From the NCBI GenBank assembly GCA_903839875.1, contig CAIMDZ010000102.1, forward strand, positions 1 to 64,000: DNA of 64,000 nucleotides, in the 5' to 3' direction. Shown here in pieces: positions 1-64,000 of this stretch. Both the position numbers and the translations under genes were made by a program. Origin of the DNA: an uncultured Bacteroidota bacterium. Its GTDB lineage: Bacteria > Bacteroidota > Bacteroidia > Chitinophagales > Chitinophagaceae. The notes below the pieces were generated by a model. It ran no database searches. It was not told the DNA's origin and saw only the letters and a list, made by a program, of their open reading frames with translations. How positions within the stretch are numbered: the stretch's first letter is position 1; every line of letters starts with the position of its first letter.

Positions 1-126
1 AAAATAATTCCTACGATATGGCGCAGTTATTTTTCTTTTTTTCATCCCGATAGCTATCGGGATTACAACGCCGAAAAAATGGAAAAGAACAAGTCAGATT
101 GTAGGAATTATTTTGTCATCGTTCCC
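1..126. repeat. MITE-like element copy 1 (left end cut by window edge)
   Basis: aaaataattcctac (1-14) and its perfect reverse complement gtaggaattatttt (101-114) flank a TCCCGATAGCTATCGGGA palindrome (45-62); similar copies at ~51553 and ~54577. Confidence 0.75.
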
Positions 127-282
127 TACATTTAACGGCTTTTATACTTTTTGTACCCGATTTTATAAAAAATCGCCTTTTTACTAACATTTGCATAAAT
201 TTATACGCCTAATATATTAGCTTGCTTATGTAAGTCAATCATTAAAATTATTACACCACAATCTGATTCAAACATTATAAAT

Positions 283-2127
283 ATGAAAATAATATATTTT
301 TCATTGCTTGCCTTATTAATTTCATTTTATTCATTCGCACTTCCTTCCATTGCCGGGCCAGGAAGCGTATGTGTGGTTTCCACCATTACTTTAACGGATG
401 CTACATCAGGCGGCGCCTGGAGCAGCAGTAATACAGCAGTTGCCACAGTAGGCTCGGTGAGCGGGGTTGTAATAGGGGTTACGGCAGGTTCTGTAACCAT
501 TACCTATACTGTAGGGGCAAGCAATGTTACTGCGTCTGTTTTGGTTAATCCTTTACCTTCCTTGTATACAGTTATAGGCGGGGGCAGTTATTGCGCCGGC
601 GGATCGGGGGTGCATGTGGGATTAAATTTCTCAACCCCGGGTATCAGCTACCAGTTATTCAGGGGAGGAACATCAATTGGAGTCCCTGTAGCTGGATCAG
701 GATCAGGGCTTGATTTCGGCCTGGAGACAGGTGCAGGTATTTATACAGTGGTGGCTACCAACCCCATTACCGGATGCAGTGTTACAATGTCGGGTAGCGG
801 TACAATCACCATCAATCCATTACCAACCATATTTGCCCTCACAGGGGGCGGTGTGTATTGTTCAGGGGGCGCGGGAGTACATATTGGCCTCGCAGGCTCG
901 CAGACAGGCATAATGTACCAGTTATATAGCGGCGTTTCACCAGTAGGCTCCACTTTTACCGGCACAGGGTTACCCATTGATTTTGGGGTACATACTGCCG
1001 GCACCTATACGGTTATTGCAACAGATCCTGTGACCGGCTGCACCGCCATAATGACCGGTACCATAACAATCACTATTGTGCCGTTACCTGCTGTTCATGC
1101 GTTGACAGGGGGCGGCACCTTCTGTGCAGGAATTGGCGGGCACCTTACCCTTGCCGGGTCTGATACCGGGGTAAATTATACCCTCGATTCAGCAGGAATC
1201 GCTATTATGACTCTTCCGGGTACTGGTGGCCCGCTGGATTTCGGGTATCATATGGGTGGGAGTTTCACAATAGTTGCAGTAAGCACTGCAGGCTGCACAA
1301 CATTAATGAGCGGCCCTGTTACTATTACTATTACTCCTACAGTAACCCCCTCTGTAACTATTTCTACAGGTGTGGGTGATACTGTGTGCGCGGGTACAAT
1401 GGTAATCTTTACTGCCATAGGTGTGAATGGAGGCGCTACCCCAACCTATAACTGGACGGTAAACGGTGTTTCTGCCGGCAGCGGCGTGGTGCATACTTAC
1501 ACGCCCTCAAACGGAGATGTGGTGAACGTATGCCTGGTGAGCAGCGCCGCATGTGCATCGCCCGGTACTGTTTGTCACTCATTGACAATGACTGTGTTAC
1601 CGACTGTGGTTCCTTCTGTTACAATAACTGCCAGCCCAGGGACATATGTGCCATTTGGCACAACCGTTACCTACACTGCTGTCGGTGTGAACGGAGGATC
1701 AGCGCCCACATATGCATGGGATGTAAATGGCGTGGCTGCCGGAACAGGATTGACTTATTCTTACGTGCCAATTACCGGCGATACCACTAATTTATGCATG
1801 ACAAGCAATGCAACTTGTGCATCGCCTGTCATCGCTTGTAATTCTATCGAGATACACATATATGGTATTGGAAAAGTAAATGAGCTATCAGCCAAAGAAC
1901 CGGTAAACCTCTACCCCAACCCTGTTGACAATGATCTGACCATAGTAGCAGATGCAACTATCTACAATACATATACTGTTACCAACAATATTGGACAGGT
2001 GGTAATTCATTGGGCTCTATCAGGTAATAAGACAACAGTAGATGTATCAACCTTGCCTTCCGGAATGTACTTTATAGCTTTAACCGGTACTAATAACTGT
2101 ACAGTTCGGAAGTTTGTAAAGATGTAG
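283..2127 (+). CDS. Secreted Ig-like/tandem-repeat surface protein with type A T9SS C-terminal sorting domain
   Basis: Signal peptide; BIG2-like TLTDATSGGAWSSSNTAVATVG; three 'GGGxYCxGG' repeats; C-term LYPNPVDNDLTIVAD...GMYFIALTGTNNCTVRKFVKM. Confidence 0.85.
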   Translation: MKIIYFSLLALLISFYSFALPSIAGPGSVCVVSTITLTDATSGGAWSSSNTAVATVGSVSGVVIGVTAGSVTITYTVGASNVTASVLVNPLPSLYTVIGGGSYCAGGSGVHVGLNFSTPGISYQLFRGGTSIGVPVAGSGSGLDFGLETGAGIYTVVATNPITGCSVTMSGSGTITINPLPTIFALTGGGVYCSGGAGVHIGLAGSQTGIMYQLYSGVSPVGSTFTGTGLPIDFGVHTAGTYTVIATDPVTGCTAIMTGTITITIVPLPAVHALTGGGTFCAGIGGHLTLAGSDTGVNYTLDSAGIAIMTLPGTGGPLDFGYHMGGSFTIVAVSTAGCTTLMSGPVTITITPTVTPSVTISTGVGDTVCAGTMVIFTAIGVNGGATPTYNWTVNGVSAGSGVVHTYTPSNGDVVNVCLVSSAACASPGTVCHSLTMTVLPTVVPSVTITASPGTYVPFGTTVTYTAVGVNGGSAPTYAWDVNGVAAGTGLTYSYVPITGDTTNLCMTSNATCASPVIACNSIEIHIYGIGKVNELSAKEPVNLYPNPVDNDLTIVADATIYNTYTVTNNIGQVVIHWALSGNKTTVDVSTLPSGMYFIALTGTNNCTVRKFVKM

Positions 2128-2132
2128 TTATT

Positions 2133-2172
2133 AGCCGCGCTGCCCCAGCAGAAATGTTGGGGTGGCTCTTTT
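2133..2172. terminator. Terminator-like hairpin between convergent genes
   Basis: AGCC..CCCCA-gcagaaatgt-TGGGGtGGCTcttttaaaa. Confidence 0.5.
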
Positions 2173-3397
2173 AAAAGATCAATTGTTCTATATTACTATT
2201 CCCGAAATCGTAAGGAATATAAGCAATAGACGGAATAGGTTTGGTAATGATCAGGTTTGCCTTTTTGCCCACCTTAATAGTTCCCATTTCCCGCTCCAGT
2301 TCCATAGCAGCAGCCCCATTCAGCGTCACAGCATTGATGGCTTCCTCAGGCGTCATCTTCAATTGAGTGCAGGCAATTGAAAGCAACAAAGGAATATTAC
2401 CAGACGGACAAGATCCTGGATTATAATCAGTTGCAAGGCAAACCGGAAGTCCGGCATCAATCATCTTTCGGGCAGGCTGGTAGTGCATACCGAGGAAAAA
2501 AGCAGCCCCTGGGAGTAAAGTAGGTATGGTTTTACTGCCTTTAAGGCATTCAATTTCAGATTCACCAACACACTCTAAATGATCCACACTCAATGCGTTA
2601 TGCTTCACACCCACTTGTACCCCACCTGAAAAATGAAGCTGATTGGCATGTATCTTGGGCTTCAGGCCATATTTCAGGCCTGCTTCAAGAATCCGTTCTG
2701 TTTCAGGAATGCCAAAAAAGCCCTCTTCGCAGAACACATCTATATAATCAGCAAGTCCATCTCCTGCAAGTTCAGGTAACATTTTGTCTGTAATCAGCTT
2801 TATATAAGCTTCTTTATTTTGTTTATATTCAGCAGGATATGCATGTGCCGCAAGGAATGTTGATTTCACAGGTATTCCTCCGGTTTCCTTCAGTTTCCTT
2901 ATTACACGCAGCATTTTCAGCTCCCCTTCCAGACACAGCCCATAGCCGCTTTTTATTTCAATTGCACCCGTACCCTGAGCCATTACATTTTGCAACCGGT
3001 CAAGACTCTGATCATATAACTCCGACTCATCCATCTCATTCAGTTTCCGTGCCGAATTGAGTATGCCCCCTCCCCTGCGTGCCACCTCTTCATAGCTAAG
3101 TCCTTTTATACGATCCACAAATTCACTATCACGCGGAGCGGCAAAGACCAGGTGAGTATGGCTATCGCACCAGGCTGGCAATACCATTCTGCCGGATGCA
3201 TCAATGGTTTTATCTGCATACGTGGCAGGCAGGTCGGCCATTGATCCGAAACTATGGATCAGACCGTTTTCGGCAATCAGCCAGGCATTATCTATAGATG
3301 GCAAAGCAGCCATTTCAATCCCGCAAACCCTGAATTTTTGCTCATCAGGATGTTCTGTTTGGCACAATTTATTAATATTGGTAATCAGCAGCCGCAT
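2171..3397 (-). CDS. hutI: Imidazolonepropionase
   Basis: 408 aa; PAWCDSHTHLVFAAPRDSEF, EIKSGYGL, HANQLHFSGG, LATDYNPGSCPSGN. Confidence 0.93.
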   Translation of the reverse strand: MRLLITNINKLCQTEHPDEQKFRVCGIEMAALPSIDNAWLIAENGLIHSFGSMADLPATYADKTIDASGRMVLPAWCDSHTHLVFAAPRDSEFVDRIKGLSYEEVARRGGGILNSARKLNEMDESELYDQSLDRLQNVMAQGTGAIEIKSGYGLCLEGELKMLRVIRKLKETGGIPVKSTFLAAHAYPAEYKQNKEAYIKLITDKMLPELAGDGLADYIDVFCEEGFFGIPETERILEAGLKYGLKPKIHANQLHFSGGVQVGVKHNALSVDHLECVGESEIECLKGSKTIPTLLPGAAFFLGMHYQPARKMIDAGLPVCLATDYNPGSCPSGNIPLLLSIACTQLKMTPEEAINAVTLNGAAAMELEREMGTIKVGKKANLIITKPIPSIAYIPYDFGNSNIEQLIF

Positions 3398-3425
3398 GGG
3401 TCAAATGTATAAAAAAGGCACAAAA

Positions 3426-3453
3426 ATGCCCCGGTATTTTATATACGGGGCAT
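3426..3453 (-). terminator. Terminator/attenuator-like hairpin just upstream of hutI
   Basis: Perfect 8-bp arms ATGCCCCG/CGGGGCAT, followed on the minus strand by TTTTTGTGCCTTTTTT. Confidence 0.5.
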
Positions 3454-3583
3454 GGGTAATCTTTCTATAATTTATGTAAGCAGGTCTACAAGGGCCAGAA
3501 CAAGACAGGAGTTTTTAGGCTTAATTAGTTCTTAACAAGGTGCAAGCTAAAAGCACGGTGATTACTTTCCAAAAAGAGTTTCT

Positions 3584-3611
3584 TAACGGTCGAAAAAGTT
3601 TTTTAACGGTC
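3584..3611. repeat. AACGGTC repeat pair, 20-bp period (cluster A)
   Basis: TTAACGGTC ending at 3591 and again at 3611. Confidence 0.6.
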
Positions 3612-3673
3612 AAAAATACTACAAATATAACATATATTAACGATAAATTATTGCCTATGATTAATAAGAAGAA

Positions 3674-3693
3674 GGGTGCCCGCAAGGGCACCC
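3674..3693. other. Perfect hairpin GGGTGCCC-GCAA-GGGCACCC
   Basis: 8-bp perfect arms with GNRA-type tetraloop in intergenic DNA. Confidence 0.6.
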
Positions 3694-3840
3694 TCAAATT
3701 AAGAAAATACTATCGAATGAGTTTAACCATCACAAGGACAACAGAGAGTATCAATTTGGTTTATGGGGGCCGTTAGTTAGTATTAGCTCTTTGACAGCAA
3801 AGTAATAGGAGCCAAAGCACACTGCCAAAACGAGTTTCTG

Positions 3841-3888
3841 AACGGTCGGAAAAGTTTTTTAACGGTCTGTTTATGTTTCCTAACCGTC
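3841..3888. repeat. AACGGTC repeat trio, ~20-bp period (cluster B)
   Basis: AACGGTC at 3841-3847 and 3861-3867, AACCGTC at 3882-3888. Confidence 0.6.
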
Positions 3889-4032
3889 CATTTTGGCTTA
3901 TATACGACAAGAAGAAATCAGGAAAAAGGTATGTTATTATCAGATTGGCATAGTGATGGTAACTACAGTCCATTGATGGTTGCCTGATCAATCCAAAAAT
4001 AAAAAAATCATCAGCAAAAAAAGCATTTCCCT

Positions 4033-4040
4033 TAACTTTG
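4033..4040 (+). promoter_or_regulatory. Bacteroidota -7 box TAACTTTG, 4 nt before the next start codon
   Basis: Matches TAnnTTTG; start codon at 4045. Confidence 0.4.
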
Positions 4041-4044
4041 CACT

Positions 4045-4569
4045 ATGCAATCACAAGAATTGATGAATTTGCTGCCAAATGATTTTGCAGACAGTGCGAA
4101 GGTATGGATTTACCAGAGCAGCCGTGCCTTTATTGAAAAAGAAGAAAAGGAAATAAATGAACAGCTATTTCAATTTTATACCCAATGGCAATCGCATGGC
4201 GACCAGGTGAAAGGTTGGGCGAAATTACTGTTCAAACAATTTATTGTTGTGCTGGCAGATGAGACTGATGTAATGGTAGGTGGATGCAGCACCGATGGTT
4301 CGGTACGTGTAATAAAAAGCCTGGAAAAGCAATATGACGTTAATTTCTTTGACAGACTGATGCTTACCTTCCTGGTAAAAAACAAAGCTGAAATGTTGCC
4401 TTTCAACCAGGTTCAATATGCTTTAGACAAAGGTTTTATTGACGGAAGTACCCCTTTATTTAATAATGTGGTAACTAGTAAAAAGGAACTTCTTGAGCAA
4501 TGGATCATTCCATTAAATGAAAGCTGGCTTGCCGGCAGAGTAAATCTAAGTGAAAAAGTAGCAGGATGA
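4045..4569 (+). CDS. Conserved Bacteroidota protein of unknown function
   Basis: 174 aa; I recall the family often being labelled 'ABC transporter ATPase', but no Walker motifs are visible. Confidence 0.75.
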   Translation: MQSQELMNLLPNDFADSAKVWIYQSSRAFIEKEEKEINEQLFQFYTQWQSHGDQVKGWAKLLFKQFIVVLADETDVMVGGCSTDGSVRVIKSLEKQYDVNFFDRLMLTFLVKNKAEMLPFNQVQYALDKGFIDGSTPLFNNVVTSKKELLEQWIIPLNESWLAGRVNLSEKVAG

Positions 4570-4577
4570 CGATCCGC

Positions 4578-5063
4578 TCATCTTAGTATTTTGCATTCTT
4601 TTCTTAATCGCTTTTTGTCAATTAATTCATTTAGTTGCTTTACAGAATATTTACCCTGTTCCCGCACCCCGCAATCGCAGAGTTCGGTAATGGGGTTTTT
4701 ATCTGCGATCATTTTATACAATTCAGCCGGATCTGGTGCAGATTTTAATTTCGCATAATGCGAACAGGTCATACTGATAAAAGCAGTATTAAGCCCTACG
4801 CCTTGCTTATCAAGCCAATAACCATTATGTAAAGAAACAGGAAGCCCGGCTTGCGCTTGGCTTCCTGTTTTAATATCAACCGGATCAGGGTATGAAACGA
4901 CAGTTTTTTTATCTTCTGAAAGCTGTACAGGTACCAGGTTCCTATGGTTTCCTTTTGCTTTATAAATCAAAATATGCGGCAACGCATTGCTGCCTTGTAT
5001 CTGAGCTTGTCCTATGTTGGTACTGCAAATAATAATGGCAATCAGAAAAACATTTCGCCTCAT
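4578..5063 (-). CDS. Secreted hypothetical protein, translationally coupled to the C10 peptidase
   Basis: 161 aa, signal peptide; TAATG overlap with the upstream gene. Confidence 0.75.
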   Translation of the reverse strand: MRRNVFLIAIIICSTNIGQAQIQGSNALPHILIYKAKGNHRNLVPVQLSEDKKTVVSYPDPVDIKTGSQAQAGLPVSLHNGYWLDKQGVGLNTAFISMTCSHYAKLKSAPDPAELYKMIADKNPITELCDCGVREQGKYSVKQLNELIDKKRLRKECKILR

Positions 5064-7297
5064 TACTTAGTAATAACAACTTTCTTTGTGATCACATCAT
5101 TACCTGAATGCAATTGCACCAGATAAACACCGGGAGCATAGTTGTTAACCGGAATTGAAATCAATGACTGATTAGTACCCGGAATAATCTTCTGAATTTC
5201 GCGTCCCTGTAAATCAGAAATGATCACTTCACTTACACTCCCGCCATTAAGGTCAATATTTATCAAATCGCTGGCAGGGTTAGGATAAACATTTACATTA
5301 TCCGCTGAAAGTTTAGGTGTTTCCACATCTACAGAACTGATAATATTTATCCTGATCGGGTTTTGAAATATATCTGCACCGGTAACTATTGGCACACCAG
5401 TTCCTCCCGGCTGATGCTGTACTATCAAAACATATGGACCAGAGGGCGCCATAATGCTTGGCATAGCAAATGTATAAGGACTAAAATGATTAGCACTTAT
5501 TAATTGACTGGTGAATGACTGAATCGGGTATGGAGTACCAGTATTCAGATTTATTATTATAGCCGATACAGTTCCATTGAAATCAGTAGTTCCGAAATTC
5601 GCAAGCTTGGTACTTATGCTCAAAGCTGTTCCACGAACAACATTATATGACGCAATATGTATATAATCCCAAAGCTTTATGATTTGTGAGTTTTGAACAG
5701 CAAGCATATTGTAATTGATGTAAGTACCATTATCAGCCACAGGAGTCCATGTTGTAGTCCCTGTTGGGCGGTACATAATACGGGTTGCGTATCTTCCTGG
5801 AATCAAACCATATAAACAGGGTCCAACAGCATTAAATGAAAGAACCGCAGTACTGTCACCTGCATTTATTGTTTGACCTGAAATTATTTGTGCGGTACTA
5901 ACAAGGTTAGTATTGGTAGAATCGAATAACTGTAAACAGAAATCACCTTTAAACTGGGTGGTATTGGCATTCTGTATTTTAGTAACAATTGCAAATCCGG
6001 TTAAATATTGCATTGGGCAATCGGTTGTACAATCAAGGTGCTTAAGCAACTTGATATTTCCGGTAGCAGTTGGTACTGCATCAGGTTGAATGCCAATAAT
6101 GGCACACTGGTCAGCATTAAAATTTCCGCCACCACCACCAATGCCGAGTGCAGGGGGATTAATGTTATCAACAGAATAATATCCATCTGACGCCCCGCTC
6201 CATCCAAAATTAAAGTGCATAAAATTTGCCGGTGAAGCTTCCCAACCGTCACAAACCCAGCAATGTCCGCCGGCAGTGGTAGATGAACCTGAATAAATTA
6301 CCGGCCTGCCGGCATTCAGTTCAGCTTCCAGCATCGCAATCCATGCAGCTGTAGTCATCGCAGCAAGATTAATATAAGGGGCAGTGTTTGATTCACCAAA
6401 ACGGGGAACTCCTTTCAAAGTAGGCTTGTAATGAAAGAATGTTTTTAACGCAAATTCAGCACAATATGGAGCGTTATTCCAGCATTCATACGAAATAACG
6501 TAGGATCCGCTGCCGGTAGAACTATAATTCATATCTACAGCAATACCGCAGTGAAGCATTAAAGTACCAACGGCATTATTATTTGTAGTTACGCTATTGG
6601 GCATCCCGGCCCAATTATAAACAGTATTCCCGAAATCGGCAGATAATGGTCCATAAGTAGATGTATAAGTATGGTACCCTGTTCCAACAGTAGGCCAGTT
6701 CCAGAATTTCATTACCTGGGCCATTGCTGTTGCCACGCAGCCTGTAACCGCCTGACCTGAACCAACACCAGGACACAAATAATTATAGTGTGGCGACTGA
6801 TCCCATTTGGTTGTAAGCAATGGAGTAACAATCGTAGTTTTGGCACCCACATTTTTATGAGCAACTTTAAGGTCATTCCAGCGTTCAAGTGTTCCTTCCT
6901 GCGGAGGAAGGTTGTGCTCTATAACATAGGTTATCTGGTTCTTATAACCATCAATCCAGGCTAATGCTGCCGGTGCGCTTCTATTAATATCAAATAGGCC
7001 TTCCCTGGAATAAGCAAGGATGGGGATTACATTGTCATCAGCAGAAACCATGACATAGCCATTTCCATTTACGATGTTAAATACATAATAATCCTTAATC
7101 ACATTACCATTAACGGTTGCAGAAGCCACATAGGAAGTCACAAGGTCAGATTCGGACTGTACACCCTGAACACCAACAGAAATCAGAAAATGGCTGCCAA
7201 TTGTTTTAGCAGTGTTTTCGTCAACTGTTTTTGCAAAGGATGGAATACACAAACAAACAGATAAAAAAACAGGAATTACCCTAAAAAGTTTCAACAT
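5063..7297 (-). CDS. C10 (streptopain-like) cysteine peptidase with type A T9SS sorting domain
   Basis: Cys motif QAVTGCVATAMAQVMKFWNWP; His motif GGHCWVCDGW; C-term VYPNPASDLINIDL...GVYLVQLHSGNDVITKKVVITK. Confidence 0.9.
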   Translation of the reverse strand: MLKLFRVIPVFLSVCLCIPSFAKTVDENTAKTIGSHFLISVGVQGVQSESDLVTSYVASATVNGNVIKDYYVFNIVNGNGYVMVSADDNVIPILAYSREGLFDINRSAPAALAWIDGYKNQITYVIEHNLPPQEGTLERWNDLKVAHKNVGAKTTIVTPLLTTKWDQSPHYNYLCPGVGSGQAVTGCVATAMAQVMKFWNWPTVGTGYHTYTSTYGPLSADFGNTVYNWAGMPNSVTTNNNAVGTLMLHCGIAVDMNYSSTGSGSYVISYECWNNAPYCAEFALKTFFHYKPTLKGVPRFGESNTAPYINLAAMTTAAWIAMLEAELNAGRPVIYSGSSTTAGGHCWVCDGWEASPANFMHFNFGWSGASDGYYSVDNINPPALGIGGGGGNFNADQCAIIGIQPDAVPTATGNIKLLKHLDCTTDCPMQYLTGFAIVTKIQNANTTQFKGDFCLQLFDSTNTNLVSTAQIISGQTINAGDSTAVLSFNAVGPCLYGLIPGRYATRIMYRPTGTTTWTPVADNGTYINYNMLAVQNSQIIKLWDYIHIASYNVVRGTALSISTKLANFGTTDFNGTVSAIIINLNTGTPYPIQSFTSQLISANHFSPYTFAMPSIMAPSGPYVLIVQHQPGGTGVPIVTGADIFQNPIRINIISSVDVETPKLSADNVNVYPNPASDLINIDLNGGSVSEVIISDLQGREIQKIIPGTNQSLISIPVNNYAPGVYLVQLHSGNDVITKKVVITK

Positions 7298-7413
7298 AAA
7301 TAATTGATTTTAAATAAAAATTGATTTAGATAATTAGCAAAAAGCATATAGTGTACAAAAAAATGCACAATATGCAAATATACTTAATAATACACACAAA
7401 AACAAATATAATC

Positions 7414-9867
7414 CTAAGATTTTCTTTTACTAAAATCAAGTGGAATTATTACTTTAATACTAATATTTCTACCCATGTTGTAAACATAATTTTGGTTGGT
7501 GTTGACAACATATTTAAACCGGCTCATATAGTCAATATAGGTTTGGTTTGCAAGGTTATCAATATTCAGATAGATACTGCATGTCTTCTGACCATGAGTC
7601 ATAATATCGGCGCCAATGCCAAGATTCAAAAGTGTATACGCAGGTGTCGGGTCAATCTTCGATAAACCATAATAAACACTGCTTATCTGGTAAGGATTAG
7701 ATTGTTCGAAACTATGGAATACACCAAAGCGGAAATAGGCGTTGCGAATACAACCTGATATTTTTGGTGTTGACAATGTTATTTCTGAACGCAGGCGTGC
7801 AGGAGGTACAAAAGGGATTATGTTTGCGCTGTCAGGCATATTATTCAATTTGGCAGTTACGGTACTGAAACTTGTGTACCAATCGAACCATTTGAGCCCT
7901 GAAGGATGTATATCAAGCAGTAATTCCGCACCGGTCAAAGTAGCATCTGTTTGGGAATACAGGAATACAGGCGCATTTCCAAAACCCGGAGTACTGCTGT
8001 TCAAAGAATCACCACCTAAAACGCTTTCTAATTGTTTTGCAAAAATGAAGTTGCTGATACTATTGTAAAAGACGCTTACTTCCGCTGTAATATCTTTTGA
8101 CCTGTAACCAGGCGTAAAATCAACCTGCATAGACTGCTCAGGCTTTAGATTTGATTGCCCGATTTCATAAACAACCGTCCCATCATGAATACCATTGGAG
8201 CCTGATTCGGCTACATTTGGCGCACGGAAACCACGTGCAACATTCAGCTTGAGATAAAAATTATTGCTGGCCTGGTAAACCGCACCAAGGCTAGCTGATA
8301 AACCATTGAAGTTTGAACTATATGCGGTAAAACGATGTATTGCATCAGGATCGCCTGCACTTAGCTGGTTACCGTTAGAATCTATATAATTATCATGGCC
8401 TTTAAATGTCCTTGTATCGTACCTTATACCGGCGCTCAGATTGAGTTTGCCCAGTTTTTTGTTCGCAATAGCAAAAGCGCCGAGATCGAAAAGATCATAT
8501 TCAGGTATCAGTAGCAACGTACCTTTATTCTTTGAATTTTGCGACATACCATTGACACCAACAGATAAATTAAAATCATTCATGGTTGGGGTAACATAGC
8601 GCAAGTCGTAATTATAAGTGTTCAGCAGATACCAGATATTTGAGGTATTGGCAATAGTAATATCATTATTTTCCTGCCTGCTGTTATTCTGGTAGGCAAA
8701 CCGGGCGATGATCCTGCCGCCACCTAATGACATACTGTTATCCCATACAAGTTTATTATGCTTCACAAGCTGGTTAATAACAAAGGGAGTATAGGAACGC
8801 AATTCCTGGTTGGTTGCCTGTAATTCAATTGGATCACCATTTTCATTCAAAGCCTGCTTAACAAAATTACCGGCTGAATCCTTTGTCCCTTCAACAATTC
8901 CTGTCCTCAATTCAAAATAACTATAATGAAGCTGAGAGTAACCCCATTTCCTGTGAATGCCAATAGTTGCGTCGGTATTAAAATTGCTGAACTGAGAATT
9001 GAATACATAACCATCCCTTTCATTTTGATAGGCATGTGCCATAGTATTATCAACGCGTGCACTAAAGTTAATGCCTTTAACATTGCCGGATATGTGGCCT
9101 GCATTATTGATCAGTCCATTATTTGTCTGGTAACCATTAAGTATTTCTCCTTTAATATCACCGTCAGGCAGGTTTTTCTCAGGAAGAAAATTGATTACTC
9201 CGGAAAGAGCATCTGAGCCATAAACCAGGGATGCAGGCCCTTTAAGTATCTCTACCCTGTTTACAGAGTACGGATCAACCTCAATCCCGTATTCATCGCC
9301 CCATTGCTGGCCTTCCTGCCTGACACCATCGCTTACAGTCACAACCCTGTTATACCCCAGTCCCCTGATAACCGGTTTGGAAATACTCTGGCCATCTGTA
9401 ATGCCGTCAACACCAGGAATGTATTTCAGAGCGTCAATAATATTTGTACTGGCATGTTGTACAAGGTAATCGTGAGATACTTCAGTAATAGGTTGTGGGG
9501 TTTGAATAATATCTGTGGCCCTGGAATTTCCAGTCACAACTACTTCCTGCTCCTCAAAAGGAGAAAGATTAAGGCCAAAATCATGCCGCTGCAGTCCTTT
9601 TATTTTTACTGCTTCAGCTTTTGATTCATAACCAAGCGCATCAATTTCAATAAGAAATGTTCCCGTGGGTAGTTTGTTAATAGTAAATGTACCATCGGAA
9701 TCGCATGCAGCAGCAATTTTCAGATCCTCGATGTAAACACTGGCGTATGCAACAGGTTTATTATTGGCTTTATTAAAAACTTTACCGGTTATTTGATTTT
9801 GTGCTATTGCTTTGCAGGAAAAAAAGCATAATAATAGTATGGATAAACGAATATAATTCGTGTTCAT
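7414..9867 (-). CDS. TonB-dependent receptor with N-terminal carboxypeptidase-regulatory-like domain
   Basis: GKVFNKANNKPVAYASVYIEDL; plug IKGPASLVYGSDALSGVINF; NVARGFRAPNVAE. Confidence 0.92.
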   Translation of the reverse strand: MNTNYIRLSILLLCFFSCKAIAQNQITGKVFNKANNKPVAYASVYIEDLKIAAACDSDGTFTINKLPTGTFLIEIDALGYESKAEAVKIKGLQRHDFGLNLSPFEEQEVVVTGNSRATDIIQTPQPITEVSHDYLVQHASTNIIDALKYIPGVDGITDGQSISKPVIRGLGYNRVVTVSDGVRQEGQQWGDEYGIEVDPYSVNRVEILKGPASLVYGSDALSGVINFLPEKNLPDGDIKGEILNGYQTNNGLINNAGHISGNVKGINFSARVDNTMAHAYQNERDGYVFNSQFSNFNTDATIGIHRKWGYSQLHYSYFELRTGIVEGTKDSAGNFVKQALNENGDPIELQATNQELRSYTPFVINQLVKHNKLVWDNSMSLGGGRIIARFAYQNNSRQENNDITIANTSNIWYLLNTYNYDLRYVTPTMNDFNLSVGVNGMSQNSKNKGTLLLIPEYDLFDLGAFAIANKKLGKLNLSAGIRYDTRTFKGHDNYIDSNGNQLSAGDPDAIHRFTAYSSNFNGLSASLGAVYQASNNFYLKLNVARGFRAPNVAESGSNGIHDGTVVYEIGQSNLKPEQSMQVDFTPGYRSKDITAEVSVFYNSISNFIFAKQLESVLGGDSLNSSTPGFGNAPVFLYSQTDATLTGAELLLDIHPSGLKWFDWYTSFSTVTAKLNNMPDSANIIPFVPPARLRSEITLSTPKISGCIRNAYFRFGVFHSFEQSNPYQISSVYYGLSKIDPTPAYTLLNLGIGADIMTHGQKTCSIYLNIDNLANQTYIDYMSRFKYVVNTNQNYVYNMGRNISIKVIIPLDFSKRKS

Positions 9868-9936
9868 AAATATTTTGTTTAATTAAATAATAGAAGAATA
9901 GCATTCCAAGATGGATATGCATTATTAAGAGTAACT

Positions 9937-10470
9937 TTAGATAATAAAGCCCTCAGGTGGTGGCTTGACTACTCCGCTGACAAACAACAAACATGCATCT
10001 TCAGCCGGGGGAAAAAGTAATTGTACTTTTTCAATGCTGACGTAAGCGAATACATACGGCGCTACCAAAACCTTCCCGTCATCAGGTGCATGCAGCCTGT
10101 GCTTGTTTATATGTACACTATTATCGGTTGCGTATTTATCGTCCTGCGTGAAACTTTCAGCAAGATTTTTTACAAGGCCTTCCTCATTATTATCATGGTA
10201 AACCGTGACGGAAGCAGTACCATTTTCTACTGAATAACTTTTAATATCATACAGTTTTCCATTTACCCAAAGTTCATCTCCTGAATTGGTTTTCAGGAAT
10301 TCATTAACCGGTAATTTTATGATTTCAAGGCTGGTATTTGAACGGATATTCTGACCGGCTTCCAGTTTAAAGTGTACCTGTTGGGCGTCGAAAAAGAAAT
10401 AGAACAAAGTGCTGATGCCAAAACAAAACATCAGGCATATGGAAGCTATTTTATGTAAGAATTTTTTCAA
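9937..10470 (-). CDS. Hypothetical membrane-anchored protein upstream of the TonB receptor
   Basis: 177 aa with N-terminal TM segment; same strand, 70 bp from the receptor. Confidence 0.65.
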   Translation of the reverse strand: MKKFLHKIASICLMFCFGISTLFYFFFDAQQVHFKLEAGQNIRSNTSLEIIKLPVNEFLKTNSGDELWVNGKLYDIKSYSVENGTASVTVYHDNNEEGLVKNLAESFTQDDKYATDNSVHINKHRLHAPDDGKVLVAPYVFAYVSIEKVQLLFPPAEDACLLFVSGVVKPPPEGFII

Positions 10471-10539
10471 CGACTAAAAATAAACTGCATAAAGGTAAAA
10501 TATAATTTCTAAAAGATGCATTTGCAACGTTATCTGCTA

Positions 10540-11943
10540 TTACCCAAACCCTGCCTCCTGGTGCAATGCGGGTATTTCAATATCCGGAAATCCATTTTTC
10601 AACAGGCGTTCCCTGAATTCAACCTGAACCTCATATTCACCATGAACTAAAAATAATTTTTTTACCAGTTTAGGGTCCTGGCACCCCAGCCAATGGATTA
10701 GGTCCTGGTAATCGCCATGTGCGCTCAGGCTCTCAATTACACCTACCTCTGCGGCCACATGGTGAGGCTCTCCGTAAATAGTCACTTCTTTTACGCCATT
10801 CCTTAATTTACCACCAAGAGAATGGGGTTCGCAATAACCAACAATAAGTATTGTATTCCTGGCATCATCTATGTTATGGGCTATATGGTGCTTCACCCTT
10901 CCAGCCTCAGCCATACCTGAAGCGGAGATGATAACACAGGGATCTTTCCTGTCATTCAGTTTTATTGACTCCTCTGCGGTTTGTAAATATTTCAATCCAT
11001 TGAAGGAAAAAACATCTTGATCTTTTTCAAGCAGGGTCTGTACTTCTTTGTTGAAACAATCAGGGAAATGTTTTACTACTTCTGTCGCCTTTATGGATAA
11101 CGGGCTGTCAACAAAATAATCTAATGGCGGTAGCCGGTGTTCTGTTTCCAGCCTGTTTAGCAGAAACAATATTTCCTGTGTCCTTCCTACACTGAATGCC
11201 GGGATAATTAGTTTACCTTTCTTTTTAAGACAGGTATCGGTAACGAAATTCAAAAGTTTATCGGTAACCGGAGTAGCAAGGTCGTGCAACTTATTACCAT
11301 AAGTAGATTCAAGGATTATATAATCAGCCTGTGGAAAAACTTCAGGAGATTTAAGGATAAGGTCGTTATACCTGCCCACATCTCCGCTGAAGGTAAGCCT
11401 GGTTTCTTTACCATTTTCCTTTATCCTCAGATTCACTGCAGCGCTTCCTATAATATGACCACAATCGGTATAGTACAGTTCCACATCATCATCTATTCTG
11501 TAGTACTCATCATAAGGCACCGGTTTTAAAAGAGGCCCGACTTTGGTGGCATCATCAACTGAATACAATTCAGTTACCTGTGGCTTACCAAGTTTTTTAT
11601 TCCTTTTATTAACATGCTTTACATCATCTTCCTGTATATGCGCAGAATCAAGAAGCAGCACCATAGCCAGTTCAGCCGTCTGCGGCGTGCAATAGATCGG
11701 CCCTTTATAGCCATCTTTTACTAATTTGGGTAGCAGACCAACATGGTCAATATGTGCATGGGAGATGATCACATAATTGAGGCTTAGCGGATCAAAACCC
11801 CAATTGCTGTTTAGTTCCAGTGTTTCCTTCCCCAGTCCCTGGAACATGCCACAATCAAGCAGGATGTTCTTATCGGGGTTGATATGCAGTAAATGTTTGG
11901 AACCTGTTACTGTTCTTGCTGCACCGTGAAAAGTTATTTTCAT
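10540..11943 (-). CDS. MBL-fold beta-CASP ribonuclease-like metallohydrolase
   Basis: HAHIDHVGLLP, SGDVGRYND, ILESTYGN, SASGMAEAGRVKHH, VHGE. Confidence 0.9.
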   Translation of the reverse strand: MKITFHGAARTVTGSKHLLHINPDKNILLDCGMFQGLGKETLELNSNWGFDPLSLNYVIISHAHIDHVGLLPKLVKDGYKGPIYCTPQTAELAMVLLLDSAHIQEDDVKHVNKRNKKLGKPQVTELYSVDDATKVGPLLKPVPYDEYYRIDDDVELYYTDCGHIIGSAAVNLRIKENGKETRLTFSGDVGRYNDLILKSPEVFPQADYIILESTYGNKLHDLATPVTDKLLNFVTDTCLKKKGKLIIPAFSVGRTQEILFLLNRLETEHRLPPLDYFVDSPLSIKATEVVKHFPDCFNKEVQTLLEKDQDVFSFNGLKYLQTAEESIKLNDRKDPCVIISASGMAEAGRVKHHIAHNIDDARNTILIVGYCEPHSLGGKLRNGVKEVTIYGEPHHVAAEVGVIESLSAHGDYQDLIHWLGCQDPKLVKKLFLVHGEYEVQVEFRERLLKNGFPDIEIPALHQEAGFG

Positions 11944-12050
11944 CTTATTGTTTCATCCAATTTTGTTGGAGCGGAATAAAAGTAATGAAAAGTAGGCTGC
12001 CATTCAGTTCAAAAATAACAAATAAGCATTTAAACAATCAGACTACCCCG

Positions 12051-14066
12051 CTACAATTGCAACACCTTAAACTCGATCACCCTGTTTTCATAATGTTCCT
12101 TATCCGTACACTTGCTGCAATCAGCATCCGGGCATTGCGTTAATGGTTGTGTACTACCGTAGCCAATTGACTTAAGCCGTTTCGCAGAAATACCTTTGTT
12201 TACCAAGTATTTTACTACAGCGCCGGCCCTTTCGTTTGAAAGTTTAAGATTATAGGCAGCAGTACCCCGGCAATCTGTATGCGCCCGTATTTCAATTTCC
12301 ATAGTAGGATGATGCTTCAGCACACCTGCAAGACTATCAAGCACCTCTTTCTTAATTGAATTTAGACCAAATTCATTCACATTGTAATTGAAATGCGAAA
12401 TTTCATACACTTCACTGATCACATATTGCATTACTGCCGGAGAATCGAACCGCCTTGATTTGGAGATATAAGGCGCTTTAACAGCAGCATCGAGGGTATC
12501 CTTAGACAATGGAACTTTTGACATAACCACAGTCCTTGTAATAGTATCTACTTCATCAATATTCGAAGTATTTACTGAAATGGATTTTGGCACATAACCG
12601 GCTTTACTGATATTGATGTTATACTGTGTTTTAAGCGCCAGTTGCCTGAACAGCGAACCATTATTATCAACCTGTACATTAATATTATCATTCGCTGCGT
12701 CAGATACAATGCTAACATCCTGCAAAGGTTCATGAGTGTCTCCATCCGTAACCTTCAGTTGCAAAAATGCTTTCTGACATTTATAGTAATAAATGTTATC
12801 GCCGCTTTTCTTCGCAGGCCTGTTTGATGAAAAATAGGTGCTTCTGCCATCTGCAAACAATGCCAGGGAAATATCATCATAAGATGAATTTATAGGTATG
12901 CCAACATTTTCCGGCGCTGACCAGGTCTTGGTTTTTTCATCAAGTTTACAAACATATATATCCAGTCCGCCCAGGCCTTCATGCCCGTCCGACGAAAAGA
13001 AAAGTGTGTTGTTGTCTGCAAGATATGGAAAGGCTTCCTCTCCTTCGGTATTGATAACATTGCCAAGATTTTTTGGAGTGGACCACGAACCATCAGCTCC
13101 TTTTTTGCACATATAAAGATCTGAGCCGCCTGAACCGCTGTGCATATCCGAAGAAAAGATCAACATTTTACCGTCAGGACTTACCGTAGGGTGGGCAACT
13201 GAATATTCTTTGTTATTGTATTCAAATGGTTTTACCTTTTTAAACTTTTTCTCCTCTGCATCATATTCCGATGCGATCATTATCTCCATAGGCACCACCT
13301 TATTACTGTTTGCCACGGCATGCTTTCCGAAAAACCGGTTGTCATAGCTGGTGCGGGTAAAGTACATTTCCTTACCGTCTGCGCTGAAAGTACAAGGCCC
13401 ATCATGGTATTTTATATTCACATCCTTCGTTTCGGTAATAGTTCTGAGCTCCCTGCCGCAATGCCCCTTTGGGTCAGTAGTAACTGTATAAATATTGTAG
13501 TATGAACTGCCTGTCCACCGATCGGTTTTCTTACTGATTTCAATGGCAGTATCTGCAGTAAATACAAGGTTTCCCTTCCATAATGTCGGGGCGAATTCTG
13601 AACAATTTGCATTAAATTCAAGTAGTGTGGCAGTTCCCGGGGCTGAGGCATTTAACCTTTTGGGTGCAGAGTGGCAACCTGCTATCATATTGGTGGCCCT
13701 TCTGTCTGCCTTACTCATTTTCTGATAGTCAATAAGTACTTTCTCCGCATCATCATACTGCATTAGCTGCATCAATACCTGGGCGTAGTGCAATAAAACA
13801 TAATCCTTGCAACCTTTCTTTTTTATTGCCTTTGCATACCATTTAGACGCCTTTTGCAAATTGTTTGTCATCCGGTAGCAATCGGCAAGGCGCATGTAAA
13901 TTTCCACATCGCGTTCCTTTACTGCATATTCTTCAAAGAAAGGTATAGCCTCATGATAGGCATAATGCTCGTAATAATAGTTGGCCTTGATAAGGTCCTT
14001 CTTCTCCTTTCCGGAAGCATAAAAAGAGACAATAAGAAACAATACGATAACAAAAAATGATCTCAT
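12051..14066 (-). CDS. TPR / PD40 beta-propeller / OmpA-family protein, PorE-like T9SS component
   Basis: N-term TPR-like helices; SPDGKMLIFSSDM repeats; C-term OmpA motif EIRAHTDCRGTAAYNLKLSNERA. Confidence 0.88.
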   Translation of the reverse strand: MRSFFVIVLFLIVSFYASGKEKKDLIKANYYYEHYAYHEAIPFFEEYAVKERDVEIYMRLADCYRMTNNLQKASKWYAKAIKKKGCKDYVLLHYAQVLMQLMQYDDAEKVLIDYQKMSKADRRATNMIAGCHSAPKRLNASAPGTATLLEFNANCSEFAPTLWKGNLVFTADTAIEISKKTDRWTGSSYYNIYTVTTDPKGHCGRELRTITETKDVNIKYHDGPCTFSADGKEMYFTRTSYDNRFFGKHAVANSNKVVPMEIMIASEYDAEEKKFKKVKPFEYNNKEYSVAHPTVSPDGKMLIFSSDMHSGSGGSDLYMCKKGADGSWSTPKNLGNVINTEGEEAFPYLADNNTLFFSSDGHEGLGGLDIYVCKLDEKTKTWSAPENVGIPINSSYDDISLALFADGRSTYFSSNRPAKKSGDNIYYYKCQKAFLQLKVTDGDTHEPLQDVSIVSDAANDNINVQVDNNGSLFRQLALKTQYNINISKAGYVPKSISVNTSNIDEVDTITRTVVMSKVPLSKDTLDAAVKAPYISKSRRFDSPAVMQYVISEVYEISHFNYNVNEFGLNSIKKEVLDSLAGVLKHHPTMEIEIRAHTDCRGTAAYNLKLSNERAGAVVKYLVNKGISAKRLKSIGYGSTQPLTQCPDADCSKCTDKEHYENRVIEFKVLQL

Positions 14067-14086
14067 CTGTGCAAAGTATTATTGGG

Positions 14087-15046
14087 TTAAAAGGCTTTAA
14101 TAAAACGCGGGGTTGTGTATTTAGAATTATCTCTCATAAAATTATATCCTACTACCAGTTCGTGCGAGCCTTTGCTATATGGATTTAAAGATGAAAGCAG
14201 GTAGTCATAAGCATAGCCTATATTGATATTCTTAGTAGCCTGCACATGAAGAATAACTTCAAAAGATTTGTCAGTCCGGTAGGTTACACCCAGCATAAGC
14301 CTGCTATAAGCAATGGCAGACACATTAAAATCGGCGCTGAATGGCAAATGATAGGTGCCATTTCCTGCATACCTGAACATTACCTGAGGCTCGATCTCAA
14401 TTGTATTATTCAGCTGATATACATAACCACCGTTAATATAGTATCCCCTTATTTCCCTTGCCTTCTCGTTGTTGAGGGTCTTTTCACTTTTATCATAATA
14501 GTTTTGCAAAATATTCGGGACCGACAAACCTGCATAATAATTATCTCCGGACCAATACACACCCGCTCCAAAGTTTGGCAGGAAAGCGTTCTTTACATTA
14601 TGAACCAGGTTAGGGTCATACTGCTGGTAAGGATTCAGCTTATCGTAATTTGCTGAATAAAACTTCCCCCCAGCCTGTAAGCCGAATGAAACAACCGATT
14701 TCTTCATTTTTATACGATAGGCATAATATGCTACCAGGTCATGGTTATGCTCCACACCAAGCTCTTCGCTGGTAAAACTCATCCCGATGGCTACCTTCCT
14801 GAATGGGATCATATAACTTCCCACAGGAGCATCAACAGAAATATTTAAAGTCTTTGGTGCACCCGGTATGCCATCCCATTGGTCACGGTACGCCATATTT
14901 ACTGACGTCAGATCCCTGCTGCCTGCATAGCCGGGGTTGTACAATAGCTTATTATACATAAACATAGTATAGTGCTGGTCGCTTTGAGAAAAACCAGGTA
15001 ATGGCGCCAGTGTCACGATTGCAATTAACCAAAATAATCTTTTCAT
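14087..15046 (-). CDS. PorP/SprF family T9SS outer-membrane protein
   Basis: YTMFMYNKLLYNPGYAGSRDLTSVNMAYRDQWDGIPGAP. Confidence 0.92.
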   Translation of the reverse strand: MKRLFWLIAIVTLAPLPGFSQSDQHYTMFMYNKLLYNPGYAGSRDLTSVNMAYRDQWDGIPGAPKTLNISVDAPVGSYMIPFRKVAIGMSFTSEELGVEHNHDLVAYYAYRIKMKKSVVSFGLQAGGKFYSANYDKLNPYQQYDPNLVHNVKNAFLPNFGAGVYWSGDNYYAGLSVPNILQNYYDKSEKTLNNEKAREIRGYYINGGYVYQLNNTIEIEPQVMFRYAGNGTYHLPFSADFNVSAIAYSRLMLGVTYRTDKSFEVILHVQATKNINIGYAYDYLLSSLNPYSKGSHELVVGYNFMRDNSKYTTPRFIKAF

Positions 15047-15057
15047 AAAAATTAAAT

Positions 15058-17700
15058 TTACCGTTTTATCAATAGAGTCCCCATAAAAACATTATTTCCA
15101 CCAAAAACATTTCCTGCGTTCAGTTTAACAAGATAGTAATAAGTTCCATCCGGCAACAATTCACCTTTGCTACCTCTGCCATACCAGTCATTGTTGTATC
15201 CCTTCCGTTCAAACACCAAATCCCCCCATTTATCAAATACCTGAACACTGTTGTCGGGGTATTTCTGCAGGTCTTCTATTACCCAGACATCATTTATTCC
15301 GTCACCGTTGGGTGTTATTACATCATGTATCACTATGTCTTTACAGGTATCATCCTTCACCGTTATTGAGTCCATCTTTACACACCCATTGCTGTCGGTT
15401 ACTGTAACAACATAGGTGCCACTATGCAAGCCCTCCAGGTCTGTTCCTGTTTTATTATCTGTCCAGTTGCAGTGGTAAGGTTTCGTCCCACCCTTTACTA
15501 TAATACTAATGCTCCCTTTCCCGTTTTTACAAAAATCGTTTTTTACATCTGCCACAATACCAAGTGTGTCCGGTTCATTAATGATGAATGAATAATCGGC
15601 GACACATTTTGTTATCTGGTCTTTTACATGCAGCGTATAAGTTCCGGCAGACAGATTACTTACGTCTGCATCAACAGCGCCAGTTGACCATAAGTAGGTA
15701 TAATTACCCGTCCCGCCTGTAATGGTAACAAATATACTTCCGGTACTTTCACCACTACAATTTACTCCACTTGTGACATTTGCCATATGAAACGGAGCCT
15801 GGGATAAGACTGTGAAAGGGAATGTTGTTTTGTTGGTACATCCGAATGCATTAGGGGCGGTGTAATAGGTGATAGTAGTTGTTCCGGGACTAAAAGCGGT
15901 GATGGTTCCAGTAACGCTGTCAATTGTGGCTACTGCTATGTTGCTGCTCGACCATTTGCCGCCCGTAACAGTATCAGTAAAGATCGTTGTTGCGCCCACG
16001 CACACCGCTCGTAACCCCGCTATAAGCCCCGGTGAGGGCAAAGGGTTTACGGTGACTTGCTTTGTTGCAAAGGCTGTGCCGCAAATATTGGTCACGGCGT
16101 AGGTGATGGTCACAACACCCACAGTAACTCCGCTTACCAGACCGCTCATGGAGTCAATAGTAGCAATGCCGGGTGACGAACTATGCCATTTACCGCCCGA
16201 CACTGTTTCAGTTAAAGTAATTGTCTGCCCAACGCACACCCCGCCCGGACCATTGATAGCACCACTATCCGGCAAACCGGCACTCACTGTAACCACCTTT
16301 ATCGCAATAGCGGTTCCACAAGAATTTGTCACGCTGTATTTAATGGTATCCACTCCTAGTATAACTCCAGTCACAACGCCGGAGGGCGACACAGTCGCGT
16401 TTGTGTTAGTAGAGCTCCATATACCACCGGCAACACCTGGAACGATGTTTATTGTGCCGGTCACACATAAAGTGGACAGCCCTGAAAGCGTACCGGCAAC
16501 CGGTAATGGATTAACAGTAATCACTGCAATCGAAGCGCAGCCGGGCGTGGATGTGTAAGTAATACTTGCAATGCCTGCAGTCAAACCTGTCACAACCCCG
16601 GTTACCGACCCAACCGATGCAATTCCCGGCGACCCTGAACTCCAGATGCCTCCGGACGGCGTACAATTCAATGTTGTTGCGGATCCGGCACACACAACCA
16701 AAAGCCCTGTTATGGGTGTTGTGCCTGGAGTAACAGTGACTATTTTGGTCGCGACCAAAGTTCCGCAGGCCGCGGTCACTGTATATTTTATGGTATCTAT
16801 ACCTGGTGATAGACCTGTTACTATCCCCGTACCGGAACCAACAATGGCATGTCCTATAGCCGAACTCCACACGCCGCCTGAGGAGGTATCCGTCAATGTT
16901 ATGGTAGCGCCCACACACACAGTTGAGGGCCCAGTGATGGTTCCCGCATGTGGTCCGATGCCTGCGATATAAAGGTTCCATATCTCACAGGGTGTCAACG
17001 CCCGGCGCCATAGGCCAAAGTCATCAAGTTTACCCCAAAACCCTTCCGGCGCATAAGTACTGTCAATATTACCGAACCAGGTCTTACAGTAATAATTAAT
17101 CGCAATGAGGCTGGGCGCGTAGGTTACATCAAGCACACCGTTCAGATAAACTGAATAAGACGTATCAGCCCTTTTGACAAATACAATATGCCGCCACACA
17201 TGCGCCGCAACGGGGGCAACAGAAAGCGCTCCTCCCAATATATTCCAGGAATATATTGTAGTCGGGTTTTGGTTAACAAAAAAAGTGTTTTTGCCGGAAT
17301 GTCCCCAGTTGTGGCCAAGCTCGATACCATTATGCGGGATTGTGTTAAAGATCGCCTGGTTATTGGAAGGAGTGAACGGGTTATCAATACTATCAGTGAC
17401 AAACCAACCCGAAATGCTGTATTCACTCCAACCTACGTTAAAATAGGTTGTGTCTATAACAATATGGTCGGCATGGCCATTAAAATAATAGGCGCTGTTA
17501 GCCATACCAAACCTGTCGGTGGTGAGAACGGGGCCCATTACAGTCCCGTTCTTACCGGTGTGATATTCATTATTGGCATTGCCATTAAAAGGGTACCAGC
17601 CCAGCAGGCTATCGGTTGGCACATATCCAGGCACCTGCGAAAACGAGGTGCCCGCTCCCAGCAGGAGAAGGACTAACAGGATAAGTTTATAAAATTTCAT
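15058..17700 (-). CDS. LamG + Ig-like repeat adhesin with CHU_C (type B) C-terminal domain
   Basis: LLGWYPFNGNANNEYHTGKNG; BIG2-like repeats; C-term VITPNGDGINDVWVIEDLQKYPDNSVQVFDKWG. Confidence 0.9.
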   Translation of the reverse strand: MKFYKLILLVLLLLGAGTSFSQVPGYVPTDSLLGWYPFNGNANNEYHTGKNGTVMGPVLTTDRFGMANSAYYFNGHADHIVIDTTYFNVGWSEYSISGWFVTDSIDNPFTPSNNQAIFNTIPHNGIELGHNWGHSGKNTFFVNQNPTTIYSWNILGGALSVAPVAAHVWRHIVFVKRADTSYSVYLNGVLDVTYAPSLIAINYYCKTWFGNIDSTYAPEGFWGKLDDFGLWRRALTPCEIWNLYIAGIGPHAGTITGPSTVCVGATITLTDTSSGGVWSSAIGHAIVGSGTGIVTGLSPGIDTIKYTVTAACGTLVATKIVTVTPGTTPITGLLVVCAGSATTLNCTPSGGIWSSGSPGIASVGSVTGVVTGLTAGIASITYTSTPGCASIAVITVNPLPVAGTLSGLSTLCVTGTINIVPGVAGGIWSSTNTNATVSPSGVVTGVILGVDTIKYSVTNSCGTAIAIKVVTVSAGLPDSGAINGPGGVCVGQTITLTETVSGGKWHSSSPGIATIDSMSGLVSGVTVGVVTITYAVTNICGTAFATKQVTVNPLPSPGLIAGLRAVCVGATTIFTDTVTGGKWSSSNIAVATIDSVTGTITAFSPGTTTITYYTAPNAFGCTNKTTFPFTVLSQAPFHMANVTSGVNCSGESTGSIFVTITGGTGNYTYLWSTGAVDADVSNLSAGTYTLHVKDQITKCVADYSFIINEPDTLGIVADVKNDFCKNGKGSISIIVKGGTKPYHCNWTDNKTGTDLEGLHSGTYVVTVTDSNGCVKMDSITVKDDTCKDIVIHDVITPNGDGINDVWVIEDLQKYPDNSVQVFDKWGDLVFERKGYNNDWYGRGSKGELLPDGTYYYLVKLNAGNVFGGNNVFMGTLLIKR

Positions 17701-17749
17701 TACTTCAGGGCTTCATTTGTTAAGTATAGTTAAATCTTCATTTGGATGC

Positions 17750-20700
17750 TTATCTTTTTATTAAAATAGTTCCGGTAAATATATTTTTCCCGCCAAAAGC
17801 ATTTGTCGCATTCAGCTTCACCAGGTAGTAGTAAGTACCATCCGGCAATAATTCTCCCTTACGCACTCTTCCATTCCAGTCATTATTATAATCTTTTTTT
17901 TCAAAAACCATATCTCCCCATTTATCAAATACCTGCACAGTATTATCAGGATATTTCTGAATCTCTTCTATCACCCATACGTCATTAATACCATCTCCGT
18001 TTGGGGTTATCACATCATGTATCTGCAGGTCTTTGCAGGTATCGTCCTTAATCTCTATTGTGTCTGATATTATACAGGAGTTTACATCCTTTACCAGCAC
18101 AATATAAATCCCGCTATGCAATGCTGTCCTTGGGTTTCCTGTGCTGTTATCCGTCCAGGTGTAAGTATATGGGATAGTACCTCCTGTGACGGTTAAAGTA
18201 ATACTGCCTGCACCTGCTTTACAAAAATCATTTGTTTTTTGATCTGTTACACCTAATTGTTCAGGTTGGTTTAATGGGTAAGTATAATCTGCGGCACACA
18301 TTGTTAGTCCGTCTTTTACATGCAATGTATAAATACCGGCTGCAAGACCATATAGGGCTGCAGACGAATCACCGGTTGACCAGGTATAATGGTAATTACC
18401 GGTTCCGCCGGAAATAGAAACGGCTAAACCTCCGGTCTTTTCTCCATTACAATTTATCGGCGTCAGAACATCAGTCATTACAAAAGGAGCAACGGAAAGC
18501 ACCGTAAAGGGGAAAGTTGTTTTATTCGTACATCCGAAAACATTCGGAGCAGTAGTATAGGTTATAGTTGTTGTTCCGGGGCTAAGTGCAGTTATAGTTC
18601 CTGTCAGGCTGTCAATTGTAGCTACTGTTGTATTACTGCTGCTCCATTTACCCCCGGTAACAGCATTTAATAAAGTAGTGACGGCTCCTGTACAGACACG
18701 TTGCAATCCTGTGATAGTACCTGCAGATGGCAAAGGGTTTACGGTTATTGATTTTGTAACCGTTGATGAGCCACATGAATTGGTTACTGTATAACTTATA
18801 ACACAATTACCAGCGGTGATTCCGGTTAACAAACCCGAATTAGAATCAATCGTTGCAATGCCCGCAGCAGAACTTAGCCACTTCCCTCCTGTTGCCGTAT
18901 CAGACAATGTAATTGCAGCGCCGGCACAAACATTGGAAAGCCCGGTAATCACTCCGGCATTAGGTAGTCCGCTGCTAACGTTAATAATCTTCCTGGCTGT
19001 AGCTGTACCGCAGTAGTTGGTAACACTATAAATTATCGTATCTAATCCAATACTAACTCCTGTTACTACCCCGCTTGCTGAAACTGTGGCTTTGGTATTA
19101 CTGCTGCTCCAGACTCCTCCTGCAACTGTATCTGTCAAAGTGATTGAAAATCCAACACACAGGCTGGTAGTACCATTAATAGTTCCTGCATTCGGTAAAG
19201 GATTTACGGTAATTGCTTTGGTTGCCACTGCTGTGCCACAGGAATAAACTATAGTATAGATAATTGTATCCACGCCTGCCGACAACCCGGTTACTAATCC
19301 CCCGGTTACCGAGGCATGACCATTGCTGCTGCTCCAAATCCCCCCGGATATGCTGGCTGAAAGCAGGATCGTTGACCCCTGACAAACTGAAGACGGCCCT
19401 GAAAGCGTTCCGGGTGTAGGTGTAGTAGTTACTGTAACATAAATTGTGGTTGTATCTGCGCCCGGTCCGTCAGAAATCCGTACTTTAAAAGAATCATTTC
19501 CCAGGTATCCTGTGTTGGGTGTATAGGTTAAACCCGAAGGAATAAGTATACCCCCTGTAGATGTTGTTGAATAGGTTGCCACAGCAATGCCATGCAAGGG
19601 GGCTAAAATCAGGCTCCATGTTTCTGTCTGCCCGAAATCTGGGTCTGTAACAGCAAGCAAGGTATCAATATTGGTTGCCGTTGCATTCTGGCAAACGGTC
19701 ATGTTTTGTGAATGCCCGCCTGCAAAATGAGGCGGCGTATTACCAAAGGTAATCCTCCTGATCCTGTTATTTTCTTTGTCTGATACAAAGAGCATTCCAC
19801 TCCAGTACACCGCCTTTACCGGCCTGTAGAATTGTGCAGAAAGTGGCGGACCTCCGTCGCCGGAGAAACCAGGTGTACCTGTTCCGGCAATCGTTGTAAT
19901 TATTCCGGCCGGGTTAATTTTCCGGATCAGAAAATTATCGGCGTCACACAAATAAATATCACCGGCGCCGTTAAATTCTAGGCCCATCGGGCCGCGTACA
20001 GTAGCTGCAGTTGCAGGTCCTCCGTCTCCGCTCCAGCCATAAACGCCGGTACCAATTGCAGTGGAAATGATTCCGGCAGTATTTACCAGCCTGATCCGGT
20101 TATTCATCCAGTCAGAAATATAGATATTTCCTGCTCCGTCAACCGAAACATCATTGGTAAGATTAAATGTAGCCAGAGTTGCAGGCCCGCCATCTCCTGA
20201 AAATCCTGAAACACCATTTCCCGCTATTGTAGTAATAATTCCTGCAGGGTCTACTTTACGCAGCCTGTTGGTTGTCCGGTCCGGAATATAAATATTCCCT
20301 GCTCCGTCCACCCAAAGTCCGTTATCGTTCGAAATGCTGGCAAGTGTAGCCGCCCCTCCGTCACCGCTATAACCACCTATACCGTTTCCCGCCACAGTAG
20401 TAATGATCCCGGATGCATCTACTTTACGGACTCTTGCGTTACCATTATCAACAAAGTAAACATCCGTTCCGTGTATTGCCACACCGGTTGGCCCGGCCAT
20501 CCAAGCCGCAGTGGCCGGACCACCATCCCCTCCAAACCCACTGATACCATTGCCCGCGAAAGTGGAAATAATACCCGCAGTATTTATTATTCGTATCCTG
20601 TTATTTCCATAATCTGCTACATAAATATTTCCCGCCGCATCTATCGCCATCCCCCATGTTCTGCTAAACTGCGCCAATGTAGCGGGGCCACCATCCCCTC

Positions 20701-20821
20701 CAAACCCATATACACTACTGCTACCTGCCACTGTAGTAATGATCTGTGCATGTGTAATGAATACACAGCAAAGCATTAATAAAAATGTTAGGGTACGGCT
20801 TTTCATGGTATTATTGATCAC
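17750..20821 (-). CDS. NHL-repeat + Ig-like protein with CHU_C (type B) C-terminal domain
   Basis: Repeated ITTIAGNGxxGFSGDGGPAT units; C-term nearly identical to the 15058-17700 product. Confidence 0.9.
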   Translation of the reverse strand: MINNTMKSRTLTFLLMLCCVFITHAQIITTVAGSSSVYGFGGDGGPATLAQFSRTWGMAIDAAGNIYVADYGNNRIRIINTAGIISTFAGNGISGFGGDGGPATAAWMAGPTGVAIHGTDVYFVDNGNARVRKVDASGIITTVAGNGIGGYSGDGGAATLASISNDNGLWVDGAGNIYIPDRTTNRLRKVDPAGIITTIAGNGVSGFSGDGGPATLATFNLTNDVSVDGAGNIYISDWMNNRIRLVNTAGIISTAIGTGVYGWSGDGGPATAATVRGPMGLEFNGAGDIYLCDADNFLIRKINPAGIITTIAGTGTPGFSGDGGPPLSAQFYRPVKAVYWSGMLFVSDKENNRIRRITFGNTPPHFAGGHSQNMTVCQNATATNIDTLLAVTDPDFGQTETWSLILAPLHGIAVATYSTTSTGGILIPSGLTYTPNTGYLGNDSFKVRISDGPGADTTTIYVTVTTTPTPGTLSGPSSVCQGSTILLSASISGGIWSSSNGHASVTGGLVTGLSAGVDTIIYTIVYSCGTAVATKAITVNPLPNAGTINGTTSLCVGFSITLTDTVAGGVWSSSNTKATVSASGVVTGVSIGLDTIIYSVTNYCGTATARKIINVSSGLPNAGVITGLSNVCAGAAITLSDTATGGKWLSSAAGIATIDSNSGLLTGITAGNCVISYTVTNSCGSSTVTKSITVNPLPSAGTITGLQRVCTGAVTTLLNAVTGGKWSSSNTTVATIDSLTGTITALSPGTTTITYTTAPNVFGCTNKTTFPFTVLSVAPFVMTDVLTPINCNGEKTGGLAVSISGGTGNYHYTWSTGDSSAALYGLAAGIYTLHVKDGLTMCAADYTYPLNQPEQLGVTDQKTNDFCKAGAGSITLTVTGGTIPYTYTWTDNSTGNPRTALHSGIYIVLVKDVNSCIISDTIEIKDDTCKDLQIHDVITPNGDGINDVWVIEEIQKYPDNTVQVFDKWGDMVFEKKDYNNDWNGRVRKGELLPDGTYYYLVKLNATNAFGGKNIFTGTILIKR

Positions 20822-20842
20822 GCAGCAAATTACATGCCAGTT

Positions 20843-20997
20843 TTAACGTTTTATTAATATAGTTCCCGTAAAACATTTTTTCCGCCAAAAGTATTCATTG
20901 CATACTGTTTCACAGCCGGTACATAGACAGGAACTTGTGATACTGATTTTAAAGGTTGAAAAAATAAACATAACAGGAAGATGCATAGGTACTTCAT
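20843..20997 (-). pseudogene. Internally deleted remnant of a CHU_C adhesin gene
   Basis: Encodes signal peptide + QVPVYVPA (cf. QVPGYVPT at 17700) joined to VKQYAMNTFGGKN; a 1-nt frame restoration gives NVFTGTILIKR*, matching paralogue C-termini. Confidence 0.8.
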
Positions 20998-21247
20998 AGC
21001 CGTATAATTAAACACCCGTAAATCAAAAAACAGAATTATCCGGTACAATTTATAAGCTTGTATCATGTGGCTCGATAGGTTTGCAACTAAATTAGTAAAT
21101 TTTATATTATTATTTCAGTTTCATAAGTATTTTTTGAAAAATAATTTCAAATATAGCATAAAATGCAATGCAGGAATCTATATCCATCTATAAGTAAACA
21201 TAACGAACTTGCAGCGCATACAAATGTAGTATTCCCTCAAAAAATCG

Positions 21248-21255
21248 TAGGTTTG
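21248..21255 (+). promoter_or_regulatory. -7 box TAGGTTTG upstream of DegT gene
   Basis: TAnnTTTG match 20 nt upstream of ATG 21276. Confidence 0.4.
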
Positions 21256-21275
21256 CACCCGTTAAAAAAGACTTC

Positions 21276-22403
21276 ATGCATAATCTCCAGATGGTTGACC
21301 TCAAGCGTCAGTACCACAAAATAAAATCAGAAATAGATACCGCTGTTTTAAATGTGTTGGAAAGCACTGCTTTCATCAACGGGCCCGATGTAAAACATTT
21401 TGGCGCCGAACTGGAAGCATATCTCGGAGTAAAGCATGTAATCCCCTGTGCTAATGGTACAGATGCCTTACAAATAGCCCTGATGGCCCTTGGCCTGAAA
21501 CCCGGTGATGAAGTAATAACTGCTTCATATACCTACATTGCCACCGTAGAAGTAGTAGCGCTCCTGCGCCTGACCCCTGTTTTCGTTGATGTGGACGCCG
21601 ATACATTTACCATGAATATAGATAGCGTTCGTGCGGCTATTACCCCAAAAACAAAAGCAATCATTCCCGTTCATCTCTATGGACAGAGCGTAAATATGGC
21701 ACCCTTGCTGGAGCTCGCAAAAGAACATAACATACCCGTTATCGAAGACAATGCGCAGGCCATTGGCGGTACATACACGTTCCCTGATGGTACAACCAAA
21801 AAAACAGGCTCCATGGGCATCATTGGCTGCACCTCCTTCTTCCCTTCCAAGAACCTCGGCGGATATGGTGATGGCGGCGCAATATTCACTAATGATGACG
21901 CCCTTGCCGAAACACTGCGAATGATCGCCAACCACGGACAGAAAACACGCTACTACCACGAAATGGTGGGCTGCAACAGCCGCCTCGACAGCATACAGGC
22001 TGCCATTCTCCGCATCAAGCTGCGCCACCTCGATGAATATTGCACTGCCCGCCGTGCCGCTGCAGATTATTACGATAATGCATTTAAAAACAACCCGAAA
22101 ATAATCACACCCTTCCGCGCACCCTACAGCTACCACGTATTCCACCAGTATACGCTGCAAATGAAAAACGTGGACCGCGATATGCTGCAAATCAAACTGG
22201 CAGAAAGGAACATACCTTCCATGATCTATTATCCTGTACCCTGTCACAAGCAAAATATGCTGAAAGATTATGGCTCCGCAAATATTGTTCTTCCTGTTAC
22301 AGATAGGTTGCAGGATTGTGTGATATCCCTGCCAATACATACCGAACTTACCGGAGAAGAACTATCCTACATCACTACTAACCTCCTTGAGATCATAGCC
22401 TAA
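21276..22403 (+). CDS. DegT/DnrJ/EryC1 family sugar aminotransferase
   Basis: PLP-lysine motif SFFPSKNLGGYGDGGAIFTND; IPVIEDNAQAIGG. Confidence 0.92.
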   Translation: MHNLQMVDLKRQYHKIKSEIDTAVLNVLESTAFINGPDVKHFGAELEAYLGVKHVIPCANGTDALQIALMALGLKPGDEVITASYTYIATVEVVALLRLTPVFVDVDADTFTMNIDSVRAAITPKTKAIIPVHLYGQSVNMAPLLELAKEHNIPVIEDNAQAIGGTYTFPDGTTKKTGSMGIIGCTSFFPSKNLGGYGDGGAIFTNDDALAETLRMIANHGQKTRYYHEMVGCNSRLDSIQAAILRIKLRHLDEYCTARRAAADYYDNAFKNNPKIITPFRAPYSYHVFHQYTLQMKNVDRDMLQIKLAERNIPSMIYYPVPCHKQNMLKDYGSANIVLPVTDRLQDCVISLPIHTELTGEELSYITTNLLEIIA

Positions 22404-22412
22404 TCCACTGAT

Positions 22413-22964
22413 ATGAATGTGCTCACTACACCCTTAGAGGGGTTACTGATATTGGAACCTGCGGTGCACATAGACGACCGCGGTTACTTCTTTGAAAGCT
22501 ATAACAAACAAACCCTCGAAGCTAGGTCTGGCTACACCACCGCATTCGTGCAGGACAACCAGGCCCGCTCTGTAAAGAATGTGCTGCGTGGCCTTCATTA
22601 CCAAAACCTGCCCGTACCACAAGCCAAGCTGATCCGTGTATTGGAAGGCGGCATCTGGGATATTGCAGTGGATATCCGCAGGAACAGCAAGACCTACAAA
22701 CAGTGGTTTGGAATAGAACTCACCGCAGAAAATAAAAAACAATTACTAATCCCCCACGGTTTCGCACATGGCTATGCCGTACTCACAGATACTGCCGAAG
22801 TATTCTACAAATGCGATAACTTCTACAACAAGCCCACCGAAGGCGGCTTCTTATACGCCGACCCCGAAATAGGCGTTGACTGGAAAATCAACCTCACCGA
22901 TGCCATCATCTCAGACAAAGACCTGAAGCAGCCTTTGTTTAAGGATGCGTGGAATACGTTTTGA
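22413..22964 (+). CDS. rfbC: dTDP-4-dehydrorhamnose 3,5-epimerase family protein
   Basis: DDRGYFFESYN, VFVQDN-like FVQDNQARS, VLRGLHYQ, LIPHGFAHGYAVL. Confidence 0.9.
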   Translation: MNVLTTPLEGLLILEPAVHIDDRGYFFESYNKQTLEARSGYTTAFVQDNQARSVKNVLRGLHYQNLPVPQAKLIRVLEGGIWDIAVDIRRNSKTYKQWFGIELTAENKKQLLIPHGFAHGYAVLTDTAEVFYKCDNFYNKPTEGGFLYADPEIGVDWKINLTDAIISDKDLKQPLFKDAWNTF

Positions 22965-23118
22965 GTAACCAATAGTTAGGGAAAAAGAAAAATATTATTG
23001 TCCGGGCTTGGTTGCTGCTATTAAGGTTCCGTTGTGTCACTCGCTTGTACGTTTTGTAATTTTATTCAGCCTCCTTTTATTGCGTCAGCAAAACCAGGCA
23101 ACACGCAGTAGGGCAATT

Positions 23119-23134
23119 CCCCTCTTGAGAGGGG
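23119..23134. repeat. REP-like palindrome CCCCTCT-TG-AGAGGGG
   Basis: 7-bp perfect arms followed by cgaggggtgtgttt. Confidence 0.6.
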
Positions 23135-23153
23135 CGAGGGGTGTGTTTATTCG

Positions 23154-23310
23154 CGCCCCCACAACCCTCGCCACCATCGGCACAACCACCGGCATCGCCC
23201 ATGCCCTCTCAGCCGGAGTTGTTACACTTACTTATACTTTAGGAACGGGGTGCTATGTTACTAAAAACGTTACCATCAATCCCCTCACCGGTGTGTCACC
23301 CAAACGGTAG
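23154..23310 (+). pseudogene. Relic of an Ig-like (BIG2-type) repeat gene
   Basis: TTLATIGTTTGIAHALSAGVVTLTYTLGTGCYVTKNVTINPLTGV resembles the VATVGSVSGVVTGxTAGxxTITYTxxxGC repeats elsewhere in the window. Confidence 0.65.
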
Positions 23311-23312
23311 GC

Positions 23313-23345
23313 AGATGTGCCACACCTCTGAGGTGTGGCACATCT
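23313..23345. repeat. 33-bp perfect palindrome with 16-bp arms
   Basis: AGATGTGCCACACCTC-T-GAGGTGTGGCACATCT. Confidence 0.85.
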
Positions 23346-23935
23346 ATACACAAAACAGTAGAAACCCCGCCAGTATCCCCCCCGCGGCGGATCAGACGGG
23401 TGTATCATTGCGGGAAAACCCCAGCCAAATGCTACAAGCCCGGCAAACTTGATGATCCGTGAGTATATCAACGAAATCAAACAAATCAGCTTAATCAACG
23501 GTTCAGAAATCCATCATAAAACTTATCCCCCCCGCCCAGCCGGCATTTTCAAAATATTTATCCATAAAATTTGGAAATGTCAATTATTATTCCTACATTT
23601 GCTACTTTTTTTGTTAGTCCGCTATAAACTGCCATAACTTTTTTTTCAGCAGCCATAGCCAACAGGCGAAGGTTGCAGCTAAGGTGGTCATAGCTTTTAG
23701 CGACATTGCATTAAATTACATATTATATTATTAAAATACAATTGATAATTTACGAGGGAGAGGACGAACATTCCCAATGATTTAGGCAAATATTTTTTTC
23801 AATAAAACTATCCCATTCATCCTATAAACAAAATCTATGAAGTAATAACATAACACCTCCCTCTTACAGTGATTAGAACTACGACAATAATGCGACAACA
23901 TACGACAATGCGACTACTGATTATCAATCCCGATA

Positions 23936-23945
23936 GCTATCGGGA
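23936..23945. repeat. CCCGATAGCTATCGGG palindrome core, solo copy
   Basis: aatcccgatagctatcgggaca spanning the line break at 23940; same palindrome as in the MITE copies. Confidence 0.6.
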
Positions 23946-24194
23946 CAGCAGAAAAATAGAAAAAATGCGACAATGGATCCCCGGCTAAACAGACTGGCTT
24001 GCCCAGCCTGTCTGCCGAGAGGCAAGCGATAGGCAGGCTAAAGACGTTTGGGACTTCAAATATTCCCAACCCAAAAATAAATTAACGAATTTATTTATAT
24101 TAACATACAACTTATGATTAACTACCTAATCTCCAGCCTATCCCACGCAAACCTATTTGCGGCCACAGGCTTACGACATTAGACTACTTCTCCC

Positions 24195-24232
24195 TAACTT
24201 TAGACTTTAGACTTCAGACTTCAGACTTTCAA
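24195..24232. repeat. GACTTTA/GACTTCA heptamer tract
   Basis: ctttagactttagacttcagacttcagactttc adjoining the 3' end of yajQ. Confidence 0.6.
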
Positions 24233-24724
24233 CTAACTCTTCATATTCACAAACTGCAGCGGCAAATCCAGCGCCGATGTTTTGCAAAGTTGAATAACAG
24301 CCTGCAGCTCATCTATCTTTTTGGCAGTTACACGTATCACATCGTCCATTATCGCAGCCTGCACTTTTGATCCGCTGTCCTTAATAAGCTTCACTATTTT
24401 CTTCGAATTTTCTTTATCAATGCCGTTCTTTATGCTTACAGTCTTGCGCACATACTTGCCATTCGCAGATGGTTCCTTACTCAGGTCAAATGCATTTGCC
24501 TCTATACCCTGGCGCATAGCCTTGGTAAGCAACACATCCTGTAGTTGCGACAGTTTCATATCGCTCTCCACTTCTATCGCTATGGTCATATTCTTTTTGT
24601 TCAGCTCAAAGGTTACATGAGTGCCCTTGAAATCCCAACGGTTGTCAATTTCTTTTTTGGCTATGTTTACTGCATTATCAAGCGTTTGCAGATCTACTTT
24701 ACTGGCTATATCAAAGGATGGCAT
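24233..24724 (-). CDS. yajQ: YajQ family nucleotide-binding protein
   Basis: MPSFDIASKVDLQTLDNAVNIAKKEI.NRWDFKG; full-length 163 aa. Confidence 0.93.
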   Translation of the reverse strand: MPSFDIASKVDLQTLDNAVNIAKKEIDNRWDFKGTHVTFELNKKNMTIAIEVESDMKLSQLQDVLLTKAMRQGIEANAFDLSKEPSANGKYVRKTVSIKNGIDKENSKKIVKLIKDSGSKVQAAIMDDVIRVTAKKIDELQAVIQLCKTSALDLPLQFVNMKS

Positions 24725-24926
24725 AGAATCAATTTGAAAACAAAATTAGAAAAAAATCCATCGGATGCAATATGAAATCAGGTTATACCTGTAAACAGGA
24801 TAAGTTAGTGCATTAAATATGCGGGTTTTGAAAGCTTAAAAATGTATTGATCTGGTGACTTTCAAGGTAATAATTGCGCCTTTGCGGGAAACTTTCTTTG
24901 CACTGATCTATACCGCGTGATGTATA

Positions 24927-26081
24927 TTATCCAGCAACTGCTTTTCCCGCCTTATACGCAGCTATTACTTCACAATAAAGCCGCTCGTACCGGGGTATAA
25001 CATGCTGTTTCTCGAATTTCCGGGCCTGGTTGATTGCTGCTTTTTTGAAATTCTGGAGCCGGTCTTCATCACTAAGAATATAAATTGCATTTCTCGACAT
25101 GGACTCAATATCACCTACATTGCTCATGAAACCAGTCTCCCCATCCACATTGATCTCAGGCAACCCGCCTGCATTGGTAGAAATAAGCGGCACACTGCAT
25201 GCCATGCCCTCTAAGGCAGATAACCCAAAGCTTTCCGTTTCTGAAGGCAAAATAAACAGGTCTGCAATACTTAGTATCTCACTGATCTGCTCCTGTTTAC
25301 CCAGGAAACGGACATCGTTATACAGTCCAAGAGTCCGGGCAAGATCCTCAGCCATCTGCCTGTCAGGCCCGTCACCTATCATCAGCAACTTTGCTGGAAC
25401 AACCTGCTTTACCTTATCAAATACCTTAATTACATCCTGTACTCTTTTTACAGAACGAAAGTTGGAAACATGCACTAGAATTCGCTCTCCTTCCGGCGCC
25501 AGCATTTGCTTGAAATGGTCTTTATCTGCCTGGAAAAAACGTTTTATATCCACAAAATTCGGGATGACGTGAATTTCTTTTTCTATTTTAAATGAGTGGA
25601 ACGTTTCCGCTTTCAGATTTTCAGAAACAGCCGTAATCGCATCAGATTCATTTATGGAAAAAGTAACTACCGGCTCATAAGTTGGGTCTTTACCAACAAG
25701 TGTAATATCCGTACCATGCAGTGTCGTGATGAATGGTATATCCCTGCCGGTCTTCTTCAGTATCTGCCTGGCGAAATAAGCCGCAGAAGCGTGCGGGATG
25801 GCATAGTGAAGGTGCAGTATATCCAGGTTCTGGTTTACGATCACATTTACCATGGCGCTCGCAAGCGCTGTCTCATAAGGCGGAAAATCGAACAACGGAT
25901 AGGTAGGCACCTTTACCTCATGGAAATAGATATTGGGATGAAAACTCTGGTTTAATCTTACAGGTTGTTCATAAGTTATGAAGTGTACTTCATAACCCTT
26001 ATCAGAAAGCGCGATGCCCAATTCTGTAGCCAGAACCCCGCTGCCACCAAATGTAGGATAACATACTATACCGATCTTCAT
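24927..26081 (-). CDS. bshA: N-acetyl-alpha-D-glucosaminyl L-malate synthase (bacillithiol pathway GT4)
   Basis: MKIGIVCYPTFGGSGVLATELGIALSDKGYEVHFITYEQPVRL; SETESFGLSALEGMACSVPLISTNAGG. Confidence 0.9.
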   Translation of the reverse strand: MKIGIVCYPTFGGSGVLATELGIALSDKGYEVHFITYEQPVRLNQSFHPNIYFHEVKVPTYPLFDFPPYETALASAMVNVIVNQNLDILHLHYAIPHASAAYFARQILKKTGRDIPFITTLHGTDITLVGKDPTYEPVVTFSINESDAITAVSENLKAETFHSFKIEKEIHVIPNFVDIKRFFQADKDHFKQMLAPEGERILVHVSNFRSVKRVQDVIKVFDKVKQVVPAKLLMIGDGPDRQMAEDLARTLGLYNDVRFLGKQEQISEILSIADLFILPSETESFGLSALEGMACSVPLISTNAGGLPEINVDGETGFMSNVGDIESMSRNAIYILSDEDRLQNFKKAAINQARKFEKQHVIPRYERLYCEVIAAYKAGKAVAG

Positions 26082-26530
26082 CTTTTGATCTGCTTTTTCT
26101 TCAGTAACAATGCAAATATCCGTCTATCTGTCCAATAAATAGCAATAGCCATATTGATTTAATCAATAAATATTTCCAACTGTAAAAAGTGATAGATGCC
26201 TTTCCCTGCTCTAAATGCTGTAATCAATAAGATCAGATGCATTCCACACTGGAATACGCTTGGAAATTTACTGTTTGAATGTCCGGATATAGTTTACAAG
26301 TTCCCATCGCTGCGAAGAGGTGCTACCCACTTACTATTTGTTTGTGCACTGGTTGAATGGTAAAAACTAATTGTCAGAATGCCCATAAAATAAATTCCAG
26401 CCCTTATTATTGCGTTCATAAACTCATCCTGTTAAATGCAATGCAAAATTCATGGTACAGCCGTTCTTAAACAATGACCTCTATCAGCAATAAAAGACAA
26501 ATCACTCTTATATTAATGACATTGATCAGT

Positions 26531-26559
26531 AAAAAAAATGGCCCCATTCTCAGGGACCA
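26531..26559 (-). terminator. Intrinsic terminator downstream of the repeat-protein gene
   Basis: Minus strand TGGTCCC-TGAGAAT-GGGGCCA followed by a T-run. Confidence 0.65.
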
Positions 26560-26587
26560 CTTTCTTATTTCTTAACTTAAGTATTAC

Positions 26588-29404
26588 CTATTGTTCAATT
26601 ACCAGGTGGAATACTTTATTCTCTGAACCTGAACGCAGGCTTAAAATATACATACCGTTAGCAAGTGTATTGCTGGTCTGTATCCTTTCGTTCAGTTCAC
26701 CATTATGTGTCAATACTTTGCTGGTATAAACAACCTGGCCAAGCATATCAGTTACCTCAACTGAAATTTCTTCGTCTGTTGTAGTCCCCAAAGTACCTTT
26801 CAGCATAAATGTTCCCTTGTTAGGATTTGGAACAAGCCTTATATCGCTGCCTGACAGCGAAACAGGCTGCACACCTACATTCGAGATATGAACCGTTAAA
26901 GAACCGGATCCAACATTACCTGCGCAACCGCCACCACTCACTATACTGCAGGAAACATCATCTCCATTGTTCAGTGCGCTTGTAGTATAGGTTTGATTAG
27001 TAGCTGTCGGAACCTGGATTCCGTTAACACTCCACTGATACGCAGGAGCAGCTCCGGCGCCGGTAACATTTGCTGTAAAGGTTACCGGTTGCCCTGCAAA
27101 AATATTAGTTGAAGGCGAAGCAGTAACAGTAACCGTTGGCGTCGTTGAAACGTCAACTATCATATTAATATGGCTGCTGACGCCTGAACTTGTAAGGCGG
27201 CAATGATAATTGCTGGTCATGATGCAATAAATGTCATCGCCATTTGCAGGGGCATAGCTGAAGTTAGCAGTTGTTCCTATGTTCGAACCATTCTTTATCC
27301 ATGAATAAACAGGTGTTGGGCCTCCGAATGAAGGAGTAGCTGTGTAGTTCACCGTTGTACCCTGGCATACTTCATTTCCGGGGAAAGCTGCAATACTTAC
27401 AGCCGGAGTACCCTGTGGTAGCACATTAAGCGTAACAGACCTGTTTACGGTAGCAGGTGAAGCGCAAAGTGCATTACTTGTAAGGGTCACTGTCAGTACA
27501 TCGCCGTTTAATGGTATATAGCTGTAGTTATTGCTAAATCCTGCTATCACTCCATTCACCTTCCATTGGTAAACAGGAGGAGTACCGCCATTCGTAGCAA
27601 CAGCCGTGAAGGTTGTGAATGTACCCGAACATATTGTGTCTCCTGCCGGAGTAGAAATATTTACAATTGGTGTAACAGAAGGATTTACGGTTACTATGGC
27701 ATTTCCTGCCATTGGCATTGTACACCCTGTAGTATTATCTGTAGCTATTACGGTATAGGTAGCGCCGGTTGTAATGATACCCATATCCAGGATACCTCCT
27801 GTTCCTGCTACCGGGCTGCCAACTGCTGTAAACCCGTTAAATAACTGGTAATTCACACCTGAATTAGAACCATTTAATCCAACATGAACACCGCCTGTGC
27901 CTGAACAGAAACTGCCGCCGCCCGTTACTGCAAATACTGCAGGTGGTGTATTTATTATTACAGGAACACTGCCCGACATATTGCCCGTACATCCATTAAT
28001 ATTGTTAGTTCCTACAACTGTATAAGTACCCGCTGTTGTTTGTAAACCAAAGTCAATTGCCGGTCCGGAACCTGTCATCCCCGTCCCTATTATGGTAGAA
28101 CCATTGTATAAGAGGTAAGTCACATCAGCTTGTGAACCGCTGATACCTACATGAAGTCCAGGTCCGCCGGGGCAATAATTACCTCCGCCTATTACTGAAT
28201 AGGCAGTTGGTGATGGATTGATACCTACTGTCACTGTTCCCAGCATATTCCTGGTGCAGGTTGTTGATGGGTTAGTGGCAATTACCGTGTAAGTTCCTGC
28301 TGAGGTTAATAATCCGAAGTCTATGCCAAGTCCTGTTCCGGCAACAGGAGCTCCTGCAGCAAGTGAACCTACATATAACTGATAGTTAACTCCGCTTTGC
28401 GAACCGCTCAAACCTACATGAACCCCTGAGCCACTTGCACAATAGGTACCACCGCCTGTAATTGTATAAACATACGGTAGTGAATTCATAACAACAGTTG
28501 CTACACCCGACATATTATTTACGCAGGTTGTAGCAGGGTTGTTAGCTATTACCGTATAAGCCCCTGTTGCACTTCTGATACCAAAACTAATTGCTGATCC
28601 TGTACCACTTACCGGGCTTCCTGTTGGCGTGCCATCAAGATACAACTGGTACATAACCCCTGCGTAAGAACCACTCAAACCAACCGGAACACCAGCCGTT
28701 CCGTTACAATAACCGCCACCGCCGGTCATAGAGTAGGCAATTGGCAATGGATCAATTACTACTGTAACACTGCTGGCCATATTATGTGTGCACGATGTGC
28801 TTGCGTTAATGGCAACTGCTGTATACATGCCGGCTGCTAACTGAGCGCCGAAATGTACTGATGTCCCTGTACCTGGTAGAGGGCTGCCTACTGCTGTTCC
28901 GGCAAGGTATAACTGGTAGTTAACGCCAACTTCAGAGCCCGACAGATAAACATCCACACCGGTACCACCTATGCAATAATTGCTGCTGGTACTGGTAACA
29001 TTATAAACATTTGGTAGTGGGTTGATACCAACAGAAACACTTCCGGTCATGTTATTTACACACATGGTACTTGTATTGGTAGCTACAACTGTATAGTTAC
29101 CTGCTGCTGTCTGTAATCCGAAATCAAGTCCGAAACCTGTACCTGCCATTGGTGCGCCAACCATTCCGAAGCCGGCCCTGTATAATTGGTAGCTGATACC
29201 TGTATTCGATCCGCTAAGCATTACGTGAACACCTGTTCCGCCTGTGCAATAGTTACCACCTCCCGACACCGTATATGCAACTGGTAAAGCATTAATGCCA
29301 ACAGATACACTGCCGGTCATACTGTTTGTGCAGGCTGTGCCTGTATTTGTTGCAACAACTGTATAAGTGCCTGCTACTGTTTGCAAACCGAAATCTATAA
29401 TCAA
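26588..29404 (-). CDS. 3' portion: remaining repeats, Ig-like domains and T9SS tail
   Basis: 938-aa ORF starting mid-repeat (MIIDFGLQTVAGTYTVVATN), no signal peptide. Confidence 0.7.
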   Translation of the reverse strand: MIIDFGLQTVAGTYTVVATNTGTACTNSMTGSVSVGINALPVAYTVSGGGNYCTGGTGVHVMLSGSNTGISYQLYRAGFGMVGAPMAGTGFGLDFGLQTAAGNYTVVATNTSTMCVNNMTGSVSVGINPLPNVYNVTSTSSNYCIGGTGVDVYLSGSEVGVNYQLYLAGTAVGSPLPGTGTSVHFGAQLAAGMYTAVAINASTSCTHNMASSVTVVIDPLPIAYSMTGGGGYCNGTAGVPVGLSGSYAGVMYQLYLDGTPTGSPVSGTGSAISFGIRSATGAYTVIANNPATTCVNNMSGVATVVMNSLPYVYTITGGGTYCASGSGVHVGLSGSQSGVNYQLYVGSLAAGAPVAGTGLGIDFGLLTSAGTYTVIATNPSTTCTRNMLGTVTVGINPSPTAYSVIGGGNYCPGGPGLHVGISGSQADVTYLLYNGSTIIGTGMTGSGPAIDFGLQTTAGTYTVVGTNNINGCTGNMSGSVPVIINTPPAVFAVTGGGSFCSGTGGVHVGLNGSNSGVNYQLFNGFTAVGSPVAGTGGILDMGIITTGATYTVIATDNTTGCTMPMAGNAIVTVNPSVTPIVNISTPAGDTICSGTFTTFTAVATNGGTPPVYQWKVNGVIAGFSNNYSYIPLNGDVLTVTLTSNALCASPATVNRSVTLNVLPQGTPAVSIAAFPGNEVCQGTTVNYTATPSFGGPTPVYSWIKNGSNIGTTANFSYAPANGDDIYCIMTSNYHCRLTSSGVSSHINMIVDVSTTPTVTVTASPSTNIFAGQPVTFTANVTGAGAAPAYQWSVNGIQVPTATNQTYTTSALNNGDDVSCSIVSGGGCAGNVGSGSLTVHISNVGVQPVSLSGSDIRLVPNPNKGTFMLKGTLGTTTDEEISVEVTDMLGQVVYTSKVLTHNGELNERIQTSNTLANGMYILSLRSGSENKVFHLVIEQ

Positions 29405-29440
29405 GCCGGTACCTGCCCAGGGAGCGCCTATTGCAGTAAG

Positions 29441-32400
29441 TCACCTGAATAATTGGTAATTAATACCAACCGTAGATCCGCTAAGCATTACATGCACACC
29501 TGTTCCGCCTGTACAATAATTTCCGCCACCGGTTACTGTAAAAACAATTGGCAATGGATTAACTGTAATTAATGAGCTTCCGGTCATATTATTGCTGCAG
29601 GTAGTAGTAGAACTAAGGGCTATTACTGTATAGGTTCCTCCTGCAGTTTTCAATCCGAAATCAAGAGCGCTGCCCGTACCTGTCATTGGAGAGCCTGCCG
29701 GTATACCTGAGAGGCTTAACTGGTAACTGATTCCAGGGTCCGATCCGTCAAGACCAATGTGAACGCCTGTTCCACCTGCACAATAACTGCCACCACCGGT
29801 AACGTTATAGGAGGTTGGTAAAGCGCTGATAGTAACAATGGCGCTGCCATTCATGTTATTCGAACAGAAAGTTGTTCCGCTGGTTGCAATTACTGTATAA
29901 GTTCCGGTTAATTCAAGACCAAAGTCTATTACAAGACCTGTCCCTGCAATTGTAGTGCCGGCCGGCCCGGTAGTATTATATAATTGGTAGCTTGTACCCA
30001 GGTCTGATCCGCTTAATCCAACATGAACGCCTGCGCCGCCGGGGCAATAATTTCCGGTACCGGTAACGTTAAATGCTGCCGGTAATGACGAAATCCCTAC
30101 GGCTACACTGCCTGTCATACCTGCCGAACAACCTGTGACCGCATCTGTTGCAACAACAGTATACGTGCCGGGCGCTGTTTGCAGACCAAAGTCAATGATA
30201 AGTCCGGTTCCCGGGATTACAGGTCCTATTGTAGAGCTGCCATTAAATAACTGGTAGTTGATGCCTGTTTCTGATCCGTTAATATAAACATGTACACCTG
30301 TGCCGCCGGGGCAATAATTACCACCGCCGGTAACTAAATGAAGTACCGGGAGTGGATTAATATTAACATTAGTGCTTCCACCCATGTTTGTGGTGCAACC
30401 TGTTACAGTATTGGTGGCAATAATATTATACGTTCCTACTGAGGTCTGCATGCCGAAATCAAGTGAAGACCCTGTTCCTACCAATGGAGGACCTACAAGG
30501 GAACTCCCTAAATAAAGCTGGTAGTTTGTTCCAACCGCTGATCCGCTTAGTCCTATATCAACTCCGGGTGTTCCAAAACAATAATTTCCGCCACCTGTGA
30601 GTAAAAAGATTGCAGGCAACGGATTAATACTAACAACTGCACTGCCGGCCATTGTGTTGGTACATGAGGTAGCGGTATTGGTAGCAACGATCGTATACGT
30701 TCCGGGAGCGGTACGTAAACCAAAATCAAGAGCTGCACCAGTACCTGACATAGGCAAGGTTACCGGCAAACCTGAATTGTAAAGCACATAACCGATGCCG
30801 GGTGTGGAAGCGCTAAGTCCGATATGCACGCCTGTGCCGCCGGTACAATAACTGCCGCCGCCTGTTACATTAAATGCCGTTGGTAGCGGGTTCACCCCTA
30901 CAACAACACTGCCTGACATTGTGTTGGAACATCCAGTAACTGTATTGGTAGCTATAACAGTGTAGGTTCCGGCAACTGTCTGAGGGCCGAAACTAATGGA
31001 TGTACCGGATCCTGGTATTGCAGTACCTATAGGCGTTGAACCGTTAATTAATTGATAACTTACGCCGATAGTTGATGTGTTCAAACCTACAACTGATCCG
31101 GAACTGCCTGCGCAATAACCGCCGCCGCCTGTAACATTATAAGCGGTTGGCAAGGGGTTAACAGTAACAACAACACTTCCGGTCATGTTGCCTGAACATC
31201 CTGTAGTTGTATTGATGCCCACAACTGTATAGGTACCCGCTACAGTTCTTAATCCAAAATCAATGGCCGATCCTGTACCGGCAACTGGTGAACCAGACAG
31301 ACTGGTACCGCTGATATACAACTGGTAACTGACTCCGGTAATGGAACCACTGACGCCAATATGCACGCCTGTACCGCCTGCACAATAACCGCCACCGCCT
31401 GTTACTGCAGATGCCGGTGGTAACGGATTAATGTTAACCGATGCACTGCTACTCATTATGTTTGTGCAGCTTGTTGTTGGATTGGTTGCAACTACGGTAT
31501 ACGAACCTGCCGCGGTTTTCAATCCGAAATCAAGTCCGAATCCTGTACCTGCTACAAAGGTCCCGGATGGTGAACTGCCTGCAAATAACTGATAATTTAC
31601 GCCTGTTGTGGAGCTTGTTGTTCCTATATGAACACCTGTTCCACCCGCGCAATAACTTCCGCCACCTGTAACTGCGAAAATAACAGGCAATGGATTGATA
31701 CTAACAGTTACGCCACCGGTCATTGTTGAAATACATCCTGTTATGCTGTTTGTTGCAGTTATGCTATAAAAACCCGCAGCTGTTTCTAATCCGAAATCAA
31801 TGGCAGAACCGGTTCCTGCTGACGCGCTCCACAGTGAGGATCCATTATACAACTGGTAAATAATTCCGGGTTCTGAAGAGTTAAGTCCGACATGAACACC
31901 TGACCCGCCTGAACAATATCCTCCGCCACCGGTAACGGTATAGAGATTAGGTAATGGATTGGTGGAAACTGATGCGCTTCCACTCATATTCATTGTGCAA
32001 CCGGTGGTCGCATTGGTTGCGGAAATGGTATAAGAACCAACAATGGTAAATAATCCGAAATCAAGCGAAACTCCTGTACCGGCTATTGGAGCGCCAACAG
32101 CAGTTGTGCCACGGTAAATCTGGTAATTAACACCAACGGTGGAAGCATTAAGCCCGATATGAACACCAGTACCTCCAACACAATATGCACCACCACCTGT
32201 TACATTAAATACCGTTGGTAAAACATTCACAACAACTGTTGCGGAACCCGCCATAGTACTAATACAACCTGTGGTTGTATTGGTAGCAACTACAGTGTAG
32301 CTTCCGCCTGCAGTTATTGGGGATACAAATGAGAATGCTGACCCTGTACCGGATACAACTGCACCGGAAACCGGTGATCCGCCAAAATATAACTGGTAGC

Positions 32401-35284
32401 TAACACCAGCATCTGAACCACTTAATCCTACAGTAACTCCGGAACCTCCTGAACAATATGCCCCCCCTCCTGTCACACTGTAAACAGTAGGTAAAAGATT
32501 GGTACTTATTGTAACACTGCCGCTCATATTATTCACACAGCCTGTTGTTGTATTGGTTGCAAATACGGTATAAGTACCGGTTGCTGTTAACAACCCAAAA
32601 TCAAGCGCAGCGCCTGTTCCGGAAACGGGGGAACCAATGGCGGTCGTCCCGTTAAATAACTGGTAATTGACGCCTATAGTTGACGTACCTAACCCAACAT
32701 GCACACCTGTTCCGCCAGTGCAATAACTGCCACCGCCGGTAACTGAAAATGCAGTAGGTAACGGGTTAATAACAACTGTGGCAGATCCGGTCATTGTAGT
32801 TGCACATGCGCTGCCGGGGTTGGCAATAACAGAATAGGTTCCCGCAGTTGCCATTGGTGGAAAACTGAAACCATAGCCTACGCCTGAGATTGCTGTACCT
32901 GCCAATGCAGATCCATTAAATAAACGATAGCTGACTCCTGCATCTGATCCCGACAATCCGATACTTACCCCTGTGCCTCCGGCGCAATATCCGCCACCAC
33001 CGGTAACCGTATATACATTTGGAGTTCCTGTAACCCCGAATACAGCGGTTGCTATACAACCTGTGGAAGCCACGGTATAAGTAATAGTGGAGACTCCTGA
33101 TCCAATACTTGTAGCTACGCCGGAAATTGAACCAATAGTGGCTACCCCGGTATTACTGCTCGACCACGTTCCGCCAGGGGTGGCATCAGTTAAGGAGGAG
33201 GTAATACCTGTAGCACAAACACCAAGCACACCAAGTATAGGTGCCATGCTATTGACTGTCATAGTTTGGGTTGCGGAACATCCTGCAGCAGATGTATAAG
33301 AGATAACTGGATTCCCTCCTGCTATACCAGTAACAACCCCCGAAGAGGAACCCACGGTAGCTAAAGAAGTATTACTGCTGCTCCACGTACCGCCTGTAGT
33401 AGCATCACCTAATGCTGTAGTAAAGCCTGGACAAACACTTGATGTTCCGGTTATGGAAGCTGGACTCGCGTTAACTGTTACTGGTAGTGTTGAAATACAA
33501 CCACCCGGCAGTGTGTAAGTAATAGTTGCTGTTCCAGACGTAAGCCCGGTAACAAGGCCCGTTGACGAACCCACAGAAGCTTGCGCCGGATTACTGCTGC
33601 TCCATGTACCGCCTGAAGTCGAATGAGTGAATGGGGTGGCATTGCCTATGCAAACGATTGATGTACCGGTAATGGCTGCGATTGGTACAACGGTAACCGT
33701 AGCAATGGAAGTTGCTCCACCTATGGTGTAAGTAATTATGGATGTTCCGCCTGATAATCCGGTAACTATACCGGAAATGGAACCAATAGCTGCAACTGTC
33801 GGGCTGCCGCTGCTCCATGTACCACCGGAAATAGAGTCTGTTAATGTTGATGATAAACCCGGGCATACACTAAGGTTTCCTGATATGCCGCCCATAATAC
33901 CGAAAATATAGTCTCCTGCTAATGAAGCCAGGGGCACGCCTGTAGTGGTAGCGGAAGTAGTGGGAGATGTGTTATTGGTTGTTTGATAAGGCCCAAGCCA
34001 TGAAGAAGCTGAATAATTCCGGGTAACAAATCCGCTGTTACCTGCCCCGCCGAGAATATCGCCTGAAGGATACGTGGCCAACGGAATTACGGTAGCGGGT
34101 CCTGCGGCTCCTGAATTGGTTATGGTCCAGTAATCGTTTACCATCTGACCACCTCGTAACCCTGATGTACCCACCGAAGCGTGCAATCCATGTGTAACGG
34201 CAACTCCGAGACTCCCGGAGCTACCGGAAGAGCTAAGTGTCAGCTGCATTGGCGTATATGTCGTACTATAGCCTACTTCATAGTTAATGGCTGAATTCCC
34301 GGAAATAGTTTTCATTAAAGTTCCTATTACATAGTTGGAGGACCCTGCCCCGCTTATCGCTGTTGATACGCCCGGAATAGTAAGAGAATTACTCCCTGTA
34401 TTGAGGTTACCCGCAATAAAAGTAAGAGCGCCGGTAGTATTGGTATTGGCAGTGCTTTGTGAAAGTGTAACGCCGGCAGCGTTATTGATAATAAGCTTAG
34501 CGGGAGATACAAGCGATGCGGGCATCAATGAGCCGGTAACCTGTGCTGCAGTGCCGGTAAATCCATAAGTGGCGCCGGTAGCAAAAGTAGTTCCGCCTGT
34601 TGATACAATAGCTGAATTAACACCGCCTGCCATGCCGGTATAAAGTGTAGCGCCACTGTTTAAGACAAAAGGACATGAGCCGCCAAAAGAATAAGTACCG
34701 CAATCAAGAGTACCGCTAATTGAAAATGTAGAGGATGATGTATTCCAGGTATTATTGGCAGTAAACGCTACCGTAACACCTGTATTAACATACATGTAAG
34801 TATAATTGCCGGAGCCTGTGGTTGTCATGGTACAATGTTGCGGGCTCGAAAGCGAAGATGCAGTATTGGTAAAGTAAAAATAATTCCATGATGGCGGATT
34901 CGTCATAACTGACGTACCTGAAGCACTAAAATCACCGCTGACATAAAAATAATTAGCAGTTTCACCATAAAGATTAGTAGAGCCTGTAAGGGAGAGATTA
35001 TAACAATTTATGGTACCGAAATAGTCATAAAATGTGACACTGCTTAATTGTAGAGTAGTGCCTGTGCCTAACGTCCATGTGCCACTGCCGCCGCTCATGT
35101 TCGTCTGCATGATAAAAACATCTCCGGAGGTAGTGAAGTTTGTGGGTGACGATCCCGTTCCGGTGCTGACACTATTCCAGTTCGATGTACTGGAAGGGTC
35201 TCCTGTACCTTGGGAATACCACGTTGTTGCAAAGCCTGTAACATGAAGGCTGATAAGGACGAATAAAAAATAAATTTTCTTCAT
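29441..35284 (-). CDS. 5' portion: signal peptide, N-terminal domain, BIG2-like repeats and 14 Cys-containing ~77-aa repeats
   Basis: 1947-aa ORF ending ...VGINYQLFR*; repeat theme VTGGGxYCxGGxGVHVGLxGSxxGVxYQLYxG. Confidence 0.85.
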   Translation of the reverse strand: MKKIYFLFVLISLHVTGFATTWYSQGTGDPSSTSNWNSVSTGTGSSPTNFTTSGDVFIMQTNMSGGSGTWTLGTGTTLQLSSVTFYDYFGTINCYNLSLTGSTNLYGETANYFYVSGDFSASGTSVMTNPPSWNYFYFTNTASSLSSPQHCTMTTTGSGNYTYMYVNTGVTVAFTANNTWNTSSSTFSISGTLDCGTYSFGGSCPFVLNSGATLYTGMAGGVNSAIVSTGGTTFATGATYGFTGTAAQVTGSLMPASLVSPAKLIINNAAGVTLSQSTANTNTTGALTFIAGNLNTGSNSLTIPGVSTAISGAGSSNYVIGTLMKTISGNSAINYEVGYSTTYTPMQLTLSSSGSSGSLGVAVTHGLHASVGTSGLRGGQMVNDYWTITNSGAAGPATVIPLATYPSGDILGGAGNSGFVTRNYSASSWLGPYQTTNNTSPTTSATTTGVPLASLAGDYIFGIMGGISGNLSVCPGLSSTLTDSISGGTWSSGSPTVAAIGSISGIVTGLSGGTSIITYTIGGATSIATVTVVPIAAITGTSIVCIGNATPFTHSTSGGTWSSSNPAQASVGSSTGLVTGLTSGTATITYTLPGGCISTLPVTVNASPASITGTSSVCPGFTTALGDATTGGTWSSSNTSLATVGSSSGVVTGIAGGNPVISYTSAAGCSATQTMTVNSMAPILGVLGVCATGITSSLTDATPGGTWSSSNTGVATIGSISGVATSIGSGVSTITYTVASTGCIATAVFGVTGTPNVYTVTGGGGYCAGGTGVSIGLSGSDAGVSYRLFNGSALAGTAISGVGYGFSFPPMATAGTYSVIANPGSACATTMTGSATVVINPLPTAFSVTGGGSYCTGGTGVHVGLGTSTIGVNYQLFNGTTAIGSPVSGTGAALDFGLLTATGTYTVFATNTTTGCVNNMSGSVTISTNLLPTVYSVTGGGAYCSGGSGVTVGLSGSDAGVSYQLYFGGSPVSGAVVSGTGSAFSFVSPITAGGSYTVVATNTTTGCISTMAGSATVVVNVLPTVFNVTGGGAYCVGGTGVHIGLNASTVGVNYQIYRGTTAVGAPIAGTGVSLDFGLFTIVGSYTISATNATTGCTMNMSGSASVSTNPLPNLYTVTGGGGYCSGGSGVHVGLNSSEPGIIYQLYNGSSLWSASAGTGSAIDFGLETAAGFYSITATNSITGCISTMTGGVTVSINPLPVIFAVTGGGSYCAGGTGVHIGTTSSTTGVNYQLFAGSSPSGTFVAGTGFGLDFGLKTAAGSYTVVATNPTTSCTNIMSSSASVNINPLPPASAVTGGGGYCAGGTGVHIGVSGSITGVSYQLYISGTSLSGSPVAGTGSAIDFGLRTVAGTYTVVGINTTTGCSGNMTGSVVVTVNPLPTAYNVTGGGGYCAGSSGSVVGLNTSTIGVSYQLINGSTPIGTAIPGSGTSISFGPQTVAGTYTVIATNTVTGCSNTMSGSVVVGVNPLPTAFNVTGGGSYCTGGTGVHIGLSASTPGIGYVLYNSGLPVTLPMSGTGAALDFGLRTAPGTYTIVATNTATSCTNTMAGSAVVSINPLPAIFLLTGGGNYCFGTPGVDIGLSGSAVGTNYQLYLGSSLVGPPLVGTGSSLDFGMQTSVGTYNIIATNTVTGCTTNMGGSTNVNINPLPVLHLVTGGGNYCPGGTGVHVYINGSETGINYQLFNGSSTIGPVIPGTGLIIDFGLQTAPGTYTVVATDAVTGCSAGMTGSVAVGISSLPAAFNVTGTGNYCPGGAGVHVGLSGSDLGTSYQLYNTTGPAGTTIAGTGLVIDFGLELTGTYTVIATSGTTFCSNNMNGSAIVTISALPTSYNVTGGGSYCAGGTGVHIGLDGSDPGISYQLSLSGIPAGSPMTGTGSALDFGLKTAGGTYTVIALSSTTTCSNNMTGSSLITVNPLPIVFTVTGGGNYCTGGTGVHVMLSGSTVGINYQLFR

Positions 35285-35600
35285 AGAATAATTTTAAAAA
35301 ACAGTTAAATAATAGGATTCAAAGGGGTTTAAAAATACAATTATGCCACTAAAATATATAATATTTTTAAGCGTTATTAAAATCTGACAGCAAGATAATG
35401 AATTTTGACAATAAAAGAAAAAATCCACATGGTTTTTTACTAACAAAATTTAAAAACTACATATAACCATCTTTTAAATTAAATATAAAATAAATTTCCT
35501 GCAATTCTAATCGCCAAAAATAAAATAAAAATACTCATTAATTTACCTGCCTTAGTGAATAAGTTGCAGGTGAGGTAAAACTTCTTTTTTCTTTCTACCA

Positions 35601-35674
35601 TTTACTATTTACTTTTGACTTTAGACCCTGCCTACCGGCAGGCAGGTTTCGACTAAGGACTTCCGACTAAAGAA
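35601..35674 (+). repeat. GACTTTA-type tract interrupted by a CCTGCC..GGCAGG palindrome
   Basis: tttgactttagaccctgcctaccggcaggcaggtttcgactaaggacttccgactaaag immediately before ATG 35678. Confidence 0.55.
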
Positions 35675-35677
35675 TTA

Positions 35678-37498
35678 ATGAGCGATAATTACATAGTTTC
35701 AGCACGTAAATACCGCCCCCAGACGTTTGATACGGTGGTGGGTCAGGAGCATATTACCACTACACTGAAGAATGCCATAAAGAACCAGCACCTGGCGCAT
35801 GCCTATCTTTTTTGCGGACCAAGGGGTGTGGGTAAAACCACCTGTGCACGTATTCTGGCAAAGACCATCAACTGCGAAAACCCCTCCGCTGATATGGAGG
35901 CATGTGGGGTGTGTAATACATGCCTGAGCTTTAATAACAATTCGTCCTTTAATGTTTTTGAACTGGATGCGGCAAGCAATAACTCGGTGGATGATATCCG
36001 GGAACTGACCAACCAGGTACGGTTTGCTCCGCAGCAGGGCAAATACAAGGTCTATATAATTGATGAGGTGCACATGCTGAGCGCTTCGGCATTTAATGCC
36101 TTCCTGAAAACCCTGGAAGAACCCCCACCCTACGCTATCTTCATCCTCGCTACTACCGAAAAGCATAAGATACTCCCTACCATCCTCAGCCGCTGCCAGA
36201 TATTTGACTTCAGGCGCATTACTACGCACGATATTACTGCCCATCTGCAAAGTATAGCTGTTAAGGAAAAAATGGTAGCACAGGAAGCCGCCCTGCATAT
36301 CATAGCACAGAAGAGTGAAGGGTGTATGCGCGACGCCCTTTCTATGCTCGACCGTATTGCCAGCTTTACCAATGGTTTGCTCACCTACAGCAATACCATG
36401 GAGCACCTGAACCTGCTGGATGCCGATTTTTACTTCCGCCTCACAGACAGTATGCTCAGCCAGGATGTGGCAGGTTCTTTATTACAACTGGATGAAGCAT
36501 TGGAAAAAGGTTTTGAAGGCGATGTGATCATTAATGGACTTGCAGAATATTTCCGCAACCTGCTTCTTTGCAAAGACCATCGAATGGTAAAGCTGCTTGA
36601 TGTGCCAAATGACCTCCGGCCTCTGTATCATGAAAAAGCCAACCAGGCGCCCCCTTCATTCATTATTTCGGCATTAAATGTAATTAACGATAGTGAACTT
36701 AATTACAAAACAGCTACCAATAAACGGCTGCATATAGAAATGTGCCTGATTCGGTTATGCTATCTTTTGCAGGCTGTTTCAGGTGCTCAGGTATCTGTTG
36801 GAGGCACGCAGGTACCGGATCATAGCGATGTAAAAAAAAACAGCAATAGTATAAATAATGCTTCTGCTCAGGTACCAAAAGATGAATTAATAACTTTAAA
36901 TAAAGCGACAAAATCAACTGACTATCAACAAAGTAATATAAACGAACAAAAAAATCAGGTAGCGCCTGCCAAACCGGAAGTTACTCCACAACCCGTACCT
37001 GTAACCACCTCAATTAATACTCCGATACCAGCTAACAACCGCCGTTTATCCAAAAATATATTGGATGACATAGACAAAAAAGTAATTGATGCTACTGCCA
37101 ACAAAGACCGGCAGCAGCAAGCGCTCACGGTTGAATTAGCGGATGGGCTATTCGAAAAATATAAGCAACAATTACAGGCAGCCGGCAAAAATGTTATCTA
37201 TTCCCAGTTCAGTATGATGCGGATAGAAGTTTTGCCACCCGACGAAATAAGGTTAATATCCCCAAGTGATCTTACTGATACCTACGCCAAAGAACAAAGA
37301 ACGCTGCTACTGGATTTTTACAGGGAAGAAACCAAAATTATGGTACGTATCACAACAGAGGTAAAGGAAGATGAATCTGTTATTGCTTCCCAGAATACAG
37401 TGGTGCTGAGCAAAAGCGAAATGTTTGATGTTATGGCGCAGAAAAACCCTAGTTTGGGGAGATTGAAGGATGCGTTGAATTTGAGTATAGAGTACTGA
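35678..37498 (+). CDS. dnaX: DNA polymerase III subunit gamma/tau
   Basis: ARKYRPQTFDTVVGQEHITTTLKNAI; FCGPRGVGKTTCARILAK; four-Cys zinc motif; IDEVHMLS. Confidence 0.95.
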   Translation: MSDNYIVSARKYRPQTFDTVVGQEHITTTLKNAIKNQHLAHAYLFCGPRGVGKTTCARILAKTINCENPSADMEACGVCNTCLSFNNNSSFNVFELDAASNNSVDDIRELTNQVRFAPQQGKYKVYIIDEVHMLSASAFNAFLKTLEEPPPYAIFILATTEKHKILPTILSRCQIFDFRRITTHDITAHLQSIAVKEKMVAQEAALHIIAQKSEGCMRDALSMLDRIASFTNGLLTYSNTMEHLNLLDADFYFRLTDSMLSQDVAGSLLQLDEALEKGFEGDVIINGLAEYFRNLLLCKDHRMVKLLDVPNDLRPLYHEKANQAPPSFIISALNVINDSELNYKTATNKRLHIEMCLIRLCYLLQAVSGAQVSVGGTQVPDHSDVKKNSNSINNASAQVPKDELITLNKATKSTDYQQSNINEQKNQVAPAKPEVTPQPVPVTTSINTPIPANNRRLSKNILDDIDKKVIDATANKDRQQQALTVELADGLFEKYKQQLQAAGKNVIYSQFSMMRIEVLPPDEIRLISPSDLTDTYAKEQRTLLLDFYREETKIMVRITTEVKEDESVIASQNTVVLSKSEMFDVMAQKNPSLGRLKDALNLSIEY

Positions 37499-37549
37499 GT
37501 CTGGAGTTGCGTTACGTTCCATCCAGCCTTTTCATAGACACTTTTTGGA

Positions 37550-37933
37550 ATGAAAGACGATAATGAACTTTTGAATCAACGACACTTGTTCGATGTTTTT
37601 GTTGCTGGTTTTCAACTTTTTTGCATGCCATACCCCGTGCAAGAATCTTATTTTGAAGCTTTCATCTATACTCCGGAAGGCGTTATTTCGGCGATTTACG
37701 ATGCACTTGTTTACGTCCCTCAACTGTTGCATAATGGTCTTTTACCAAATGAAATTGAAGATCCATTGTTTAGCTTTGAAAGAAATCTTGATCTCTTCGT
37801 TGACAAGCATGGAGTAGACTTTGATACCATCCATCTTGATGGTCATGAATGGAAATTGCTTAAAGTGAACGCGGCGGAGATTCTTATAAAAATTGGGCAA
37901 AAAGTACAGCGGCCCGATCAGAGGTTGATATAG
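37550..37933 (+). CDS. Hypothetical protein
   Basis: 127-aa ORF, intergenic and not overlapped by a better call. Confidence 0.5.
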   Translation: MKDDNELLNQRHLFDVFVAGFQLFCMPYPVQESYFEAFIYTPEGVISAIYDALVYVPQLLHNGLLPNEIEDPLFSFERNLDLFVDKHGVDFDTIHLDGHEWKLLKVNAAEILIKIGQKVQRPDQRLI

Positions 37934-38099
37934 AGTTTTTTATTCCCAAATTACCTTTATCCAGAATAGGAAGAAAATTCTCTGACTATACGGAATTGTT
38001 TTGAAGCTCTTTTCCAAAAAAAAACAAATCTCCATTCCTGCCTGTCAAACAATCAACTGAATTAGTTACTTTTGACTTTTAAAATTTATAGCAAAATAT

Positions 38100-39425
38100 A
38101 TGGCTGAAGCGATCAGAATGCCGCTGTTGAGTGATACAATGAAGGAAGGTGTAATAGCGGAATGGCACAAAAAAGTAGGTGATACCGTAAAGTCTGATGA
38201 TATTATTGCCGAGGTGGAAACAGATAAAGCCACTATGGAGGTTATGCCCTATGTAGATGGCACACTGTTATACATTGGTGTGGAGAAAGGAAAGGGCGTA
38301 CCTGTAAATGGTATCATGGCCATAGTAGGTAAGCCCGGCGAGGATTTTCAGTCCATACTGGAGAAAGAGAAAGGAGGCCTCACCCCGGCCCTCTCCAAAG
38401 GAGAGGGAGGTGTTACACCCCCTGCGCAAGTAAAGAAAGAACCAGCTAAAGAAGCCCCAAAGGAAGAGCCTAAACAAGAGCAGCCCATAGCCGGGGCCCC
38501 GCAAGAAAAACAACCTGAGCCTGCCCCACAGCCTGAACAAAACACTTCAGGAGATGACCGTATTAAGGCATCTCCGCTTGCAAAAAAAATGGCACAGGAA
38601 AAAGGAGTGGATATACAAGATATAAAAGGAAGTGGCGACAGTGGTCGTATCATTAAACGTGATGTGGATAGTTATACGCCTTCAGCGGCGCCACAAGCTT
38701 CAAAAGCAGTAATGCCTGTAATACCTGCACTACAGGTAGGAACAGAGGGTCATACAGATATCCCGCTGAATCAGATGCGCAGAATTATAGCACAGAAACT
38801 GGCTGAAAGCAAGTTCAGCGCACCACATTTCTACCTCCGCATGACCGTCACTATGGACACAGCTATTGAAGCGCGTAAAGCCATAAATGAAATTGCTCCG
38901 GTAAAAGTTTCATTCAATGACCTGGTGATAAAAGCCTGCGCTATGGCGCTGCGCCTGCACCCTGCTGTGAACAGTTCATGGATGGGTGATTTTATCAGGC
39001 AGAACCATCATATTCATATTGGTACCGCCGTAGCGGTAGAAGACGGACTTATAGTACCGGTAATAAAATTTGCCGACCAGAAGTCATTATCCCAGATAGC
39101 CCAGGAAGCAGGAACATTGATAGACAAAGCACGCACTAAAAAAATTCAGCCTCCGGATTTTACCGGCAATACATTTACCATCTCTAACCTTGGCATGATG
39201 GATATTGACGAATTTACGGCCATCATCAATCCCCCCGATAGCTGTATACTCGCAGTAGGTAAAATAACACCAACACCCGTTGTTGAGAACGGCCAGGTAG
39301 TCATTCGGCAGTTGATGAAACTGACACTCAGTTGTGACCACCGCTCAGTTGACGGCTCAGTTGGAGCTAAATTCCTGCAAACGCTAAAGGCATACCTCGA
39401 AAATCCGGTAACTATGCTGGCATAA
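38100..39425 (+). CDS. Dihydrolipoamide acetyltransferase (E2)
   Basis: Lipoyl motif VETDKATMEV; E3-binding KASPLAKKMAQEKGVDI; catalytic LTLSCDHRSVDGSVGAKFL. Confidence 0.94.
   Translation: MAEAIRMPLLSDTMKEGVIAEWHKKVGDTVKSDDIIAEVETDKATMEVMPYVDGTLLYIGVEKGKGVPVNGIMAIVGKPGEDFQSILEKEKGGLTPALSKGEGGVTPPAQVKKEPAKEAPKEEPKQEQPIAGAPQEKQPEPAPQPEQNTSGDDRIKASPLAKKMAQEKGVDIQDIKGSGDSGRIIKRDVDSYTPSAAPQASKAVMPVIPALQVGTEGHTDIPLNQMRRIIAQKLAESKFSAPHFYLRMTVTMDTAIEARKAINEIAPVKVSFNDLVIKACAMALRLHPAVNSSWMGDFIRQNHHIHIGTAVAVEDGLIVPVIKFADQKSLSQIAQEAGTLIDKARTKKIQPPDFTGNTFTISNLGMMDIDEFTAIINPPDSCILAVGKITPTPVVENGQVVIRQLMKLTLSCDHRSVDGSVGAKFLQTLKAYLENPVTMLA
38371..38417 (+). repeat. REP-like palindrome inserted in frame in the E2 linker
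   Basis: CCCTCTCC-AAA-GGAGAGGG (38389-38407), translated GGLTPALSKGEGGVTPP. Confidence 0.75.
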
Positions 39426-39493
39426 ACAGCTATCCATACATAACAAGGCCTGTTAGTTGAATTTTTATTCCACAATTGGGCAAGTATCAGAAT

Positions 39494-39910
39494 TCAGGTT
39501 TTGCTTATTGCTGCATGCTCAGGCTTCTCTGGTACTATTTTTACAAAGAAGTAAATAACATAAGTAATAGCGCCGATAAAAATAAACAGCAGTATCCACA
39601 TTATTTTTAAACCCTCCGATTTTCGTTCATTTTTTACAACATGAATTATGTAGTAGATCATTAACGAAAGATGAGTTATTAAAGAACCGGCTACCAGTGT
39701 CCATAACTGCCATGAAAAAACCTTGGAAAAATAGACAGGTAAAAATTCCCGTGGATCATCTATACTGCTTATGGTGCCTACCAGTTCAAAAACTATAGAG
39801 ATATAATAAAACAAACACAGGATTCCAAACACAAAGGGCAGGAATGTACATATGCCCAGAAAGAACTTTGAACCTTTTGACATTGCATATATTTTTATTA
39901 AAAGTAACAA
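39494..39910 (-). CDS. Hypothetical multi-span membrane protein
   Basis: 138 aa, several hydrophobic segments. Confidence 0.65.
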   Translation of the reverse strand: MLLLIKIYAMSKGSKFFLGICTFLPFVFGILCLFYYISIVFELVGTISSIDDPREFLPVYFSKVFSWQLWTLVAGSLITHLSLMIYYIIHVVKNERKSEGLKIMWILLFIFIGAITYVIYFFVKIVPEKPEHAAISKT

Positions 39911-39916
39911 AAAAAA

Positions 39917-40774
39917 TTGAACCAGGTAATAGAATATTTACAATTTAATGTACCTATTTTTACACCATACACCAACAAGATCACTTGTATGAAGCTATTA
40001 CTTTTCCTGTTTTCATTTTGCTTTTGTCATCTTGAACTTTTCGCCCAGGAAAATTATGAGATCCAGATATATGGCGCTCAAACGGTTGAAAAGGGTTCCA
40101 CTATGCTGGAGTTGCATAGCAATTTCACCTTTGGCGGCAGGACTTTTATGCAGGACGGTGTTTACCCGACACATAATTTGCTCCATGAAACAATCGAAAT
40201 TACTCATGGTTTTAATGAATGGTTCGAGACTGGTTTTTATTTGTTCAATGCCATAGGTTCTGATAACCGGACTAACATTGTGGGCAGCCACATCAGGCCA
40301 AGGGTAATGGTGCCTGAAAAATGGAAATGGCCGGTAGGCATAGGTCTTTCGGCGGAATTAGGATACCAGAAACTCCAATACAGCACCGACGACTGGACGC
40401 TGGAAATAAGACCAGTTATTGATAAAACCTGGAAGAAACTGTATGTAGCTTTTAATCCTGCATTCGGCAAATCGCTCCATGGTTTGAATGAAAAAAATGG
40501 ATTCGATTTTTCTCCTAACCTTAAAGCAAGCTACCAGGTTACCCAAAAAGCAGCCTTTGGCTTTGAATATTTCGGCTCGGTAGGCGATATTTCCATGTTC
40601 GACCCATACCAGTACAAACAGCAGCAACACCAGTTATTCTTTGTCATTGACCTTGATCTTTCAAAAGACTGGGAATTTAATGCTGGGTATGGCCTTGGTT
40701 TCACCGAAACAAGCGATAATGATATTTTCAAAGTAATAATTGGGTATAGATTACATAAAAAGGGCAAAAAATAA
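39917..40774 (+). CDS. Predicted outer-membrane beta-barrel protein
   Basis: Signal peptide-like stretch; alternating amphipathic strands; start may be internal, at MKLLLFLFSFCF (39989). Confidence 0.7.
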   Translation: MNQVIEYLQFNVPIFTPYTNKITCMKLLLFLFSFCFCHLELFAQENYEIQIYGAQTVEKGSTMLELHSNFTFGGRTFMQDGVYPTHNLLHETIEITHGFNEWFETGFYLFNAIGSDNRTNIVGSHIRPRVMVPEKWKWPVGIGLSAELGYQKLQYSTDDWTLEIRPVIDKTWKKLYVAFNPAFGKSLHGLNEKNGFDFSPNLKASYQVTQKAAFGFEYFGSVGDISMFDPYQYKQQQHQLFFVIDLDLSKDWEFNAGYGLGFTETSDNDIFKVIIGYRLHKKGKK

Positions 40775-40798
40775 GGGAGCCATTGCAATAGCCCCCTT
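40773..40798. terminator. Bidirectional terminator-like hairpin
   Basis: AAGGGaGCcATTGCAATaGCcCCCTT between convergent genes. Confidence 0.5.
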
Positions 40799-40817
40799 CT
40801 ATATCAACAGTTATATC

Positions 40818-41231
40818 TTATGCTAATGTTGCCGAGAGCAAAGTTTTCTCACAGTTAAGCGCTTTACCTACCAGGCAGCCGGCATGGGCTTCCTCAGCCA
40901 GTGTCTTAAATTGTTCTGCGGTAATACCGGGAACTTTGCCGGTTACGGTCAGTTCGCTTTTGGTGATTACGCCGTTATCCAAAGTAATGTCGCACCTTGT
41001 TTCCAGGTGCTCGGGAGTAAAGTTTGCACCGCCAAGGATGAACGACAACTTCATAGTATAGCAACCTGCATGTGCAGCAGCTATCAGTTCTTCCGGGTTG
41101 GTACCTATGCCGTCTTCAAATCGGCTTTTCCAGGAATATTGGGTGTGTGTTAGTATAGTGCTTTGCGTGGTCAGGTTACCACTACCTTCTTTACCGGAGC
41201 CGTTCCAAACGGCAGTTGCATTACGTTTCAT
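40818..41231 (-). CDS. OsmC family peroxiredoxin
   Basis: MKRNATAVWNGSGKEGSGNLTTQS, NPEELIAAAHAGCYTMKLS; start moved to the second Met. Confidence 0.9.
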   Translation of the reverse strand: MKRNATAVWNGSGKEGSGNLTTQSTILTHTQYSWKSRFEDGIGTNPEELIAAAHAGCYTMKLSFILGGANFTPEHLETRCDITLDNGVITKSELTVTGKVPGITAEQFKTLAEEAHAGCLVGKALNCEKTLLSATLA

Positions 41232-41401
41232 GAAAAATGTTTTTAAATAATGAGGTGCAAAGATAGTCTCAACCGTATTCAATGCAAATGATTTTAATTA
41301 TGACCTTATCAGAAATAGGTATTGAAAAAAGATCATTCTTCAACCTAATCTCAAATTCCAAATAACATATTCCCAATTCCGTCTTAACTTAGCGCCTCTT
41401 T

Positions 41402-42883
41402 ATGCAAAAAATACTAGTAGCCAATCGTGGTGAAATAGCGATGCGGGTGATGCGCACCGCCAGGGAAATGGGTATAAAAACAGTTGCTGTTTATTCCGAG
41501 GCCGACAGGAACATGCCCTTTGTACGCTATGCCGATGAAGCTGTATGTATCGGCCCTGCCCTATCCTCTCAATCTTATCTGCGGGGTGAAAAGATCATTG
41601 AAGCAGCGAAGAAAACAGGTGCAGAAGGTATTCATCCCGGCTATGGCTTCCTAAGTGAGAATGCTGCGTTTTCCAAAGCTGTTGCAGATGCAGGGTTAAT
41701 TTTCATAGGCCCATCCGCTCATTCTATCGAAACAATGGGTAGTAAAATAGGGGCAAAGCAGGCGGCAAAAAAATTCAACGTCCCCATGGTTCCGGGCACT
41801 GAAGAACCGATAACCGATATAAACGAAGCACGTAAAATAGCAGCAGGCATCGGCTACCCTATTCTTGTAAAAGCCTCTGCCGGCGGCGGTGGCAAGGGTA
41901 TGCGTGTTGTGAACAATGAAGGAGAATTTGAAGAACAGATACGCACTGCAAAAAGCGAAGCCCTGAATGCCTTCGGCGACGATGCAGTATTCATTGAAAA
42001 GTATGTAGGCGCACCCAAGCATATTGAGATACAATTAATGGGCGATCAGCACGGCAACTATGTGTACCTCTTCGAAAGGGAATGCAGCATTCAGCGCCGC
42101 CACCAGAAACTGATAGAAGAAGCTCCGTCAAGCTGCCTGACTCCTGAAATCAGGAAGCAGATGGGTGAATGTGCTATTGCCGTAGCCCGCTCATGCAATT
42201 ATTATGGAGCAGGTACGGTAGAGTTCCTGGTGGATGAAAACCTGAATTTTTACTTCCTCGAAATGAATACCCGCCTGCAGGTGGAACATTGTGTAACTGA
42301 AATGATCACAGGTATAGACCTGGTGAAAGAACAGATAAACGTAGCCCGTGGCAATAAACTATCCTTTACCCAGGACGACCTGAAAATAACCGGCCATGCC
42401 ATAGAGTTACGCGTTTGCGCCGAAGACCCGTTTAATAACTTCCTCCCTGATACCGGTAAACTGGAAATGTACCAGCCTCCCAAAGGACCGGGTGTACGTG
42501 TAGATGATGGTTATGAAGAAGGAATGGACATTCCCATATTCTACGACCCTATGATCGCCAAGCTGGTTGCTTATGCTGCCACCCGTGATGAAGCCATTGA
42601 CCGCCTGTGCCGGGCTATTGATGAGTATTACATTAAAGGTATTCAGACCACACTTGAGTTTGGTAAATGGGCGGTACAAACAGAACCTTTCCGCTCGGGT
42701 AATTTTGATACTAAATTCATTGATAAATACTACAAACCCGAGTACCTGTATGTTGATAATATGGAAGCCGAACAGGTTGCGGCACTACTGGCAACACAAA
42801 TATGGGACAACGGCAGGAAGCAGGAACTTTCCAACGGAGTTGCTACTCATCATATCAGTAAATGGAAGATGAGTAAAAGATAA
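41402..42883 (+). CDS. accC: Biotin carboxylase (acetyl/propionyl-CoA carboxylase type)
   Basis: KILVANRGEIAMRVMRTAREMG; ASAGGGGKGMRVV; EMNTRLQVEHCVTE. Confidence 0.93.
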   Translation: MQKILVANRGEIAMRVMRTAREMGIKTVAVYSEADRNMPFVRYADEAVCIGPALSSQSYLRGEKIIEAAKKTGAEGIHPGYGFLSENAAFSKAVADAGLIFIGPSAHSIETMGSKIGAKQAAKKFNVPMVPGTEEPITDINEARKIAAGIGYPILVKASAGGGGKGMRVVNNEGEFEEQIRTAKSEALNAFGDDAVFIEKYVGAPKHIEIQLMGDQHGNYVYLFERECSIQRRHQKLIEEAPSSCLTPEIRKQMGECAIAVARSCNYYGAGTVEFLVDENLNFYFLEMNTRLQVEHCVTEMITGIDLVKEQINVARGNKLSFTQDDLKITGHAIELRVCAEDPFNNFLPDTGKLEMYQPPKGPGVRVDDGYEEGMDIPIFYDPMIAKLVAYAATRDEAIDRLCRAIDEYYIKGIQTTLEFGKWAVQTEPFRSGNFDTKFIDKYYKPEYLYVDNMEAEQVAALLATQIWDNGRKQELSNGVATHHISKWKMSKR

Positions 42884-42931
42884 TATTGGCGCAGTATTTC
42901 CGTTTTAATGTAAAGGCTTAATTTTCAGGTT

Positions 42932-43963
42932 ATGAAGGGCTGGCAGTTACTTTTATTATTTATGTTTCTGATTGCATGCAAGGCGCATGATGATGGAACA
43001 ACAAATAGTAAAGGGACCATCCGTCGATTGACCATGGCTGATCTGAAGTTTCCTCTTTTTATTCAGATTAATAGTGAATTCGACTATCAGCAAGATGTAT
43101 TTCCAAAACAATACAATGAACCATTTCTAAAAAACCATGTTGTAAAAAGCATTTATATCAAACAGCCGCGGGCTATAGAAGATTATGATGATTACACTAT
43201 AAAGGAATATAGAAAAATAGCAAAATACAATAATATAACGTTCCACGACTGGGTTATCAACTTCGACAAATTGACGGATACAGACTACTATGACCACAAC
43301 GGGAATATAATCATGTATAAGCAAACTGGATGGATGCCTGTTTATTGGCATTATAAATATGACACGTTAGATTTTGTAACCTGCAAGAGCGGTGGCAGTT
43401 GCGTATATTACGAATATCTGCACCGATATTTCTTTGATGATAAAACAGAAAAGTTGTATGAGGTCATCTATCAACGGCGGGCTTATCCAAGAATAGGTGA
43501 CGGCGAGTATTTTGGACCGCCTTTAAAAGATTATGTCTATGCTTTTCATTGCTACTTTTTTGATACCCTGGGATACGTTTCGGCAGTAGCAGTGATTAAT
43601 AACGACCTCACCTGGCTCGATAAATTCGAATTTGAATATGATAAATCTCATAAGGTAACTGGTTATAAGAAAATGTTACTGCTAAAAAAAGGCTCCAAAA
43701 TTGAGGAGGAAGTTTCAAAAACGATGTGGGATTGCAGGCCATCCGATCAGGACTCAGCAAAGTATTTTTATCATGGCAGTCTGATTGATTCAATAGTTGT
43801 GTTCAAGACCTTTATCAAAAATCCCGCTATAAATTTTGCTGAAAAGACCGAATTCAACAGTTCAGGATTGCCTGTAAGAAGTTGTATGCAAAACCCTGAG
43901 AACACAATCAGAAAACACAATTATTTGAATGTTGAATATGCTTACATTTTTGGGCTACACTAA
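42932..43963 (+). CDS. Hypothetical lipoprotein
   Basis: Lipobox-like LFMFLIACKAHD; 343 aa. Confidence 0.7.
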   Translation: MKGWQLLLLFMFLIACKAHDDGTTNSKGTIRRLTMADLKFPLFIQINSEFDYQQDVFPKQYNEPFLKNHVVKSIYIKQPRAIEDYDDYTIKEYRKIAKYNNITFHDWVINFDKLTDTDYYDHNGNIIMYKQTGWMPVYWHYKYDTLDFVTCKSGGSCVYYEYLHRYFFDDKTEKLYEVIYQRRAYPRIGDGEYFGPPLKDYVYAFHCYFFDTLGYVSAVAVINNDLTWLDKFEFEYDKSHKVTGYKKMLLLKKGSKIEEEVSKTMWDCRPSDQDSAKYFYHGSLIDSIVVFKTFIKNPAINFAEKTEFNSSGLPVRSCMQNPENTIRKHNYLNVEYAYIFGLH

Positions 43964-44045
43964 AATAACGAATTTAATAACCATAATTTTTCCCTTTCAA
44001 AAAATATTCCGTAAATTGTAACACACTTTTTAAATTCAAACAGCC

Positions 44046-44390
44046 ATGGCAAACGAAAATGATAATATAAATCCGGAAAGCATTCAACATCCGGATCACC
44101 CCGAACACCATACCTGGTTGCAGAGCCTTGCAGAAAAGATACACAACCTGGATACTGAATTCCCTTTATCAGGTGGTGAAACGGAAGAAGATTTCGCCCG
44201 CGTTGATGCGCATGAGGAGGAGGAAACTAAAGATATTACTGCTAAGGATGCGACTACAGAGGAAAAAAAGCCTGCTGAAGAACATAAAGAGGGAGAACAC
44301 AAGGAGCATCATAACATCTTCGAAAACCTGATCCATAAAATCCAAAACATAGATTCAGATTTCCCGTTGTCGGGTGGAGAAGAAGAATAA
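44046..44390 (+). CDS. Small acidic protein with duplicated KIxNxDxxFPLSGGE motif
   Basis: HHTWLQSLAEKIHNLDTEFPLSGGETEE and HHNIFENLIHKIQNIDSDFPLSGGEEE separated by a Glu/Lys-rich linker. Confidence 0.7.
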   Translation: MANENDNINPESIQHPDHPEHHTWLQSLAEKIHNLDTEFPLSGGETEEDFARVDAHEEEETKDITAKDATTEEKKPAEEHKEGEHKEHHNIFENLIHKIQNIDSDFPLSGGEEE

Positions 44391-44541
44391 ACACTGAATA
44401 ATAAATTAATCCTATCAACTTTAAGAATGTGATATGTCATAACACCTTTGCACCCTTAAAAACAATGCATTGGAAATAGATCGTTTGCTCCTATGCCTGA
44501 TATCATTATCTTGCCGTGTTTTGACGTTTAATTTGTTTTAC

Positions 44542-45039
44542 TCACAACCACTTCTCATAAAGTAACCTGGTCACAGAATATTCCTGTTTTTCCAGGAACA
44601 TCCGCATACGGGTGTTATTGACCAATGTGTGCCTGCAAATACGCCGTACTCCTTTCTCAACATATATTTTTTCAATTTCCTTATTCAGTTTGGTATATAT
44701 ACCATGTCCTCTTGCTTCTTTCGCAATATAACCGTCTGAAATGTAAAGTTCTTTACCCTTGTATATTTCTATCCTGCTGTCATCCTGGTCTTCCACATAC
44801 CCAAAAATGAAACCTGTCGGAGCCCCGTTTAAGTAGGCAACAAGGCAGGTGCCATCATGTTCTTCCTGCATATGTATCACGTGGCGCATATAGCTATCTT
44901 CTATGTCCGACCATGATGCGGTTTTGTCAAATAGGCTGTGCTCATGCAGATGTAATTCGTGCATCATTGCAGAAATTTCCTTGTAATGATCTGCAATTTT
45001 TACCGGTTTGATCTCTATTTTCGCTTCCATATATATCAA
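44542..45039 (-). CDS. GNAT family N-acetyltransferase
   Basis: LYISDGYIAKEARGHGIYTKLNKEIEKI. Confidence 0.85.
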   Translation of the reverse strand: MIYMEAKIEIKPVKIADHYKEISAMMHELHLHEHSLFDKTASWSDIEDSYMRHVIHMQEEHDGTCLVAYLNGAPTGFIFGYVEDQDDSRIEIYKGKELYISDGYIAKEARGHGIYTKLNKEIEKIYVEKGVRRICRHTLVNNTRMRMFLEKQEYSVTRLLYEKWL

Positions 45040-45180
45040 ATGTAAGAAGTAAAAAGAAGGTAAGGAATGATTTTACAGTAAATAATATCAATAAAAATAC
45101 ATGGATCAGTTTACAGTAATTTACATTATTTATTCAGTCTGTGCATTTTAGTATCTTAGCAGCCTGTATTACATTCCTAA

Positions 45181-45218
45181 CGACTTTAGACTTTAGACTT
45201 ACAACTTACGACTAAGCT
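45181..45218 (+). repeat. GACTTTA heptamer tract abutting a start codon
   Basis: cgactttagactttagacttacaacttacgactaagct|ATG. Confidence 0.6.
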
Positions 45219-45938
45219 ATGCAGGTTCAATTATTTATACCATGTTTTGTAGACCAGCTCTACCCCGAAACGGGTATGAATATGGTCAAAGTGTTGGAGA
45301 AACTGGGTTGCAAAGTATCTTACAATACCAAACAAACCTGTTGTGGCCAACCTGCATTCAATGCCGGGTACCGGGATGAAGCAAAATCTGTTGCTAAAAA
45401 ATTTTTACACGATTTCAACGGAGATAATTACATAGTCAGTCCAAGCGGATCCTGTACCGGTTATGTGAGGAACTATTACGACAAAATGTTCGCCAATAGC
45501 TCTGACCATAATAAAAGTATTCAGGTCAATAATAAAATGTTTGAATTTACAGAGTTCCTGACTAAAGTTTTAAAGATTGATAACGTTGGTGCTACTTTCG
45601 TTGGTAAAGCCACCTATCATGATGCCTGTGGAGCCCTTCGCGAATGTGGCATCAAAGATGCCCCCCGCCAACTGTTGAAAAATGTAAGCGGCCTGGAACT
45701 GGTAGAAATGAAAGAGTGTGAAACCTGCTGCGGTTTCGGCGGTACATTTGCAATAAAATTCGAACCAATCTCTTTAGGAATGGCACAGGTAAAAGTAAAA
45801 AGTGCATTAGATACCGGGGCTCAATACATGATTACCACCGATGTATCCTGCATGATGCATATACAGGGATACATCAATGAGAACAACCTGCCAATACAGA
45901 CGATGCATATAGCGGATGTGCTGGCGAGCGGGTGGTAA
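45219..45938 (+). CDS. LutA/YkgE-type (Fe-S)-binding protein
   Basis: Two CCG-type motifs: KQTCCGQPAFNAGY and CETCCGFGGTFAIKF. Confidence 0.92.
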   Translation: MQVQLFIPCFVDQLYPETGMNMVKVLEKLGCKVSYNTKQTCCGQPAFNAGYRDEAKSVAKKFLHDFNGDNYIVSPSGSCTGYVRNYYDKMFANSSDHNKSIQVNNKMFEFTEFLTKVLKIDNVGATFVGKATYHDACGALRECGIKDAPRQLLKNVSGLELVEMKECETCCGFGGTFAIKFEPISLGMAQVKVKSALDTGAQYMITTDVSCMMHIQGYINENNLPIQTMHIADVLASGW

Positions 45939-46083
45939 AAACCCCTGAACCCCTAAAGGGGTACCAGGATTTTAGCTTTAAGATAAATTTTCATCGAAGA
46001 GAACTAATTTAGCATAAATTGATTTTTAAATTCTATTATCAAAAACATAAAAAATAACACCTCCCTTTAGGGTCGGGGTTTTT
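45937..46083. repeat. Inverted pair of REP-like sequences
   Basis: aaaaacccctgaacccctaaagggg (45937-45961) versus ccctttagggtcggggttttt (46063-46083), reverse complement aaaaaccccgaccctaaaggg. Confidence 0.6.
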
Positions 46084-46090
46084 AATTACA

Positions 46091-47989
46091 ATGGCAGACT
46101 TACTTAACCAATACAACGAAGACAGTATCAAATCCCTCGACTGGAGGGAGCATATCAGGTTGCGCCCGGGCATGTATATAGGCAAGCTGGGTGATGGCAG
46201 CAGTGTGGACGATGGCATATATGTGCTGGTGAAAGAAGTAATGGACAATTGTGTTGACGAATTCGCGATGGGCCAAGGCAAGCGGATAGAATTGACCATT
46301 GCCGATGGTGGCGTAGCCATTCGTGATTATGGCCGTGGTATACCATTGGGTAAAGTAGTAGATGTAGTGAGCAAAATAAACACCGGCGCCAAGTACGATA
46401 GCAAGGCATTTCAGAAATCCGTGGGTCTTAATGGCGTGGGTACCAAAGCTGTGAACGCATTGAGTAAGTACTTCAAGGTTTCCTCCTTCCGCGATGGACG
46501 TGCAAAGGTCGCGGAATTTGAAAGAGGTATACTTTTGAAAGAACATAAAGAAACCAATACTTCCGAAACCAATGGTACGCTTGTGGAATTCCGTCCCGAT
46601 GAAACGGTATTCCGTAATTACCACTTCCTTCATGAATACCTGGAAAACCAGGTCTGGAATTATTGCTTTCTGAATGCAGGCCTGTTGATCCATTTTAATG
46701 GCAGAAATTTCGTTTCAAAAAACGGTCTGCTTGACTTACTTACCCGCAAGAACAATCCCGACAACCTCCGCTACCCTATCATACACCTGAAGGGTAATGA
46801 TATTGAAGCCGCCATCACACATACAGGCGACTACGGCGAAGACATCTATTCGTTCGTTAACGGACAACACACTACCCAGGGTGGTACCCACCAGGGTGCC
46901 TTCCGCGAGGCATTTGTAAAGACCATTCGCGATTTCTACAAGAAAGACTATGATGCCTCAGATGTTCGCCAGGGCATTTGCGCAGCTATATCTGTACGTG
47001 TTCAGGAACCCGTTTTTGAATCCCAGACCAAAACAAAACTGGGCTCACAGTATGTATGGGAAAATGGCCCGTCCATGAAGGCCTTTATCGCTGATTTTCT
47101 TAGTAAAGAACTGGATAACTACCTGCACAAAAACAATGCGGTTGCCGACGCCCTGAAAAAACGTATTGAGCAAAGTGAGCGGGAACGCAAAGAACTTTCA
47201 GGCATTCGCAAACTGGCTAACGAACGTGCTAAAAAAGCAAACCTGCACAACAAAAAACTGCGCGATTGCCGTATACATCTCAACGACGACCCGCCAAACA
47301 AGGGCCGGGATGAATACAATCAAAAGCAGCTTGAATCCACTGTCTTCATTACAGAGGGAGACAGCGCCAGCGGCAGCATAACCAAGAGCCGTAATGTGGA
47401 AACACAGGCGGTATTCAGCCTTCGTGGTAAGCCGCTCAATAGTTACGGGCTTACCAAAAAAGTGGTGTACGAGAATGAAGAGTTCAACCTGCTGCAGCAC
47501 GCCCTCAATATTGAGGAAGGAATGGAAGGCCTGAGATACAATAACATAGTAATTGCTACCGATGCCGACGTGGATGGCATGCACATCCGCCTGCTCATCA
47601 TGACCTTCTTCCTCCAGTTCTTCCCCGACCTGGTAAGGAACAACCATATCTACATTTTACAAACTCCTCTTTTCCGTGTGCGCAACAAGCAAAAAACCAT
47701 CTATTGCTACAGCGATGAAGAACGCCAGCGCGCAATACACGAGATCGGTAGCAAGGCAGAGATTACCCGCTTCAAAGGTCTTGGTGAAATAAGCCCGGAA
47801 GAATTCGCACAGTTCATTGGCGACGACATCCGCAAAGACCCGGTCCTCATCAGCCAGGACGCACAGATACAAAAGCTGCTGGAATACTACATGGGCAAAA
47901 ACACTCCCGACCGGCAGGTGTTTATCATTAACAACCTAAGGATTGAGAAAGATCTTGCAGAGGAATTGGGGGTTGAGGTGGGGTGGTAA
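46091..47989 (+). CDS. parE: Type IIA topoisomerase subunit B (topoisomerase IV ParE-like)
   Basis: [74 protein letters not shown]. Confidence 0.93.
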
Positions 47990-48014
47990 TGTAACTATTT
48001 CATAACTTTAACTT

Positions 48015-48608
48015 ATGGAAGTCAGGGAACCAGCAATAGAATATAGCGGCAGAAAGTATTCAATTGAGGAATACCTCGAAATGGAAAATGCCTCCACCGA
48101 AAAGCATGAGTATTACCAGGGCGAGATATTTGCAATGTCAGGTGGCAAAATGCCTCACAACACCGTATGTGAAAATCTGTTTTTTCAGTTGAAACTGAAA
48201 CTTAAAGGTAACCCTTGCAAGCCTCATACGAGCGAAACACGTATCTATATTGAGAAGAATACACTGTTCACCTATCCTGACATCTCGGTTATTTGCGGCG
48301 AGCCGGTTAGTCTTAACGACGACAGCCTTAATTTCCTTAACCCAACTGTTATTTTCGAAGTCTTGTCGCCTTCTACCAGGGATTACGACCGCGCTGAAAA
48401 ATTCAAATTATACAGGGACATTCCTACCTTGAAAGAGTATATTTTAGTAGAACCGGAGACCATCTTCATTGAAGCATTTCGTATCAATAGCAATGGATTT
48501 TGGGAACTTAAAGAATATAGCCAGATTGAAGAAACACTCCAATTACAATCCCTGCAAATCTCGTTAGAATTGATGGAGATTTATGAAGGGGCAAAGTTTA
48601 TTGGTTAA
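48015..48608 (+). CDS. Uma2 family endonuclease-like protein
   Basis: [69 protein letters not shown]. Confidence 0.9.
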
Positions 48609-48669
48609 CTGTATACCAGAATGTGATCCTCTTTTCAACCCTGGAATCTGAAATATTTCTGTTAATTTA

Positions 48670-49320
48670 TCACATTGCCGTCGTTGCAGATGTTGTATGT
48701 TTCTGAATTTTCAAAGCATCCAGGTATTGTTTTACTTCTGCTTCACTCACGTCATAAAATTCTTCATAAAAGGCCCCTACCCCGGCAAAATAATCTGGTA
48801 TTTTCAGGTAAATAAGTTCATCCACATATTTTGACAGATTTGTGTATGCCTGTTTTGATGTTACCGGAACTGCTATTATTATTTTAGCAGGTTCTTGCTT
48901 CTTTATTATATTAACAGTACTCAGCAAGGTGTTTCCCGTTGCAATCCCGTCATCAACAACAATTACGATTTTATCTTTTAAATTTTGTGGTTCAGCATCA
49001 GCCTGGAATTTCTTTTGCATTTCCCTCAGGCCTGCCTGTATGCGTTTTGTTTCCCGTTCAATATAAGCCTGTGATACATCTTCATGCGGTACAATAAAAC
49101 TTCCCTGCAAACTAACTGCTCCTATTGCATATTCTTTTTGCAGCGGATGCCCGATTTTTTTTGATAATATTAGCTCCATTGGTAATCCAAGTTCCCGCGC
49201 AACAATATATCCTATTGGTACGCCGCCCTTGGGAACCGCTAAAACAATACCATCTACATGCTGGTACTTTTTTAATTTTTGCGCCAAAGCAAGGCCTGCA
49301 TCAATTCTGTCTTTAAACAT
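48670..49320 (-). CDS. Phosphoribosyltransferase
   Basis: IVIVVDDGIATGNTLLSTV PRPP-binding loop. Confidence 0.9.
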   Translation of the reverse strand: MFKDRIDAGLALAQKLKKYQHVDGIVLAVPKGGVPIGYIVARELGLPMELILSKKIGHPLQKEYAIGAVSLQGSFIVPHEDVSQAYIERETKRIQAGLREMQKKFQADAEPQNLKDKIVIVVDDGIATGNTLLSTVNIIKKQEPAKIIIAVPVTSKQAYTNLSKYVDELIYLKIPDYFAGVGAFYEEFYDVSEAEVKQYLDALKIQKHTTSATTAM

Positions 49321-49966
49321 TGGTTAGCTTATTTGTGGAAACTAAATATTTTTCAAACCATTCAATGGCGTCTTCTGCAACTTTATCAAGTGTGCCCGGC
49401 TCTTCAAACAAATGAGTTGCGCCTTCAATTAATTTCAATTGCTTTTCACATGTTAAATGTGAATAGGCTTTTTTATTCATTTCAAGTACATCAATATCCC
49501 GACTGCCAACAATCAGCAATACAGGTGCTTTTACTTTATGTAATACTTCTAATGCCATATCAGGCCTGCCGCCACGGGAAACCACTGCTTTAATATCGGG
49601 TAACCTCGCCGCAGCTCTTAATGCCGACGCTGCACCGGTGCTTGCGCCAAAGTAGCCAATGGATAACCGGGATATCCCCATGTTTGTTTTCACCCATCGG
49701 GTAACCGCAATCAGCCGTTCAGTCAGCAAGTCTATATTAAAGCGGTTGAGATAATTTCTGTCTTCATCCTCCGTCAGCAAATCAAAAAGCAACGTGCCTA
49801 TATGATGCGCTTGTAAAAGCCGGGCAACCATTTGATTCCTGGAACTTTTACGGCTGCTTCCGCTTCCATGTGAAAAGATAACTATCGAATCAGCTTCTTC
49901 AGGAATTGTCAGTGCTCCCTGCAATTCATTATTTAAAACGGGTATTGTAATTTCCTTAGTGTTCAT
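49313..49966 (-). CDS. Dienelactone-hydrolase-like alpha/beta hydrolase
   Basis: VIFSHGSGSSR; nucleophile GYFGASTGAA; ATHLFEEPGTL; overlaps the PRTase ORF by 8 bp. Confidence 0.88.
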   Translation of the reverse strand: MNTKEITIPVLNNELQGALTIPEEADSIVIFSHGSGSSRKSSRNQMVARLLQAHHIGTLLFDLLTEDEDRNYLNRFNIDLLTERLIAVTRWVKTNMGISRLSIGYFGASTGAASALRAAARLPDIKAVVSRGGRPDMALEVLHKVKAPVLLIVGSRDIDVLEMNKKAYSHLTCEKQLKLIEGATHLFEEPGTLDKVAEDAIEWFEKYLVSTNKLTNV

Positions 49967-50101
49967 AACCCCTTGAATTTGTCAATAAAATTATTCCCAT
50001 TATTCACGTGTCTGAATGACCCTCATCACTACTCATTCTGATATTAATCATACCATGGGGCTATCTTTTTCATTCATTTTGCATAAATAAAACCCGCTAC
50101 A

Positions 50102-51436
50102 ATGAAACGCCTTTTGACAGCCGGTAACCTTTGGAATGAGAAAGAAATAACCCATCTTATTCAAAGTAATGCGCACCCTTTACAACATACAAATGATCTG
50201 AAACCATTAATGGACCGGGTTGGTGATGCCCGTATCGTTATGCTTGGTGAAGCTTCTCATGGCACGCATGAATTTTATACCTGGAGAATGGCCATTACAC
50301 GGAAGCTTATTAAAGAGAAAGGTTTCAATTTTATTGCGGTAGAAGGTGACTGGCCAGACTGTTACCGTATTAACCGTTACATAAAAAATTATACGGATGC
50401 CGGAGAAAATGCATTGGAGGTATTAAACGCATTCAGGCGCTGGCCAACATGGATGTGGGCAAATTGGGAAATTGTAGCGCTGAGCGAATGGTTGCATAAA
50501 TTCAACAGCAATCTCGGAAAGCATCTGAAGGTAGGTTTTTACGGACTTGATGTGTACAGTCTTTGGGAATCGTTGGAAGCTATATTAAAATACCTGAGGC
50601 TTGTAGACCCCGCTGCTACAAGAGTAGCAGAACAGGCTTTTAAATGTTTTGAACCTTATAAAAAAGACGAAGGGCAAGGGTACGCCAGGGCAAGTAAACT
50701 GGTACCTGATTTATGCGAAACAGAAGTCGTTGACCTGCTTGCGCAAATCAGGAGAAAACTGCCGCAATATAATACCGACCACGAAAATGTATTCAGCACA
50801 GAGCAAAATGCTATTGTTGTTGTCAATGCCGAAAAATACTATCGGGCCATGATTCACGGCGGCCCACACTCATGGAATATACGTGATGAGCATATGTCAG
50901 AGACCCTGGACAGGTTATTACAATTTCACGGAGAAAATTCAAAAGCAATTATCTGGGCACACAATACCCACATTGGCGATGCAAGGGCTACCGATATGGC
51001 CGCAGATGGCATGATGAATATTGGCGAACTTGCCCGGATAAAACATCATGAAAAAGATGTGGTTCTGGTAGGTTTTGGTTCATTTAAGGGAACTGTCATT
51101 GCAGGCAGAAGCTGGGGTACCGAAATGCGGAGTATAAATGTACCTGCTGCTGAAACCGGAAGTTGGGAACACCTGGTGCATCAGGCTGTGCCGGGCAATA
51201 ATTTATTCCTTATGGAAGACCTTGTAAATGACTTATTTATGGAGAACCACATAGGACATCGTGCAATAGGTGTAGTATACAACCCCGAATATGAGCATTT
51301 CGGTAATTATGTACCTACTATTATGCCATTGAGATATGATGCCTTCATTTCTTTAGATCATACTAAGGCTTTACATCCGCTGCATATCTTCCCGCACGGA
51401 AATGAAGTACCCGAAACCTACCCCTTTGGGGTCTGA
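50102..51436 (+). CDS. Erythromycin esterase family protein
   Basis: IVMLGEASHGTHEFYTWRMAITRKLIKEKGFNFIAVEGDWPDCYRINRY; AIIWAHNTHIGDARATDM. Confidence 0.9.
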   Translation: MKRLLTAGNLWNEKEITHLIQSNAHPLQHTNDLKPLMDRVGDARIVMLGEASHGTHEFYTWRMAITRKLIKEKGFNFIAVEGDWPDCYRINRYIKNYTDAGENALEVLNAFRRWPTWMWANWEIVALSEWLHKFNSNLGKHLKVGFYGLDVYSLWESLEAILKYLRLVDPAATRVAEQAFKCFEPYKKDEGQGYARASKLVPDLCETEVVDLLAQIRRKLPQYNTDHENVFSTEQNAIVVVNAEKYYRAMIHGGPHSWNIRDEHMSETLDRLLQFHGENSKAIIWAHNTHIGDARATDMAADGMMNIGELARIKHHEKDVVLVGFGSFKGTVIAGRSWGTEMRSINVPAAETGSWEHLVHQAVPGNNLFLMEDLVNDLFMENHIGHRAIGVVYNPEYEHFGNYVPTIMPLRYDAFISLDHTKALHPLHIFPHGNEVPETYPFGV

Positions 51437-51552
51437 ATGTTCATTGCTCTTTTATGTTCAATTCACTTGACAAAACCACGGTTATCATTTTTCCGATAAT
51501 TGTAAAGTATCTTGCAAATCGTTCTTAAACTTTTTATTTCTCTTAGGAACGT

Positions 51553-51713
51553 TGACAAAATAATTCCTACGATATGGCGCAGTTATTTTTCTTTTTTTCA
51601 AGGCGTAAAATCTGCGAATAGCAAGCTATTTAATCCCGATAGCTATCGGGATTGCAACGAAGCAGAAATGGAAAAGAACATTCAAATTGTAGGATTTATT
51701 TTGTCATCTTCAC
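51553..51713. repeat. MITE-like element copy 2
   Basis: TGACAAAATAATTCCTAC (51553-51570) / GTAGGATTTATTTTGTCA (51689-51706); 20-bp palindrome at 51633-51652. Confidence 0.8.
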
Positions 51714-51733
51714 TTATCATTAACTCAAAAATT

Positions 51734-52249
51734 ATGAGGATATTGTTTTTATTTTTATTGCTGAACTTTTCACTCATTAATAACATCCTTTCTCAGCAAA
51801 AAACAGTCATTGACTATTATACCTATTGCAATGCCCGTTACGGATATTGCATTAAATATCCCGCCGGATTAACACCTCAGCCTGAGGCTCAGAATGGAGA
51901 CGGCAGGATCTTTACCAACAAAAAAGGTATTGAGGTGTTAAGAGTATATGGAGCGAGATATGATGACTTTGAAACAGGGAGATACATTCCGCTGCTCAGG
52001 CATTTTTCTTCAGAATTGCGCGGTGGCAGGTTTAAAGACCACTTAAAGCGCGAGATTATTTACAGCAAGTCAGGTAAAGATTTCTTTGTGATATCCGGAA
52101 CCGAAAATGGTAAAATATTCTATCAAAAAGTTATTGAACAACGAACTGACACTGATACTACCGTTGCAGTGGCGTTTTTGCAATACACCGAAACAGAAAA
52201 AGTGTTTTATAACGAAGTTGCAAAGATGATATTCACTTCGTTTAAGTAG
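51734..52249 (+). CDS. Secreted hypothetical protein
   Basis: Start moved to MRILFLFLLLNFSLINNILSQQ, after the MITE-encoded extension. Confidence 0.7.
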   Translation: MRILFLFLLLNFSLINNILSQQKTVIDYYTYCNARYGYCIKYPAGLTPQPEAQNGDGRIFTNKKGIEVLRVYGARYDDFETGRYIPLLRHFSSELRGGRFKDHLKREIIYSKSGKDFFVISGTENGKIFYQKVIEQRTDTDTTVAVAFLQYTETEKVFYNEVAKMIFTSFK

Positions 52250-52266
52250 TGTTCCTTTCGTTTCAC

Positions 52267-52274
52267 TACATTTG
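52267..52274 (+). promoter_or_regulatory. -7 box TACATTTG
   Basis: TAnnTTTG match 13 nt before the next CDS. Confidence 0.35.
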
Positions 52275-52286
52275 TACTAACAAAAT

Positions 52287-52661
52287 GTGAACTATAAAAT
52301 GGAACTAAAACCCCTTACCAAAGACCAGGCAATGCATATCGTTGAGTTGTTCAAACCCCTGGAAAATAAGCACACTTTCCAGGTTCCGGGAACTATGGAT
52401 CCGCTTATGGTCTCTCACATTACTATCGCCCCATTTAAAGGCCCGGAACAGGACAATTTCAAATATAATTTCCAGACTGGCTTTGACCTAAATGGCCTGA
52501 TTGACCGATACTACGGAACCAATTATACTGTTCTCGTCATCGCTAACATTGTCTCAATAGGAAAGATCACACTAACACAACCCTACTTTTTTGATATCTA
52601 CGAATTGAATGAAAAAAAAGTAAAAGGATTTATGCTACCTCCGGAATTCCTGACCCGTTGA
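52287..52661 (+). CDS. Hypothetical protein
   Basis: 124 aa; second Met (MELKPLTKD, 52299) also plausible. Confidence 0.6.
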   Translation: MNYKMELKPLTKDQAMHIVELFKPLENKHTFQVPGTMDPLMVSHITIAPFKGPEQDNFKYNFQTGFDLNGLIDRYYGTNYTVLVIANIVSIGKITLTQPYFFDIYELNEKKVKGFMLPPEFLTR

Positions 52662-52731
52662 CCAGTTTTTAGTCGGAAAATAATGATAAACAAATAAAAC
52701 TACTGTATATTGACTTATTTCCTGACAAGCC

Positions 52732-53136
52732 CTAAGAATTCTTTGTGCCATCTCCCAGCCTGTCCATCCAGTGCACCTCTGACGGCTTTTTACCCGGTTT
52801 TCTGTCTATCAGGTACCTGATAAAGAGATAGCCGCCAAAACTAAATAACAAGATCGTTATTTCCTGTAGCGGATGGGCTGCCATAGATTCCCCTACAACC
52901 TTTCCATTTTCCATTGCCTGCGTCAACTGAGCTTTAAAATCAAGGCCCATCATATTAGCCGGGTTCAGCAGATCTCTGTAGAAAGTAATCATTATGAACA
53001 TCGTACCCAGCATATAGCCTATCCCCCATGCAAGTACGGTAAAAATAGTCCAGGCCGTTGAATTCTGGTCCTTCAGCCTGGCGCGCAATCCGTTCCTGTA
53101 TGCAAGAAAGGCAAGCAATATGATATCTAAAAACAT
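52732..53136 (-). CDS. Hypothetical membrane protein
   Basis: 134 aa with hydrophobic segments; 1-bp gap from the upstream sugar enzyme gene. Confidence 0.7.
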   Translation of the reverse strand: MFLDIILLAFLAYRNGLRARLKDQNSTAWTIFTVLAWGIGYMLGTMFIMITFYRDLLNPANMMGLDFKAQLTQAMENGKVVGESMAAHPLQEITILLFSFGGYLFIRYLIDRKPGKKPSEVHWMDRLGDGTKNS

Positions 53137-53137
53137 T

Positions 53138-54352
53138 CTAAAGGTTTTTCATAAACTCTGTGACACTCTCCATTATGTGACTTATCTGCGCATCATTCAG
53201 CCCGTGGTGACAAGCCAGCAACATGCCTCCGCGCATCACCTTATCTGATTCCGGATAACCGTTCTTCGACACCTTGCTCGGCAAATGCTTAAAGCCCGGC
53301 TGACGAAGGATATTACCCGTAAACACCGTCCTGGTCATTATGTTCCTCTTCTCCAGGAATATCTGCAGGTCGCGGCGGATGAACGGCGCGGTCTCACGCA
53401 GCGTGGTAGCAAAAGCCAGCCAGCCGGTACGAGAATTCGGTAATTGCTTTGGCAGTATAAAGAACTCTTCATATTGCGTGAAGAACTCCCTCATACGCCT
53501 GTAATTCTCCGTGCGCACATCCAGGTTATTACCCAGCTTCTTCAACTGCACCAGCCCGAACGCAGCGCCCATTTCCGAAGGCTCTATATTATATCCCGGC
53601 TCCTCAAACACAAACTTTGCGTCATAAGGAATACCATCAATTTCTACATTAAAGCGGTTCTCTATTTTTTCACTCTCTACAAACAGCGATGAGCTTCGGC
53701 CCCAGCTGCGCAGCAGTCGGCCACGGTTGTAGAATGCATCTGTGTTTACACACAGCATACCGCCATTGCCACCGCAGTTGATGATGTGCGAACCATAAAA
53801 ACTGGTAGCGCTCATATCGGTAAAGCGGCCCGATGATGCCCCGTCTATTTCCGCACCCAGCGTATCGCAACTGTCTTCAAATACAAACAGGTTGTGCTTA
53901 TCCGCAATCTCACGCAGTTGTTTCCAGTTCGGCATATTGCCTATCAGGTTGGGTATGATCATAGCCTTTGTCTTTGGCGTTATCATTTCCTCTACCTTAT
54001 TGGCATCCAGGTTATACGTACCCTCTTCCACATCCACAAAAGCCGGCAGCCAGCCTTTCTTGACAATAGGGGCGACAGTTGTTGAGAACGTAAGCGCAGG
54101 CGTTATGATCTCCGCTCCCGGCTCGTAATTCAGCAGATCGCAGGCCAGGTATAATGCCGATGAACCGCTGTTTACCATTATACCATACCTTTTATTATAC
54201 AGCGCTGCTACGCGCTCTTCCATTTCACGCACATGCTTCCCCATCTGGGTCGAAGTACGAAGGACATTAACCACAGCTTCTATTTCTTCTTCGCCGTGTA
54301 CTGTTTTGCCGTAAGGCACATGGATATAGTCTGTTTGAACCATTTGTGACAA
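53138..54352 (-). CDS. DegT-family PLP/PMP enzyme with His at the Schiff-base Lys position (3-dehydratase-like)
   Basis: FEDSCDTLGAEIDGASSGRFTDMSATSFYGSHIINCGGNGGMLCVN. Confidence 0.85.
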   Translation of the reverse strand: MSQMVQTDYIHVPYGKTVHGEEEIEAVVNVLRTSTQMGKHVREMEERVAALYNKRYGIMVNSGSSALYLACDLLNYEPGAEIITPALTFSTTVAPIVKKGWLPAFVDVEEGTYNLDANKVEEMITPKTKAMIIPNLIGNMPNWKQLREIADKHNLFVFEDSCDTLGAEIDGASSGRFTDMSATSFYGSHIINCGGNGGMLCVNTDAFYNRGRLLRSWGRSSSLFVESEKIENRFNVEIDGIPYDAKFVFEEPGYNIEPSEMGAAFGLVQLKKLGNNLDVRTENYRRMREFFTQYEEFFILPKQLPNSRTGWLAFATTLRETAPFIRRDLQIFLEKRNIMTRTVFTGNILRQPGFKHLPSKVSKNGYPESDKVMRGGMLLACHHGLNDAQISHIMESVTEFMKNL

Positions 54353-54576
54353 TTAGACTGCGAATGTAAGATATACGGGCGAATTTATTACGTTAAATAA
54401 GGTTATCCGGATTGAAATACACGGAAAAAGACGACAACTGCGACATTTCACACTAAAACGAAGTAAATTTCAGAAAGGTAGCTCAGGAATAGCCCCTGAG
54501 CCCTGCCTGCACTTGAGGATATGATTGGACAAATCAGGGCCGCATAGTAAAAAAACCGATGATCGGGGGAACATAG

Positions 54577-54742
54577 TGAAGATGATAAAATAAATCCTAC
54601 GAAGTTGGATAGTTATTTTTCTTTTATGAGAGGCGCAAAATCTGCGAATAGCAAGCTATTTAATCCCGATAGCTATCGGGATTGCAACGAAGCAGAAATG
54701 GAAAAGAACATTCAAATTGTAGGATTTATTTTATCATCTTCA
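54577..54742. repeat. MITE-like element copy 3, intact
   Basis: 24-bp perfect TIR TGAAGATGATAAAATAAATCCTAC, CATAG target duplication (54572-54576 and 54743-54747), internal TCCCGATAGCTATCGGGA. Confidence 0.88.
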
Positions 54743-54837
54743 CATAGAGATTTACATTCTTTGATTTGAATTACAGGTTCCCAATTGCAGTCACCCTAAT
54801 GGTGAGATTAACACCCATAAACGGCTGAAGCCAGAGC

Positions 54838-55095
54838 TTATTTTTTAAAGTACAACGCAATTATGGCAGCCATCTGCGCCAGCCAAAACCCAACCATCCA
54901 CTTGATCATATCTACTTTGCTTTCCGATATTTTCGCTTCCAGTTTAGCTATATCCTCCTTTGTTGCCAGGGTCTGTTTGGCTGCATCAAACTTCGCATTT
55001 ACTTTATTCTCCAATATCTCCACAAATGCCTCCGCCTCTTCTGTTCCCAGTTTGGCTTTTAGCAATTCGTAGAGTTTTATTTCTGAAACGATCAT
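54838..55095 (-). CDS. DUF1640-like coiled-coil protein with C-terminal TM
   Basis: AEAFVEILENKVNAKFDAAKQTLATKEDIAKLEAKI...KWMVGFWLAQMAAIIALYFKK. Confidence 0.7.
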   Translation of the reverse strand: MIVSEIKLYELLKAKLGTEEAEAFVEILENKVNAKFDAAKQTLATKEDIAKLEAKISESKVDMIKWMVGFWLAQMAAIIALYFKK

Positions 55096-55197
55096 AGAAA
55101 AATACCTTAAAGTCGTTTAAAATGAATTGCTGTACAAATATAAGAATTTCCCGGTAAATCGCCGTTATTATAGCTTTTCCACTGCGCTCACCCACCC

Positions 55198-55214
55198 GGA
55201 AGCGAGACGCTTCC
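55198..55214. repeat. Hairpin GGAAGCG-AGA-CGCTTCC
   Basis: 7-bp perfect arms. Confidence 0.55.
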
Positions 55215-55299
55215 TCAATATCATGACGAAGCAGGACGCTGCGACCAGTGGGGGGACTCTTCAGCATCGGTGCGTTTGAAGGCCGTCGCAGACGGAGTT

Positions 55300-55440
55300 T
55301 TATTGGCACTTCCGGATGCCCTTCGGAACATCCGGAAGAACGGGGCCGCTCGTATTGAATGCGAATCCCTGCGCGCCGGCAGTATTGGTCAATGCCATTG
55401 CTCCAAATGCAAGCGAAAGCGTAAAATAAATCTGCTTCAT
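55300..55440 (-). pseudogene. Truncated secreted-protein 5' fragment run into a palindrome
   Basis: MKQIYFTLSLAFGAMALTNTAGAQGFAFNTSGPVLPDVPKGIRKCQ*; hairpin CTTCCGGATG/CATCCGGAAG lies inside its 3' part. Confidence 0.6.
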
Positions 55441-56156
55441 ATTCATATTTTTATTCAATAAACAATAGAATTTTCTGTATCAAGGCATAACACCTCATCA
55501 CTGAATTAAATCGGGAATTCTCTAAAATGTTAATGAAAGATCAAAGATAAATACTTTAAGGTCTTTTTATATCGTAAATAAATATTAATATTTTTATAAT
55601 ATTTTTATGGACGTTTTTGCGAAACATGGATGGAAAATACCCGTCGGCTCTCCGGCATAATTCGGAGTGGCAAAAAAACGGAGAGGACAACACCTTCATA
55701 GGATTAATGTACGGTTTCGCCGTTGCAGTTGTTCTTCACCGGCAACCCTGTCTGCCGCGGGCCTGCCTGCCGGTAGGGTTGCAGGGCACCCTCGCGCCGG
55801 ATACTGTATTTCCTATCCTAAAGCTAATGTCATGACACAAACTGCCAATATTTCACCCCAAAAAAAGATATTCGCAATTTTTCGTTTTCACAACAACAGA
55901 ACTTTCAATAATTTACCAGCGCTTTCCTGCAAAAAATGTTGGTTATCCTCCGAAAACCCGGCACAGTAATTGTGGCCTGACATGTAGGTGTTATGAACTG
56001 TTTTGTCTGCCATGTTGTTTGTCAACTGTAAACATACAACAGGACTAATCCCGATAGCTATCGGGAGCAGTAAACAAAAATCAGGATTATCAAACCAACG
56101 TGTAAACACAATTCAGGACGAGGCACAGAATGAATTTGGGATTACGAAATAACCAT

Positions 56157-56215
56157 ATTTTACCTTTTTTTTACCTTTTTTTTACCTTTTATGGAAGTAA
56201 ATTTTTACCTTTTTA
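56157..56215. repeat. TTTTTTTTACC low-complexity repeat, 11-nt period
   Basis: TACC at 56161, 56172, 56183, plus 56206 and 56297. Confidence 0.6.
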
Positions 56216-56307
56216 CATTTTCATTCGGGTGAAATAATTGACAATCAATTGGTTACAGCCAGAAAAGTAAAAACGCCCGATATTCACTGGAATTTTTACC
56301 TTTTAGT

Positions 56308-56520
56308 CCCCACCCCACCGGTTGAAGTCTTCCCACTTCAATCAGCAATATAAAGAAGGTCTATGACCGGCAGCCCATATTCTGAAGCTCAACCATTACG
56401 GCTGAAGCCCGCTTCTGATATTCAGGAAGCGTCCCGCTTCTTCAGCAGGCTTAAACCAGTGGGTGTTGCGTTGCGAAGGCCTTGATTGGGCTGGGGAACA
56501 TGGGCTGCCGGTCGGGTGGG
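56308..56520. other. Highly structured intergenic element (possible ncRNA or mobile repeat)
   Basis: 14-bp perfect arms GACCGGCAGCCCAT (56365-56378)/ATGGGCTGCCGGTC (56500-56513) plus several internal hairpins. Confidence 0.6.
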
Positions 56521-56524
56521 AGTT

Positions 56525-56962
56525 TTAAACACCAATATCTTCATTCCATAATTCCGCATTGTTTTGCACAAAGGTTTGAATCATTTCAATACATTCCTTA
56601 CTATCCTCAACAATTACTTCAACTCCGTTTTGTCTTAATAAATCTTCTGACCCCATGAATGTGTTGTGCTCACCTATCACAACTTTGGGAATGCCATAAA
56701 GCAATATTGCTCCAGTGCACATAGGGCAGGGTGAAAGTGTAGTGTATAAAGTGCAGTTGTTGTATACCGATGCAGGTTGCCGGCCGGCATTTTCAAAAGC
56801 ATCCATTTCTCCATGAAGTATAACACTGCCTTTTTGTATCCTCCTGTTATGACCTCTGCCAATTATTTTCCCTTCATGAACAATGACAGACCCTATAGGT
56901 ATGCCACCTTCTGCCAGACCCTTTTGAGCTTCAGCAATTGCATCTTTAAGATAAATATCCAT
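56525..56962 (-). CDS. Nucleoside/cytosine deaminase family protein
   Basis: VILHGEMDAFENAG and TLSPCPMCTGAILLYG zinc motifs; start moved to MDIYLKDAI. Confidence 0.88.
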   Translation of the reverse strand: MDIYLKDAIAEAQKGLAEGGIPIGSVIVHEGKIIGRGHNRRIQKGSVILHGEMDAFENAGRQPASVYNNCTLYTTLSPCPMCTGAILLYGIPKVVIGEHNTFMGSEDLLRQNGVEVIVEDSKECIEMIQTFVQNNAELWNEDIGV

Positions 56963-57020
56963 TGTCGAAAAAATCAGAGATGATCCGCAATAAAATGTAT
57001 AGGTAATAAAAGTGACATTA

Positions 57021-57971
57021 CTAATTCCCTGCTTCCCATTTCTTCCTTCCCTCCCCTGGAAACACATGCCTTTCGCTATGGTAGGATGAACGTACAAGCG
57101 GGCCGCTTTCTACATAGTCAATGCCCATTTTGTATCCCTCTTCGCGGTAGTATGCAAATTCATCGGGATGAACATAACGAACAACAGGCAGGTGCTTTTG
57201 TGAAGGCTGTAGATACTGGCCGAGTGTAACCACATCAACGCCGTTATCCGCCAGATCATGAAGGGATTGGAGCACTTCTTCTTTCTCTTCCCCAAGTCCC
57301 AGCATAAGGCCGCTTTTGGTGCGCATACCGCCATCCTTCAGCCGGCGGATCACCTCCAGGCTGCGATGGTACCTGGCCTGGATACGAACTTTGCGGGTGA
57401 GCCTTTCTACAGTTTCCAGGTTGTGGGATACTACTTCAGGGGCAATGTCAATGATACGTTGCAGGTTGTTCCAGTCGCCTTTAAAGTCAGGAATCAGAGT
57501 CTCAAGGGTAGTCTCAGGGTTCAGCGCACGAATGGCTTTAATGGTATTAGCCCATATAATGGAGCCACCATCTTCCAGTTCGTCGCGATCAACACTGGTA
57601 ATGACTGCATGTTTAACCTTCATCAGGTGTATGGCTTCTGCCACACGTTGGGGTTCGTCCCAGTCAACAGGCTCAGGCCGGCCGGTAGCTACGGCGCAGA
57701 AACCGCAGGAACGGGTGCAGATGTTGCCGAGTATCATAAAGGTAGCGGTGCCTTCGCCCCAGCACTCACCCATATTGGGACAATTGCCGCTTTCGCAAAT
57801 GGTATGGAGCTTGTTTTTATCAACAAGTCCTCGCACATGCCTGAAGTTTTCACCCATCGGCAGTTTTACACGCAGCCAGTCGGGCTTTTTAACCCGCTGT
57901 TCCCTGTTCACTTCTGTGGCATTGATAACCGGCAATTCCTGCATAATGCGCAAAGGTAAGTAAAACAGCAA
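57021..57971 (-). CDS. lipA: Lipoyl synthase
   Basis: [29 protein letters not shown]. An internal Met ([16 protein letters not shown]) is a plausible start. Confidence 0.95.
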
Positions 57972-58003
57972 AGCAAGCCTTCAGGTTCAATACATAGCAA
58001 TAC

Positions 58004-59101
58004 TTACTTATACTGCTTATTCACCAGGTAGTAATAAGGCTCGAACAAATGATTGCGGAAAATATTGGAACCAGTATCCGGAAACCTTTCATAATAGGCT
58101 GCATCCGGCTCCAGTACTACCGGGTTGCCAGCACGGGCATAATTGCAACTGCCGCCATATTCGGGCTGCCTGAATTCCTTCATGTATTTTTTAACCTGTT
58201 TGTAAATCACTTTACCCAGGAATTTCTCAAACTTTTTCTGTGCACTGCGTGTATGCCGGTCAAGGCTTTTGTAGATATGTTTTGTGTACCACCTTACGAT
58301 CAGATTCTTACTCATGGTCTTGTTGGTGAGCGCAAAAGGATTCATGTTTATGTCGGAAACTGTCTGCACAGAGAATGGCATTTCAGGCACCCAGTCAGCC
58401 TCATTCACTACAGCCTGGGCCCATCCGCCACGATGGCAAAAATCGAAGTCGTATGCGAAATACAGATTTCCAGGCTTGGGTGGGGCACTGCAGTAGGTTT
58501 TCACCACCAGGTCTTTGGGCAGTTTACCATCCGCAACCTGGTAATAGACATAGGCGCTCAACAAAAATGCAAGCGCCCCGCCCTGGCTGTGGCCTTCTAT
58601 AATAATTTGCTTAACACCTTTACCATACCATAGGTTTATTTTTTCCATGATATCAGGTATAAGGCTGCAAATACCAACACTCCAGCCAACATGAACCATT
58701 GCTTTGGGGTCATTGGCAAATTTATAGTTGAACTGGGTTTTGCCATCCAGCGCCAGTGAACCGGTAGCCGGTATCATTGCCGTATAAAAATTTTCGAGCC
58801 AGTTGTCAACATCTGAAGTGGTACCTCTGAGGTTGATGGCAATGGTAGTTTTATCCTTACTGAGCCAAAGATCCCATTTATTATGCAACCCCATTTTGGG
58901 AGAAATGTATATCCTGTCAAAATTCATTTCTTTTGGCAGATTTCCCTGGAATTGTTTATCTACATGAAGCGAGGACCGTTGCAAAACACCTATGTACTCA
59001 TCTGCATCAAAACCAGGCTTTAATGTTTGTGCATTTGAACCACTGCAAATAAGGATTGACAGAATAGTATAAACAACTATATTCCGAATAGTGATAAGCA
59101 T
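58004..59101 (-). CDS. Class 3-type lipase family protein, secreted
   Basis: IIIEGHSQGGALAFLLSAY nucleophile elbow; N-terminal hydrophobic signal. Confidence 0.85.
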   Translation of the reverse strand: MLITIRNIVVYTILSILICSGSNAQTLKPGFDADEYIGVLQRSSLHVDKQFQGNLPKEMNFDRIYISPKMGLHNKWDLWLSKDKTTIAINLRGTTSDVDNWLENFYTAMIPATGSLALDGKTQFNYKFANDPKAMVHVGWSVGICSLIPDIMEKINLWYGKGVKQIIIEGHSQGGALAFLLSAYVYYQVADGKLPKDLVVKTYCSAPPKPGNLYFAYDFDFCHRGGWAQAVVNEADWVPEMPFSVQTVSDINMNPFALTNKTMSKNLIVRWYTKHIYKSLDRHTRSAQKKFEKFLGKVIYKQVKKYMKEFRQPEYGGSCNYARAGNPVVLEPDAAYYERFPDTGSNIFRNHLFEPYYYLVNKQYK

Positions 59102-59156
59102 AAGTAAAATTAACGGATTTCCGGGTCAGGGATGAACAACAAAACCATTAATAATG

Positions 59157-62100
59157 TTAATCCTTTTCAAAAATATCCTTCATTTTCTTTTTATAGTCTG
59201 TAATCGTTTCCTCGTCGGTTTCAGCGTCAGCAACCTTTTGCAGGGCAGGCTTCAATATCTGAAGACGTTTCTTAGCAAGCTCCACCTCGTCATTATTATC
59301 AGATTTCAGATTGTCTTTCTCATTGTTAGCCAATTGGAACAAATATCCTCCAAGCATTGGCCTAAACGTTTTCATACCTTCGGTACTTACCATTGCAGCA
59401 AATATTTCCACGCCTTTTTTATAAGATTCTTCACTCTTCACATTCTTGAGGTAGGCACTAAGACTGCTGCTTAAAGTAAACTTTTTAGTTCCAAGAAAAT
59501 AAGGCGCATGAGCCTCAAACAGCACAATATCATCATCAGCAGCTTTTTTCCCTATCGCACTCCAAACAGCGCTTTCAAGGGCTGCCTTGCAATCCGTATT
59601 AACAAATTGTTTTGCCAATATATAAGCAGTATCGGCGTCTAATTTATTAAGTGCACCCAAACCGGCTCCGGCGATAGCATATGAATTGTGATGCAAGGAT
59701 GTAATCATTACCGTTTTACAATTGGCAACCTTCCATTCGCCCAATACATCTATGGCTTCGGCCCGTGTAAGATTATCAGTTTCATTTATTGCCATACTCA
59801 TCACAACCTCTGTCCAGCGCCGGCGATACTTTTCGTTTTGAGTATTCCTGATCGAAGACAGCGTAGTGCGCCGTATGGATGGTATCTTGTCCTTTAAACC
59901 CATATCTATTATTGCCTGTGCATTTGTGTCGGAAAGAAGTCTTCCGGCAGCACTGACTGCCAGTCGTTTACTTACATAGTCATCTGTTTGGGCAAACTGC
60001 ACTTTCCATTGTGGCATTTTTTTGCCATCTTTAATTTCTCCGGGCAATACATGTGCATAGTCTGGTATAATTACCGGCCTGATACCATTTTTGTATTCGT
60101 AAATAAAAGTATCCCGCCTCCTTGTTATGTTCCAGTCTGTCACTATTTTTTCATTACCATAAATAATAGCGGTTTTCAAAGGCAGTTGAAACATGAATGT
60201 ACTGTCTTCCTGGTTTTGAGTTACAGCCACAGCAAGTTTCTGTGTGGTATCGTTGTAGTTATAAACAACTTTCACTATGGGATGACCGGCATGAAAGTAC
60301 CATTGATTGAAAAACCAGTTCCAGTCCTGGCCTGTCGCTTCTTCTACAGCCATACGCCAGTTGTGAGCTTCAGCTGATTGCAACGCATTTTTAGTCAGGT
60401 ATAAGTACATTGCCCGGTCAAATGCCGCATCACCGATCAGGTAATTAAGATACCTCAATATGGCCCCGCCTTTATTGTAAGAAATGGCATCAAAAACATC
60501 TTCACGACTATCGTAATGAAAACGCACCAGTTGCGGATCCCCACCATAAGAGGACGAACCAATGTACCCCATCAGGTCATTATATCCAAGCTCATCGGCT
60601 GAAGCTTTGCCATATTTATAGTACCGCCACAACTGTTCTCCATAATTGGCAAATGATTCGTTAACCGTAATATTTGTCCATGACTTGCAGGTAACATAGT
60701 CACCAAACCATTCATGAAACAGTTCATGCGAAACTACATCCTCTGAATTCCTGTCGGCTATTTCCCGTGCATTCTGATTCATGAATTCACCAAATAAGGC
60801 CGCCGATGTATTTTCCATCGCCCCTGACACATAATCACGCACTACCACCTGGCTGTACTTATTCCATGGGTAAGGAACGCCTGTTCTCTTAGAGAAAAAT
60901 TCCAGCATCTCCGGGGTATGATTGAACATCAGTGATGCGTAAGGCTGGTATTCAGGCTCCACATAGTAATTCACTTCTTTCCCTCTCCAGGAGTTCTTAA
61001 CCACACTAAACTTACCAACAGCAAACATTACTACATAGGTCTGCATGGGCATATCCATTTTCCAGATATCCGTACGCATGCCTTTCTGATCTTTTACCTG
61101 CTTTATCATAGCGCCATTGCTCAGCGTAACACAACTGTCCGGTACAGTCAATTCTATTTGTGTTGTGAAGCGGGTATTGGGTTTATCAATAGTTATCAAC
61201 CAGTGGCTGTTTGATTCAGTTTCGCCCTGGGTCCATATTTCAGCAGGTTTGTGCGGCACTTTATGGTCGGTATTAATAAAATAAAGTCCGCGGTCATCCC
61301 TGATTGCCCCACTGCCTCCTGTGCTTTCAGCATACGGCATTGCAGTATATTTAAAGTACAACTCAATATTATCTTCCATTTTGTACAAATGCCCGAAATC
61401 TATTTTCAACTGATTGTTTTTATAGGAATAATTCAGCGGTTTATTCCTGTCCTTACCTACCAGTATTACACTGTCAATACGCATACTCTTTGCATCAAGC
61501 ACAATGGTATCTGTAGCATAAAAATACGGATGCATGGTAATCCATTCTTTTGCATCAGCGGTTTTTTCCTTCCAATTGAATGACAACGCAACCCTTGTAT
61601 TTTTTATCTCCCATACGCGCGGTGAAAAGGCCCGGTAAATTGGCGGAGCAGCAGGTGCAGTAACGGTAAGCGTATCGAGTGTAATATGCTGTACAGTATC
61701 CATTACAATATCCGGTCCGGAAATATCAACACTGTCAATGCTAAGGTGGAAATTATCTAACCATATTTTCCCTTTGCCTACTATCAATCCACCAACAACT
61801 ATTGATTTTGCCTTTTTTTGGTCATACGGCAGTATGATGGTATATTCCTTCCAGTCATTGGTTCCCTTGATATGCTTCTCTTCCATATTGTCAAATTCAA
61901 TGGGCTTTTTTTCACCATCAATACGCATCCATAATCCAGCCCATTCTGTAACATTTTCAGTCCTGAGGTAACCAGTCAGCTTTATAGATTTACCACTAAA
62001 TACCTTCCTGATAACATAATTAGAGCAAGTCCAATCCTTCGTTTCGTTTTCCATATCCATAAGCAGGGAATATTTGCCAGCCTGTTTAGTGTTGGCGTCC

Positions 62101-62321
62101 AGCTTATAGGCAGATACAGATACATCATCTGGTATTGTTGAATCACTTACATTGCCAAGTCCCCAACCTACAGGTAAACCGGTTTTTACATTTACCTTCT
62201 CAAAATCCAGATTGTAAACATCTTTTGTTTGTGAAAAGCAAAATGTACTGTAAAAGAAAATAGCACTAAAAAGAATCGGTCTTAACATAATGATATTATT
62301 GACATAAATATTGAAAAGCAA
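59157..62321 (-). CDS. M1 family metallopeptidase with N-terminal beta-sandwich-like region
   Basis: GAMENTSAALF; HELFHEWFGDYVTCKSWTNITVNESFANY. Confidence 0.93.
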   Translation of the reverse strand: MLFNIYVNNIIMLRPILFSAIFFYSTFCFSQTKDVYNLDFEKVNVKTGLPVGWGLGNVSDSTIPDDVSVSAYKLDANTKQAGKYSLLMDMENETKDWTCSNYVIRKVFSGKSIKLTGYLRTENVTEWAGLWMRIDGEKKPIEFDNMEEKHIKGTNDWKEYTIILPYDQKKAKSIVVGGLIVGKGKIWLDNFHLSIDSVDISGPDIVMDTVQHITLDTLTVTAPAAPPIYRAFSPRVWEIKNTRVALSFNWKEKTADAKEWITMHPYFYATDTIVLDAKSMRIDSVILVGKDRNKPLNYSYKNNQLKIDFGHLYKMEDNIELYFKYTAMPYAESTGGSGAIRDDRGLYFINTDHKVPHKPAEIWTQGETESNSHWLITIDKPNTRFTTQIELTVPDSCVTLSNGAMIKQVKDQKGMRTDIWKMDMPMQTYVVMFAVGKFSVVKNSWRGKEVNYYVEPEYQPYASLMFNHTPEMLEFFSKRTGVPYPWNKYSQVVVRDYVSGAMENTSAALFGEFMNQNAREIADRNSEDVVSHELFHEWFGDYVTCKSWTNITVNESFANYGEQLWRYYKYGKASADELGYNDLMGYIGSSSYGGDPQLVRFHYDSREDVFDAISYNKGGAILRYLNYLIGDAAFDRAMYLYLTKNALQSAEAHNWRMAVEEATGQDWNWFFNQWYFHAGHPIVKVVYNYNDTTQKLAVAVTQNQEDSTFMFQLPLKTAIIYGNEKIVTDWNITRRRDTFIYEYKNGIRPVIIPDYAHVLPGEIKDGKKMPQWKVQFAQTDDYVSKRLAVSAAGRLLSDTNAQAIIDMGLKDKIPSIRRTTLSSIRNTQNEKYRRRWTEVVMSMAINETDNLTRAEAIDVLGEWKVANCKTVMITSLHHNSYAIAGAGLGALNKLDADTAYILAKQFVNTDCKAALESAVWSAIGKKAADDDIVLFEAHAPYFLGTKKFTLSSSLSAYLKNVKSEESYKKGVEIFAAMVSTEGMKTFRPMLGGYLFQLANNEKDNLKSDNNDEVELAKKRLQILKPALQKVADAETDEETITDYKKKMKDIFEKD

Positions 62322-62449
62322 TGATCCAGAAAAATACCGGTTAATAAACAGGTTTGATGCGTATATTTAAAACAAAAGTAGTATTAATGCAGTAGATATT
62401 AATAACCCGAATGGTGGTAGAAAATTAGTTTAACACGGACTTATAAATA

Positions 62450-62806
62450 TTAATAAAAAGCCTCTTCAAAATAAATGATCTCTTTAACTTCGTCACCATC
62501 CAGTAAAACACTAATAATATCAAACCGGATATTTCTATATTCCGGGTGTGCATGGCTGAATGCCAGGGCAGCAGCTTTAAGGAATTGCTGTTTTTTACGA
62601 TTTACCGCCTCTTCGGGATAGCTGACCTTGCAGGAGGAACGGGTTTTTATTTCCAAAATTACCAGCATATCATCTTTAAATGCAATAATATCCACTTCCT
62701 TTTTACCGGCGCGCCAGTTATGATGAAGAATAATATAACCTTTATTTAGCAAAAAGCCTGCTGCCAATTGTTCACCCTTAATCCCAATTTTATTATGTTT
62801 GGACAT
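62450..62806 (-). CDS. YraN family (UPF0102) endonuclease-like protein
   Basis: GEQLAAGFLLNKGYIILHHNWRAGKKEVDIIAFKDDMLVILEIKTRS. Confidence 0.92.
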   Translation of the reverse strand: MSKHNKIGIKGEQLAAGFLLNKGYIILHHNWRAGKKEVDIIAFKDDMLVILEIKTRSSCKVSYPEEAVNRKKQQFLKAAALAFSHAHPEYRNIRFDIISVLLDGDEVKEIIYFEEAFY

Positions 62807-62823
62807 TCAAATAAAGTAACAGC

Positions 62824-63810
62824 ATGAAAAAATTAGTACTGGATTTTCCAATACAATTACAAGAGGCATTAATAATAGGAAAAAATCATCGTTTTCTAAC
62901 CTCTGCAAAAGAATTTAACAATGTGGTAGTAACCGGATTGGGCGGAAGCGGAATAGGTGGATCCATCGTGCAGAATTATGTTTTTGACAAGATGAAAATA
63001 CCTTTTCTTGTAAACAAAGATTATACCCTGCCAGCATTTGTAAACAGGAAATCACTTGTGATCGTGTGCTCTTATTCCGGTAATACGGAAGAGACCCTGA
63101 TGGCCATGAAACAGGCTATTTCAAAACGTGCAACCGTTCTATGTATTACCTCAGGAGGAACTGTCGCGGAAATAGCAAATACTAAAAAACTGGATTGCAT
63201 ATTAGTACCTGCAGGCATGCCTCCGCGATCGTGCCTTGGTTATTCGCTGGTACAAATATTATTTGTGCTTGCCAACTTCGGATTGATTCATAACCAATTT
63301 GAAGCAGAGATAAAGAGGGCTATAAAAGCAATGAGAGAAGGTGAACAGGAAACACAGAAAAAAGCGCTCGCTATTGCTAAAAAAATATTCGGTAAGTTGC
63401 CCATCATTTATTCCTCCGGACACCTGGAGGGGGTTGCAATACGCTTCCGTCAACAATTGAACGAGAATAGCAAGATGCTTGCCTGGCACGCAGTGATACC
63501 TGAGATGAATCATAATGAACTCGTTGGCTGGCGCGATGATGCGCAGGATAAAGCCGTTATTATTCTAAAAAGCAAGGATGACTTTAGCCGGACTCAGGTG
63601 CGCATGGAAATTAATAAAAAGATCATAAAAAAACATACCTCAACCATAATAGAGATCGTTGCAGAAGGTAAAGGTTATTGGGAGCAGGCCTTCAATCTTA
63701 TACACCTCACAGACTGGGTATCTGTTTTCCTTTCTGACCTAAGAGGACTTGATGCTACCGAAGTAAAAGTTATTGACTTCCTCAAAAAGTCTCTGGCAAA
63801 AGTAGAGTAG
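62824..63810 (+). CDS. Bifunctional phosphoglucose/phosphomannose isomerase
   Basis: VVVTGLGGSGIGGSIV; VCSYSGNTEETL; MPPRSCLGYSL; EMNHNELVGW. Confidence 0.92.
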   Translation: MKKLVLDFPIQLQEALIIGKNHRFLTSAKEFNNVVVTGLGGSGIGGSIVQNYVFDKMKIPFLVNKDYTLPAFVNRKSLVIVCSYSGNTEETLMAMKQAISKRATVLCITSGGTVAEIANTKKLDCILVPAGMPPRSCLGYSLVQILFVLANFGLIHNQFEAEIKRAIKAMREGEQETQKKALAIAKKIFGKLPIIYSSGHLEGVAIRFRQQLNENSKMLAWHAVIPEMNHNELVGWRDDAQDKAVIILKSKDDFSRTQVRMEINKKIIKKHTSTIIEIVAEGKGYWEQAFNLIHLTDWVSVFLSDLRGLDATEVKVIDFLKKSLAKVE

Positions 63811-63827
63811 TTAATTTGGAAATGTGG

Positions 63828-63849
63828 AAACCTGCCGGCAGGCGGGTTT
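63828..63849. repeat. CCTGCCGGCAGG-type palindrome
   Basis: aaacctgccggcaggcgggttt downstream of the isomerase gene; related copies near 35628 and 55770. Confidence 0.55.
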
Positions 63850-64000
63850 GAAAAAGTACCGGTTTTGAAAACTTAAACCCGGTTAACAATAATGAGACAG
63901 GCACTTATTTCTCTATTGCATTAAAGATTGATCCCCTGATGCTTTAGCATAACATAATTTACCGCGCTATGAGATAGCCTGGAGGCATAGGTTGCAGATT

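Follow-up and report, generated by a model that had tools for sequence, protein, structure and literature searches.

Large repeat proteins of Bacteroidota that are secreted by the type IX secretion system (T9SS) and carry a PF18962 domain have a signal peptide, many repeats in succession, Ig-like domains and the PF18962 domain at the end. The gene described here has the same layout and differs from them by its interrupted frame. Its syntenic orthologues of the Flavipsychrobacter type (L021, L022, L025 and L026) share its neighbours, its repeats (54-64% identity over these) and its C-terminal sorting tail, but they lack the stop and have another N-terminal module. A natural premature stop in one isolate has likewise been described in the same phylum: in Flavobacterium psychrophilum FPS-S11B, a single mutation creates a premature stop in gldB (PMC8400371). 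In that case the bacterium loses a component of gliding motility and shows a phenotype, whereas in our window (the whole 64,000-nucleotide stretch of DNA that was analysed) the protein affected is one redundant cargo protein. We think it probable, at roughly 0.62, that a recent nonsense change broke one gene for a very large protein secreted through Sec and then T9SS.

An in-frame TGA lies inside one giant repeat gene

The whole gene occupies 26588-35284 of the minus strand (8.7 kb) and encodes 20 repeats of about 89 residues (Table 1). The minus strand reads TGA at 29441-29443, in the context ...GINYQLFR-(stop)-LTAIGAPWAGTG..., within the 14th of the 20 repeats. The first-pass annotation had proposed that this codon splits a single gene without an indel, and both points are borne out. 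The frames 29441-35284 and 26588-29440 are in register, giving 2,898 codons, the TGA included, ahead of the terminal TAG. A profile derived from the gene's own units finds all 20 in one frame and aligns with the TGA-bearing unit over model positions 1-89 at 128.8 bits, a fit that speaks to register only and is no independent proof of homology. This full-length alignment across the TGA indicates that there is no indel, and that the stop replaces a sense codon rather than marking a frameshift. Most sister repeats of the gene have glycine in the stop's column or one residue off. The leucine after the stop is atypical for its column; phenylalanine, also hydrophobic, occupies it in one sister repeat, so the leucine needs no second event.

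The 5' part starts MKKIYFLFVLISLHVTGFA, which is signal-peptide-like by inspection and resembles the starts of intact homologues, and the 3' part carries a Por_Secre_tail domain (PF18962) at its residues 871-948 (39 bits, cut-off 27, E=1e-9). As the sequence reads, the Sec signal and the sorting domain are not on the same polypeptide, a separation that the first-pass annotation had described correctly.

Table 1. Features of the interrupted gene and its neighbours in the window
Feature	Coordinates	Strand	Basis or content
In-frame TGA stop	29441..29443	-	Sequence reading, open-frame check, repeat-profile alignment
5' part, 1,947 codons	29444..35284	-	Signal-peptide-like start, N-terminal module, Big_2/NUP210-Ig-like domains, 13 complete repeats and start of 14th
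3' part, 950 codons, TAG stop	26588..29440	-	Rest of repeat 14, six more repeats, Ig_3/PKD_3 domains, C-terminal Por_Secre_tail
Repeat unit holding the TGA	29279..29545	-	Full-length model match; 34456-34722 of the reverse complement
Glycosyltransferase, downstream synteny marker	24927..26081	-	82-86% identical in orthologous loci
DUF520 protein, synteny marker	24233..24724	-	85-87% identical in orthologous loci

Orthologues at the same locus are intact

In L021, L022, L025 and L026, the best relatives of the gene adjoin the same glycosyltransferase and DUF520 genes, at 82-87% identity. These loci belong to other species of the same genus, and in 4/4 the gene is intact, as one frame of about 2,700 codons. 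An intact orthologue is present at the same locus in relatives, as is expected of a unitary pseudogene or nonsense allele. When homologues are aligned with the window's gene, the stop column is glycine in 6/6 of them, the residue that had been predicted from a sister repeat reading YQLFRGGTSIG; that repeat exists, but it belongs to another gene (ORF 283-2127, at +649).

Identity to the homologues is 56-64% for the 3' half and 55-61% for the 5' half, and most pairs of intact homologues are 52-58% identical. The N-terminal module (33845-35284, minus strand; about residues 1-480) is 22-31% identical to that of the syntenic orthologues, against 39-62% among the orthologues themselves. The repeats align throughout with the orthologues despite this divergent module, and the comparison suggests that the 5' module of the window's gene was swapped relative to theirs.

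Elsewhere in the 8.7 kb gene we found no second stop or frameshift, and no excess divergence, the two halves being equally close to the homologues. With neither a second lesion nor excess divergence, the stop has arisen very recently, if it is real at all. By computation, a single random substitution in the gene has a chance of about 2-3.5% of creating a stop. If the gene has evolved free of constraint since it was lost, the neutral time elapsed is bounded (95%) at about 1.0-1.6% substitutions per site, and counting indels at 10% of substitutions lowers the bound to about 0.3%; a still-working gene would satisfy this bound and the divergence result equally. The gene thus shows neither decay nor relaxed constraint, which are typical of older pseudogenes and are not required of a fresh allele.

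Internal stops are rare in the repeat family

With the read-through protein as query against 35 genomes of the genus, about 150 matches were listed, and only the window's gene among them has an internal stop. We also read the repeat units directly in 17 stretches (the window, nine others of the same genome and seven of relatives). The 32,058 repeat codons contain one stop, the window's TGA, and none of the 17 stretches has a frame change inside a repeat array. A single stop across the matches and repeat codons indicates that the family is not given to internal stops, and on these counts we reject a family-wide habit; related genes finish at ordinary stops, TGA included. We also rejected a second suspected interruption, on contig C53 of the window's genome (open frame 3,051 in the genome search). 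It resolves into two neighbouring complete genes, one at 3032-6556 and one at 6953-12160, the latter ending with a sorting tail and TAA.

UGA is probably decoded as an ordinary stop

Several ordinary genes of the window stop at TGA, for example a DNA polymerase III gamma/tau-like gene (35678-37498), and the genome has RF2. Selenocysteine insertion was rejected: selA was not found in the genome, tRNA-Sec gave no match over the cut-off there (sub-threshold matches coincide with ordinary tRNAs), and no structured element follows the UGA, the RNA 3' of the stop folding no better than shuffles (z=+0.53). A suppressor or reassigned tRNA was rejected as well, given that RF2 is kept, that a UCA anticodon is absent among the 37 tRNA genes found in the genome and that the single tRNA-Trp(CCA) looks normal, with five anticodon-stem pairs possible. 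A four-pair anticodon stem of tRNA-Trp is discussed for UGA reading in PMC13092985; able to form five pairs, this tRNA is not of that kind.

These results bear on the readthrough that the first-pass annotation had proposed, in which an amino acid inserted at UGA-CUU would give some full-length protein. UGA is generally the leakiest stop in bacteria, and the frame stays open for 950 codons past this one. A C after UGA increases readthrough in yeast (PMC5289835). The decoding machinery and downstream RNA described above argue against such recoding, as do the lack of any other in-frame TGA in the family (in the matches listed and the 32,058 codons) and the proper termination of a sister gene in a relative (L024) by a TGA right after its sorting tail. 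With glycine in all six homologues, the stop is also not conserved between species, as it would be in programmed readthrough. Since it is not conserved, the UGA-C context is a weak hint, and it is the one feature that supports the proposal; we regard readthrough as very improbable. Background leakage at UGA is possible, at a few per cent at most. There is only a very slight chance that such leakage places a few full-length, surface-anchored molecules beside the unanchored truncated form.

Weighing the explanations

Two of the four explanations offered by the first-pass annotation, a fresh nonsense allele and a sequence error, fit the data; both are ordinary, and the nonsense allele is the most likely. 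It agrees with the intact syntenic gene of four other species of the genus and the glycine of the homologues, with the stop being the only one in frame among the listed matches and repeat codons, and with a 3' half no less similar to homologues than the 5' half and free of further lesions. The presence of RF2, the failure to find selA and the 55 matches to the 3' half in the same genome also favour it. An assembly or consensus error, with a sense codon in cells and the gene intact, comes next, and we consider it unlikely though well worth keeping in mind. The genome is a draft of 226 contigs, the difference is of single-base type with no other damage in 8.7 kb, and the relatives are all intact; a consensus error would look the same as a nonsense allele, and the lack of decay would equally be seen if one base had been misread in an intact gene. 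At 1 wrong base per 100,000, about 3% of them nonsense-producing, we estimate rather than measure one or two false stops per 5.3 Mb. Against an error, the repeat units of other loci read from the same genome have no stop or frameshift. The 301 bases around the TGA are only 70% identical to their next best copy, a divergence that makes repeat collapse or mis-joining at the TGA unlikely.

The same divergence weighs against an allele that switches on and off, and against a stop that comes and goes by recombination with other copies. Many partly similar copies are available in the genome, but even the best match the neighbourhood at only about 70% identity and the stop occurs in none of them, whether among the listed matches in 35 genomes or in the 32,058 codons. 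The change is a non-repetitive substitution found in no relative, and the site has no short tandem repeat or homopolymer; it shows neither the slippage tract nor the invertible or recombining element that marks phase variation. The on/off allele, also proposed in the first-pass annotation, is thus unsupported, and we give a switch of either kind very little credence. Least credible of all are two functional genes. The listed 3' ORF does have a start of its own, at TTG 29404, 36 bases past the TGA, but this start lies inside a repeat unit and has no signal peptide, and in the orthologues the corresponding region lies within a single frame. The independent downstream ORF with its own export signal, which the first-pass annotation had named as evidence against its reading, is not seen.

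If the nonsense allele is the right reading, the TGA is presumably real in cells and translation would end after residue 1,947. The intact protein would be exported by Sec and then by T9SS; the truncated product, lacking the C-terminal sorting domain, should not attach to the surface, and the 3' part has no signal peptide. We infer that the product is non-functional. The genome's many other giant repeat genes of similar kind would buffer one such loss and should make it tolerable. The locus would then be an ordinary broken copy and show that a bacterium can lose one of its many giant T9SS repeat proteins; the automatic gene calls there describe halves of one gene. The interruption would gain importance only with proof that the cells make a single protein from both halves.

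Related repeat genes and T9SS cargo

Several frames of 3,000-5,300 codons with similar repeats lie on other contigs of the genome. Within the window, ORF 283-2127 (plus strand) is a short gene with three units of the same repeat, and beyond the window on the same contig (G000:C102; L042 and L043) there are much longer genes with this repeat. The 5.3 Mb genome encodes at least 150 Por_Secre_tail domains (150/286 candidates scored), a very large T9SS cargo set. Within the window, a C10-family peptidase gene (5063-7297, minus strand) has a Spi-type inhibitor domain ahead of the peptidase and ends in a Por_Secre_tail. A further gene (17750-20821, minus strand) combines NHL/teneurin-type repeats with SprB repeats and has a CHU_C tail, a T9SS sorting domain of another type than Por_Secre_tail.
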